From Acarospora socialis (Eukaryota; Ascomycota; Lecanoromycetes; Acarosporales; Acarosporaceae), in assembly GCA_025617375.2 (NCBI GenBank), contig JAMYGW020000008.1:682001-746000 (forward strand): a DNA stretch of 64,000 nt. Reading direction: 5' to 3'. Every line of letters begins with the position of its first letter. Within the stretch, counting starts at the first letter, position 1. The translations under genes were made by a program, and so were the position numbers. Below the pieces are notes generated by a model. The model saw nothing but the letters and a program-made list of their open reading frames with translations. It searched no databases and was not told the DNA's origin. Positions 1 through 64,000 of this stretch are shown here, piece after piece.

Positions 1-130
1 ATCAAACGGAGCGTCAATAGTACAAATGGATTGTAGTATACAACTTAGGGCTTGGTGTGCTTGCCCATATTGCAGGTTAAAGGGCCCTCTTCAATAAACA
101 CACACATCAAAAAGAACGGAGCCCACTTAC

Positions 131-888
131 TGCGATGGCATACGCCAAGAGTCCAGAAAACGCTCCGGCAACGCTGGCGGCGCTGAAGAACATGGCCTGT
201 CTGAACTGCGCTTCAGTTCTGCAGTACCACATCGTGATATAATATGCCACTCCCGGATACAGTCCAGCCTCTGCGACTCCCAGGAACAGACGAGCAATGA
301 GTAAGCCCTTGAAATCTTGCACGATGCCCATCAACGTCATGACAACCCCCCAGGCCACCATGATGGCGGGTAACCATATGGACGGACGGAAGCGTTTGAG
401 ACAAAGATTCGAAGGAACTTCGAAGGCGCAATAGGTGAAGAAGAATACTGTCAACTAATTTGATACAGAAGGTAAGCATTGCCAATAGTCAATGGGCAAA
501 TCATTGGTGATGTAACTTAGGGCACGGAACGTACCACCCAGTTGTACTGCGGTCCCGTCATTTTGAGATCCTGCACCATGTGCTCTATCTTAGCGTTGCC
601 AATGTTCCCTCGATCCAGAAAGGCCAGCAGATAGAGGATCGAGAGCATGGGTATGAGCCGCAGGTCCATCTTGCGCAGCACTTTCTTGCCGTCTATGTGA
701 CTGAAGTCGACATCGGCACCCGTCCATTCTGGATCATGATGAATATGGCCACTCTTTTCGGTCGGCAATGGCGACGGGGAAGACGACACTGAGCCGTTCG
801 CATGTTGGTGGTGTTGGTGGTGCGCAACTCGATGATCCTGTTCGAACGAGGAGGTCACACCCGTGGAGTCACGCATGGAGTCGAGCAT
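131..888 (-). CDS. MFS permease, Dal5/allantoate type (5' part, runs off the left edge or truncated)
   Basis: N-terminal part of a major facilitator of the anion:cation symporter (Dal5/Tna1-like) family, expected to import small organic acids or vitamins through the plasma membrane. Exon 1 (888-535) starts at the ATG of MLDSMRD. It carries a His/Ser-rich cytosolic tail and the first membrane segment with the family motif FLDRGNIGNAKI. A 80-base GTACGT...TTAG intron (534-455) separates it from exon 2 (454-131), which holds TYCAFEVPSNL and the loop with ARLFLGVAEAGLYPG, both typical of the family. Exon 2 ends at a GTAAGT donor. The expected next block (GGWRWIF-like) is not visible in the remaining 124 bases. 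Either the second intron is long or the gene is broken here. The family call is firm; the substrate is unknown. Confidence 0.85.
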
Positions 889-3512
889 TGTGAGGACTGA
901 CTGATGGAAGAAGTGCAACAAAAGTTAGGACGCACAATCTATAGCGAAAGCGGAGAGAAAGACATCTTATACCGATAGGTAGGTATTATTGCAAAGGACG
1001 CCATCAGCAAATCATTACTGACGCCCGGTGTCCTTTCGGCTTTCCATTACCCCACGCTTTTCACACCCCGCAAAATCCCGTTCGTTCCATATCCACCATT
1101 TGTGCTGGGTAGAGAAACGATAGTGGTACTGTATTTAGCAGCGTGCCCTATTGGGCGACCCGTGCCTCGGTAGTCCCTAGGTAGGTAGGCACTTGGTGCA
1201 GGTACGAGTACGGAGTTAGCCGGGAGATACCTACAGTCTTTCTACCCAGCCGCGCAACAACCTTACTTCGTTATCAATCGTTGTTCGAGCTCACAAGAAT
1301 CGTTTCCCTCTCCATCACCTAAGTACAGCATCCTCAGTTTGCGTTGAGTTGCTGTTGTTGACAACTATCTTGATATAGGTCCTCGGGTATACCTAACGTC
1401 GAGTTTGCGCCGAGGCCGCAAGTCCGGACGCTAAACCCTAATTCGGGTTATGTTCGGCACTTGCACCGGGAACCAGACCCTCAGACCCTGAGTATCAGGA
1501 CCACGATCATCCTTATATATCGGTACTTCATGTTATGTTTTCACTGATTTGGAAACCCAGCTGAGCTAGGGCTACTATCAATGCAGATATATTCTATCCT
1601 GGAGCATTGACAAGCGCAAGATGTTACTATACGACTGGAGTTTCAATAAAAACTCTATGGAGGGCTTCAGAACAGTAGGCTATATTAAAGTCCTTGACAA
1701 CTATATAGTATTGTTCGAGACTCCTCATACATATGATTTTGCTATTAACCACAAAGGTATAGGATCCCAAAGTATTACAGGAGGCCTGGCCAGAATGACA
1801 CCCAACAAGCCTGCCTTACCGTAGCTAATCCGCGTTTTTCTCCCGGCGGAGCTGATTCCTTATTGTTGGCATAGGTGATGTGTTGATGGAGAATACCTAC
1901 ATCCGTGAAGCTGCTTCTTTGATGTCTTCTGGGACTTGCTTGCTCTGACCTCAAGCCCTACACTTCTCCGATGTCCCCCCCCCTTCAGTTCCCCACTATC
2001 ATAGGTCCTTTCCCTTACTATCCCGCAAGTAACACTTACCGTATCAATAGATATTTCAAACATTGACTTGCCGTGACCTTCCTCTACCCAGATAGAAAGC
2101 CTTTACAGCGCTTGTGCCACATCCTGTGATGGGGTCGTACAGGAATATGTAGCTTCACAGCCATGTCCTTTACTGACTTCCTAGGCTGAAGTGTCTCGTG
2201 CATGGCTCATCTTGCCCTATACTCCTTGGCCGATTCGTCCCACCGAAGTCGGTTCTCCTCTCGGACCGGAGAGACCCATTATATTGAGGATGACAACGAT
2301 GAGGTGGGAAAGAGTATTGAATACAGAACCGAGCTATAAAGGGAGATATGGGCAGATATATGAGCATATGCATTGCCTCTGCTTCAATCACACAGCACAG
2401 TCTGAGGGTTCGCCGTCATGGTGTTTGAGATTGTATATGAATGCTGATCCTTCTAGACTGGAGCACTCCATGTCTTTGAGAACAACCAACTGGATGTGAT
2501 GCTGCTAAGCCAAATCGAGTTGTCTGAGTCATATAGAGGTCTCCGCATCAGTCTGCTACTGAAAAGTGAGAATCCCTCGACGGGTATATGTGAAGTGCCG
2601 AGGAATCATTTGTACTTGTATTGTTTTGGTAACAAACATATTGATATCCTTCTCCGCCAATAGTCCGTGACGAGTAGAAGTGATGGCGGAACCCAAACGC
2701 CCAGCAGTATGGGCTCACCAGCATGGGTGTCGCACTAACACCAATTCGATGAGCCGATGTCGTATCGCACCTAGCGCAAGGATCAATGAGGTCCTCGGCG
2801 GTCCTCGTCGTATATTAGCCAGTCTAATGATGGAAGTCCCATCGTGGCGTGCTTGCACGTTTTCACACATGTTGCATATCCATATCTGTGTACCAGGGTA
2901 CCAGAAGAGACAAGCTCTCAACAAACCTGTTAGTACCAAGCCTAGGTGGTCACAATGCTGGCAGCATCGGTCGTTAGGTTTTCTGGCCTTGCTCGGATAC
3001 TATCGAAATGGGCTTGCACCTCTCTGATAACGTCAACTGCAGGACCAGTCTGAACGGATTTTTTTCTGCTTCACTGCCTCTTGCTTCTTGCTTGAGCTGA
3101 CATGTTTGATTTAGCCCTTGGTATTCAACGTCAAGGAGCTCCCCCAATGAACCGACGAGATCATAGAGACTATGTGCGTCCTCACTAGGTTATTGCATCA
3201 TTGACCGTGTTTCGTTTGGCTCGTAAAGAGGAAAGCGCTCGAAATACAAGTCACCGCCGCCAAGGTCACCGCCGCCACGAAAGAACAAGCCGCCACGAAA
3301 GAGGACACCGCCATTTGCATTGCTGCAGACCATGCCAATCTCCCTTAGCCTCGCCTCCTACCAAAAGACCACTGGCTTTTCCCAGGAGCACGAAGCTCAA
3401 CCGCAGGCTATGCTGTTATATGCTGCGTACTGGTAGCCTATTGATGTATGTCAGTTTAACACTTTGAGGTAGACCGCTGCCACCTCGCTCACATACTGCC
3501 GACCTACTCTGC
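889..3512. other. Gene-poor stretch, no supported gene
   Basis: No open frame here resembles a known protein and none has convincing splice structure. A short helical-looking Ala/Thr/Lys-rich reading (around 3225-3320, plus strand) may be a trace of an old gene but cannot be assigned. I looked for reverse transcriptase, integrase and transposase motifs and saw none. The first few hundred bases upstream of 888 presumably hold the MFS promoter. Confidence 0.5.
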
Positions 3513-4404
3513 TCATCCTTGTACACGTTCGCCCTTCATTTGTATCATCAGGTGGCGGAGTACTTCTTAGGCGGAGAGGAGCGGCAGCCTTGTATTTGAA
3601 CTTCAGGCGCAGCTGCTGATGTGAGTTTGCTCTTGTATATCACCCAGTCACCGAGGTCCATATCTTCATCATCTCCCTCTCCGCTACCGCAAAACAGTAG
3701 TCAATTCAACTCCGGAATCACGCCCGGCATAGCCTTCTGTATGTTCAACTGTATGAGTCGATCGTTAAAAGATTCCCTGACATAGTACTCCCACACGAAG
3801 ATAACCGGATATGGGTTGCCAAGACGGCGGACTCGTCCAATAGCTTGTATTGCCATTGGCTCACTAGGTGGTGTGTCAAACAGATGTACCTGTCGGCACA
3901 GGTGTTGTAGGTTTAACCCACAGCTGCCGACCGTATATGATGCAACCATGGTCATAGCCATCTTTGGCTTCGTGGTGAAGGGTTCCATAGCTGCTGCTCG
4001 CATTGGAGGGGGCGTCTCCGCTGTGTCTAGTTGCACGTCGATCTTAGGTAACTGAAGGGCACCATAACTAGCAGTTGCGTAGCTGGATACTGACACCATA
4101 CAATCGCCTTCTCTTCGTCCCGTACCACCTGGTCTGTGAGTACTCTCAAGAGTGCACGTAACTGGGGACATCCAGATACCGACTGGGATAACTGGGGGGC
4201 GGCTTTGTCATCTGGCGGCAGAACATACTGTGGATTATGCTGCTTGATCACCCTCAACCATTTGTGAATGTAGTTCCTGGGTTCCAAGAGTTTCCTGACA
4301 CTGGACGCCTTAACATGAGCCTCGAGCGTCACAAAGTCTAGCCAAGCACATTGAAGTATGAGTTTCCGAAGGATTCCAAAACTCCACTTGGCCCTCGGAT
4401 CCAC
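3513..4404 (-). pseudogene. SNF2-family helicase C-terminal fragment, broken
   Basis: Decayed C-terminal half of an SNF2/DEAD-like ATPase. Helicase motif V is readable as SYTVGSCGLNLQHL and motif VI as QAIGRVRRLGNPYPV, with upstream KAIVWCQYPATQLLV matching motif IV surroundings. The reading is spread over different frames: a shift lies near 4090, an in-frame stop follows PELN near 3705, and a further shift precedes the terminal MIQMKGERVQ near 3550. The N-terminal ATPase lobe (Walker A, DEAH box) is not found upstream, where a short tandem repeat begins. Such fragments are host-type genes; whether this came from a local duplication cannot be told here. Confidence 0.75.
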
Positions 4405-4450
4405 TCCGTGCTGAGTTGGTGGCTTCTCTCAGTGCTTGTTCTGAGAGGAG

Positions 4451-4545
4451 TTCCCTCGATGTCAAGGAGTTTCACTCGATGTCAAGGAGGTTCCCTGTCA
4501 TTGTGGGGTTCCTCTGATGTTGAAGAGTTTCCGTGACATCATAGA
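4451..4545. repeat. Short degenerate tandem repeat, ~20-bp unit
   Basis: About four and a half copies of a unit close to ttccctcgatgtcaaggag. The first two copies are nearly identical and the later ones are diverged. It lies directly upstream (in minus orientation) of the SNF2 fragment. Confidence 0.7.
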
Positions 4546-4559
4546 ATTTCCACGGCGTC

Positions 4560-5200
4560 GATTTCTTGGTCATCCATGGTTATTTGAGTCAACCCTCTGT
4601 AAAAGCTCCTCCCAGGGGTCTGCAGCACAGCTAGGTATGTGGATAGGACTTTTCAAGGAGGTAGATGTATGGTTGCAGTATTGATAAGCAGTTGAAGTTC
4701 ATGATTAGTCATAGGTTGAGTGAAGGATTGCGGTAGTGTAATGTTGAGGTGTTCCGCCGGCGTGCACTTTTGAGGCCCTCCATCATCATTTGGGTCGCTC
4801 CCCTGTGAGATTTCTTCCTGGGGTTGCCAGTACAGTTAGGTACACTGACAGCACTTTCTTCAGAAGGTAGATGTATGGTTGCGGTATGGATAAGCAGTCG
4901 AGCTCCACGATTAGTCATAGATTAATATACAATATTAGGTAAGGATTAAGGCAAGGCATGCATCGGTGCGATTTTCGGAAATTCCACGGGCATGTAGTTT
5001 TGAGGACCTCCATGACCGTCAAGTGGATCCTTTGTACAAGCCCTTCCGGGGGCTTGTAACGCTGCCAAGTATATATGGAGAGCATTCTCCCCAGCAGGTA
5101 GATGTATGGGGTGGTATTGGCAAGCAATCAAATTCGGCAATTTGTCGTAGGTCGATCTTGAAGTTGGCCTAAGGGCTAAGGCAAGGTATGCGTCCTCTAT
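4560..5200. repeat. Three degenerate ~200-230 bp tandem repeats
   Basis: Three diverged direct copies share the core gtagatgtatgg at 4661, 4867 and 5098, giving periods of 206 and 231 bases. Each core is preceded by a related block (TTTGAG.CC TCCAT..., then a C/G-rich run and a TAGGTA-like piece) and followed by a TAAGCAG/CAAGCAA block. Short minus-strand frames run through the copies and share a HLP..E.A pattern, but no known family is recognised and no full gene can be built. It may be an old satellite or a decayed repeat-encoding gene. Confidence 0.65.
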
Positions 5201-6340
5201 AGGGCAACCCCTCTTGTCTTCACCCCTATTGTAGTACCGCATCCGCAAAATGCATACTGTCCAGGTTAGTCAATCCGCCAACGTACGGTTCTAACCAAGC
5301 CTGGTTCTTCATCTCATCCCTGGTAATGGCTTCGACATAGCATCCTCACTGCATTTTTCTTCTCGGGTCGGCTGGTAGCCCTAGGAGGTCCTCCTTGCAG
5401 ATGCATTAAAATGGAGTACCACTTTGACTTCGTCTGAGACTGCAGCATGGTTTCGGGTCGTACATGATTGCCATAGTTGCACATTACATAAGATAAAAGA
5501 TGTGTAGGGGACCCTCGAGCGCTGCTCGTCCGCGCTACAGAAAGTTACCTGCTCGGTACAACGAGTAGCGGCAGGCCGCCTCGCGAGCATTTGCCTTATT
5601 GTATGGGATGTTCAAGCAATCCCTTTTCGTCTCATAGGAGAAATATTACGTACTCGCGTGATGGACCCATGTATTGCACAAATTTAACCTCATGTCAACG
5701 CACTGTTTCTCTCCTAGATGCAATGGGGTGCTCCAGGGTAGGAAATCTGCCATTAGGGTATGACCTGGCACTATCGCCCGAAATTTGAAGCGACAGCGGC
5801 GCGAGTGAGTGCAAGTCTAACTCGTAGGCTAATGAGCCTATGCAATAAAGGAGTCGCCCTCCTTAACTGCATCATCAATGAATGTTCAAAGTTGCTCCCC
5901 ATCATGTTTCGTCAATCAGTATCCTGAAGTCTCCGAATACGTAGAGCTCTCATGCACTAAAACCACGGCGGACGCCGCCTCAACGAGGTCAGTGTTCAGT
6001 GCAGGCTTGTTTCTTGTTGATTATACTATTAAACAACCGAAAGACGTCCTCGCCTGAGAATGGTTGATCTAAAGACTTTTGAGGGTGTCTGTCTGCATGC
6101 GTCAAACCCCTCAACCGATTGGTGCAGATCAGAAAGACTGTGAAAATTTATTACACTTCATCCTGAGAGGGCACGGAGGCTTCTGAAGGTAGACATGGTA
6201 CTGATTGTACACAGTGAGACTATCACATCTCGCGACTGAACAAGCCATGACATAAAGCACTGAGAAGCGCCCCCGACATATGACGATGAAACTCGTCTAT
6301 TGATGGGCGTCAGAATGCGCGATCCGAAACGGTGCTTTAT
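5201..6340. other. Intergenic, no gene seen
   Basis: Several short frames occur, but none with recognisable content. The last 300 bases are probably the 3' region of the peptide transporter gene that ends at 6341. Confidence 0.4.
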
Positions 6341-8685
6341 CTACACCTTTTCCTGACCAACCGCTGAAGACGGATGTGCATGCCCGAGCCCCACCGCCCC
6401 TGCACCGTGAAGTTCTCCATCATCACTGTTGTCACGATCGACTGTACCATCAGCCTTAACAGCCGTGGCAGGAATAGGCTTTGCGCGGTTGTCTTCGAGA
6501 CGGTTCATTGCTTCTTCGGTGGCATTGTACCGATTGAACAGCAACCAGAAACAAGCAGCGGCAATGAAGGCGGCAATACTGAGACCCGTGTACATCCAGA
6601 CCAGCTTTGGATCGACAGCCGTAGGGGACAAGGCGATGCCAAGTGCCGAACCGAAAGCGTTAGTCAAGAGAAACATCGACATGACGAAGGATTTCATCGA
6701 TGGAGGAGCCTTGGTGAACGCGTACTCGAGGCCGGTGATACTGGCGAAGATCTCCGACAATCCAATCAGGGCATACGCAGGGAGTTGAACCGCAAAGTGG
6801 ACATGGTTCGGCTCCGTTTCGTTGGCTGCTGAGCATGCCAGAGGGAAGGTGTAACATGGAGGAGAGGTGTAGATTAGATGCTGGACTATTGCAGCGTAAG
6901 CCATGGAAAGAGCCGCAAAAAGGAAACCCATGGTGATTCGTGTGACCGGCCTGAAGGGGATGCCGATTCTTCGGAGGAATGGGTACACGAGCCGGTCGAG
7001 TATCGGAATGAAGATAATGATAACGATCGCATCGAGGTTGAAGGCTAAATCGTTGGGGACTCCGTGAAGTTGCATGGTAGCAGCTGTGAGGATCGTTGTC
7101 AGCATCTGGCTGTGGTTCCATACGTTTCGTGATGTTTGAAAAGGAGGCGTGACACGCTAGTACCCGTATGGTAACCTCTGCGGTAAACACCACCCTCCTT
7201 GAAGAACATCACCACTCCACGAGAAAGGGTTCCGTCCTTACCTTGGGATACTAAATTGGTGGTTAATTGATTATACACTAGCCAGAAGATCGGAAAAGCC
7301 ACGAAGACACGGCATGCGATAAGGGCGCGCTTGATCTCCTCAACGAAGAGGTCATCCCAAGGTGTTTTGTACTTGCGTCCGTATTCTTCCTGATAGGATG
7401 GTTTCGCAGCGTCCATTCTGCCTTTATTCATCAAGCCGATCCACATGGCCCTGAAAGCATTGGGGATGATGGAGCCTTGAGGCGGCCGTGTAATATAAAA
7501 TCGCTTCCTGAAAACACAGATCAGACACAACCTGCAGCCCTGGTGCAAAGACTCACCCAGCGACAACGACAGTAAATCCCACGAAGAACATCAGCATTGG
7601 TAGAAGGTAAGCGGACCAAAAGCCCACATGTTTCTCTAACTCAGTCGTAGCAATGGGCGACAGAGACCCGATGTTGATACAGAGGTAGAAGATCATATCT
7701 ATTCAGTCAGCATCGTATCGTTTCGATCTGACTCTGGGGGGACCTCTCACATATGCGCTGAACAGTAACGGCCGGGTCAACAATCACTCGCTCGCCAGAT
7801 TTCTCCACTCGGATTGTCTGTTTTGTTCCCCGATACTGCTCTGCAATAAGAGGACTGACATTGGACTTGATGCCGCCAGTTCCAAGTCCGATAACGATCA
7901 TAGCTACAATCAAACCCCCAAGAGCTGCACCGTGCTCGATAGCCACCGGAAGAGAGGTACAAAACAAGATGATCAGTCCGACAATGTAAACCACGGCGAA
8001 GTATAGTATCGTGTTGTATCTTCCCAAGAATTGGTCCGCGACGATGGCTCCTAGGATCGGCGTTACATAGCACCAGAAGCTGAAGAATTGATTCAATCCC
8101 GTGGCACGAGTTTGGCCGAAACCTATACACACACGGTCAGTATGACTGTTGAGTGCTTTGGAGCATTAGGATTGTTTGTCGAGTCCCGATCGTGCCGGGA
8201 AAGTAGGATATCAACATACCTATAGCCCCCGGAAGTCCACTAGGATCTTTATAAGAATTCTACAATTCGCTTAGCAGAAGCTCTGGCTCGAGGTCGAGGC
8301 ATGGATTTGATACTTGTATGTAATTCTGGAACGGACCTTGCAACCCATAGTAAGCAAACCGTTCGCACAACTCGACAAACGCGACCAAGAACGCGCTCTT
8401 CGGTAGCTTGTCTGCAACATGTCGCAATGTGTGCCTCTCCTCTTCCGTAGGTTCCATGCCCTCCATTAATGAGACCCTGGTAGCGACTCCATCCAGTTTC
8501 TCATCTATGTACGCGGGCGCCGGAGCCATGACGTCGATATCCTTCTCTCCATGCCCATCTTGAGAATCCAGTTTCTGTGGATAGATTCCGCTTAGCGGAA
8601 GGCTGTACACCGTGTTAGGAACGCCATCCTCAAGGAACCACGATTGATGAGCGCACCTTTTTGTTTGCGCCGTCTGTTCTGCCAT
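6341..8685 (-). CDS. PTR2: PTR2-type proton-dependent oligopeptide transporter
   Basis: Plasma-membrane POT/PTR family importer of di- and tripeptides, about 644 residues and full length for the family. Six exons fit GT-AG splicing and keep the frame: 8685-8314, 8259-8220, 8122-7751, 7698-7557, 7507-7242 and 7083-6341. Visible signatures are ELCERFAYYG in TM1, the PTR signature around GAIVADQFLGRYNTI, FYLCINIGSLSPIAT after intron 3, and FWLVYNQLTTN before intron 5. The last exon carries GLSEIFASITGLEYAF and the final TM helices, then a charged tail. The start ATG begins MAEQTAQTK and is followed by a long cytosolic N-terminus. The gene appears intact between two decayed neighbours. Confidence 0.92.
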
Positions 8686-9899
8686 TGTGCACTTAACTTA
8701 CAAGTCTTCAGGTCGGGGGGATGGGGGAGCGCACGTCTTATCTCACGAAGCTGCAACAGACGAGATCTGATTGAGGGGAGCAAATAAGAAACAGAAGAAA
8801 CCATAGAGCACCTTCCCACATGACGAGCTTGTGTGCCCATCGTATTCACTTGATCGGAGCAGCCCCGCAGGCTGGGTTCGGATTGGCAACTAGATCATCT
8901 GATTGGTGCATTGAAGAAACAAAGAGTATTTGATTGAAGCAAGCGCACCAGTGGCAGCCTTAGAATTATGGCTCGTAACCCTCTGTCCGACGCACAAAAG
9001 CACCGGTCCCTTGTAGAGTCCTACCGTTGGGCCGGACAAAGCCATTACAGCTCTGCACCTTATCTGCAGGCAGGTGAAGGTGGGCGATGAGCCGGTATTG
9101 GTACCGAGGTCCGGTATCTCGCCAATTGTGAGAGGACGGAGACAATGGAACGTTACACGGCGTCATGTCCTGAATAGGAAGGACGCTCTCCCTCCCATTT
9201 TCTCCGGCGCAGATGTGCCTCTCTGACTTTCCATGATATTGGTATCCTTCTTTTCTATTGTTGATATACGTCCGTAACCTGGAAGGTTGACTCAGATAGG
9301 GTTGCGGGAACGAGGCGGGATGGCGCTCCCTCAGAAAGGCGGCCGGTTGAACTAACCCGTTCTGGCCGACTGACACGTGCTAAGAGGTTCTCCATCGAAA
9401 CGTCTCGTGTTTCGTCTGCCCCGCCAAACTTTGAGCCCTAAGAGAAGCTTTAGTGACTTGGCTCCTCTCGGCACAGGTTCTATTGAGAAGATCTCTTCTT
9501 AGACTGTATATGTTAAGTGCTGATGCGTTTAAGATGTCTATCCTCACCGTTGCCCTTGCTTGTCCTTGTCCCAATCCCCTACGCATGCTATGAGGGCTTG
9601 CTATTTACTTGAGACAAGGTTCGATTCGACCTCTTCGGGTATTTTCTACGCTATGAAAGTTGTGGAACTATGACAGTGGCTTTGCAAATGCTTTAAAGGG
9701 ACTTTCTTCGAGGGAATGGCGCATCCAGCAGCGATCTAGGATCACATCAATTCAGACTTCCTTGATGTTCATCTCTTTCGAGAATAAATTGCGGAGTTTC
9801 GTGAGTCTAGTTTGGGCGTCAGTGGCTAAAAGATGACATGTTTTGGCCTCTACAGCTATTGATAAGTTCGTTTGCTCATCATGCTGTGATCCCATCGTT
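8686..9899. other. Intergenic, promoter side of PTR2 and unassigned sequence
   Basis: The proximal part is the presumed PTR2 promoter. A minus-strand open frame ending at 8966 (AFVRRTEGYEP) lacks an ATG near its beginning and matches nothing I recognise, so it is not called as a gene. Confidence 0.4.
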
Positions 9900-10875
9900 T
9901 GATGAGATTGGTAAAGTCCTCGACCGACTGGGAGGCCGAGTGCCATTGCTCGGCGGCAATGGCCATCAGAATCTCGGGGAAGAAGATGGTGAGAGCATCC
10001 ATTTCGCTTTTCGGACGAAGAAGCCCACATGCATCTCGTCTTCTGAGGGGACATTTGTGTATGTTGAAGAGGGTGGTTTGGGGAAGTTTACAGACATAGG
10101 GAAGTCCGATCAGGGAGTTCGCGATCATAAATCTGGTAGGTCCATAAAGACCCGTTTCCGAGCTCTTTGACGGATGCTGCTCGGTTTTCGAAGAAAGCCG
10201 GAACATAGGCGACTGCCATGAAGAACATGGAAGCCGACCCGAAGGCCTGTTATGTGTTAGTCCGGTAAATTTTCCGGGCTGGTGCTTGCTAGGACTCACA
10301 ATGGCCTTGATGAAGAGCTAGATAGCTTCTTGGGTGGTAGACAGTCTCAACCACATTGTGCCCATCAAGATGGCAAGACCTGTCCGCTGTTAACACATAT
10401 CACGAATAAAGACGGACCAATGTACATGGTGATTCAGATACCGTAGGCGACAAACATCTCGATAGCTTTTGATGAAGTATAACATGATAGGGATCTAAGC
10501 CTTCGTCATATGTGACTTCCTGGAGTTGTAGCTCTTTGTACTGTGGGGCCGTTGGATTCTTATTCTTTTCATTTGAGGAGGGAGATGCTGAAGTTCGGTC
10601 CCATGCCGATGTGACATTCACGGCTGCGAATACCAGTCTGCTCTGTCCGTTTCTAAGTCTATACTGACGAGTTTCAGGGGAAAGTCCGCAGAGTTGTAGT
10701 GTGGAGTCATTGGGATACCAATTGACTTCAAATGGGCCTGAAATTGAACATTGGCCCAGAATAGCAGGTCTTTCCCCCCGAGAGCAGCAGGAGGTTGTCA
10801 AAGAGAGTGAAGGTCGATGTAGATGGCTTGTGAATGCTTGCAATCATGATGAACTGGTACATAGACATCAGTCAT
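9900..10875 (-). pseudogene. ABCG-type ABC transporter fragment, broken
   Basis: Relic of a White/ABCG half-transporter. Reading down the minus strand one sees the end of the nucleotide-binding domain (IHKPSTSTFTLFD then LLLLSGGKT), a linker, then the ABC2 membrane domain: AILMGTMWLRLS, GSASMFFMAVAYVPAFFENRA, and GLYGPTRFMIANSLIGLPYV. The pieces fall in different frames with stops between them, so at least several disabling changes exist. The Walker A and ABC-signature half that should lie above 10875 is not seen, so the copy is 5' truncated. The 3' end beyond about 9900 cannot be matched. Confidence 0.78.
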
Positions 10876-11993
10876 TGTTCATTCTCTGAGATTCAGATGT
10901 GGCGGCTCTCAGCTGGAAAACTGTTTGTGAACTTCATATCCAACATTACTGTTAATTATTATTATCAATTGAAGGAATGTAAGTTGGTTTTCGAGTGTCC
11001 AGCAGGGTCCAAGTATATGTACCTTTGTCACCATAGCCGGTCCCGACTGAGCCAGCGATGCCAATAGTTCATCTGGAAGAGACCTTAGAGTCGATTCTGG
11101 CGAGAGACATCAAAGCTTTTCCAGACGATTGAGATCTGTGATTCTCTGAGTAGTTCTACCTTAGATCAGGGGAATGGTTTGGCACTAATGTTAGCTTTAG
11201 GAACGGCTCCTGCAGCAATGGCAACTTAACGACTCGCCAGCCAGCCAGCCACAGCACATAGAGGTCTCCATGAAGTACGGAGTAGAGTATAGATAGCAAA
11301 GTCGGGAGAATGGGAAAAAGAAGGCTTGCGTTCTAACGGAGTGCCTCAGCTGCGCCGGCTTCCACTTCCGCATCCACGTCTAATCTCCTACCTATCCTGC
11401 CCCATCTCGTCCAAAAGTCACACATGGGTAGGCGCTTCCTAGAGGAAGCCACGCTGAAATCGAGGGTTCAGTCTTCGCTGGTCCGAGCATACAGGTTATG
11501 GACACAGCGGGTGGATAGCCGCATATGGAAAATCCTCTAAATTAGCCCTGTAAAACTTCCGTTCTCATACAAAATCTGTCAGTGCCACCCTGGACTTGGT
11601 CTTAAATAGTGGTATTTTGATATATGGCTATCCACTCGCAGTGTCCACAACCTGTACTCCAGTTGAGTTACCATTGGTTCATTTGCGCATCAAGATGGAC
11701 TACGAGTCACTTTCTCCAGCCATATCGATATTTGGCTGGCGGGAGAACGCAGCTAGTTACTGGACTTGGGCCACATGGAGAAGTCAGCAGATCAGCACAC
11801 AGGAGCGTGCGCCTACCTCGAACTCCACAGGACGCGAGCCAGACCATCTTCTCAGCTTGAGACCCAGCTGTGGCTTCATTGAGCAACGGCGAGACCAAGC
11901 CATGGAATATGGGTGAGAAAAGTGTCGCGTACGGGCGGCTAGATTCAGGATATCGGCGAGAGTCATGTTCCCCTACACCTCCCAGACCAGGGC
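10876..11993. other. Intergenic, no gene seen
   Basis: No supported coding sequence. The final few hundred bases are the presumed upstream region of the gene starting at 12155. Confidence 0.4.
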
Positions 11994-12000
11994 TATATAA
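11994..12000 (+). promoter_or_regulatory. TATA box for the coiled-coil gene
   Basis: A clean tatataa followed by AGGCAC lies 155 bases before the ATG at 12155. This fits a transcription start around 12025 and a 5' leader of about 130 bases. Confidence 0.6.
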
Positions 12001-12154
12001 AGGCACAAGCACCTCCATCATTCTTTATCTTCCTCTCTCGGGACACCTCTCAATATCTCTCAGAACACATTTGGCGTTGACACTCCTCGGAAGAACTCCA
12101 CATCTCAAGCTATTACTACACGCTACAAAAGTCATTCTGCTTCCATCTGCAGTC

Positions 12155-12930
12155 ATGGAATCCGCCTTCATACTCCCAGCGTTCAGTCCCACCGCATCAT
12201 GGATGCCATTTGCGCCCATGAACGGAGGAATCCATGCCATCGAGCAACTTATTGCGGTAAGTCCCCCGAGGAGAGTTACTCTTAAGTCCCGTACTCATAA
12301 TACATAGACCTTGAGAGCGCAACTGGAAGCCCAAGAAGCCCAGGCCCACAAAGCGATGGAAGAAGCAAATGAAGTCCGTTCTCCCTATTATACCAAGCAA
12401 ACTACAAGCTCACCTCATCCCAGGCATACAAGCAAGTGGACCACGACAAGGAGGAGGCCTTGAAAGCGGAGCAACAAGCCAAAGCGGAGATCGCGTCCCT
12501 CAAAGCCGAGCTCGAAAGCACACAAGCCCAACTCGACGCCAGCAAGCAAGAAATCGACAAGCAAACCGCCTCGATCCAAACCCTGAACACCGAGCACCAA
12601 ACCGAGAAAGCCGCAGCCCAGCAAGCGCAAGACATGCTGAAAGCGGCCCTTGAAAGGAGCAAGAAGGAGCTCGAGCAGCTCCGCATCTCTGTCAAGACGA
12701 TGGTCATGTGGGGCGGTAAGTTCCTTTACGGCGAAGACCTCTACAAGAAGTGTCGGGAGTATTGCATGAGCCAGAAGCCCGTCCCTTTCACGAACGAGTT
12801 CTTTGGCTGTGATCCCATGGTCGAGGTGCGCAAGACTGGTGACATTGCCTATCAGTATGATGGGAAGGGTTTGGTCAGGTATCTTGGGCTGCGCGAGGGC
12901 GAGAGCGGGCCGCTCGATAACTGGCCGTAG
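12155..12930 (+). CDS. Hypothetical coiled-coil protein, 224 residues
   Basis: Three exons, 12155-12256, 12308-12373 and 12424-12930, give an uninterrupted frame. The first intron has a good GTAAGT donor; the second donor (GTCCGT) is weak but the CCCAG acceptor and the heptad pattern support it. After a hydrophobic, Met/Pro-containing N-terminus (residues 1-34), residues ~35-145 form a strongly charged Ala/Glu/Lys/Gln coiled coil (for example KAELESTQAQLDASKQEID). The C-terminal ~80 residues look globular, with FLYGEDLYKKCREYC and GKGLVRYLGLREGE. I do not recognise a family. It is TATA-driven and stands alone between decayed sequence and PHB2. Confidence 0.65.
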
Positions 12931-13663
12931 ATAGATAGGGGCGTAGGCAGGCGGTGTTGTCGATCACTGTTCCGCTGTGGAAGAGATTGGAGAGGTGTGG
13001 CCAAGCATGGTTAGATTCGGCGGACATTGAGCTCTACGCGTGGTATATATATTTGATGATTTTGTTTCCTATGTCGTCAAACGAAGCTCTTCAGCAAATG
13101 TACTCAATTGGCACACTTTTACAATGTGATATTCCGAAGCGGTTTAAGTTGACCGAAACGAGAGTTGCAAGGGCATTGAAAGCACTACGTAAATTACCTT
13201 TGAAATTCAGATGTTTCATGCTATGTGTTCGACAGTCTTTCACAAGACAGCCTTGCTTGCCACCAGAGGAACTCGATCTCTTGTAGCTGAGTCGAATCTG
13301 TGAGTCGGGTTGTGCCTGCTCCTTCGCAGAGGCACTTTGTAGCAGCAGGGTTGGTTATGCTGGATTGATAGCGCATGAAAACCTACGTTTGAAGGCGGAC
13401 TTAGGTGTGTATGTTCTCTCTTAAAGGAGAGAGACAGTGATGGGTGATGACGTGACATATAACTGCTGTCGCTGCCCTGTTCGCTGTTCTAGGTCTCAAG
13501 AGTGGACGATCCGAAGCAGTAAGAACCGTACCATGCTAGGTTGCTGAGAGAAAGAGACGATGTTTCTTGGGAGTTGAAAATTGCCGAATTTAGTAGTTAC
13601 AGTTTTCGAAACAGAATTCCAAGCCCAAGCTAGCATAGTGCCAATAATTACGATTCTCCGGCG
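12931..13663. other. Convergent 3' intergenic region
   Basis: Lies between two converging genes and presumably holds both 3' ends. Short frames here show no recognisable content. Confidence 0.45.
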
Positions 13664-14778
13664 TCACTTTTTCTCCTCGTAAGCCTCGCTGACGTTCAAC
13701 CCTAGCCCGTTCGCATCGAGGTACAACTTGTTCTTGCCACCAGCCTCTTGTAGAATACTCGCAATGTTCCGAGCATTCTCGATGCGTCGAAGATCCACAT
13801 AACTCCTCGACTTCTTGATCGCGTCTCCAATGAGCTCGGCGGAGCGTGCCTCACCCTGGGCCCGGACGACTGTAGCTTGCTTCTCTTGGCGCGCTTTGTC
13901 GACGACGAAGGCGGCGCGCTGGGCTTCTTGTTGGGCCACCTGCTTTGCTTCAACGGCGGCTGTGAATTCGGGAGAAAATGCAAGATGCTTCGAAGGTATT
14001 AGCATGGTTCAGTTATTCAGCTTGACAGAGTCTTACAGTCAGTGATACATCGTCAAGCATAATGTTGAACCGCGCTGCCCTCCTTGCCAGGTTCTCCCTC
14101 ACAAGCCTGGCGACATTCTCTCGCTGTGTGATCAACTGACTGGCGTTGAACTGGGCTACCACGCTCTTCAACACCTCGTTCACGATGGAGGGTAGTACTC
14201 GTTCATCGTAGTCCGTACCGAGCGTCCGGTAGATTTGCGGGAGAGCATCGACTCGGGGTCTGGAGAGAACACGACACGTGATGTTGACCATCTGCAGATC
14301 CTTCGTTCCAGTGAGGGAAGCCACATTACGAGGCTTTGCGCGAACGTCGTAGGTGATGGGTGTTTCGAACCAGGGAATGTTGAAATGTGTCCCTGAAATA
14401 GAGATCAGAGACGCCCTGGACTTTGACGAATGGTATAGCTAACCTTCATTGTAGATTTCCTTCTTCACACCACCTATCCTAGTATACTTGATTGCCCTAT
14501 GACCACCGTCGACTGTAATGAATGAAGGTATCAGTTAAGCACTCGCATGATGCGGTCTTGATCGCGAGCCTCAACCAAGAACACATAGACGCGATGGCGT
14601 ACTCACCGTTGAAGAGGGCATTGTTCACAACAAGTGCTCCACCGGCGAGCAACAGGAGACCAGCAGCTCCGCCAAAGATGTTTCGTGGATTGCCGCCCAT
14701 ACCTCGTCGCCCCTGCTGCTGGGCGGAGGCGAGGGTTTGCTGCAGCTTGGCCCATGCCTCTCTTGGATCCCGTGCCAT
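13664..14778 (-). CDS. PHB2: Prohibitin-2, mitochondrial inner-membrane ring subunit
   Basis: One of the two subunits of the prohibitin complex, which scaffolds the inner mitochondrial membrane and regulates m-AAA protease turnover. Four exons, 14778-14607, 14512-14444, 14392-14037 and 13987-13664, give 306 residues, the usual length. After a basic N-terminus a single membrane anchor (residues ~36-53, [16 protein letters not shown]) is followed by the SPFH/PHB domain with [33 protein letters not shown] and [20 protein letters not shown]. The C-terminal half has the conserved [20 protein letters not shown] coiled coil and ends [13 protein letters not shown]. Intron 3 falls just before HLAFSPEF. 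It shares a 363-base divergent promoter region with the CstF-64 gene. Confidence 0.97.
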
Positions 14779-15141
14779 CGTAGGAAGTAGGTCTGGCGCT
14801 GCTAGTCAGGGTCTGCCTGTTGCTCTGAACAACTGGCACCGAACAACTGGTAATCCTTATACTAAATCGATCTGCCTTGTCGTCTCTGATGATGTTTGGG
14901 AGAGATACCTTAGTGTTAGCTCATTTTTTGGTACGGCAACGCACTAGAGCTGTAGGCGCAATTCGTAAAAGTGAGCTCACGCCAGCTTCACAATCACTAT
15001 ATCAGGTTTGACATTCCAACAAAGAGCAGGTGCAAACTAATTCATCTTTCTGATGTTCTCCGCTTAAATAGGTACATACTTCAACTGTGGAAAGCAGTTC
15101 AACATATAGTTCTTGCCCACATAGTGGGCAAAGCGGCAACC
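14779..15141. promoter_or_regulatory. Divergent promoter region between PHB2 and CstF-64
   Basis: The two ATGs point away from each other across 363 bases with no other open frame of note, so both promoters must lie here. No clear TATA box is visible, as is common for housekeeping genes. Confidence 0.5.
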
Positions 15142-16139
15142 ATGCCTCCAGACAAGGCGGGTCGGGTAGTCTTCATTGGAAACATCCCATATGGTGAGAT
15201 GTCCTCTAGACAAGCATATACTGGTATTCTGGTGAACTAACTGCTACAGGTCTCACTGAGGAGCAAATCATCCACACGTTCAGTACAGTAGGCCAAGTCC
15301 TCAACTTCCGCTTGGTCTACGATCGTGACACAGGACGACCAAAAGGATTCGGTTTCGCGGAATTCTCAGACGCAGATGCTGCAGCTTCTGCGGTGCGGAA
15401 CTTGAATGACTATGAGATTATGGGACGAAAATTGCGAGTCGACTTCTCACATGAGGGAGGAGAAGAGGACGCCGCTCCAGCTGGATACGTCCCGCAACCA
15501 CCCGCACCACTAAACGGGGCGGCGCAACTTCCACATCACCCTCCTCCGTCACAAGCCAGTGGCCTACCACCATTACCGCCTGGTGTCGAATTGGCGCCTA
15601 ATCTCACCTGCCCCGACGCCATCTCGAGGACACTCTCTACGCTCCCTCCACCCCAGCTTCTTGATATCCTATCACAAATGAAAGGCTTAGTGATGAGCGA
15701 TCCGGCCAAAGCTACAGAGCTTCTGAAGCAAGCGCCGCAGCTCTCCTATGCCATCTTTCAAGCCCTCCTCCTCATGGGCCTTGTTGACACCTCAGTCCTC
15801 GCCTCCGTTGTCGAACAAGCCTCTCAATCAGCACAACCTCCGCAACCGGCACCGCAGCCTCAGCCTCCAGCGCCTCAGTCCTACCTACCACAACCACAGC
15901 AACTGTATGGGCAATATCCTTCTCTACCGACGCATGTTCCTACACCGCCAATCCAGACTCTCCCGTATGCTCCTCCACCTGTGCAGCAAGTACCGCCAGC
16001 GGCGCCAATTCCTAGTCAAGAAGAGCTGCTAAAGCAAGTTCTCGCTATGACACCCCAACAAATCGACGCCCTGCCGCCGGCAGAAAGAAGTCAGATCATC
16101 ATGCTCAGGCAGCAACTCATGTCTAGAGCCGGCTATTAG
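15142..16139 (+). CDS. RNA15: Cleavage stimulation factor subunit CstF-64 / Rna15
   Basis: RNA-binding subunit of the mRNA 3'-end cleavage and polyadenylation machinery in the nucleus. Two exons, 15142-15193 and 15250-16139, give 313 residues. The intron splits the RRM just after RNP2 (VVFIGNIPYG); RNP1 is KGFGFAEF at residues ~73-80. After a Pro-rich spacer comes the hinge that binds CstF-77 (CPDAISRTLSTLPPPQLLDI ... QMKGLVMSDPAKATELLKQ), then a long Pro/Gln-rich linker. The end is the conserved C-terminal three-helix domain that contacts Pcf11 (LAMTPQQIDALPPAERSQII). All the expected parts are present and the gene looks intact. Confidence 0.95.
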
Positions 16140-16320
16140 AGGAGTTTATCAAGTACTACTTAATATCTTTGCTGTTGAATGCAGATACCAGGCGAAAAGG
16201 GAATCGGCGGATTTGCATGTCCTGGCTTGTTTGTCCTGATAGAGTTACTGCGGCTCAAATAAAGAGAATTTTACTTTTCACAACTGTGTGCTTGCCCCAG
16301 AGTCGGAGGTTTCTATAGTA
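16140..16320. other. 3' region of the CstF-64 gene
   Basis: Non-coding sequence between the stop codon and the MITE. AATAAAG at about 16258-16264 is a possible polyadenylation signal. Confidence 0.4.
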
Positions 16321-16563
16321 CAGTACTAGTCGGTTAGTGTTTACCTGCCCTAAATTGTAGTCCAACAAGTAGATACACTCTACTCTCAATGAATTTCCAC
16401 TGTTTAGATGTCAATAAAAAGAGTGCATAAAATAAAACAGCTTGAGGTCAAGATGATACAACTAAGTCTATAGAATGTTCACGTTAAAGTATGATGTTTT
16501 GGCTGATTTGTTAAAATATGTGTCGTTGATTTGGGATCGGTAAACACTAACCGACCATTACTG
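16321..16563. mobile_element. Tc1/mariner-type MITE with TA target duplication
   Basis: A 243-bp AT-rich segment bounded by inverted repeats. The left end begins cagtactagtcggttagtg and continues to TTTACC; the right end is its reverse complement with about three mismatches over 25 bases. TA dinucleotides at 16319-16320 and 16564-16565 flank it, the target duplication of Tc1/mariner/pogo elements, and the ends start with the CAGT typical of that superfamily. There is no coding capacity, so it is a non-autonomous miniature element. It sits between the CstF-64 and dehydrogenase genes, 3' of the former and 5' of the latter. Confidence 0.82.
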
Positions 16564-16782
16564 TAACTAATCGCAGGCGTGCCTAGTGTGGTTTCAGGCG
16601 GCCAAAGGTAGGCTTCACGCTACCCCGCAAATGACCTTTCCAAAAATAGCAAGCCTCGGCTCCCCCAAGTTGCAGCTCTGGATGATCCCCAACGTCCGCT
16701 TTTCACGTACTTGATCTTCTAATAGGATAGTCTATTAAAATCAATCAGTTGACTGTGTGGGTTGTTTCATAAGATATCAAGA

Positions 16783-17990
16783 ATGCCGATCAGGAACAGC
16801 TGGTTGCCACGCGAAGGTAAGGTCTGCCAACAAGCGTTGTGAGTGCCCAATAATAACCTGCATCCAGGCTTCACTGCTGACGTTGTCGGTCGTGCAACGG
16901 CCAAAACTGTACTAAATCCAGCTGTCACCATTCCATTGTTGCTGTTCCTACGATATACCCACCGAGGTCAATACATGGCCCGAGGCCACGACACAGCAAT
17001 CAGGCGTCTGAAGCTGCTCATCTATCTCGGGCTTGCGCGATGGCTAAATGGTATACTGAACCGAGGGGTCTTGGACAACTGGCAAAGCGATAAATACGAT
17101 TGGAATAAAGAGATAGTGGTTGTCACTGGAGGTAGCGATGGTATCGGAAAGAAAACAGTCATGTTGTTGGCAGAAAGGGGAATCAAAGTCGTAGTGTTGG
17201 ACGTGCAGCCGTTGACTTTCGAAGACGGTAGGTGCTGGCATTCCAGGAGACCTCCCGTAGTATGGACTAACCTCCATTGAAAGCCACTTCGAACGTCCTC
17301 TACTACAAGTGCGACATCACCTCTCCGAAAGCCGTTGCAGCGGCGGCAGCTGAGATTCGCTCGACTGTTGGGCTGCCGACCATCCTAATAAACAATGCAG
17401 GGGCGGCAAGGGGCAAGACCATTCTTGATTCCACGGAGGGGGACGTCCGCTTGACTTTTGACGTCAACACGCTATCGCATTACTGGCTGGTGAAGGAGTT
17501 CCTCCCTCATATGATCAGTCAGAACCACGGTATGGTCGTCACGGTCGCTTCATTGGCCGCCTACGCCACGGCACCACAGATGGTGGACTATGCGGCGTCT
17601 AAAGCTGCAGCACTTACTTTCCATGAGGGTCTAGCGGCAGAGCTGAAAACGCGATACAACGCCCCGAAGGTTCGCACGGTGGTCATCACCCAGGGCTACA
17701 CCAAGACACCGCTGTTCGTGGGCTACAAGAACGATTCCAAGTTCCTGATGCCGACACTGGAGGCCGACACCGTGGCGGAAGCGATCGTGAAAAAGGTGCT
17801 TACGGGTACGAGCGGACAGGTCGTGTTGCCCGGCGCTGCGAACTTCATAGCTCTCAACATCAGATCATGGCCCTTTTGGATGCAGGCGAGGTTGAGGAAC
17901 GACTTGGAGAAGATCATGAGGAATTGGAATGGGAGGCAGGTCCTTGAACCAGAGAAGAGGTATGAACAAGAGACCAAGTCTGAGGATTGA
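16783..17990 (+). CDS. Membrane-anchored short-chain dehydrogenase/reductase
   Basis: NAD(P)-dependent oxidoreductase of the classical SDR fold, most like the RDH10/DHRS (retinol dehydrogenase/17-beta-HSD11) group that sits on the ER or lipid droplets. Three exons, 16783-16816, 16868-17227 and 17284-17990, give 366 residues. The N-terminus has hydrophobic stretches (AVTIPLLLFL, LLIYLGLARW) before the cofactor motif TGGSDGIG at residues ~97-104. NNAG, the catalytic Ser region VASLAAYA and the YAASK motif (Tyr234, Lys238) are present. The start was chosen at 16783 because its tiny exon splices in frame to GFTADVVGRA. The substrate is not predictable. Confidence 0.9.
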
Positions 17991-18797
17991 GGATGGAAAG
18001 CGGCGTTAGTGATCATATCATGACTGGAAACTTGAGGAAATGTATAGTGCTCTAAGAGCGTTGTTTTATAGGATTTGAGCTGACATTGACATCCAACTAT
18101 ATGTATGTGCATGAAGTTCCAACAGTATCTCGTGACAGATGCAGCTCAATGAGAGCTGGAACACAGCAACCTGCGCAAGATGGAGCTACAGCTTTGCAGG
18201 GGGAGTGAGGTCGATTTGTATACTACCTCATGAAAATTACAAGTCACGTTGGTATGATCACATCGTGGAGAAGAATCTGCCTGCATCAGATTCGACGAAA
18301 GACAATCCGAAGCGTTGTGCCTGAGCTACATTCAGGGGGCATGGCGTGTTTTGATTCCTTCCTGACATGATCCTCTCACTGTGACTGAATACAGGCGGTA
18401 CGTTCGATTGTGGCATCCTTGACATTTGAAGATAGTTTATCTTTTAAGATATCTCAGCACTGAGCTGATATCAAGCATAAGATAATACACCAAAATATTT
18501 GATTTTTGTATGAGTCTCTCTCTATTGTTGTGTACGCACATATTTACATCTTAATCAAGTATGTTACATGTCTTCAACCACTCGCACGGGGGGAATGTGC
18601 TAATGAAAAAGTACCCTCTCTGGAGAGAGAAATTGCCCCGAGTTGATTGCCCAAAACGAAGCTGCAGAGAAACCTCCGGTTTGATTCAGAAAATTGCCAA
18701 AGGGCGCTCAAGATAGCTTGTATTGACAGAGTCTTTGTGGTCTTCGTGTTTCGACTACCGCCACACATCACACAATCGCTCCATAGCAGATCGCAAC
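17991..18797. other. Convergent 3' intergenic region
   Basis: No coding sequence supported. It contains the imperfect hairpin listed separately at 18436-18485. Confidence 0.4.
18436..18485. repeat. Imperfect hairpin
   Basis: The arms TTATCTT...GATATCTCAGC and GCTGATATC...AAGATAA can pair around a short ACTGA loop with a few bulges. It lies in the 3' intergenic space between the dehydrogenase and a small membrane protein gene. It may be a transcript 3' structure or a fold-back remnant. Confidence 0.4.
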
Positions 18798-19226
18798 TCA
18801 AAATCCTGTAGAAGACAGCCAGCCTTGTTCCCTCACTGTATCAGGCCAAAATAAGTCGTAACCGCCAATAGACCTGTGTTTAATCTGAGCGCTTTTCCAA
18901 TAGATCCTGTACCTGCTGAGATACTTACAGGCACACAGAATCAACCAGAAGGTGTAGCATATAATAAATGTGAGAGATGCCTTAATCGCATACTGCTTTA
19001 GATTCCTCGGACCGTAATAAGGTCGCTCAGGGCCAAGCATAAACCCTTCCCAGAGTGGTAGAGTGATAGGAACGAAGAAGAGTGCGTTGGGAAGCAGGCC
19101 AAAGACGAGGAAAAAGGTTGGCCCATTGTGGATATCAGGACGTTCGGCGTACCCAAGGGGCCAAAGAAGCAGCTCCTTAAGGGGAAGGAAGCATAAGTGA
19201 TAAAGAGAGAACTCCTCAGAGGGCAT
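18798..19226 (-). CDS. Hypothetical small membrane protein, 142 residues
   Basis: Single-exon frame beginning MPSEEFSLYHL at an ATG. It has at least two hydrophobic segments (FLVFGLLPNALFFVPITLPLW at ~residues 37-57 and KASLTFIICYTFWLILCACK at ~83-102), consistent with a small integral membrane protein. No family is recognised. The even spread of hydrophobic segments and lack of frame breaks favour a real gene, but with no homology call it remains tentative. Confidence 0.45.
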   Translation of the reverse strand: MPSEEFSLYHLCFLPLKELLLWPLGYAERPDIHNGPTFFLVFGLLPNALFFVPITLPLWEGFMLGPERPYYGPRNLKQYAIKASLTFIICYTFWLILCACKYLSRYRIYWKSAQIKHRSIGGYDLFWPDTVREQGWLSSTGF

Positions 19227-19776
19227 TGTGCCTTTTTGCGGTATGGTTAAATGGAGGTGCTGTGAAAAATAACAGCCTGATGCGTGACAAAAGAAACGGG
19301 CAGAAATATCAATCCAGGCCGAGAGTTAATTCGGGTAGCACCTAAGGGCTTCGGACCCTGGTACCACGTGCTGGTTAGGTAAGGTAGCTTGTTTTGTGTC
19401 TAACTCAGAATAGCCTAGCTTCGCCTGGGGAAATTGAACCAACCCGAGCTGAGCCAGCGCTCGCCCCCAGGTCCCATGTAATAATGTCGTGGCAGGAAAC
19501 TCGACCATGACCAACATGGCGAAAATGTCAGGCCATAATCTGTAATATCTGATTTGAGATGCCATCCGCCATTTAACGACGCTTACGATTTCTCTGTTGA
19601 GATACCCATCGGCATTTGAGACTAAGATGAGCTCTTTACTGATCGCTTGTGAGAACTGCGCTGGCTTAATGTCCAGAACGTCGCGACCAATCGACCAAAG
19701 AGATATTGAACAATTATTCACTGATTGAAGCTCTCATGAACGAGTTTCGCGAACCAATCACATACTACACGTAATC
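19227..19776. other. Intergenic, promoter region of the giant gene
   Basis: A 550-base gap with divergent genes on either side. A minus-strand open frame within it has no supporting features and is not called. Confidence 0.45.
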
Positions 19777-22700
19777 ATGTGGAAGGCGATTATTGGCAAG
19801 TCCTTCGAACGGTCTGAGGCACCCACATCTCAGAGTAGTCGGCGCAAAGACGAAGTCAACAAGTCTGCCTCACGACGTCGGTCTTCTGAATCTATTGTAT
19901 CATCACACTCCGCACGGAAACCGACTCGGGGAGAAGAGCGTGATCGAGGATTCAATCCTAGTTCTACGAGTTACTCTTCCACCTCACGGACGGCATATCC
20001 TGGTACCGCTCCCGCATCGGTGGCATCGAGTTATGCGACGGCCTCGAGTAACCAGGCTGATCAAACGTTCACTCCACCAGGACTGGTGAGGAATGCGAGC
20101 TTGGCTGATAAAATGCCGAAACCAAGAGGCAGCCGGGATGAGCGGAGACGGGATAGCGATCGAGGCCAGAGGGGCGAGAGGAGAGAGCGTTCCACCAGCC
20201 GGGAACGTCGAAGCAATCACAGGGATCGGTCTAGGAGTCGAGACAGGGAAAATAAGAGACCGAATAGAAGAAGGACGTATGATGAACAGCAATCTGGTCA
20301 TGATCTAGCTCGGGGCCTGAGTAGGTCCGGTGACGGCTATGTCGACGATCCGAGCACGGCGAGAGCTGGAGATTATTCGGTTCAGGCCAGCGGGAACTTT
20401 GGCGCTCAGGTCGGAAGTTCGAGCTTTACGCAGTTCCCCGGGCAATATGATGGTGGACTTCCAGCTTTTGTGCCCGAACCTTCGCCTGCGCCGGTAAACA
20501 TGTCTTCACATGTCCCGGATCAATTCCCAGGCCAGTTCCCATCACAAGCTGCTGCACCATACCGTCCGCCGCTGGCTGCGACCGAAGGAGGACCAGGGTT
20601 AGCGGCAGAATACTATGGTGATACTGGTGAATCTGTCGCTCATCAACCAGGCGTGCGACCGCAACCACCAACACTTATTGTGGGCGCAGAGCCTCACCTT
20701 CAGGCCGCATCACCGGTAGCCGCGCCCCCACCTGAGCCGAGTGCAACAGGTAATGTTGGAGCAGCGGCATCGTTCTTCAGCGGTGCTGATGACTACCAAC
20801 CTCTACCGTCCAGCAAGCCGCCGAAAGCTGGGAAGCAGTCGAAGCCAGACAATCCAAACAAACCGAGCAGACCTTCCGGGGCCGCCGTTGTCGCTGGGAG
20901 CGCAGCGTTGGGCTTTACTGCGGCAAACTCGAGCACGTCAACTGCTCATGACGGCCCAGGTGGAACTCCGAGTATGTCATTCGTCCAACAGACCTCAAAT
21001 GCTCCTGCTCGTCCCAGCGTAGACTATCCACCGAGTACCACAGGCCAGGGTCCTAGTCACCCTTCATCGTCAGCACCTGCAGTTCCCACACTTGGAGCTG
21101 CGGCGGCCGGGGCAGCGGCTGCTTACATGATAGGCCATCACTCATCGTCACAACACTCACGGCCTTCAAGGATATCATCTGACGGCTATGCCGGTAGTTA
21201 TGTTACAGCACCGTCGCAACGACCTGAATCGCAACGACCTCATTCACAGGCTCATTCAGCATATGATCCCGTGGTCAGCAACGGGCGACCCGATCGTCCA
21301 GGTAAGCACTCCTCTCACTCTAACGTACCGTTATATGCAGCAGGGTTAGCAGGTACCGCTGGTGCGGCCGCGGCGGCGTACCAATCCCATCACTCTCCTT
21401 CACATAGCTCATACAACCCTCCTTACGCATCAGGATCAATGGCGCAGCGGCATCGCCATCGAGGGCCCTTGAGCAAGCTAATCGACTTTCTAAAAGACCC
21501 TGATGGCGTTGCTGAGTTTGAGGAGTATACCGAGTATATCGGAGTATGTAAACACTGCTTCTCGCCTGGTTCTTCACCTAGAGATGCACCGCGCAAGCAT
21601 CACTACCGGAGACGAGGTTCAAATGAACGCTATGGCAGCAGTACACGCATCGACAAAGAAAGCCGCTACTGGTCTTCTGATAACGAAAGTCGACGGAAAA
21701 CCGGCAGCTCATGGCTGGCAACTGGCATAGCGGGCTATGGCCTGGGGAAGATTGGCAAGTCGTTTTCTCGCGCACCTGAGAATGACTTCGGTGGTCATAG
21801 TGCACGGTCTGGCCGTGGAAATCAATCAAGCTGGTCTTTGGGTAGTCGTACTTCCGAGCATTCAGACAGACGAGGCCACACCTCTTACGGTATTACCGGG
21901 TCACGATATCGGAGCCGATCTAGAGAGCGTGTTGAGACTGGTATCACTAGCGAAGGAAAGCTGTACAAGAAGGATCGACATGGGAGTTTTTTCGGTGGTC
22001 CGACAATGACAACATATGAAGCTCGACGTCGTCGCTCAAGGTCAAGGTCGTCTTCCAGCGATCGTCGCAGCGGAGTTACAGGTGTCGCAATTGGTGCGGT
22101 CATTAGCTCGTCTGTGTCTAATTCAACCGCGCGGCACCGTAATCGATCCCCTGAAAAGGGCCATGCTAAACCAAGACAGAGGAGTGCAGGACAGAGCCCG
22201 TCTTCTGGGCTAAAACATGGCAAAGGAGCATCATACACTAATCACGGTGGCCCTCTCGCGCCAGCTTCTCCGCCGCCAAGACGCAAGAAGAAGTCGAGAG
22301 GTTTCTTCAACTTCAACAACTCCTCTTCGTCGTCTTCTGATGCAGGCTTGGCCTATGGTTCTGCGTTTGAACGGCGGAGGAGTTCTAAGAAATCCACGGC
22401 CAAATGGAACAACCAACGCGACACTGATGCGGCCATTTTGGGTCTAGGTGCCGCCGTAGCAGCCCTCGGAGCTACTGACCATAGCAGTACTAGGCGACGC
22501 ATACGGCGGCCTGATGTGGTAGCTGTCAAGGAACCTCGGAATAAGTACTCGAAAATTCCCGAACTTAGCCGTAAGTCCAGAAGCACGTCGACGTCGTCAA
22601 GTTCAGAGGACGATGTATGGGAAGATGCTTCAGAAGATGGTGACTCCTCAAGTGTTAGTTCGGGGCTTGCGTATGGAAGAGAAGTACGTAAGAGTCAGGA

Positions 22701-25700
22701 GTCACTGCTCGCTGAAGCTTCTGGCACCAGCAAATGGGGCTGGCGTTGGGGCAGTGCCAAGAAGAAAAAAGGTCCTGCGTATCCTGTCAGCAATGTCGGT
22801 CGAATAACGGCTCCAGCTAGTGCTGGATTGGGTGGCATGGGTGCTCATCTTAATGGTGAAGCAGCGGCTTTCGACAACCGAAGGGATGGCGCAATGAGCA
22901 GCGCTAGCAGTCTACCTTCAATGCAACATGTGTACCCAGTACCTACCTCAGATCCGTCTAGGTTTGATGTCAGCAGGCAAAGCTCGACAATGTCGTCCAA
23001 CTACCCGATTGTGACATCACGACCTGCCGCTATCCCATTGCAGCAGCCTCAACCAATAGCGCCAGTGTCGTCGGCTATCTACACGACTCAAGCACCATAT
23101 GCTCATTCTTATAGTGCTCCGACTGGTCCTCCTGTCTTCTCAGGAGTAGCTCAAGCGCGACCTACAGTGACTGACATCCAGCAAGCTCGCACGACCAGCT
23201 CTCCTGATAGGACCATGCCCGGCACCTTTCCATTTCAGCAAAGCGAACTTGAAAGGCTGCCAAAAGAAGCCAGCAGTGGCAGGTCTCATCGCCGACGAGA
23301 TTCGTCTCCAGCTCCACGCACCGAAGTCGTCGAGCCCACCTCGAGCAGTAGAAGGAAGCGAGCTTCAACTCAAGTCCGAGGATCAAGTGCACGCGTTGAC
23401 GATGCCAAGGAGCAGGCTGACAAGGAGCGGCGCAACCGACGCCGTCAGGAGGAAGAAGATGAATCCAACCGTCAACGGGTATTGCTGCGTGAAGAGAAGG
23501 ACCGCGAGGAACGCGAGAAGCAACGCATGCGGCGGCTGAAGGAGGAAGACGATGAAGCCAATCGACAGCGGGCAGTGATGCGTGAGCAGAAAGACCGCGA
23601 CGATCGCGAGAAGCAGCGCAAGCGGCGGCTGAAGGACGAAGAGGATGCTGAGCAGGAGCGTTTTCGGCTTGACGCGTTCAAGAAGCAAAGCGATCGGCAT
23701 AATCGAGATAAGCAGCGCATACCAGCGAGAGAAGAGTTCACTCAGGAGCAGGTATCTCCCCACAGATTAGAGGAGCAGAATGCCACCGGGAAAGACCGAC
23801 AACCACTTGTCGGAACCAAGCGCGGCGGTATCTTGCGTTCGGAGACTCAGCCCCCTAATGATCACGAAAGAGCTTCAGATGAATCGAAGAACTTGGCCTC
23901 CTGGGCGACTCCGGCTGTGATTGGAGCTGCTGGAGCAGTGATAGTTGCCACTGCTACGGAAAGGAAGGCGTCGAGTGCTGAAGACTCTTCGGCAAAGCGC
24001 CGTAACGAGCAACGGAGTAGCAGAGACAGTGTTGAGAATGATAGTGGTAAGTTGAAGAGTAGCTGGCGGCAGTCGGCTTCACAAGCCAGCGACGATCTTC
24101 CGGATCAAGAAACGCAGGTTGCTCGTAAGGTGGCCCCGAAGGCTGCTCCCAGCTCCCGTCATGAAGACTACGCCACATACTTTGCACCAATCGAGCTACT
24201 TGCCCGATTTGGAAACCAGCAGCAAGGTTACGATCCCGACAGAGATGATGAAGGTGCCTCATATCAGACCCCGCGTATCATCACTATTGAACCCTCCGGT
24301 CGAAAATCTCCCTGCTATTCTCCGGCTGATGCTTTCAATGAACCTCCATATGGGCGTGACTCTAACCGCGTTCCACTGCCTTGGGTAGTGCCTGCGTTGA
24401 ATCTCATCAAGCCAACACCACCGCACAGCATTGCCGGGTCGTCCAAAGGTGATGCGTCACCTGTAATGCGCCCCGAGGATGCGACAATTGCTGAGATCAA
24501 CCAGCCTGCGAAACCGCCGACTGCCTCAAAGGTGACTTGGGGTGAACCCGAAACAGTGGAATATACTGTTGTCACTCCGCTAGAGTCGCGTGAGGAATTT
24601 ATCTCGAATCCAAGTATACCGCCTACCCTAGAAGAGGTCATGGAAGTGGTTACTATAGCGCCTTCTGTGGCTCCAGCAATGGCTGGTAATGCAATCCACG
24701 ATCCGATCGTCCTCGTCGATGAGGTAAAAGTAAGGCACATGCCAGGAGAATTTGGAGACGACCTGGAATTTGCTGCTACTTTGGCAGCAGGCCTCCAAGA
24801 CACAGGCTTTGACCCTGCGATTGTCATCGATGACCCTACATATCGGCGACGCGACTCACCCCCCGGATCTGAGTCGACCAATTCCTATCGCCAACCATTC
24901 TTCGAGACCGTAACAGATCTAGGTCTTGACTCCCCAGGCACCGAAGGAGCTCCACCGCAGAGAGGCTTTATTGAAGGTGAATTGCCAAGTACACCTCAGG
25001 ATGAGGATGTCCCCGCTGCGCTGGGTGACTTTGATATTCCCTCAAAGAAGCTCAAGAAGAAAGAGAAGCGGAGACAGAAACAAGCGGCAAAGGGTCTTGA
25101 GATGAATGGTTTCTCTACAACGGGCAGCAGTCTATCTCAGCCAACAACGAAAGATGAGATACTCAAAGAAACTTATAGATATTCCGAGGAGCCTGAGTCG
25201 ATGGTTTCAATACCTAGCGATCCAAGTGATGATCTGGTTGGGCCAGCAAATCCTAACAGGCTAGAGAGAGATCATTCAATGGGGCAAGCTGGACGAGACA
25301 AGATCACCGGCCCACGTTCAGTATCTCGCTCGCGCACTGATCCGCAAGGGTATTTCGATGATCGTCAAACCATACCAAGGTTACCCATACACAAAACTAT
25401 ACAAGATGATCGGATCACGGATCTTGCAGCCAGTGTACCTTTGCCTGAAGACACGCCTGACGATCTAAGTTCATCAAAGGGCCCAAGTCTGGATGATTTC
25501 AACGACGACCGAGCTGATACGAATAAGGCACGGACTCCAATAGCGAGACACAATGTTGCGCCAGCGGGATTTCCGGATGCTGAGGGCATAAGTCCAGAGA
25601 CTTCTTCTGACCTTACCCACAAGTTAGAGGAAATCGGGTCTAGAACCGACCCCAGACAAAGCAGTCATGATGACTCGCCCAATAGATACGCTAAATCCCC

Positions 25701-28700
25701 AACACGCTTCATGCCGGAAACGCAAGAGGATGAAGAGCAGGGCCAGCGCAAAAAAAAGTCTAAGCGAGCCAACGAACAGGATGAATGGTCCGATAGAGAG
25801 TCAAAATCTGTCTCTGCTCTGACAGCGGAACCTGACGAGTCTCAGAAGCCTCGAAAGAGCAGGAAGAAGTCAAAGCGCGACAGTGTTGGCTTTGACGATG
25901 CAGTATCTGCCGCATCAGCTCCCGCAGCTATCGAAGATGACAAGGCGTCGAGGAACAAGAACAAGAAGGGCGGTCTCTTCGGTTTGTTCAGTTCTAGTAA
26001 ATCTTATGAGGACGCACCCGCAGCTAGAAAGCCGCCTTCTGAAGCTACGGTGGAGGACTTCCAAGAACCGAAGAAGTCAAGGAGGAAGTCGAAAGACAAA
26101 AGAAGCTCCTCTGGGGACGTGTACGATGTGTTCGGTGCCGCCGCCCAGTCTGTGGGCGATTTATCCCAGATTGGACAGCCTAGAGAAGATAGTAAGGATA
26201 GAAAGTCGCACAAGTCAAGGGATAAGGAGGAAAGGCGACGCAGCCGCAAGGAAAGCACCGTCGACTCAGGTATTACTACCCAAGATCTACCTTCTAAGGT
26301 ACATATGCCAGGCTCTATTGGTATTCTTCTAGCTAGTAGAGAGGTAATTGCTGACGATCCTTAAGGATGAACATCGCACGAGTTCTACAGATGAGACACG
26401 ACAGAGCACACCCCTAGGCGACCGATCATCAACGAGAGCTGAGGGTCAGGACAATATGGTGTCTTTTTTAGAGGTAGGCAATGATATGCCGTCAGTACCT
26501 GACGGTATTGAGCCAGCCTCATCGACACGAACTCGGGAAGATCCAAGTCAAGCTACACAGCCAGCACCCAATTTCCGGACTACCTTTAGCGAACCCTCTC
26601 CTCCTGCCTTGGTCGGCACCTCATCTCTGCATAGCCCTGATCTCGCCGAGCCTGTGAGTAAAGTACCGCAAGATGCTCCTATCTCCCCTACCTTGGCACC
26701 TACGCCTCAAGAACAGCAAGTACCAGTATTGCAACACTCTGATTATATACCTGTCCCTCCCGCCGCTCCGTCCCCAACAGCTATTCCTATACACTTTCGA
26801 ACGCCTCGGCCTTCGCCCGGCTTCGTGCGTCCGCACGCCTTGTCGTCACCTGCAACGGCTTTGGATAGTCCATCGAGTGTCGTTCCTAGGACCCGACACG
26901 CCCGACCTGGTTCTACTGAGTTCAGGCCTCTTTGGCTTGTGGAACGTCACAAATCAAGGGAGCAGTTTGACCCAGAGGAGCCGTATCCGTCATTACCCTC
27001 AAGTAAAACCACGTCAAGAAGCTCATCAGTACACGGGACTGAAGGTGTAGACGCGAATGATGAGATGATCTTAGGTTCTGGCAACGGTAGTCTCGTACTT
27101 GGCGTCGATGTTGAACATTCTTCAGAACCTCAGGACTTTCTGGATTCGCAGCAGCCAACGCCTGTCGCGACCACTTTTCCTCCAGCAGTACAACAGGAGG
27201 AGAGTTCGGAGAAAGACCTACACAGCCTTTCGGACCCTGAACACAACCGCGACTCCCACGGCAACAGACCCAATAACTTAGCTTCCGCTCCTTCGTCCCC
27301 GCCACTCCGATCTCGTGGAGACGCAATCAGTGAGTTACCGGACAATGTCTTGCCTGCTCATTTTGAAGAATTGCAAAATCTTCCTCCGTTACCTCCGAGC
27401 AGCAACTCATCAAGTTATGGTGATGATGAGCTGCTCTCGTCCTCGGCAATCAAGGATGCAGCGGTTGCAATGGGTACATTGGTAGGAGACGCTACTACTG
27501 CGCTACTTGGTCGAGACCGAAGCGACGAACAGACCTCGTTACCCTCTGATCCACGTGAAAACATCTCTGATCCAAGTGGCAACATCCACTCCCCAAGAGA
27601 TATTGTACAGCCTATGGATCCTGCTGAATCTCAGGGAAAGATCATTGAGTCCGAAATGGAGCCTGGCTTACCGGCAGCCGATAAGCCATTGGAAGGACCA
27701 TATTGGCAGGCAGTACTCATGACTAGCATTCCTGATCAAGGCGTCACTGTCGATGAAACGCTTACAGACTCGACCTTCCCAACACAAGCCGCTAATTTGG
27801 CCTTCGCTGAAGAACAGCGCGAACTAGAAGAGCAAGATGCTCAAGACGCGGTCGATTCCGGGTTCGCTCCGTCAACCTCCCAAAAAGCGAAGAAGGAAAA
27901 GCAGAGTAAGAGACAGAAAAAGCGAAGCATATTCAATAATGAGGGTGCATCCAAAGCATCGCCTTCTGCATCTACATCTTCCTCAGGGCTTAAGGGGTCA
28001 CCAACTGCAGCCGCTGAAGCTCTGACGGAAGAGCAGGATAATTTTGCGCTACCAGAAGGCCTGAGCCGGAGCCGAAGCCAAAGCGACCAGAAGGAGTTCA
28101 GTCCAACAACCGTGGTACCCATACACCGTGAACCTGAGCAGGACGAAAATGAAGCCCAAAATTTTCCTACGCTGCAGTCCGTTGAGGAAGATGCCGAATG
28201 GCCTGAGCGCAATCGTAAATCAAAGAAAGGTAAAGGCAAGAATGGAGATATTAAAAAATCGAAGCTCCCCACTAAACCAGTCGAAACCGTACCTTCAAAT
28301 AGGGAATACGATCCTCAGCTGGCGCCGGAGTCTTCTGGAGATCAGAAAGAAGCTGATTCCAAGGTTACGGGGGGTGGTGAACACGACCGACTGGGTGAAA
28401 AGCCACGGGCTCTCGAGGATGCCGAAAACCCTGATCTTACACCTCAAGATAAGTCCTCTGTTGCATTGCCATCCGTGATTCCTATAGAGCCTAAGGCTGT
28501 TTCCGAACATGCCCTACCAAGCAAGAAGTCCAAGAAGGACAAGAGAAAGTCGAAGCAAACACGGCAGGCTGAACCAGCGATAGAACCTACTTCAAAAGAT
28601 CTGATACCTGGTATAGAGATAGGTGCTGTCAACGACGGATCGGAACTGGTGCGAACCTTATCCCAATCAGAGCAACGTGAGAGCGAAGCAATGCCATCTA

Positions 28701-31700
28701 TGTCAAGCAGTGACCATGTCAGCGAAACCACGAGTGACCCTGTGTTAGCCCCAGAACTTTTGCTACCTGTGAAGCGCAATGGCAAAGCAAAGAAGAAGCA
28801 TAAGCTGGACTTGCGAGTTGAACGTGCGTTATCGCTCGGTGATAGCACCACTGCTGCGGAAGAGGATACTCCAACACAGCTAGGGTTGGAACCGGTATCC
28901 ACGGCTCCAGAACAAAGCATAGCTGCAGATGAAATGGAGCATACCGCGCCATTGCTAGAGCCCGAGTCTACGATAGAGGTGACAGAAACTGCATCCGGGT
29001 CTTCTGCTGCCCCGGACGAGTCAACGCAGCAAGATCTACACTCAGGACACGCGTCCGCCATCCCAGCTAAGGAAATTACACAGAGCAACGTGCAAGAATT
29101 GTCCCCGTTAATCTCAGCATATCCACACCCTGATGATGCTCCATCCACGCCACCACTGGAAGTGGAACTTCTCCGACCCCTATCACCTGCTATGATTCCT
29201 TTGCCGGAAGATGAGGACCCAGGCTTAGATGATGGCACCACAGACAAAGAGCTTCCGCAAGAGGCTGACGTCAGTCACGTCACGCCTAGCTCGGAGGTAG
29301 GAAAGGAAAATGTGTTTCAAGCGAACGATCGCGCACCAGGGCTAGAGTCAACAACTCAGAGTTCTTCCACACAGTTGGCACCTCAAATGGTTCCCTTGCC
29401 TCCAGACGCGGACGAAGAGCTCGATCGCTCATCAGCACTCAAGCCCTCAAGCGATACTCCAGAAGCCTTCCCGATAGAAGAAGAAAGTCGTCTAGTGTAT
29501 GTGGCGCCCGAAAGGATTCCTTTGCCCTCAGATGTAGGGCTCGGTTCCTCTCCGACACTGGGGCCATCAGATCAGACTCCTGGCGGCTTCCCGACAGAAG
29601 AGGATCCTTCTGTACAGGAGCTACCTGAAATGGTTCCTTTGCCTCCAGATGAGGACTTAGAGCTTTTCTCCTCTCCACCACTGAAGCCTTTGGATGAAAC
29701 TCCCGGTGCCTTTCCTACAGAAGAGATACCATCGGTAAAGGAGGCGCTTGGAAACGTTCCTACGCCTTCAGCTGATGACAGAGAATTCAACAGCTCTCCA
29801 ACACTGAAGCCTTTAGATGAGACTCCTGGCGCGTTCCCAACAAAAGAAATGCCCGCAATACTCGAAGGGCCTGAAATGGTTCCTTCGTTTTCAGATGAGG
29901 ATATTGAAATTGATCGCTCACCAACTCTGAAACCTTCAACTGAAACTCCGGGCTCTTTCCCTACAGAACAGAGTACTTCCGCACAGACTCCTTCGCCTTC
30001 GGACGAGGAGGACGTGGAGCTCAATCGTTCAGCAACGCTAAAGCCCTTGAGCGACACACCTGGGGCCTTCCCAACAGTCCAGAGCCCTCCAATACGGGCG
30101 GCACCTGAAGTGAAATCCCTGCTTGGAGACAGGGGCATTGATCTCATGGTTATATCGGATGATCACAAGACGCCATCAGAGATCGCAGCAAGGGTATCTG
30201 ACCAGACCAACGTTATGTCAGCTGTTGCATCAGTGAACGACAAAAACATGCGTCAGATTGATGGTATGTTGACTTCAATGCCTTTAAAAGACGATTTACC
30301 TGGAGCTTTCCCGACAAAGCATGATACCCCAGTCCAGGTGTTGGTACCGGAAATGGTTCCTTTGCCTCTAGATGATGGTGAAAGTCAACCCGACTCACTT
30401 AATTATAACACGTCTCGGTCTGAAGCCGACGATGTCTCTCCGGGTTCGCGACTTGAAGACACCGGCCACACGGGACAAGAGGATGATACATCAAGAGCTC
30501 CTGCACCGGATGCTGAATTACCAGGCGCCTACCCGACAGAACAGAATCCCTCGGTAGAAGTCAAACCTGATCACGTACCTTTACCTCGCGATGAGAACAT
30601 GGATCTGTATAACCCACATGTTGATGAGGAGTCCTCTGATACCAACCGCGATGCTGAAAGGATACAACGAAAACTGAGCTCCTCAGTGCTAGCGACACCA
30701 GCTGTTGAACTCCCAGGTGCTTTCCCAACTGAGCGAAGCACAACGGTACAAGCGTCACCGGGATACTTTCCCTCATCTCCAAACGAGCGTGTGGATCTAC
30801 GTAATCAACAGGATGAGCTTCAGTCTTTTGAGTATCCCAGAACCGGCGGTGATAATTATAACGACGGTATGCGACGACAAGCAAGCTCGTCAGCAATGGC
30901 AACACCAGCCGTTGAACTGCCAGGCGCTTTTCCAGCTGGGCAGAGCCTGTTGGTAGAAGAAATCCCTCGAGACATCCGACTCCCCCCAAAGAAGGCTGTG
31001 GGTCTTCGGGACCAACATGATGATCTTCAGTCTTCAGAGTATTCTAAGACTGGTGAGGATAACTATAACGACGGTGTACGACCGCAAGCAGATTTGGTAG
31101 GCTTAGCAACACCAGCCGTTGAACTACCAGGAGCTTTTCCAGCGGAGAAAGGGACATCAATACAGGTTTCACCAACAGACATTCCCTTGCCTCCAGACGA
31201 GAACATGGATGTTTATAATCTACTGGGTGACGACCAAAGCTTACCCACGCCGGCTATTGAAGTCCCGGGTGCATTTCCAGCAGAACAAGGAACATCATTG
31301 CACATCTCACCTGAAGACATTCCGTTGCCTCCTGATGAGGACATGGACGTGTACCTTCCACTGGAAGAAGATCAATACGTGGCCACACCAGCTATTGACC
31401 TCCCTGGTGCCTTTCCAGGCGACTTGGGTTCCAGTTTGATTCCTACAACTGAGACTGGCGCTTTGCCGAAGGTTTCAAAATCACAGTCACAGAGTACCAT
31501 CGACGATGAGCAGAGCCAGAAGAACATAAGTGCAGAGGGTGGCAATATGCACAGTGACTTGCCTATGCCAAAGGTGTCTTCAGAGGGGCAAATATCCTCC
31601 AAACCGATTATCTTGCCAGTTCTGAAGAGTCTTATCTCCGCTGTCTCGACTTCCGCCCAAACCGAGCAAAGTTCTTCCGCAACTGCTCCAGAGTCTATTT

Positions 31701-34700
31701 CTCTGCCAGACAACTCAGATGTGGACCTGGACGACACAGTCAATGATAGTTTAGCTTCAATGGAGTCTACTCACCGCGGTGACGCTGTCAGTGCCGCCGA
31801 ACAAGGCCTACAAGTCCTGGATGAAAGAGTCATTGAGCAGAAAACTACCTTTTCATCAGCGTCGATAAAGCCGGGCACGGAGGAGTTGGGATCTATTAGC
31901 AGTGAACAAGGTCCGAAGAGGAGTTCATTGTCAACATCAGCTCTTCCGCCATACGATGTGACCGACAAAGCCTTGTTACCTGAAGCGATACCGTTGCCGG
32001 AAACAACTACTCCTACCCCTCAAAATGCTACTGAGTACCCTCTGCCAGAAGATATTGACCTTGGAAATGCTGTAAGTGGATGTTCTCGTTCGACAGCCAA
32101 TGTGGGCCTGGATGCCGAATCCGCAACATCGATACCTCTTCCGCCAAATGCAGACCTTGAGCTCCTGTCACCTGTGATGTGTCCTCTGCCTGAAAGCGCG
32201 GATACTGTACATCCACTAGCTCAAAATACTGCTTTAGGAAATGCAGTGGACATCGAGTCACCGCCTTCTACAATGCTGCCTCAGCAGCAAGACCCAGAAC
32301 CGGAAACCCTATCACGTGAATCAGGCTCCCTGCCAGCGATATCACACTCTGGAATCAATGCCACCAAGACGATGCTCGATCCAGAGGGTACTGACTATGG
32401 ATCACTAGCCCCTGGCAGGGTTCCTTCGCCCTACGATGCCCACTCGAACTTAGGGGAATCTTCATTGGGTGCAGCGCCAAAACCGACTACTGAGGATATC
32501 AAGCTGGAAACCGAGGCTAATGTTGAGGAAGCAATGCCCACTGAGAGTAGTACTGAAACTCACGAATATGCTGCCAGTAGGTCCGGCGAGGACAAGCTCC
32601 TAAGCGAACAACCTGAGGAGGTAGCGGCGAACGAGTATCTTGTCCCATCGCGTAGGAAGGGCAAGAAATTCAAGAAGCAGCAGAAAGCCCCCGCCTATAT
32701 CGAAGACGAATCACCAGGAGACTTTACTGAAGAACCACGGTCAATGCGTGAAGTCAAACTCCAGGCTCTACCTGACACTACACCCGGTGAGATCAGCGAA
32801 CCCAGAGCCGTCTTAGCAAATATGAATCAGGCCAGCAAGGAGCCAAATCGACAGGAACATAGTACAGCCTTCGATACAGAAATTCCGTTTGATGCCGAGG
32901 TACCGCGACTTACCAAGAAGGGCAAGAAGAACAGGAAAAACAAAACCTTGCCATCTCCTTCTGCAACGCAAACCACGCTTATAACGCCCAGCAACCTAGA
33001 TATGATACCGCATATACCTCGCGACTCTGAATCGTCTACGATTGAGGTTCCCGAGTCAGTAGAAGTGCCTCAACCGAGCGATGGCAGCCCTCGAGAATTT
33101 CAAAGTAGTCCATCAGCGCCGTCTGAGGGACCCTTGGGACGGCCACTCGATGTGATGCAGAGTTTGCTTGGCCTGCCAACAAAGGGTCGGAGCAAGAAAG
33201 GGAAGAGAGACAAATACTTACAAGATCCTGAGTCGAGCTCAGGTGTTTCAGAGGAGCCTGTAGCGTCAGCGGAAACTAATGCCGAGGGCGACCAAGGCTT
33301 TGGGACAAAGCAGTCTAAGAAAAGCAAGAAAGGCAAGAGGAAGGGCAAAGTCGATATATCTACAAGCACAGAGGATGGTACGGCAGATGCGATCAACAAA
33401 GGTTTGCCAGCTACGTCACATCTCATCGCAGTCGAGAATCCTACAATGACCGAAGATCGACGACCATCTACCGCGGTTGAAAGACCCGAAAACGAACCTG
33501 ATACAGTTACTGAACCGCCATTCGAGGGCAGCGTTCAGCAGAGCATGTTGACACCTTCGCTGTACGATTCTGCTGTCGTCGCTGAAGACGTAGAGGGAAA
33601 GGTGAACGTCAAATCCAAACCTCGGGCATCTGACTCGGACTATCTCCATGAGGCCGTTGAATCTCAGCTACCTCCAGATGATCCAGCTGACTTTCCTGTC
33701 GAGGAACAAGACAGAGAACCCGAAGCTGAACCTTACGAGCCATCCTTCATTCATAGAAAGAGCACGAAAGCTAAGAAGAATTCCAAAAAGAACCAAGCTA
33801 CCCTTCAGGATGAGCAGCCCGCGTCTGTGGCTGTTCCAGATATAGCCTACCAGCACTCCACGGCTGGTACCAGTCGGCGAGTCACAAACACAGAACCGGA
33901 AGTCATTTTCCAACCCTACCATGCCCCGCTTCCTGTGCCATCCGTTGGAGAGCCCAAGGACCTTCCTTACCTGCCTTCTAACGAAGTTCCTACAGATTCT
34001 TTCACGCCCTCAGGACCACCCGAAGCTGTCATCACACCAATGGAGGGAGCAGAAGATCTTTTGCTTCAAACTTTGGACACTAAAAAAGGTCAAGTTCTGA
34101 ACCAACCCCCTGTAATAGCGACTGAACCCTCTGTCGGAAGCGAACTGCTGAAGCCCGAACAGACCATGTCTGTTGAAAATATGCAACAGCAGCTCACCGT
34201 AGAGCTGACTGAGCCTCACAACCCGGATGCAAGGCATCCAAGCGATGCTCAGAACTCCACCACGATTCCATCAGTTCTGGACGGTCAGCCTCTTGCGGGC
34301 AGCGAGTTGCCCAGGGCAACCATCGAGGAAACTGACTTCGATAAGGAGCAACCAAGTGACCTTCAAGAGTCCACCGCCGCCAACGAGACGCCTACTGCCA
34401 GCGACTTGGAGCTCGCAGCACTCGAAGGGGCCCTTCTCAAGTCCAACGAGAGTCCTGTGGTGTATCTTGAAGAGCAGTCTGCGCTCAGAAGTCAAGCTAA
34501 CACTGAGCCTGTAAACAGCCAACAAGAAGACGATTCGTGGATCGCCGGAACTAGCACAAAAGCGAAGAAGGGTAGAAAGCGGCAGAATGGACGTCTGGTA
34601 TCTACACAACTTGAAGAAACGAAGGAGAAAGCCTCTGATCCGTATGAGTATCGTGAGAGGTCTTCCGCCTTATCAAAGCCTTCCCATGAGCGCAACAGGT

Positions 34701-37700
34701 CTGGCGAAGAAGGCGTAAGCACACCAACTGGCTATGATGCGGTGCATGAGCCCTCGCCAGTAGAATGTGCAGAGCCGCAAGCTCCTAAAATGGATGAAAA
34801 CCTAGGAAGTCAAGCACTCGATGACAACGGGTTTGAAGCAGCTGTCTCGCGTTCACTGGGTGGGAACTCCTCAGACGTTGTGCTCGATATGAATGCTGTG
34901 TCCCATACCACGCCTGAGACGATCAAGGAGTCTGTGGTCTCGGGTACAGCTGGTGTTCAGACATTGACAGAAGAAAATCCGGCCGAGCCAATTGGGAAGG
35001 AGACTGACGCACAAGAAGATGAGTGGCTGGGCGAGTTTACTACCAAAGCTAAGAACAAGAAAGGGAAGAAGCAGCGCCGGATTGGTTCTTCTCTGCTTGC
35101 TTCTGAGTTTACAAAAGATGCCAGTAGTTCATCTACCTCTACAGAGAAACCTCATAGTGGATCGATCAGCCCAAACCAGCGGACATTACCACGGCAGGTC
35201 GAAGCGCCAATGCAGAGTGATACTGCAATCGTCTCCTTACCAGATGCTCCAGTTGCTTCTGCAGTGGAGAAGCCTAGCCTGCCAGGCCAGGATGATGAGT
35301 TTTTGAGCTATACATCGACCAAGAAAGGAAAGAAAGGCAAGAAATCAAAGAAGCAGCCGGCTCATCCTGCCTGGTACGATGAAACAGCCGGAAGCGGAAC
35401 TAGCACGCCGGCAGAAGCTCAAGCAGCACGCTCTGAGCCACCTGAAGCTGAGATCTCTCGAGACAAAGTCGAAGATGCTCATACAGAACCGCCAGCAGAT
35501 ATCCATGCGCTACCCGAACGGTCCGACGTTGTTTCAAGGTACCCCGATGAGTTCATGGAGATTCCGGGCGCGGCTGAGGCAGAAAGCGTGTTGGCTCCCG
35601 CGTCTAAGAAAAAGGGGAAAAAGGGGAAGAGGTTATGGAAGCAAGGTCAAGGCTATGGGGAAGATGGCGGTCTTACACCCGAGGTCTTGCCCGAGCCTGC
35701 CGAGACCCCTCTCGATACTGCAGGAGGTGGTGCTACAACTGTCCTGGGAACGGAAGATGAAAGCCCCAGAGGCGACTTAACACTTGATGATATACCAGCC
35801 CTACCATCTAGCAGACCAGAGTCTCGCATGGGCGAAACAGCTCAAATAGCACGGACTGAAGATGACCTGCTCCGAGACCAGGCAGTGGCCGAACCTCTGC
35901 CAGCTAGTAGACCGACTTCCCCGACTGCTTTAGATCTCGAATATGGCGACCACACAAAGCTTCAAGATGGACATCTAGGAGACGAGATATCGCCTACGAA
36001 CGTCCCGCCGCTCCCCCAAATGAGACCGGATTCGCCCGTTATGACTGGACCTGGAATCCTTCCTCAAGCTCAGCTGCACGAGAGAGATACTGTTTCCGAG
36101 ATCCCTGAGGATATTCAGCCCGAGCTTACACCTCGGGGATTAAGTTCACAGCTTGACAGATCGTCCGAACAACTTGCTCTTTCCCAGGAAAAATTAGCTT
36201 CGACCGAGTCTAGCGAGCCGATACAAAGTCACGGCTTCCCGGACTCATTTCGATACCTTGGTAGTCAGGACACTCCTAATACAGAAGGCATCAAGACTTC
36301 CAACGCGGACGAGTATAAGGATAGCAGTCACTTCGACAAAACACCAAGACCTCTTCGTGATGCTACCCTATGCTTAACCACCACGGAAACATCACAGCAA
36401 GAGCCCGCAAAAGAAAAGTCGAAGAGAGAGAAGAGGAAGAACAAGAAGCAAAAGAAGACGTTCGACTGGATAGAGCCAGAGGAGAGAAATACAACACAAT
36501 CAACGCCTCTTGACTCAGACAAAGAGCTGGAATCCCATAACGAACAGATCAACCTGCCTTCAACGATTTCAGCTTTCCGTGGTCCTGAAGCAGAGCAGAC
36601 CCAACAACTCGACATACAGTCGGAATATATGATGAACCAAGACTCCTCTATTGTCCCCGTTCCGGAGCATGCTGTAGAACAGCGCATCCGTACACCGGAA
36701 AAGGTCCTGCGTGCATCACAGCTCAACAGAGACAGTGCGGTACATGTCTCGGACTCTCCGCTACTTCCTCATATAGTCCCAATGCACAACCCTGTGCGAG
36801 ACAGTGGATACCAGGACAGCGCGGCGAGTCCAATGGCACATTCAACGCATGAATTCGCCACTGGGTCTGAGCTCCAGTCACCACTACAGTATATCAGGCG
36901 TTTCCCTTCGCCAGATCGGCCTCTCACGCATCCGGATGACTCTCACTTGACTGGGAATTTCGCTCCAATGGACGGAGGTCCGGGGCTTGAGTCTGACCCG
37001 AATTCAGGGAGTTCACTACGAATATCAGTGGAACATGACCCAGTGTACGAAGTTACTGTATCAAAGCATCCGATAGATATGCCCAGGTCTCCAATCAGTT
37101 CTGTTGGGTCTGTCAACCGCAATCGCGCCATGCCGGACAACACGATTGAATCCAATGATACGGAACATCTCAGTGACCAACCAAGAGAACGCGACTCTGT
37201 TTTTTTACCTCAGCATGATCAACAACAGCCATCACCAGTAGAGTCCGCGACAAAAGATAGATCTTCAGTACTATTCCTTTCTTCACCCTCAACTAGGGAA
37301 GATTCGATAGAACACCTTATTACCCAGTCGCCTTGGCAAGCTATCTATGGACCTGCGGAAAAGGAATCTCAAAGAAGTGCTATGGACGGGACTGAAAGCA
37401 GGGATGGAGACGTTGAGATCAGGAGACTTGCTCACGGTTCTCCTGAGCTATCGCTACCTCAAGCAGCTGCGGCAGAGCGGGTCCCGAATACGGCATCGTC
37501 ACATGCTTTATCACATGTCTCCGAAACTCCAAGCACGTCGCTCTTTGGTGGTCCGGTAGGCATCAATAGCGACAACCCATTCGAAGGATCTCTGCCACCA
37601 GCTTCTTTAGGCTTCAACGGTTCTGAAAGAACGCCTCTTGACACTATCGCTGAACATAGCCCTGAAGACTCGCCACTTCTGAAGAAAAGTCGCGCTCTTT

Positions 37701-39970
37701 CTGATACCGGGTCACCTGAGCGCGGAATCAAGTCGATGAAACGCTCCCCAACACCTCGATCTCACGGACATGATGAGCTGCAGTCACCTCCAGCCCTAGG
37801 CCGAAGCATTACACCTACTTTGCAACAACATGCATCTCCCCCAGATAACGGTATTCTCTCTACGGACGACTTCATCGCGAGACTTTCCTGGCCCGCAGTG
37901 GACGAGGAAAATCACTCCGTAGACCTCGACAGAGTCAAGAGTCGAAATACTGACCGTCGTACCTCGACTCATAGCAATAGCTCTGCGAGAGTGAAGGACG
38001 GTGAGATTAGATCCACAAGTGGCCAAAGCATACGATCGGGTGCTAGCATCAACCGTTTCAAGACACCCGATAGAGACCAGATTGTTCGGCCTGCGAGCGG
38101 CGTCAGTAATAGATCTGCCTCAGGCACTCCACCATTGCGCCGAGTCGACCGAAGGCTTAGCGGGGATTTAAGAGCCGCAAACAAACGAAGCGAAGCTAAG
38201 TTTCTCGCTAAGCAGCCTGACCTTGGCTTCGACGTGGACCCGCATATTCCGTCCTCATCAACGTACGATCCCATCAAAGACAAAGGCAAAGGCCGAGTCA
38301 GAGGAATGACCGATGTCTATGTAAGTTATATGTCCTTTCAAGTCTTAGTCACTTAAACAATTGCTCGGGTGCGTGACTGACTTGGTGATCGCTTGCAGGA
38401 GGGATGGGGTGATGTACCAGGGTCACCGCTTTCGCCGACGCGACCGCCCAGCATTCGGCGACGTCAGAGCATACAAATCATCGATCTCGAAACGAAACTA
38501 GATCAACTCGCTTCAGAGAATCGACTACTTCAGGATGCAAAATCAAAAGCCGAGAGAGGGATCCAAGAGTTAGAGTATGCGCACAATCGCAATGAGAACG
38601 CGGCAAAAGAAGCTTTGGAAACTCGCGATCTTCACCTACGCGGAAAGGACTCCGAAATCCTCAAGTTGCGCGAGACTCTAGAATGGGTACAGAAGGAGGT
38701 GGTCAGACTTACAGAAGTCAATGAAAGTCTTACCGCGACAAATCTTAGCCTCTCGTCAAACCAGGACCATCGCTACAGTCAATTGCAGCTCGAACACGAG
38801 ACAACCAAGCAGCAATGGCAACAATCAGCAAGAGAGTTAGAGGAAATGCGGCAACAGCATGTTCATCTGTCCACGGGCATGGAAGATATCGTGCAGCACG
38901 AGATCAGCATCGCTCTTGAGGACAAGAATGCTGAAGTGAGAAGGTTACGCGACGAATTGGAAGCGGCCAAAGATCAAATACGGGCGCTTCAGCAACAGAT
39001 CCTTGCATCAAAGCCAAGTGATGATCTACTCATCACACGTGACGAAGACTACTTCGACAGTCAATGCCAGCAGCTTTGTCAGCATGTACAGCAATGGGTG
39101 ATGAGGTTCTCGAAGTTCTCCGACTCGAAGGCTTGTCGCCTCACGAGTGAGGTCACCGACGAGAAGATCACGGACCGTTTCGATAATGCCATTCTAGATG
39201 GATCTGATGTGGATAATTACCTAGCCGACCGCAAGAGGAGAAGAGATGTCTTCATGTCTGTGGTCATGACAATGGTCTGGGAGTTCATCTTCACCAGATA
39301 TCTGTTTGGTATGGATCGCGAACAACGTCAGAAGCTCAAGTCGTTGGAGAAGTTGTTGGGCGAAGTTGGCCCGATAAAGGCGGTCCATCGGTGGCGAGCT
39401 ACCACACTGATGCTCCTTTCCAGGAGACAAGCCTTCCAAGTGCAACGGGCTCAGGATACCGAGGCGGTGGTGCAGGAAATTTTTCAAACGCTTTCGACGT
39501 TTTTGCCGCCTCCGTCTCAATACGTCAAGCAAGCGAAAGTGTCATTGAGGCTGGTGATGAAGTGTGCGGTGGACTTATCGATCGAAATGCGGACACAGCG
39601 GGCAGAGTATATTATGCTTCCCCCTCTTCAGCCTGAATACGACACAAACGGCGATTTGGTTCGAAAAGTCTACTTCAATGCGGCAGTGATGAATGAGCGC
39701 AGTGGTAACACCAGCTCCAACGAGGAGCTCGAGGCCCAGCATGCCGTGGTGAGGATAGTCCTCTTTCCTTTGGTGGTGAAGAAGGGGGATGACGCTGGGG
39801 TGGGGAATGAAGAGATTGTGGTTTGCCCGGCGCAGGTGCTCGTGGCCAAGACTGGCAAGGAGAAGAAGGTCGTTCGGGTGCTGAGCGGGGATAGGATGTC
39901 TGTAGATCAGGCCACCAAGTCGGTTTTGAGCTTCGCTCCATCGAGCATGGATATGGGCAACATGATATGA
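19777..39970 (+). CDS. Giant 6,682-residue repetitive protein, leashin (LAH)-like / 'involucrin repeat' protein
   Basis: Three exons, 19777-26298, 26366-38320 and 38399-39970, join in phase 0 to one frame; the middle exon is 11,955 bases without a stop. Residues 1-~190 are Ser/Arg-rich; a compact conserved-looking block KLIDFLKDPDGVAEFEEYTE...CKHCF lies near residue 570. Residues ~1221-1315 are a charged helix of three 31-33 residue repeats. The middle is disordered, acidic and punctuated by a dozen or more Lys-rich cassettes of the KKGKKGKK kind, with a PGAFPTE/PLPPDE repeat array at ~3200-3865. Exon 3 encodes a long coiled coil (~6182-6365) and a globular C-terminal domain with VMTMVWEFIFTRYLFGMDREQ. 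Size and layout match the Pezizomycotina tether LAH, which links Woronin bodies to the septum or cell cortex; annotation pipelines often name such genes 'involucrin repeat'. The gene model is firm, the LAH assignment is inference. Confidence 0.8.
23437..23721 (+). repeat. Three 93-99 bp repeats encoding charged helix, in giant gene
   Basis: In-frame tandem units of 31, 31 and 33 residues begin RRRQEEEDESN, RRLKEEDDEAN and RRLKDEEDAEQ and mostly end REKQR or RDKQR. The coded product is a very charged single alpha-helix or coiled coil. Confidence 0.85.
29380..31440 (+). repeat. PGAFPTE / PLPPDE repeat array in giant gene
   Basis: About 15 degenerate units of roughly 40-65 residues, each containing a PGAFPTE-like box followed by a VPLPPDED-like box and a variable acidic spacer. 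Early units read KPLDETPGAFPTEE; later ones ATPAVELPGAFPAEQ. Divergence between units argues for old duplications held in frame. Confidence 0.85.
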
Positions 39971-40628
39971 GGCGTGGTCTATTGGATATGGTTTTGATCG
40001 TACGGAAGAGGGCGGCGTTGGTCGGATCTAGCCATGATCTTTATGTCTTTGCACCTATGGAGTATTCTGTTTTGGTCTTTTAGCATGAAAGCGACAGCGG
40101 ATACACCTAGTTATGATTTGAATCTCTTTCCGAATCTTTTAAATTATCTATACCATTCCAGACGTGAAGTCCTTTGTAGTGAGATCCCGGATCATCTATG
40201 GTTCCAGGTCATGAATGAATTCACTTACGTCCTAGAACTCAGGTATACACTGAAGGTGCGTTCGCAGCGAACTGATTGTTACCCAGCGAAGGTAAGATGC
40301 AGCCGATTGCATATCTCTGTCAGGAACCCCACCCACCATGCATAGGATGCATAAGTACATTGCCATAAAGAAAAGAAAATTCTCCGCATCGCCTTACAAT
40401 TGCTCGTCATAATGAGGATGGTGTATGCACGCAATCGAACAACCCAAGAGATGCTGTTGTTTTCGGCCTTGACTATCTTAGGTGTTAAGTTGCATTCTAA
40501 TTAACCCGTCATATCTGGAGCCCTGCCCGCCAAGCAATTCACATCTCTTCCGCAACCTCGCTACACCATAGAACCAACAGCTTCATAACGAACTTACTGC
40601 TGGAACCCCATTGGAGTGACAATCAGCC
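39971..40628. other. Intergenic between giant gene and Mg transporter
   Basis: Holds the 3' end of the giant gene and the promoter of the CorA gene, which reads in the same direction. No further gene seen. Confidence 0.45.
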
Positions 40629-43498
40629 ATGGCAGCTCCACGTCCGGGAAATGATCAGATAACGCACCAGGAAGCCAATTCATCGACCAGTCAGTCTGGA
40701 TCACAGCAGCCAATTGAAGCTCAAAATGCCAGCACCGCAGCACCTACAGACCAGGGCGAGCAGCCAGCAGCCTCCCGTCGAAAGCGCACCCATCGTGGCG
40801 GAAAGAAAAAGCGCAATCGACGACAATCATTCGCTGCACCCTCAGATACTACTACTGTTGCTGACCCGGCGAGGTCAAATCATGACCTGCTGGATGTGCC
40901 GAGTTCCTCCACTGCGCGACCACCTTTCTACAGACTTGGGCAGTCTGGAGGGAGGAATTTGAGCAGTACGAGTCTAGATAGCCAGGCGTTGCTAGATCAT
41001 CGGTATGGCTACTGCACCTGCGATCTCAATCGTGGCTGTGAAGAGTTTTGCTGATACTAGGACTCTCAAAGTGATCATCGGCCAATGCGTGCTCGTCGAG
41101 AAAGTAGAAACACTCCAAATACTTTCGGTAGTCGCCCTGGCCCATCAACGCACGACAGCAATACCACACCACGTCCGACATACACAAACCCCTTCGTCTC
41201 CAATGAGAGCGCACGTCGCCGGCCACGAGTATACAGAACCCATCGGTCATCTGGTGGCGAAAGTGAGGAGGACGATGAGGTTCCCGATGACCGCACGCCG
41301 TTGATGTCGTCGGGCTACGGCGGGCTTGGAGCTCAAGGCAGAGGTAATCGCCCGGACACACAAGGGCGTAGGCCTTCGACGGCTACGTCGAGGTCGAGTC
41401 AACATCGGAGACAAGGACCGATACGGGAACACTCTCATTCAGGAGACCCACAGCAAGACTACGATGTCAATAATCCTCCGTCGGTGCCTAATAGTCCTCA
41501 GCTTGGCCCGGAGATGGGCTATGATGATGTACTCGTCACTGGGTCATTCGGTCCGTCGAGGTCCTTGGAAGATAGACGAGCAACCGCTCCTGTACTTAGT
41601 GACCACATCGTCAACATTGATCATGCCCCGGGCGCAGATCAAACCTATGGCAACTCATCTCCGCCCACACCACGGATGCTGCCTGGCGATCAAAGAAGGA
41701 GAACGGTGGCGCTCCAAGCCCAAGAAGACGTTTGCTTTCCCATCGAGGGAATGTCAGAAATGGCAGAGGATGACTACATGCATCAGGATCAAGGCAGTGT
41801 TCGGGGGGGTACACGAAGAAGAAGAAGCATGAGATGGCCAGACCTGTCCGTACTGGAAGAATGGAGCCGCGAAGAGAAGGAGGTGAGAAGTGAAGGCATT
41901 CGGGCAAAGAAAATCAGTGAGCCTGTATTGGTAGGTGGTCGACTACGCCCGCAGAAGAATGGCTGGCATCGAACCGAGGAGGACGCACCATACCGCTTCA
42001 CATATTTCAACGAGGAGTTTCAGAGCACGATTCACAGCCAGACAATCTCTGAATTACTTCAACCGGGTCAGGATTTTAAGGAATTGTTTATCCCGGATCC
42101 CCCCGAGTTGAGTGATTATTCGTCCGATGAGGATGATGACCAGGAAACGGTGGATGAGCGGCAGGAACTAAGCCCAAGTGGCGGTTCCAAAGCTGGAACT
42201 CGACATTCCTCAATCATCGGAGATGCAAAGCCCCATACACGAGAGCCAACAGGCGATGCCAACGAAATTGCACAATCTCAGCAACCGAAAGAGAGACCTA
42301 AGCGTTATGGACCGCGCCCAACCTTTTGGCTAGATGTACTATCCCCGACCGACACGGAGATGAGAGTCATATCCAAAACTTTTGGGATTCACCCTTTGAC
42401 CGCTGAAGACATTATGGTACAAGAGGCTCGAGAGAAAGTAGAGCTTTTCCGAAACTATTATTTCGTCAACTACCGGACATTCGAGCAAGACATGAACAGT
42501 GAAGACTACCTCGAACCGGTCAATATGTACGTTGTTGTATTTCGAGAAGGCGTCATAAGCTTCCATTTCTCAATGACACCACATCCGGCCAACGTCCGCC
42601 GCCGGATCCGTCAACTGAAAGACTATTTAATTCTCAGCTCCGATTGGATCTCGTACGCCATCATAGACGACATCACCGACGTCTTCGCCCCCCTCATCCA
42701 ATCCATCGAAGAAGAAGTGGATGACATCGATGCCGCCATCCTACAGCTTCACGACGCTGACAACGTCGACACCAGCAAAGAAAAGTCAAAGTCAAAAGAC
42801 AACGAGAAGAAGTCTGAGTCGAATGACAACGGTGCCGGAGAGTCCGGCGGCGACATGCTCCGGCGCGTCGGCGAAGCCAGGAAGAAAGTTATGGGCCTCT
42901 ACCGGCTTCTCGGCAACAAAGCCGACGTGATCAAGGGCTTCGCCAAGCGCTGCAACCAGCAATGGGAAGTCGCCCCCCGGAGCGAGATTGGTCTTTACCT
43001 TGGCGACATCCAGGACCATATCTTGACCATGACGAGTAATCTCAGCCACTACGAAACGTACGTTTCCTGTCCCTTTCCCATTTTCCTCCCCTCCCACTTT
43101 CTCAATCCGCTATCGCCAGCTTGCTAACGTAGTCATGACGGTGCATGTAGGCTCCTTTCCCGCGCCCACTCCAATTACCTAGCCCAAATCAATATCCGCA
43201 TGAACGAGCGGCAGGAACAGACTGCCGACGTCCTGGGCAAACTGACGGTTCTAGGCACGATTGTTTTGCCGATGAACATCATTACGGGCATGTGGGGTAT
43301 GAACGTCGAAGTGCCGGGTCAGAAGGTCGACAACTCGATCTGGTTCTGGTCGAGTAAGTTGATCTTTCTCCTCTCGTAGCTGCCGGTTAGTGGTGAGACG
43401 GGATGACTGACGCATCTGAGTAAACAGTCAGTGCGGGATTACTCGTCTTCGGGATATCGTGCTTTTTCATCGCGAAGAGGGTCTATGGGATTGTGTGA
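40629..43498 (+). CDS. CorA/Mnr2-type magnesium transporter
   Basis: Divalent-cation channel of the CorA-MIT superfamily, closest in layout to fungal Mnr2/Alr proteins that move Mg2+ across the vacuolar or plasma membrane. Four exons, 40629-41002, 41072-43057, 43151-43353 and 43428-43498, give 877 residues. The first ~400 residues are a disordered Ser/Arg/Pro-rich cytosolic tail. The CorA core starts near FWLDVLSPTDTEMRVISKTF and continues HPLTAEDIMVQEAREKVELF, followed by the long stalk helix. The end carries TM1 (LGTIVLPMNIITG), the diagnostic GMN in GMWGMNVEVPGQ (~residue 835), and TM2 (SAGLLVFGISCFFIAKRVYG). A Lys/Ser/Asp-rich insert interrupts the helical domain near KEKSKSKDNEKKSES. Confidence 0.94.
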
Positions 43499-44445
43499 GT
43501 AGGGAAGTAGGATACCAGATCTGTGGCTGATGCAGGGGGAGAAGAGAGAAATGGAGGAATAGTGAATCGGTCGGGCAGCTGCAATTTGTCTATCATACTG
43601 TACTTTAGGTTTTGTACAAACTTTGTGTCTGCATCTACTAAGGTAGTCCGCAATAGAGACAGAACTCGAAGGTTACTGTAACTGTATACATTGTAAAGGG
43701 CCAAAACCCTGCACGCTAAGGTAGGCTCGGGTACTTTAGACCGCTAAGGACAACTACTGCGGCTCCTTTCCATAGACGGAATCGTCTACCTACCTAGTTG
43801 GGTAATGTACACGTCGAGCTTCGTCCAAAAGAGAAGCACATGCCGACTGTACCTTGATCTAGAACAGGAGCTCACGAATTTTACTGTCGGTTGAAGATGG
43901 GGAGTGGGAAGCTTCAGCCAGCCAAAGCACCCCTAGATGGTTAAACTACCGATGATGCAGCAGCTCAGTCAGCCACATATTCAATTGCAGGAATAGCTTC
44001 AATGTTTCGGGCCATAGCTCACGGGTCTACCGCATTTGGTCCTGAACTATCCACAGACCTCAGCTGTAACGGTCCCATTGGCTTGCATTTTTGATATATC
44101 GCTTTATGTTGCTATTGGCATGATTTTTGGGAGCAGCCACTTGTGCACTGTGGCTTGCATCGCGAGAAGATCCGATTCAGCTTTGAACATGCGTGCCCTT
44201 TTTGTACAAGCGGTGGCTCCTGCTATGGAGAGCTGAGAAGAGGGGTCCTTCGCAGCCTGTCATGCTCTCGTCTTTTTCCCCGCTGGTAGGTGTGCGGAAA
44301 AATGCAGCGCTAGAGACGTCCTTTTGGCCTCAGTGAATATATAACTGCCTGAAGCCCTCTGTTCTTTGACAGTCATTGCTTCGCATCTGGATTCTACTCC
44401 TCACACTGCATTCATATCCACGCTTTGAGAAAAGATATAGACACC
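43499..44445. other. Intergenic, promoter region of the Ppo-type gene
   Basis: No gene seen. The distal half is the 3' end of the Mg transporter gene; the proximal part includes the TATA box at 44338. Confidence 0.45.
44338..44344 (+). promoter_or_regulatory. TATA box of the Ppo-type gene
   Basis: A tatataa lies 108 bases before the ATG at 44446, a usual spacing for a fungal TATA-driven gene. Confidence 0.55.
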
Positions 44446-47400
44446 ATGTCTTTTTTCAATTCGTTCGTTGACCGGGCTATGAATAGACTGGTTGCCAAAG
44501 CGATCGACCAATTGGACGTTAAAAACGAGTATAAAGATCTCGGACTGAAGGGAAAACTCCTGTCTTATGTCGAAAAACAACCCGTCATTGCCGCACTGCT
44601 CGAATCATCATTGGGTACCAACCGGGTAAAATTGTACGAGGCCGTTACCGAGAATGCTGATGATACGGTATGTGCTGTTTATCTGCCAGGTGTGAGATAT
44701 CAGAGCTGACAGGCGTGTCTATCCAGAGAAACAACCTCAGAAACTCCCACTAAAGCTACCTCTTGACGATCCCCTTAGCCGACTTGCGTCAGGCTTCGCG
44801 GTTCATACTCTTTACAGTGCAATGCTTCATCCTCCCCAGACATATCTGGGAAACAAGTTCCAATACCGATCTGCGGATGGCTCTGACAACGTACGCCTGA
44901 TCTTCGCGGCGCACATATGGTAGAGTCACTGACCCGTCGATACCAGAATATGCTCTTCCCTCAATTGGGAAAAGCTGGCATGCCCTATGCCAAGAGCGTT
45001 CCGAACTTGCGCGCTGTTCATGGCTCGCAGCCGGATCCGGGAGACTTATTTGACCGTATGGGTACCGTACTCATCGCTTGGGTAATTACTTATGTCTGTA
45101 GTTCTCCTAGCTCGTGATGAGACCGACGAGGAGGATATCAGAGACAGTAATCTCGGAATATCAAGCATGCTACTTTATCATGCTACAGTCATCATCCATG
45201 GTAAGTCAAGGCCCTGAGAATCTGTCTCCTCTGTCGCGTGAAGTGGATTTTGAATCTCGCAGACATATTCCGGACAAATGTGGGAGACAAGAATATCTCT
45301 GATACGTCATCCTATCTCGATCTCTCTCCATTATATGGAAAAGACGCCGAGAATCAAAGGGCAGTTCGTTCCTTCAAGCGTGGTTTGTTGAAACCGGATT
45401 CATTCGCCGAAGAGCGTCTTCTCAATCAACCCGTCGGGGTATGCATCTACCTCGTCATGTACAATCGCTTCCATAACTACGTGGCCCAGCAGCTCCTAGA
45501 GATTAACGAGAATGACAAATTCTTCAAACCGCCCCCGGAACGGCCAGCATCGTGGAGACCCAACGCTAATTGGCAACCGCCTAAACATTGGCCACCGGTT
45601 GTAACGAAACCTGCACAATGGGAAGAACTTGACCCAGCGAAGTGGTGGCCCTCTTATCGACAGAGTCTCACCGAAGCGGCAGAAAGCAATGAGGCGGCGA
45701 TGGAAGAGATGTGGGAGTTGTGGAAGACTGCTGCAGAAGAGAAGCTGGACGAAGACCTCTTTCAAACCGCCAGACTGTACGTGGCCTCCGCACTCTTGGA
45801 GGATTGCATAATGGTGACTCCCCGTCGTTGTAGTTACTAACTCTGTTTCCATGCCATGCAGGATCACTTGTGGGATGTATATCAATATATCTATCCACGA
45901 CTATCTTCGCGTCTTAACCAGAGTTCATTTGGAAGACACTCCTTGGACACTCGATCCACGCAAGGAGATTCCTATCCCCGGAATTGACCGAAGAGGTATT
46001 CAGAGGGGTCAAGGCAATCAGGTATCGGTTGAGTTCAATGTCCTATACCGATTTCACAGTCCACTTTCTCGACGAGACATGAAGTGGACCAGCGACTTCC
46101 TCAAGCAACTCTTACAAGGCTTTGTGAAACCGAAGGACGAGAGCTCTAGCCAGGGTGGCCATTCACTCACTCAGGAACAGCTTGATTCCTTCGACATCCC
46201 GATACCCGTCATGTCCGACGCTCTAAAAAAAATGTATGAGATGCTTCCCACCGTTAACGACAAGGTCGTTGCACCGGCTATACCCATAGGCCTGGTGCCA
46301 ATACTCGAGGGTGACCAGAAAGGATCCTACAAATATAAGCGAGACCCCAAGACGCAAAAGTTCAATGACATTGAATTGGTTAAGGAGATGGTTAAAGTTA
46401 TGGAGGATCCTACTTGTGAGACGTTCTTTCCAAACTTGTTTCCCCAACAGTAATGCGGCTTCTGCTCTTTCGCCTACTGACGTACGACAGGTGAGTTTGG
46501 TGCAAAGAACACAGCGAGGCTATTCAGGTCCATTGAGATCTTGGGAATCTTGCAAGCCAGGAAATGGTGGGTCAGAATCTTATTCCTGTGTGGATTCTCG
46601 AAACATATTCTTATTCGCATTTCCACTTGCAATAGGGAGCTGGCGAGCCTCAACGAGTTTCGCAAGTTCTTCGGGCTCCGCGAGCACAAGGAGTTCGAAG
46701 ACATCAACCAGGATCCAGATATAGCCAGGAAACTCAGAAACCTATACCGTCACCCGGATCAGGTTGAGCTCTATCCCGGACTAGTCTGCGAAGGCGACGG
46801 ACGTTGCCTTGATCCAGGGACTGAAGGTCCGAAAGGTGGCACAGCCCTATGGAGTGCTGTATTGTCCGATGCAGTAACACTCGTGCGCAGTGACAGATTC
46901 TATACAACTGTTAGTTGACCTGGAGAGCTATATTTGTCGCATCGCTAACGAAGATTTCAGGATTGGAACGTTGGTTCTCTTACAGGCTGGGGAATGCGCG
47001 AAGTTAGCTCTGTACCAGAAGTCATGAAGGGCTCCGTGATGCATCGCCTCTTCCAGCGCGCCTTCCCGGGATTCTTTAAGTACAACTCGCTTCACCTCTG
47101 GCAGCCATTCCATATTCCGGCAATGAATTACGTGCTTGCTAAAAGGCAAGGCAAGCTAGCTGACTTAGAGGACTTGTCCGAGATGGGTGTTAAAGAAACG
47201 ACAATCAAGCAAGTTGACGAATTTGTCGCGTCGATGAAAGGGGACTTGACGAAACTGAAAGCCTTTAAGTCTAAGCCTCTTAGGGAGCTTGAAGCCAAGC
47301 CTATGCTAGGATATACCAAAACCGAGATCAAGCAGATCCAAGACATATTCGAGCGTGGCAAGCCAGAGATCCCTGACTTTGGTGCCATACAGCTGGCATT

Positions 47401-49297
47401 CAAGCCCTGGAAGCGTCTCATCAAAATGCCAGATAAAAGATTCGGGACACCGAAGGCTAAAACTATTTATGTCACTAATTATTCGACTATAGTGAACGAA
47501 ATTCTAGCCAAGCGATCCATCTATAAGAATCCAGGCTTTCTCGACTACCAAGTAATCCCTGGAGGACCTCTTCGTGCTATCCTGACGGGCAAGTTCAAGG
47601 ACAAGGAGGTCGAGGGGTTGGAGAAAAAGGTCGAGGGGTTAGTTTCCATGCTTCGATCTATGGTTACGCCAAAAAAGGAGCAGGTCTTTATGGATTATTT
47701 CACCCAGAAGGCCCAGGACTACCTGTCTAGCCCCAACGACTACCCGTCAAGCCGCAAAAGAGATTACCAGAAGCTGATGTCAGATGTAGACGGGAAGAAA
47801 AAGGCAGTGCAAGTCTGGCAGATTGATATCGTTAGCGAGTACGTACCTCTGCGGACTACCCTGGGAGGCTTGACCTTGACTACTCTACTAATGCTGCGCA
47901 TAGCTACGCTATCCCCATTGTCGCCCAATTCATAGCTGACTTCCTCGGATTCTGGGATGATCCCGAAATCAAACTGGGGACAGAGGACGCCAGAGCTGTT
48001 TACGAGCACCTCAGCAATTGTCAGGATTACTTGACGTATGACTCTGACGAGACAACAGTTGCCTCCCGGCGCATTGCTTTCGAGAAGTCAATCGGTTGGC
48101 TGAACGAGAGGGCTAAGTACGGAGTTAACAATATGGAAGATAACGGGGCGAAACGAGGTGCAAACGGGCCCAAGAACGTTGTCTCGGAGCCGGTCTCGAA
48201 GCTGAGGCAATTTGGTACTCAAATGGCCAAAGAGCTACTCAAGGGAGTTCCAGGTGGAAAAACTCCCACAACGGTGGAGGAAGCAGCGGCAATCCGGCTA
48301 TCAATCGCTCTTGATGCCGTGCACAAAAGCATACTCACGGTCAGTGATCCAGCCGCTTACTGCAGGACATATGCTAAAGCAATCCAGTTCACCGAGGTTC
48401 TTAATTATCTTCTCCACAAGAAGGTTGAAAATACGTACCTTTGGGAAAACATTCAAAGCCTCGCTTTCGACACGTCAAAGCCCGGAGATTCAGACAGGAG
48501 GCTCAGTCGTTATGTTCTCGAGGCTCAGCGTCTGGCAGTCCACGTGCCGCTCGTGCGCCAGATACCGAACGATGGGACAGTCAATGATGTTCAGATCCCA
48601 ATAGACAATAAAAACCCCCCAACGACCAGACAGTTTGAACCTGGTGACATGCTACTACTGCAGGTGGTGGGTTTTCCTGTTTCTCGAAACCACCCTCAAG
48701 CGATCCCCATTCGTTTTCAGCGCAAACTTTCCGTTAATCCTCAAATAGGATAAAGCACAGCAGGACCCGGAGCTCTTCCCCAACCCGACCGCATTCGACC
48801 TACAGCGTAAAAAAGATACGGATGACTCGGGCGAATATATCATCTACGGCCGCAAGAAAGATTCCCCCTTTACGGCCAAACACCTCACTATCATCGCCAT
48901 CACCGCCCTGATCAAGCAAGTGGCCAGACTAAAGAATCTCCGGCGCGCCCACAACACCGAAGGCCGCCTCAACACGGCCAAGACTCCGGATGGTGTGCGG
49001 AGATACCTGACGCAGGAGTTTGACCAGCTGGTGCCGTTTCCTACGAGTAAGTCTTCCATCCTTACCAGACCTAGCCTCTTTCCGTTCACATTGTATGCCT
49101 TTCCTCGTGCTGGGTCTTGTAAAGACTACTAGGCATTATACTGATGAATACCTCTTCTAGCGTGGCAACTCCGCTTCGATGGCGAGGGCCAGGGCGTCTG
49201 GGAGGGAGGCGATAATTCCGAGGTCGAGCACGGCATGGAGCAGATCTATCAGGATGGCGCACTAAGCGCTGACGGCGGCTATTTCAATAGCTCCTGA
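44446..49297 (+). CDS. Ppo-type fatty-acid dioxygenase with degenerate P450 domain
   Basis: Psi-factor producing oxygenase/linoleate diol synthase family: a heme dioxygenase that oxidises oleic or linoleic acid, fused to a P450 that rearranges the hydroperoxide. Twelve exons (44446-44667, 44729-44890, 44947-45055, 45102-45200, 45263-45776, 45862-46415, 46491-46566, 46636-46909, 46961-47838, 47904-48663, 48749-49046, 49161-49297) all keep frame and give 1,360 residues, longer than the usual ~1,100. The distal His is in VIIHDIF (His197); TSSYLDLSPLYG follows; the catalytic Tyr431 and proximal His434 are in LYRFH (family usually YRWH). A Trp/Pro-rich insert (KHWPPVV, KWWPSY) lies at ~295-330. 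In the P450 half an ExxR-like EAQR remains, but the heme-binding loop near 1245-1255 reads YGRKKDS with no Cys, so isomerase activity is unlikely, as described for PpoC-like 10R-dioxygenases. Confidence 0.9.
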
Positions 49298-50064
49298 GTC
49301 GATGCTATGCTCCTGGCACGAGTTCTGATAACGTGGTCATGCTTATGACAATGTAAAGGCCTCCATATACTCTTAAAGAATAACAGCATTGAGCGAGCAT
49401 CTGTGACGCAATATCCACCATTTCCTCGCGTTGTATCGTCAAATTTACCGCACGTCTCGTTAATGAGCAAACCTCTCACCATTGATCACCTGCAAAATGT
49501 GGTTTCAAAATCTTAGTTCAACCGCACTGGCAGAGCTCTATCAACTGAGCAGAAGGTTCCTTATCCTAAGTTGTGCAAATCCCGCACGCAAGAGCCATCC
49601 AGCTGTCTTGTCTCCAACCTCCCCTCACTCATTATTCTTTACGCATAACTTCAACCACACCAACCGCAGAGAGCACTAGAGTTGCACAATTCTCCCTTGC
49701 CCGTCTCTCCCCGCCTTGGGCTACTATGTATCTATCTAGATGGAGTGGCGGAGGATGAGCCGAGAATGGCAACGGCCGAAGTCAAGTATAGTCCAAGGTC
49801 AAACTTGAACGCCGCTGTGGTTCATCACCAAGCCAATGTATGTGAAGTATGGAGTCCTCCTCAACCCTACCCACATTTCTGCCCGACACGAATAACAGAC
49901 TGTTACAGAGACCTCCACATGAAGAGAATGCTTGTCCTTGAGATAACACTATGACGATGTTCTCGCCCCTAGGCCGTTCTCGCAGGGCCCGGCCGGCACT
50001 AAACATCAAGGTTTCCCTGAGGTTCTATTTTGATCATCGTACTTGAAAGCTTGAGTCCACTTGT
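49298..50064. other. Convergent 3' intergenic region
   Basis: No gene supported. It includes one copy (49778-49800) of a 23-bp direct repeat whose partner is at 55308. Confidence 0.4.
49778..49800 (+). repeat. 23-bp direct repeat, left copy
   Basis: gaagtcaagtatagtcc followed by A and AGGTC; matches 55308-55330 at 22 of 23 positions in the same orientation. The pair brackets the DUF4419 and HET genes. Confidence 0.6.
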
Positions 50065-51351
50065 TCAATCGCTAGTGTAAAGATCAACTTCGCCCACCTC
50101 AGCATCTTCATCATCCGGCTCTTCTATCTTTTCGAACATGACCCAACCAGATTCTGGCTGCAATGAGTCGAGCCCCGGTTCGGCTTGTGGTGTTCCAGGA
50201 CGGTGTTCAACAGGAATCATGTCACCGGAAGGATTTATGTGGAAATCCCCGCTGTTGGCGTGTGTGTCAGTATCATCTAGGGCCTCATTTGTGCTTCTGA
50301 CACGAATGCCCATGGAGCCAGCTACCATGATAGTTTCGTATAAGTCGCCGTCATCGTCTACCTTCACGGGTACAGATGAGTGACCAGAAGGGATATCATC
50401 TAGGTCGACACGATGGTAGAGGTTGTCGTCGAGACAGCAACCCGGGTTTCGAGCGCCAAATGACCTAATTTCAATAGGTCCAGAAGGAGGTTCTCCATTC
50501 GGCGCATACAAAGACTTGCCATCGTCATCCCAAAAACAGAATGCTGTAATCCAGCCTGAGAGATAGTATGGTCCACTCCCACCCGATTGATCTGCAATCT
50601 TCTGCCAGAAGTCCTTTGTATCCGTTGAGTCTGGGAAGTCAAATGACCTCACAAATCGAGTTAAGACTGGCTTCAGCAGGTTATAGAACTGAGCTGCCTC
50701 TGTACCAAGATTTGGAAGTTTCTCCAGACGCTGAAGAATGTCTTGCCAATCAGCCTGGACGCCAAGGAGAGTAACTGAAGGGATACCACAACAAAGACGG
50801 AATCCATATGAAAAGTACTTTTGCATTGCACCCATCATGACGATGGATGCAACGACTTTGTCGGTCTCAGTTGTTGTAGAGAAGGCTGGCATGATCCAAG
50901 GCTGTAACTCGGGGTCAACTACATTGGCGCTCACGAGCTCGGTCATCCTTCTAGCCATGGCCCCAAAATCGGCGAAATCCAGACTTCCACTATCTTCAAT
51001 CCAAAGCTCTTTCTGTCCTTCATGGGCAACGAAGAAGGAGCGCAATTCTTCCGCATGCGCGTTGATGTATAGACTGAGTTGTGTCAGGATCGCTAGCCAG
51101 ATATCCTCTGGGCGTAGAGTGAGATGGTGATGGTGGCAGTAAGCAGCAATGGCAGCTCGTACGAATCCGTTCCTGGATGGATGGAGAGGCGATTCGGAGT
51201 TGAAGTTACGGAAGGACGTTTGGATGATGGTCTTGCATTTCCGATACTCAGTAGGACAGGATCCTTCCAAAAGAGCCTCGACGGAGTCAACTGCGTAGGT
51301 ACCTCTCCACTTTCGGCCGGGGTGGTCGGCAGGTTTGATGGTTACTGGCAT
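50065..51351 (-). CDS. DUF4419-domain protein
   Basis: Intronless 428-residue protein of the DUF4419 family, a group common in filamentous fungi with no established function. The start at 51351 (MPVTIKPADHP) is the first ATG; the open frame extends upstream only with non-ATG codons. Family hallmarks are RNGFVRAAIAAYCHHHHLTL, then PEDIWLAILTQLSLYINAHA, then the central block DFADFGAMARRMTELVSANV, and later GPYYLSGWITAFCFWDDDG. The C-terminal ~100 residues are acidic and less ordered. It neighbours a HET-domain gene, a setting typical of accessory regions. Confidence 0.9.
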   Translation of the reverse strand: MPVTIKPADHPGRKWRGTYAVDSVEALLEGSCPTEYRKCKTIIQTSFRNFNSESPLHPSRNGFVRAAIAAYCHHHHLTLRPEDIWLAILTQLSLYINAHAEELRSFFVAHEGQKELWIEDSGSLDFADFGAMARRMTELVSANVVDPELQPWIMPAFSTTTETDKVVASIVMMGAMQKYFSYGFRLCCGIPSVTLLGVQADWQDILQRLEKLPNLGTEAAQFYNLLKPVLTRFVRSFDFPDSTDTKDFWQKIADQSGGSGPYYLSGWITAFCFWDDDGKSLYAPNGEPPSGPIEIRSFGARNPGCCLDDNLYHRVDLDDIPSGHSSVPVKVDDDGDLYETIMVAGSMGIRVRSTNEALDDTDTHANSGDFHINPSGDMIPVEHRPGTPQAEPGLDSLQPESGWVMFEKIEEPDDEDAEVGEVDLYTSD

Positions 51352-52234
51352 CTTATGTGACAAATTGATGAGAATGCGTCCAGTGAAGCGGTAGAGAGAT
51401 TGCGGACAAAACGAAGACAAAACGAAAGGGGTTTTCACTCTATATCAAGACTATTAGGCTGCAATTTGAAGGGGCAGTAAAAACCAGCCTGATGACCATT
51501 CAAGGCGGTATGTCGAAGTAAGCCGATCATGGGTGGTATTGAGTACTCTAACATAGTAAAATCATTCGCTTAAGAGCTAACATATAGGTCAGTCTTCGCA
51601 GACGTTTCAGATTCTCTGAGGCTGAAACTCCTACTCGCTGCGATGGTACGAGTATCTGTACATGCAATGAGAAAGTGCCTCTATCAAAGAGCTCACTGGC
51701 GTCCCAACCCACACATGAATGACATCGCTCAATCAGACAAAAGACATGCAGTAAACAGTAGGATTGGATGGCTTCAAAGTCAGTTGAATGTTGTTGAAGA
51801 GGGGAAAAAAACCACTTTGTCACTACAAACAGCGTGACTTCTATCTTTCTTCTTCTATTCTGTACGAAAGTTACCGTGATTGTGGCGCTGAAGTTAAACT
51901 TGATTGGATACATAATTGACAGCATGTGACTTGAGCCTCATAAGCAGTGTAGAAACGGCACCTGTAGTTGCCATAACTAACCAGGCCAAAAGACCTCTAC
52001 CTTGTAGAAAGCGATCTGACATCACTTTCTCTACAGACATCTATAAACTGGCTGTTTCCTACAGCAGCCGCATTCTTCCACAGCCACAACCAATACTGAG
52101 GCCCCCCATCCTATGATTGTGTATGGTATGTCTCATGATTAAGACTGAAGTCTTTCATACATCTATGATAAGTGCCTAGCAAAACGTGATGGAGTATTGC
52201 AAACACTGGTTCCAGTCAATTCTCGATTGCTGTT
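51352..52234. other. Divergent intergenic region
   Basis: No gene recognised between the DUF4419 and HET genes. It presumably holds both promoters. Confidence 0.4.
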
Positions 52235-54628
52235 ATGGCTTTTCAATCCATTATACGAGATGTGCATTCTCCAAAGCTCCAGACTCTTATCGGATCGAAG
52301 AGTGATGGACTTGCAAGCAGCTGGAAAGTCGTCAGTCCTGCAAAAGACTTCGAACGAAATGAGCATCATGTTGTCTGTTTTCCGACCTATCGATACGATC
52401 GCGGTGTTGATGGGCCTACCATTACTACAGAGATGGTGGATAAAAAGGGAGAAGCAGTCGGAATTACGCAGTTCACGCCGCCAGATCTCCCATCAATAGA
52501 TGACCCATCCCGGCACCGTTCCAAGTCAATCAATGGGCTATGTCTAAGTTGCGAAGATATCAATATCAAAGATTTATTTCGCCTTTGCCGACGTAAATTC
52601 TCCCTTGGCTATCTCGACGGCATTGCTTCTTGTACTGGTTGTTCCCTTTGCCGCTTGGTAGTCGACGCTCTGGAGATCAGATTGGGCATGACTGCGAGCG
52701 CCATTATAGCAACCTATCGGAGACCGTTCTGTATACTGTCCAGTATCAACTCTACATTTCTATTGGCAGTCGTCAGAACAGACCATTCGAGCTGGTGGTA
52801 TTTCTCTTTGAACAACATAATCGAAGATATCTTGGGGCAGCTCATATGCGTTTGCTTTCTGAAGACGCTGCCAAGGTAGGGAAAACAGCCACCTTCTACG
52901 GTCGAACAGTGCGAGCAACTGAGATGAACATCGATCTCGTACGTTTGTGGCTGAAAGAATGCAATCTACATGCTGCTTGCTATGATTGGGATGTGAAAGA
53001 AGGGAACGGCGTGTCACAGGCGGAGAAAGCTGATTTCTTCCTTATTGACGTTCATCAATTTTGCATTATCAAGACCTCACGAGAGTGCAAATATCTTACG
53101 CTGAGCTATGTATGCCCACGATCCGACACCCTTCGTCTATTATCGTGTAATGTCGACACCTTACAACAGCCTGGTGCTCTGCTAAAAGCCAAGCCTCGTC
53201 TTCTCAACGTTATCAGTGACTCAATGGCATTGACGGACAAGCTGGGGGAGAAAGATCTCTGGGTTGATGCTTTATGCATTGTTCAAGACGATGAGCTACA
53301 GAAGCATGATCTCATTTCTAGCATGGATAGGATATATGGGTCTTCATACCTGACCATCATCGCTGCTAGCTCGCAAGCATCGGAGCATGATCTCCCGGGG
53401 TTTCGACCTTATTCAAGATGTGTTCGTCAGAGTCTAGAAACCGTCCATGGGCTCCGATTCGTTCCTGCTTTACCGGATTACGACGTTGCTATAAGTAGAA
53501 CCACATGGGCTTCGAGGGGATGGACGCTTCAGGAGGGCATTCTCTCAAAAAGATGCCTTATCTTTACAAGTGGACAGATTTATTTCCGATGTGTAGTCGA
53601 TTCGAGATGTGAAGACGTTGTTGCGGAAGCACAGACGCTCTTCCATGCTCATCCTGCAAAACCAAAGCTCCGGGGACAGCATCTTAGTTACCTTCTGAAT
53701 ACGGAGTTCAAAGATAGCATTTCACAGTCAAAGATCTTTGGGGAATACGCACTGTTGGTTTAGACAATTCACTATGCGTACCCTGACATATGAGTCTGAT
53801 ATCATCAATGCTTTCTCCGGCATCACAAACTCCCTTGGACCTTACTTTGGACACTCAAAATTCCTCTATGGCTTGCCTGAAATAGTCTTCGACCGCGCTA
53901 TCCTTTGGTATCCTACCTCCAACTCTAGTCGTCGAAATCCGCTCAAATTGAGATCGCAGGATCTAGGCTTTCCGAGTTGGTCGTGGGCTGGCTGGAATGG
54001 AAAAGCAGATTATGAAATGAATGCTCTAGAATCCAAGGATAGCTCGATTCGCAGCCTAGTTGTATGGTACAGGGCTATCGGAGGACAATTGGTCCGTATA
54101 GATTCACATTTCTCAGGCGCCAGCAGCCCTGACCCGGACTTCTCCCTCGGGCTACTCTATGCCCGATCATCTTTATGGGGTCTTGACCGAATCCTTCTCG
54201 TCTTCTGGGCAACTACCTTCCAGCTTGACGTCAGTAACGAAGCGGTTCATATTACCGAATGGCTGTCAGATTTCGATCAGTCTGTACCTTGCTTCACTAT
54301 CCTCGATTCAGCTGGAGACCCATGCGGTATGCTACCTTCTCCGGAGCGATGCTGGGCTTCTAAGCAGAAGCAATTCAATTATTCCCAACCTTATGAGTTT
54401 GTTATACTCTCAGTCTGTCAGCAATCTAGAATGGACGACATCCACGAGAGGAGAAAGTTCTACCATAGCAAATTCCCCATTGCTGAAAACCCCGTCTTTT
54501 GCTTCTATAATGTTATGCTTATAGAATACGATAATAGGGGAATAGCGTACCGTAAAGGTGTTGGAAGAATACACTGTGACGCGATAGGTACTATGGACTG
54601 GATCAAAAATGTTATGGTTCTGGGATAA
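52235..54628 (+). pseudogene. HET-domain (heterokaryon incompatibility) gene, frame-broken
   Basis: Host gene of the HET family, whose members trigger cell death on meeting incompatible partners. The N-terminal part begins MAFQSIIRDVHS and contains CSLCRLVVDALEIRLG. The HET core is in a second frame: KYLTLSYVCPRSDT, LWVDALCIVQDDELQKHDL, IYGSSYLTIIAASSQ and WASRGWTLQEGILSKRCLIF. The C-terminal part is in a third frame: RTLTYESDIINAFSGI and FPSWSWAGW. Coding moves between frames near 52.7 kb and near 53.76 kb with no plausible intron at either point, so the gene is probably inactive; sequence error is the alternative. The normally WG-containing end of the first HET motif reads CP here. Confidence 0.8.
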
Positions 54629-55848
54629 GACGTGTTTGAACGGCTTGCTCTGAAAGGTTAGAGTCTTGATATGATCATTCTGATCTCAAAACATCATGTT
54701 CTTTCCTAACTCAAATTTGAGCATAGCCTAAGGACCAACGGGCTCTGGTTGTATGAATCACCACCTGGGCATCTTATGGCCATCGTCAGACTCACCCTTC
54801 CTCTCACCGCTCATCTAGATGTACTGCATAGCAGTGTGTCTTTAATTATCTCTGACTTCGTTTACTTACTTTCAACTACCTGCCTGTCCGCCTTACCTTC
54901 ATATTCTCGCGACTCTTCAATGTCTGCCCTAGAGATCTTCTACAGGTCTACCTTTGCCAAAACCACAGGGGATTATTCTTAGCGGTACAGAAAATATCGA
55001 CGGAAATCAGCTCCATCAAACCATCGCAGAGCGGATGGCTTGGTGTTCTATAGTTGCGCAATTCCTGGCCTTCTCTCAAGACTTAGGGCACTTCCTGACC
55101 TGTTTGTTGCCTTTCTCGGCCTTTCTTGGAAATCATTCGCAGGGAGTCAGACGGTAGACGGCAGACCGAGAGAACTACTGGAGTGAATTGATGAAGGGCA
55201 TTCTATGAGCGCAAGGCTTTCTGCTTGCCTGGCTTCGCTTGCCCGGCTTCCCTAGCTTGGGGAAAGGGTGAGGAGCAGTAGCAAAGGAGAAGGTGAGGGC
55301 CGCAGCGGAAGTCAAGTATAGTCCCAGGTCGTAAACAAATGCAGCGAAATAGCTGGCTGAGTGGAGGGAGTGACTCAGTGCGTCAGCGTGGTGGTTGGTG
55401 AACATCTTGGAACGAGAGGACATATACACAATCGTCAGGGCTGGGAGAGGTAGAACCGATAGGAGATGCTAGGTATAGTTACGGGGGCTGTCGAGGTTTT
55501 GATTTACTGACAGCATGTTCATGTGCAGCCTCGAGTTTGTACGCCAAGACCGTGGTGTGTCAGGAGTGACTTTGCGGTATGGCCGAGAGCTTGAACGAAG
55601 AACGTCCTCATTTGTATTCGTTATTCGCACGCAGGGCATAAATTATAGCAATACAAGACCCTACTCTCCAACGCTTTTCCTCCCCTCCGCCGGAAACAAC
55701 GCAAGTAGGGTGAAGGTTGAAAATACAGCTCCGATTACCGTACACCATGCATTCGCCCTCGCCACAGCACAATTAATGCCATTTAAACCAAAAAACCGTC
55801 AGTTGAAAAACAGTACAGCTCGTAACGACGCCAAACCACTTCCGCGAC
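54629..55848. other. Convergent 3' intergenic region
   Basis: No coding sequence supported on either strand. The right copy of the 23-bp direct repeat lies at 55308-55330. Confidence 0.4.
55308..55330 (+). repeat. 23-bp direct repeat, right copy
   Basis: gaagtcaagtatagtcc followed by C and AGGTC; differs from the copy at 49778 by one base. Confidence 0.6.
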
Positions 55849-58053
55849 TTAAACCCCCAGTTCCTTCTCCGTCTCCGGTGCCAGCGGCGGCGTGATCAAC
55901 GGCTCTTCGTATTCTCGCTGCATTCGGGTCGGGCTGAAGAAGGGCCCTATGTCGGTGTTCGAAAAGGGCGAGACGTTGCCTCCGAGCGTCTCTTCCATCG
56001 GGTCGCGTGAATGTTGTTGCGGATCGGGAGAGACGGCGGGCGGGCTGATGCCTCCGTGCAGAAGCGACGAGTGGTCTGCGGAGTGGTCCACCGGCTGCTC
56101 GCTTTGCGGAGGCGCGCTGGACGCCGCGGCTGCTACTGCTGTTGCTGCCGGGACTGATGACGCGCCAGGTTTCGGCGGTTCTTCCGCAGGCAACTCAGTC
56201 AGTCGGCGGTCGAGTCCCGGTCGTTCTTCATGTGAGTCTTGGCCGGAGCTGCTCGAGCCGTAAGAACCTTGCGCGCGCCTCTGTCGCCACCTCGCCCCTG
56301 CCACCTTGAACCGTGGGCCTTCGGACGTGTCTTCGAATTCGGGCCGGGGTAGTTCTTCGGCCGGCAGTTCGTGAGCCGCGGCCATGTACGGGATCGGCGG
56401 GCCCGAGAGCTCGGACGCCGGCGTCGCCAGATCGATTTTACTGACCGAGTCTTGCCGAGACATTACCATCGACGTGTGGCCGGAGCCGAAGTCGAGATGG
56501 AATGCTTTCGTATCCCTGCCATGTGGGGAGGCGCGGGCGGGTCCGCCGTCTAATTCGGGCTTTCGATATTCTTCGGTTTCTGGCTGAGTTGGCGGCGGTG
56601 CCTGTGGCTGTGGCTGCTCCTCTTCGACGACTTTGGACATTTCCAAGTTGCGGCGTTTCTTGTTCCTGCGCTTGACGAAAAGGATTGCGAGCGCTACCGC
56701 GATGAGAGCGAGGGTGACGAACACGACTGCAACCGCTATAGCGACGATTGCGCCAGTGCTGAGAGAGCCGCCTTGAGGGGCGACGGGAGTATCAGTATTC
56801 GCTACCGGTGGGATGGCGATCAGATGTTGAGGGTTCGGATCCTGAAAAAAGCATTGTGAGATGGAGAAGTTATGACGCTCCCAGTCGACGATGAGATAGG
56901 ACTCTTGGAGGAAGGCTCGTCCCAACGTATACTGACTGTCGTTGGCAGCCCTTTTCAGTGGAAAATACCGTGAGCTACGGTTGAGCAGTGGAAGGCTGGC
57001 CTGCAGGTCAAAGCTGAGATACGGTATGACTATATCCACCGTCTGCCCTCCTGACAGCTTGTTGCCAAGGGTAAAGGTAAAACTTGGGTTGCGTGAGGTG
57101 AGCTCATCATGTAGAGTGTCATTGACGAGATACAACTGGCTTGTGTTGTCCCAGGTAAGTCCGAAAGTTCGCTCGAATTTGGTACATGCTTCTTTTGGGA
57201 GATAGAGATAAGGAAGTGTCGAATCAACAAATGTTAGGATACCAGAAGAGAGCAAGCTTGTTTTCTTCTGGTTACCGTCGGTTGTCGTTATCGACTGCAA
57301 TCCTACAAGGAGGTCCCGATTGCTGTCCGAGGAGAACGAGAAAGATAGATTGTTCGGTGTGAATCTAGAGGCGTCGTAACCTCCCAGGGTGAGGCTTCCA
57401 GTAACCTGTTTCAGTTGATATCTTGCTCCCGCAGTGTAGCCGAACGAAAGACTCGGTATCGATCCGTTAGTCTTTAGATTGGTCATCAAACTCGGTACGG
57501 GGTTGTTGAAATCGGTATAATTGGACGCCCTTGGGTTAAGGCCGAACATGCCCAAGAAAAAGTCATTTCCGGCGAAACCACCAAGAGGTTGATGACCCAA
57601 AGTTGGCCCACCCTGACCTTGCTGATTCACTCCGACACTGTCAAAACCAAAACCACCGCTATTATTAGTTGACAAAAGATTCTGTTCCTGGAGCAGATAA
57701 TATATTCCTTTGTCCTCCCAGCTAGTCGACTTAGTCCTGTTGAACAGCCGACCTCGAGAGTCCTCACAATCGGGTATGAATCCTGACGGAGGACATCCTT
57801 CCGATAAGATTACCAGTGTTTGCGGTGACGCGGTGGAAGGCAGAAGACGAACGTCCTGCGGTGGGTTTCCGATACGAAACGTAAAGGTAGACCAAAGGCC
57901 ATCATCACCGAGCCATGATCCGTCCGGAATCACGCTCAGAGGTGCCGGTGCGGTGATAGCCCGGCGGGAGAGCGCGGAGAGGTCATTGGAGCCATGAGCA
58001 AGGCAGAACTCAAACAGCAAAGATGTGACAGCGAGAAGTGGGTAGAATCTCAT
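55849..58053 (-). CDS. Membrane-anchored aspartyl-protease-like protein with degenerate active site
   Basis: Intronless, 734 residues. A signal peptide (1-~20, FYPLLAVTSLLFEFCLA) precedes a pepsin-fold (A1) ectodomain to about residue 415, with NPPQDVRL, GMFGLNPRASNY and SLTLGGYDASRF in the expected order and many N-glycosylation sites. The first catalytic DTGS is replaced by STAS (residues ~73-76) and the second DSG reads DST in FVDSTLPYLYLP, so one aspartate is missing. One TM helix (~431-460, AIVAIAVAVVFVTLALIAVA) is followed by a basic stop-transfer run RRNKKRR and a ~270-residue disordered Pro/Ser/Glu-rich cytosolic tail. The layout suggests a non-catalytic cell-surface sensor or adhesin rather than a yapsin-type protease. 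Confidence 0.88.
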   Translation of the reverse strand: MRFYPLLAVTSLLFEFCLAHGSNDLSALSRRAITAPAPLSVIPDGSWLGDDGLWSTFTFRIGNPPQDVRLLPSTASPQTLVILSEGCPPSGFIPDCEDSRGRLFNRTKSTSWEDKGIYYLLQEQNLLSTNNSGGFGFDSVGVNQQGQGGPTLGHQPLGGFAGNDFFLGMFGLNPRASNYTDFNNPVPSLMTNLKTNGSIPSLSFGYTAGARYQLKQVTGSLTLGGYDASRFTPNNLSFSFSSDSNRDLLVGLQSITTTDGNQKKTSLLSSGILTFVDSTLPYLYLPKEACTKFERTFGLTWDNTSQLYLVNDTLHDELTSRNPSFTFTLGNKLSGGQTVDIVIPYLSFDLQASLPLLNRSSRYFPLKRAANDSQYTLGRAFLQESYLIVDWERHNFSISQCFFQDPNPQHLIAIPPVANTDTPVAPQGGSLSTGAIVAIAVAVVFVTLALIAVALAILFVKRRNKKRRNLEMSKVVEEEQPQPQAPPPTQPETEEYRKPELDGGPARASPHGRDTKAFHLDFGSGHTSMVMSRQDSVSKIDLATPASELSGPPIPYMAAAHELPAEELPRPEFEDTSEGPRFKVAGARWRQRRAQGSYGSSSSGQDSHEERPGLDRRLTELPAEEPPKPGASSVPAATAVAAAASSAPPQSEQPVDHSADHSSLLHGGISPPAVSPDPQQHSRDPMEETLGGNVSPFSNTDIGPFFSPTRMQREYEEPLITPPLAPETEKELGV

Positions 58054-59855
58054 CTTGAATAAGAGGTCGCGACGGGGGGCGCCGCCTCAGAGCATCAGTT
58101 GGAGATGGGCTGTGAGAGAGGCATAAAACTGAAGATCTCGCCAAGCTTTGAAACGGGAAGACCGAACATAACGTTCTTCATAGAAATGGAATGGAAGGAT
58201 GGTTCGAATGAAATGAGAACAGACGAGCCTTACCGGGCCGAAGTGAACTGCGGTGTGCAGTGGATCGGAGTAGTTTGGACCCCAAATGCGGTCCCACTAG
58301 TAACGACAGTTGAGGGTGTATTGGGCTGTCAGCCAAATCGGTCATACAGTCCGTCTTGGCCCCCTCCAAGGCTGCCAACGACCCAACGACCGTGCCGCGA
58401 TAACAGACCCTTGAGTCGCATTGCAGATTCAAAGATAGTCTATCCTTATATAGGTAAAGGGACTCTTCTAAGCACCTTGTCCATGCAATGCAGACTTACA
58501 AATTCAGATTCTGATAGGGCCAGGTTGATGGGTGACAGGTCCAGGGAACCAATGTGAAGTCGACGCGGCTGATGACTGCAGCGATGATGGGGAGGTGTTC
58601 AATAATTACTTGCGTCTGTCATACATGTAGCTGCGCGCATACTGCTTCTGTCCAATCCTCTCCACTTCCTTGATTGTTCTTGTGTTGACCGCCGGACGAG
58701 GCGGGGCCAAAGCGGGGATGCCTCGAGGAGTTCGTTCAACGGAGGCTCTAATTAGATACATGTAATATATTCTGGTACAGTACAGCAGAGCATGTATGTA
58801 CTGTACTCTGCCGACTTGTATCGTACGTCACAATACCTGCTCTTATACTCCGTACGCATACTTTACTCCGTACCTCCCGTGACTGATACTCGTACTCCAC
58901 ACCTGGGATCGATAATACGACATGATGGTAACATTGTGCTGTGTAAAGTACGGTACGTATAGAATGACGTGTATCGTAATGCAATATCTCCTTGTAGGAT
59001 TGATTGCATGTCTTTGTTCTATAGTGAATTCTTCTTGATGACTTGTACCTGGATATATCGTCGGCCTGGGCAAGAGAAGAAACTCCGTGCGACTGAAATT
59101 GAGTTCCTTTTGACAAACATTTTTGCTTCTCCACCGAATTGGTCTCACAAGATGCGCCCCCATAGATTTGTGGAGAATCTACTTTATGCTTTTTGTGTTT
59201 GCCCTACCTTGAGGACAAGGCACAGAGTATGAAGTAAGGATGAACTCTCAATCCTTCGACCTGCAGCCGACCGCCTACCTAAGGTATTGCGTACTTACCT
59301 GCACCCATATGCCTGTCCTTTCGTACGCTTGTTACTCGAACCGCCGTGATGGAAGCGGGGAAAGCCCAAGCCCAGGATCGAAGCTTGCTCAAAGCTCAAA
59401 GCTCAAGCGGACGTCCCCGCAGAGCCTTCAGCCTTGTCGCACACAATAGCAAATTCTCCCATTTCTGACCTCTCTCGGTTGAGCCGAATAGGAATAGTCA
59501 AGCTCAAGGGCACCTTGCTTTTTGACCTGTCCTTGTTCGCTCAACCAGTCGGCGCTCTACATTCTTCCACAGTCATGGATCTCACGCAAGCCTGTGATGG
59601 GTCTTGCAGCAAGAGTACCCACACTCGGATGAGGAGTTGCATGGGATTCGCTGTGCCATCGATGCTACCCTCTCTCATATATGCGTAGCGGTGCCGCCAG
59701 CACATCCTGCTATCATGTCCCTGAAGCCTCCATTGCGCCCGTCGAATATACCCTCGTTGCTCTGACTAGTTAGCTATCCGTCCCCTCGTTTGTGGCTTCA
59801 TCTTCACAAAGAGCTTTACATTCGTTCTTGTTGAGGCACTCGTCCATTGTAAACA
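58054..59855. other. Divergent intergenic region, 1.8 kb
   Basis: No gene recognised. The stretch contains repeated ACTCCGTAC-like words around 58850-58900, many GTAC palindromes and short open frames without features. It presumably holds the promoters of the two cell-surface genes on either side. Confidence 0.4.
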
Positions 59856-62405
59856 ATGTTTTACCATGTTGTCGTCGTTGTGCTGGCATCTATATCGCAT
59901 TTTGGTCTAGCTGGTGAAGCTACCCTCAAGTTTCTGGTCTTGATATGTAATTACTGACGGTTAATTGCAGCGCCGAACTACTTGGACTCGGGTTCTTCGA
60001 ATGCCCACAATGAACGTGCTCCTCATGACGCGCGGGCAGTATTCCCCGTCGTCAATCAGGCGGGTCAGCCTATACATGACTGCAATGGACGGACGATGAA
60101 TGTTCAGGATGCTGGCCTTTATTATTGGGATCCGGTGCGATATGCGTTCATTACTCCTGATGTTTCCCAATGACCGATTGCTGGAGAGCTTGGGATCTGG
60201 AAACGGGCTCCCAGCTATAGCACATTACTAATGACAGCTTAGACACAACATACTTATACTGTTTCAACGGCGGCCTCAACTGGAACCGCGACTGTGTGGT
60301 CCTCAAACCCAGTCTCTTTCTCACTCACCCAGGACTCGGTTTCCGCCGCAGTGACAACGATTCTCAGTTACACTCCTGCGCCGTCAAGGAATAGCACATT
60401 CACTCCAACACATGTGGTAGACAGCGGAGGACTCACAGCGTAAGTGCAAGCACCTAAGGCGTTGTTCGTCATCGGGCGTGGTTGACACTACTACTAGCAC
60501 CTTCCCCACTCCGTACGTCTATTACACGGGCTTTCAGATGGAAGAAGCGCAAGTAGTCACGATCTCCGGCTACGCTCGGTGCATCACCTCAACCACGTCC
60601 ATGCCGTTTCCTTCGCCTGCATGGGCCGCATACTCAGGAGACCCGCATTCCGACTGGGCCGGGAAAGATCAAGTCAGCGGCCCGTTACCGACCCACCCAC
60701 CGTTGACGGACATGGCGAGCTCGATGGGTCAGACCGGGTTCGATGCCGGTACTTTCGCCGGTACTCCGACGATCAGCGTTGCCGTTAAGGCGTTGTTTGA
60801 TGGACCTGGCGCCCAGCCTACTGCCCCATCCCTAAATACCCCGACAGTTCCTGGTGGTAAGAACACTCTTCAAATACTGTCAAATTGATTGGTACTGAGG
60901 TGTCAATAACAGGAATTAGCATAACGACGAATAATCCCCAGGGGGTGATGAATCAAACCACTAGTACTAGCCCGCCCCCAAGTACCGTTGAATCTACAAC
61001 TACCAACGAGTCTACAACTACCACCGAGTCTACAGCTACCACCGAGTCTACAACTACCACCAACTCTACTACCACAGCGACCACAAACAGCACTCCGTCT
61101 GCCACAACCACTCCGTCTGCCACCACCACTCCGTCTGCAACCACTATTCCGTCTACAACTACGTTGGTTTCTGCAACCACATCAACTACCACCACTCCGT
61201 CTCCAACTACCTTAACAAGCACACCTTCTACCACCACAGTATCGACAACCGTATCATCGACGTTGTCCACAGATACAACAGTCTCAGAGCAATCGTCTGC
61301 GTCAACTACTTCATCCGGTGTGTCAACCTCAACTGTTATTCTGTCTCCGTCCTCTCCTTCGCCCTCTTCTTCGCCCACTTCTTCGTCCACTTCTTCGTCC
61401 ACTTCTTCGCCCACTTCTTCGCCCACTTCTTCGCCCACTTCTTCGCCCACTTCTTCGCCCACTCCTTCGCCGTCTGCCTCGACCACCTCTTCGACTACCT
61501 CTTCCCTCAATTCCTCGACCACCTCCTCGCCCAATTCTTCGCCCACCTCCTCGCCCTCTGCCTCCTCTTCTCCCTTGTCCTCTAGCTCCCAGCAGTCACC
61601 AAGTTCAAGCCCATCTTTGGCGTCTCTATCTTCTGGATTGTCCGCCTCTACTCCGGTGCTAACTAATAGCTCGCAAACAGCTAGCGTTGTCGTTAGCCCA
61701 ATTACTATCTCGGGAAGTACTGCATTGATTACTTCAACGGTCAACGCGACTGTTGTCGAAACCAGCACAGCAGTATCAGCGACCTCGCTGCCTCCTTCCA
61801 TAGTTATCGGCACCACAGTTATCACTGCCAATACAGCGTCTGTGTATGTCATCGAAAGCCAGACATTGGTACCAGGCGGTCCCGCCATCACGCTCTCCGG
61901 AACCACCATCTCACTCCCTCCGAGCACCACAACGATCCGCGTCAGCAACAGTGCGGTCCCAACACAGCCCGCCATCGTCCCCCTGAATCCAGCGCCCGTC
62001 ATCACGGTTTTGGGCAGCGAGGTCACCGCAGGCCCGTCGTCCGTTTTCGTCATTGTCAGCCAAACGCTTGTCCCCGGCGGCACTCCGATTACTGTGTCCG
62101 GCACGCCCATCTCTCTCCAACCGTCGGCATCTGCGGTCGTCATTGGCGCTTCCACTTTCGCCGTTGCACCGCCAGCAACAACCGTCGTACTTCCGCCGAA
62201 AACCGTCGTCACCGGAGGGAGGACGGTCGTGGTTGGGCCAAGCACCGTGGCGGTACCGAAAGGAAGCACTGTGTACGTGCCTGGTGCGAATCCTACCGAG
62301 TCGGTGGTGCTGTTTTCCAGTGATGCGCAGAGCACAATAACCAGTATACTGTCTCTGAGCGGCATTTGTGTGCTAGCGGTTTCAATAGTCTGCTGTTGGT
62401 TATGA
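59856..62405 (+). CDS. Secreted Ser/Thr-rich cell-wall protein, probably GPI-anchored
   Basis: Five exons, 59856-59913, 59971-60161 (or 60134), 60243-60439, 60498-60856 and 60913-62405, give about 765 residues. Both alternatives for the second exon end keep frame; GTGCGA at 60135 is the better donor. A signal peptide (MFYHVVVVVLASISHFGLA) precedes a ~280-residue N-terminal region with few Cys. Residues from ~290 are a mucin-like Thr/Ser/Pro stalk coded by minisatellites, then three related blocks of the type VIGTTVITANTASVYVIESQ with LVPGG, and a hydrophobic C-terminal tail (SILSLSGICVLAVSIVCCWL) that fits a GPI-attachment signal. Likely heavily O-mannosylated wall protein; no enzymatic domain seen. 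Confidence 0.8.
60989..61165 (+). repeat. 18-bp coding minisatellites (ESTTTT and PSATTT units)
   Basis: About five units coding ESTTTT variants, then about four units coding PSATTT variants, in frame within the cell-wall protein stalk. Confidence 0.8.
61363..61470 (+). repeat. 12-bp coding minisatellite (PTSS units)
   Basis: About nine nearly identical 12-bp units (cccacttcttcg) coding PTSS or STSS. The high identity suggests recent copy-number change. Confidence 0.85.
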
Positions 62406-63011
62406 TCTGTTGGAGACGGATTGTTATGGGAAATGTGAAACGAAACGGATGCTTTCCTATTGGATATCTAGGTTTAAGGCAAAAAATAATCTTAATGGAG
62501 TCTATAGATCATCAGAAGGATCAACTCATACAAATACTATTCCAACCACCCAGTTCTTTTTATGTACAGAAGATCTGCAATTTCACGTGAGCGCAATTCC
62601 ACCCCTACTGCAGAAAGTGACATGGCCCTGAGTAGCCCTGTGAACAAAATCACCTATATCCCCTGAAGTAAGTCCAAAAAAAACCAACGAATGATTCTAA
62701 CGGTACCATCACAAAGCACGGCGCCAAGCCGCGAAAAGGATCACTGGAGAAATAATTATTCTCCAGCCCAGACCCCTCGCCGAAAGCACATCTAAATCAG
62801 GAGCCGTAACCTAATCGATAAGCAACCACCCTAAAACCAACCCCCACAAAAATCCCGTCCCGAACGCTGCAACAAAGCAACCACCACCCTTCCACACCCC
62901 TGTCTCTGCCTCTCAGCCTCAGCCCTACTTTGTAACTCACTCACTTACTCACCGCCCCCAACGCACCGCCCCCAACGCATCACCCCCAAAGACCCCACTC
63001 CCAACTCAAAA
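62406..63011. other. Intergenic, upstream of tubulin cofactor A
   Basis: No gene seen. A C-rich pyrimidine stretch from about 62870 to 63011 precedes the next ATG and is a plausible fungal core promoter. Confidence 0.4.
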
Positions 63012-63730
63012 ATGCCGCCCCCAACCCCCCTCGCGATCGCCACCTCCTCCCTCACGCGCCTCCTGCACGAAGAATCCACCTACGCGTCCGAACTCGCGTC
63101 TCAGGTCTCGCGGGCCGAGAAATCGGAAGCTTCTCTCCGAAACGGCGACGGGGATGGAGACGGGGATGGGAATGCGGAGTGGAGGGTTAGACAGGAGGTT
63201 AGTCCTTCTGCTCCTCTTCTGTTCTGTTCTGTTCTCGTGTTGGAGGGGAGGGGTTTGTGCGCTGGGGAAGGAGGGAAGAAGAAGCGGGGGTTTGTGGGGG
63301 GGCAAGAAGGGGAAGGGTTGGGACCAGTGATGGGAAGGGGTGTAGAAGGGTGTGTTGGATATCGGAGGCTGATACGGGGGTGTGCGGCGTGTAGCGGAAA
63401 GCGATCGAGGAGACGAAGGCGGTGTTCCCGTCGCTGCGGGCGAGGATCGCGGAGGCGGTGGCGAGGGTGGAGAGGGAGGTGGTATGTGTACTCTCTTTTC
63501 GTACTGTGTCATTACGGTGTCGTTGTGGGGTTGTGAGGGTCGGGGCGAGGTGGCGGATCTCATGTGGGTGATTGCGATGCTGATGGTGGGATGGTGTGCT
63601 TTAGGAGGCTGTGAGGAGTTCTGGGAAGGGCAAGGAGGGGAGTGGAGAGGAGATCGCGAGGGCGGAGGAGGCGGTTGGGAAGGCGAGGGAGAGGGAGAGG
63701 GAGAGAGAGGGGAAGAGGGAGGGGACGTGA
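63012..63730 (+). CDS. TBCA: Tubulin-specific chaperone A (cofactor A)
   Basis: Small helical chaperone that holds beta-tubulin during alpha/beta dimer assembly (Rbl2 in yeast). Three exons, 63012-63197, 63395-63481 and 63605-63730, all in phase 0, give 132 residues. It starts MPPPTPLAIATSSLTRLLHE, the usual first helix, and exon 2 has the conserved ERKAIEETKAVFPSLRARI. A Gly/Asp run (GDGDGDGDG) sits in the loop between helices 1 and 2. The C-terminal tail is unusually rich in alternating Arg/Glu, encoded by a GAGAGG purine run. Confidence 0.9.
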
Positions 63731-63905
63731 TGGGTGGGGTTGTGATGAACAGAAGATGATACCAGGGTGGAATGGAGGGCTTGAGGTTGCTTGGGTGATT
63801 TCGAGCTTTTCACGCGCTGGATGTCATGCAGCTAGGGGCATTATAGCGAGCTTCCATTTCGGACGCAGCTTAGATTATCAATCTATCGAGATATCAAACG
63901 AACGG

Positions 63906-64000
63906 CTACGTGATGTCCATGTTCTCGCCTGCCTCGCCACCTTGGACTATCCCTTCGTCTTCCTCTCCCTCTTCCTTCTCGTCGTCTGGGTCGTCCACCA
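63906..64000 (-). CDS. C-terminal end of an unidentified gene (partial)
   Basis: The minus strand has an open, strongly acidic reading from the window edge to a TAG at 63906: VDDPDDEKEEGEEDEG, then GGEAGENMDIT. This is typical of an acidic C-terminal tail of a nuclear protein. Only about 31 residues are present and no family can be named. Confidence 0.5.
   Translation of the reverse strand, partial: VDDPDDEKEEGEEDEGIVQGGEAGENMDIT

Follow-up and report, generated by a model that had tools for sequence, protein, structure and literature searches.

The gene occupying the forward strand from position 19777 to 39970 of the window (by which we mean the whole stretch of 64,000 nucleotides analyzed) is very probably a Pezizomycotina orthologue of leashin (lah) with the unsplit organization described in Aspergillus, an assignment drawn from sequence comparison. 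Proteins of the leashin family tether Woronin bodies, the organelles that plug septal pores, to the septa of hyphae. The gene is an ordinary further example of this known family and does not represent a new system; it adds a well-bounded leashin gene from another Pezizomycotina genome, and it brings some new detail, that is, degenerate R1-like repeats in the linker and seven Ala/Gly-rich hydrophobic segments. At comparable sites, the sequence of the C-terminal anchor hardly varies around the membrane segment; the linker differs but keeps one acidic repeat motif.

Gene structure and the 5' end

The organization of the gene is as follows:

19736..19774, + strand: short open frame of 12 codons and a stop, read from the sequence, whose end is separated from the leashin ATG by two bases
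19777..26298, + strand: exon 1, residues 1-2174, Ser/Arg/Ala-rich and mostly basic to about residue 1250
26299..26365, + strand: intron 1, 67 nt, phase 0, AAG/GTACAT ... CTTAAG/GAT
26366..38320, + strand: exon 2, residues 2175-6159, a long, Ser/Pro/Glu-rich acidic linker
38321..38398, + strand: intron 2, 78 nt, phase 0, GTAAGT...TTGCAG, with strong signals
38399..39970, + strand: exon 3, residues 6160-6682 plus stop, the septum-anchoring C-terminal part, by likeness to A. fumigatus Lah

The initial annotation had proposed three exons joined in phase 0 and a product of 6,682 codons, with a middle exon of nearly 12 kb of open frame, and coordinates and length agree with this proposal. The three exons (6,522, 11,955 and 1,572 nt, each divisible by 3) lie within the stop-to-stop frames 19729-26364, 26348-38356 and 38381-39970 of the + strand, and the spliced product of 20,049 nt encodes 6,682 residues, its sole stop being the terminal one. 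Given the local base composition, an open frame as long as the 3,985 codons of exon 2 would be expected by chance with a probability of about 10^-77. The G+C content differs among codon positions in every 334-codon window of the leashin frame; however, GC2 equals or exceeds GC1 over the first ~1,000 codons and GC3 climbs in exon 3, and since the pattern shifts along the gene, this represents a weak test for hidden introns. No tRNA was detected by ARAGORN in the window, nor did any Rfam family reach its gathering score there.

On these sequence data position 19777 is the natural start, since the nearest upstream in-frame stop lies at 19726 and the following in-frame ATG is found only at 20113. 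It is nevertheless conceivable, albeit unlikely, that the 5' gene model is wrong, intron 1 being placed differently or one or more short exons lying further upstream, in which case residues 1-340 would not be the true Woronin-body-binding end. This idea draws on the existence of several in-phase options for intron 1 and on the position of the ATG just behind the short upstream frame; it is opposed by the in-frame stop at 19726, with 19777 as the first ATG of the frame, and by the signals of the chosen intron 1, in our judgement the most plausible of the options, whose donor is fair and whose acceptor is preceded by GCTGAC, a branch-like sequence.

The C-terminal anchor and probable membership in the leashin family

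The identity of the gene is carried above all by exon 3, in which the following elements were recognized:

38450..39013, + strand: predicted coiled coil, residues 6177-6364, from a proline-free run and a heptad test
39248..39310, + strand: predicted membrane-spanning segment VFMSVVMTMVWEFIFTRYLFG, residues 6443-6463, matching the position of the transmembrane segment in A. fumigatus Lah
39311..39967, + strand: C-terminal domain of 219 residues, 6464-6682

As comparison sequences we used the peptides encoded by the primers published for A. fumigatus Lah (PMC5345055). Five of them align in order on exon 3, with 34 identical residues out of 43 (shuffles: mean 2.46, maximum 9, n=2,000). The two 10-mers share 9/10 and 10/10 residues with the Acarospora protein, and their best control matches are 4/10 and 5/10 (121,286 positions each); the transmembrane peptide reaches 9/10 when the wild-type residues named in PMC5345055 are used and 7/10 when the mutation primer is translated as published. 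The other three peptides match at just 5/7, 5/7 and 5/9, values that chance reaches somewhere in the window, and their weight therefore comes from their position. The identical FMSVVMTMV in the transmembrane segment is directly followed in both proteins by MDREQRQKLK, whose distance to the C-terminus is exactly 219 residues in each of them; the motif FSKxSD lies at 287 residues here and at 288 in A. fumigatus, and EGWG, which is encoded here by the first codons of exon 3, at 523 and 509, respectively. The leashin identity put forward in the initial annotation is thus sustained by sequence, order and spacing at five primer sites. A sixth primer peptide, AIAEFDE, located in the linker of A. fumigatus Lah at 1,044 residues from its end (PMC5345055), has no counterpart here: its best match is 4/7 and out of place, and matches of 5/7 arise by chance at other places in the window. 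The A. fumigatus protein also differs in being ~1,100 residues shorter (~5,540, as can be estimated from V5303 and the spacing). It corresponds to AFUA_2G08060, whose annotation reads "involucrin repeat protein" and which an excerpt of PMC8227032 connects with the tethering of Woronin bodies.

The architecture of exon 3 points in the same direction. As in A. fumigatus Lah, a coiled coil precedes the membrane segment: the longest proline-free run of the protein spans residues 6177-6364, and the heptad score of residues 6190-6368 is 0.432 against a null of 0.258 +/- 0.036, with none of 300 shuffles reaching the observed value. The segment at residues 6443-6463 is the sole strong transmembrane candidate among the 6,682 residues (Wimley-White sum -9.0, next -1.3), and the conserved domain of 219 residues follows it, the comparison covering the 43 residues of the five primer sites. 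A C-terminal domain of 288 residues has been reported as well conserved between A. fumigatus Lah and N. crassa LAH-2. When the C-terminal 298 residues were modelled from a single sequence, the mean pLDDT was 37.7 and the model was set aside. The exon-3 domain was found only once in the genome, and no relatives were confirmed among 75 pattern matches in non-fungal genome contigs and 8 in viral ones, as expected from collections that are non-fungal. The Pfam search yielded no family at cut-off for the three exons and listed nothing for exons 1 and 2; for exon 3 four families came up with E of at most 1, but they stayed under their curated cut-offs and are attributable to chance (the best, PTS_2-RNA, scored 19.2 bits against a required 26).

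The size of the protein and its genomic context also fit the family. Its 6,682 residues fall inside the span of LAH lengths predicted in the literature (5,936-7,480, with 10,821 in N. crassa; PMC2690989), and HEX1 is encoded in the same genome (G000:C13:79959-80159; E 9e-102 to the PDB Woronin body major protein hexA; ending in SRL), as expected of a Pezizomycotina leashin. The scores of the HEX1 core against seven PDB sequences lie too close together to point to one taxonomic class.

A further issue concerns the number of proteins encoded by the locus. An open frame alone does not prove a single transcript, since in N. crassa, too, the locus was initially modelled as a single gene, of 10,821 residues, before two transcription units were found (PMC2690989). 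Hence, one might imagine that also here an internal promoter and early termination generate two proteins, the 5' part giving a LAH-1-like tether of Woronin bodies and the 3' part a LAH-2-like septal/tip scaffold; we consider this improbable, because N. crassa LAH-1 ends in an alternative exon of 2,607 bp, which splits the gene (PMC2690989), and no counterpart of it can be recognized, given that no + strand frame of at least 220 codons exists in the locus besides the three exons. Moreover, the split is treated as a derived trait of Neurospora and its relatives (PMC2690989). The fused, Aspergillus-like arrangement suggested by the initial annotation is accordingly favored, that is, one open frame ending in the septum-anchoring domain. 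Finally, that the gene might encode an unrelated giant disordered scaffold (of the Spitzenkoerper, septal SPA-type or cytoskeletal kind), resembling leashin merely by size and composition, features that by themselves are non-specific, and with N. crassa LAH-2 being itself a Spitzenkoerper scaffold according to an excerpt of PMC7275032, is very hard to sustain and largely refuted by exon 3, whose peptides agree specifically with those of A. fumigatus Lah in their sequence, their order and their spacing; Pfam offers no family at cut-off.

The linker, its repeats and the N-terminal part

The regions of interest upstream of the anchor are the following:

20740..23958, + strand: region with seven Ala/Gly-rich hydrophobic segments devoid of D, E, K, R and P, residues 322-1394
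21466..21816, + strand: block near residue 570, residues 564-680, with C591 and C594 forming the only CxxC of exon 1
29195..32173, + strand: degenerate repeat region, residues 3118-4110, with PLPPDEDLDL-like motifs (motif scans)
29456-31420, + strand: PGAFPT-type motifs, residues 3205-3859, the first five copies spaced 40-41 residues apart

LAH linkers have been described as acidic, P/E/L/S-rich, poorly conserved and repeat-bearing, and the linker of the Acarospora protein has the same character, with a net charge of -270 and 38% of P+E+L+S over residues 701-6100. It shares with the N. crassa leashin locus (LAH-1/LAH-2, NCU02793) the motifs of R1 type, whose N. crassa consensus is LPVDEDLDLLPALPES (PMC2690989): ten sites score at least 23, whereas shuffled sequences give a mean of 0.58 and a maximum of 3 (n=300). 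However, the N. crassa protein is larger (10,821 vs 6,682 residues) and more acidic (-1088 vs -249 for the whole protein), and its R1 repeats are more numerous, those of Acarospora being fewer and degenerate. The second N. crassa repeat is not clearly present, its consensus PEEVELPASP being enriched at lower scores only, with 4 of 14 sites overlapping R1-like ones. The degenerate linker repeats emerge by motif scan and not by BLASTP, which listed no repeats in a self-comparison of the protein at E 1e-3. The linker is likely disordered rather than provenly so, since 65 of 330 windows were classed as "folded" by charge and hydropathy, and many of these lie outside the C-terminal domain.

Exon 1 presumably represents the end facing the Woronin body. 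All seven Ala/Gly-rich segments of the protein fall within residues 322-1394, and locally shuffled versions contain on average 0.51 of them (maximum 3, 100 shuffles). No second copy of the block at residues 564-680 was found in the genome. As for its possible relatives in non-fungal genome contigs, one of 29 pattern matches was confirmed (L014), but it runs across stop codons on a bacterial contig and was rejected.

One might speculate, quite tentatively, that the acidic PLPPDED[L/M]D-type motif, which the Neurospora R1 repeat also has, and PGAFPT, with its spacing of ~40 residues, act as serial binding/release sites, so that the linker would be no passive spring, and that the Ala/Gly-rich segments adhere to one another or to the membrane of the organelle. 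This raises a testable question, that is, whether the linker is a mere spacer or a repeated docking site controlling the release of Woronin bodies upon hyphal wounding.

As to the way in which the protein might work, the N-terminal part would bind the Woronin body via a receptor, either the membrane protein WSC, which has this role in N. crassa, or a different one. The involvement of WSC is questionable in the Aspergillus form, since in A. fumigatus WscA is deemed unlikely to take a direct part in tethering (PMC5345055); the genome contains five matches to the Mpv17/PMP22 family, WSC not being singled out among them. The coiled coil would permit Lah-Lah association, and the acidic linker of ~5,500 residues, low in complexity and probably disordered, might behave as a soft spring. 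In this respect, the Pro/acid-rich elastic PEVK region of vertebrate titin offers an analogy (drawn by Ng et al.), although there is no sign of homology, nor any Pfam family in exons 1 or 2. The expected coil size, ~96 nm by a scaling law, is close to the distance of 100-200 nm cited between Woronin body and pore.

Identity of the 19777-39970 gene and its coding model

The gene located at 19777-39970 on the forward strand is a leashin orthologue, probably of the Aspergillus type, and it can be assembled from three long open frames:

19729-26364, + strand, first long frame
26348-38356, + strand, second long frame
38381-39970, + strand, third long frame

The removal of 26299-26365 and 38321-38398 gives 20,049 nt coding for 6,682 residues with a single terminal stop, in three phase 0 exons of 6,522, 11,955 and 1,572 nt, so that the coordinates, the length and the nearly 12-kb middle exon proposed in the initial annotation were recovered. 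Intron 2 shows strong signals (GTAAGT...TTGCAG), and intron 1 (GTACAT...GCTGAC...CTTAAG) is, in our judgement, the one to be preferred among several in-phase options. At the local composition, an open frame as long as the 3,985 codons of the middle exon would arise by chance with a probability of about 10^-77. The G+C content by codon position is structured over the whole gene; since its pattern shifts along the gene, it represents merely a weak check for hidden introns. Besides the three exons, no forward-strand frame of at least 220 codons exists at the locus, and the simplest reading of the open frames is a predicted unsplit leashin. In N. crassa, the leashin locus had likewise been predicted as a single gene, of 10,821 residues, until two transcription units came to light there, with LAH-1 ending in an alternative exon of 2,607 bp (PMC2690989).

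A 12-codon upstream open frame (19736-19774) stops two bases short of the start codon and may act as a damper on translation.

The orthology was assessed by translating the lah primers printed in Leonhardt et al. 2017 (PMC5345055), which represent six distinct places of A. fumigatus Lah; five of them map, with their order kept, to exon 3 (residues 6160-6682).

Peptides of A. fumigatus Lah and their counterparts in exon 3
EGWGESP, 509 residues from the end; here EGWGDVP, 523 from the end
FSKHSDH, 288 from the end; here FSKFSDS, 287
IFMSVVMTMV; here VFMSVVMTMV
MDREQRQKLK; identical here, 219 from the end in both
STMDISNVI; here SSMDMGNMI, the final nine residues of each protein

MDREQRQKLK was assembled from two overlapping primers, and IFMSVVMTMV uses the wild-type V5303/V5304 of the paper's text (the mutated primer, as printed, matches at 7/10). 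Overall, 34 of the 43 residues are identical, versus a mean of 2.46 and a maximum of 9 in 2,000 exon-3 shuffles, which upholds the leashin identity previously suggested. The two 10-mers score at best 4/10 and 5/10 at the six-frame control positions of the window; the three shorter peptides are singly not significant (five matching residues are also found elsewhere in the window) and their weight is thus positional. The sixth peptide, AIAEFDE, has no counterpart here (best 4/7, in the wrong place, chance giving 5/7 elsewhere in the window); lying 1,044 residues from the A. fumigatus Lah end, it is situated in the linker. The EGWG peptide begins precisely at the start of exon 3, which suggests a conserved intron position.

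The two ends of the protein and the Woronin body machinery

On the Wimley-White octanol scale, the sole strong membrane segment of the 6,682 residues is 6444-6462 (sum -9.0, next best -1.3); taking a 21-residue segment (6443-6463), 219 residues remain to the C-terminus. The longest proline-free run spans residues 6177-6364, and the heptad score of residues 6190-6368 was reached by 0/300 shuffles. This predicted layout is the same as that described for A. fumigatus Lah, that is, a coiled coil, then a TM region, then 219 residues (PMC5345055). The predicted segment contains one Glu and one Arg, and the published topology is to be taken with caution: it might be a true span or else a buried helix. 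A single-sequence structure model of the C-terminal part was useless (pLDDT 37.7).

Exon 1 (residues 1-2174) is Ser/Arg/Ala-rich and mostly basic to about residue 1250. It harbors a CxxC block (residues 564-680) and seven Ala/Gly-rich hydrophobic segments devoid of D, E, K, R and P, all within residues 322-1394 (20740-23958), versus a mean of 0.51 and a maximum of 3 in 100 shuffles, the segment definition having been picked after viewing the hydropathy list. The putative Woronin body contact would be expected at these segments and at the CxxC block. Residues 1-344 of N. crassa leashin bind via the Woronin sorting complex protein WSC (PMC2690989); for A. fumigatus, WscA was considered unlikely to take a direct part in tethering (PMC5345055).

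The surrounding genome (31.1 Mb, 38 contigs) carries HEX1, the Woronin body matrix protein (locus L006, frame 823-1725, E 9e-102 to hexA in PDB), which terminates in the peroxisomal signal SRL and is one of two eIF-5a matches, as well as five Mpv17/PMP22 matches that are candidate WSC. The genome yielded neither a further copy of the exon-3 domain nor one of the N-terminal block. HEX, WSC and leashin are reported to be specific to Pezizomycotina (PMC2690989; PMC10023807) and missing in Neolecta (PMC5309816).

The linker and its degenerate repeats

Residues 701-6100 have a net charge of -270; Ser makes up 12.4% of them, Pro 10.3% and Glu 8.8% (P+E+L+S 38%). Ng et al. 2009 (PMC2690989) characterize LAH linkers as acidic and PELS-rich, without sequence conservation. 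Disorder can be called likely but not demonstrated, because 65 of the 330 windows of the whole protein, many of them beyond the C-terminal domain, appear "folded" in a simple charge-hydropathy plot. The whole chain weighs about 725 kDa. For its 6,443 residues ahead of the membrane segment, the scaling law for coils predicts a size of about 96 nm, which is consistent with the distance of 100-200 nm from Woronin body to septum that Ng et al. cite (PMC2690989).

The same paper reports, for N. crassa, the R1 core LPVDEDLDLLPALPES, in 18 repeats, and the R2/R3 core PEEVELPASP. Scanning with the first nine letters of the R1 core revealed 10 sites scoring at least 23 (mean 0.58, maximum 3 in 300 local shuffles), nine of which fall inside residues 3118-4110 and the remaining one at 5554; the top ones are LPPDEDLEL (3266) and LPPDEDMDV (3828). 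The R2/R3 core stands out less clearly: 208/300 shuffles equalled its highest-scoring site, and 14 sites score at least 22 (mean 4.95, with 0/300 shuffles attaining 14), four of them overlapping R1-like sites. A PGAFPT-type motif, whose pattern was composed post hoc and includes one site placed by eye, occurs in 13 copies at residues 3205-3859, spaced by 40, 41, 41, 41, 37 and then 46-80 residues.

The stretch 29195-32173 embeds degenerate repeats, not noted in the initial annotation, with PLPPDED- and PGAFPT-type motifs resembling N. crassa R1; plain BLASTP self-comparison of the protein listed no repeats at E 1e-3. The new part is modest, the R1-like motif being now seen in a second fungus. 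In the literature searched, no paper other than PMC2690989 combined at least two of the four relevant terms (the two repeat cores, PELS and Woronin); papers with just one such term would escape this search, and an earlier notice of the motif elsewhere is therefore possible.

As for the neighbouring frames, two long ones (514 and 504 codons) overlap on opposite strands at 60861-62467, and no Pfam family matches either of them at E 0.001. Pfam matches identify a DUF4419 protein, a HET heterokaryon-incompatibility domain protein (52597-53763) and an aspartyl protease at 50065-58086, a CstF2-like RNA 3'-end processing factor and a short-chain dehydrogenase next to the leashin gene (15210-17990), and a CorA-like Mg2+ transporter downstream of it (41061-43127).
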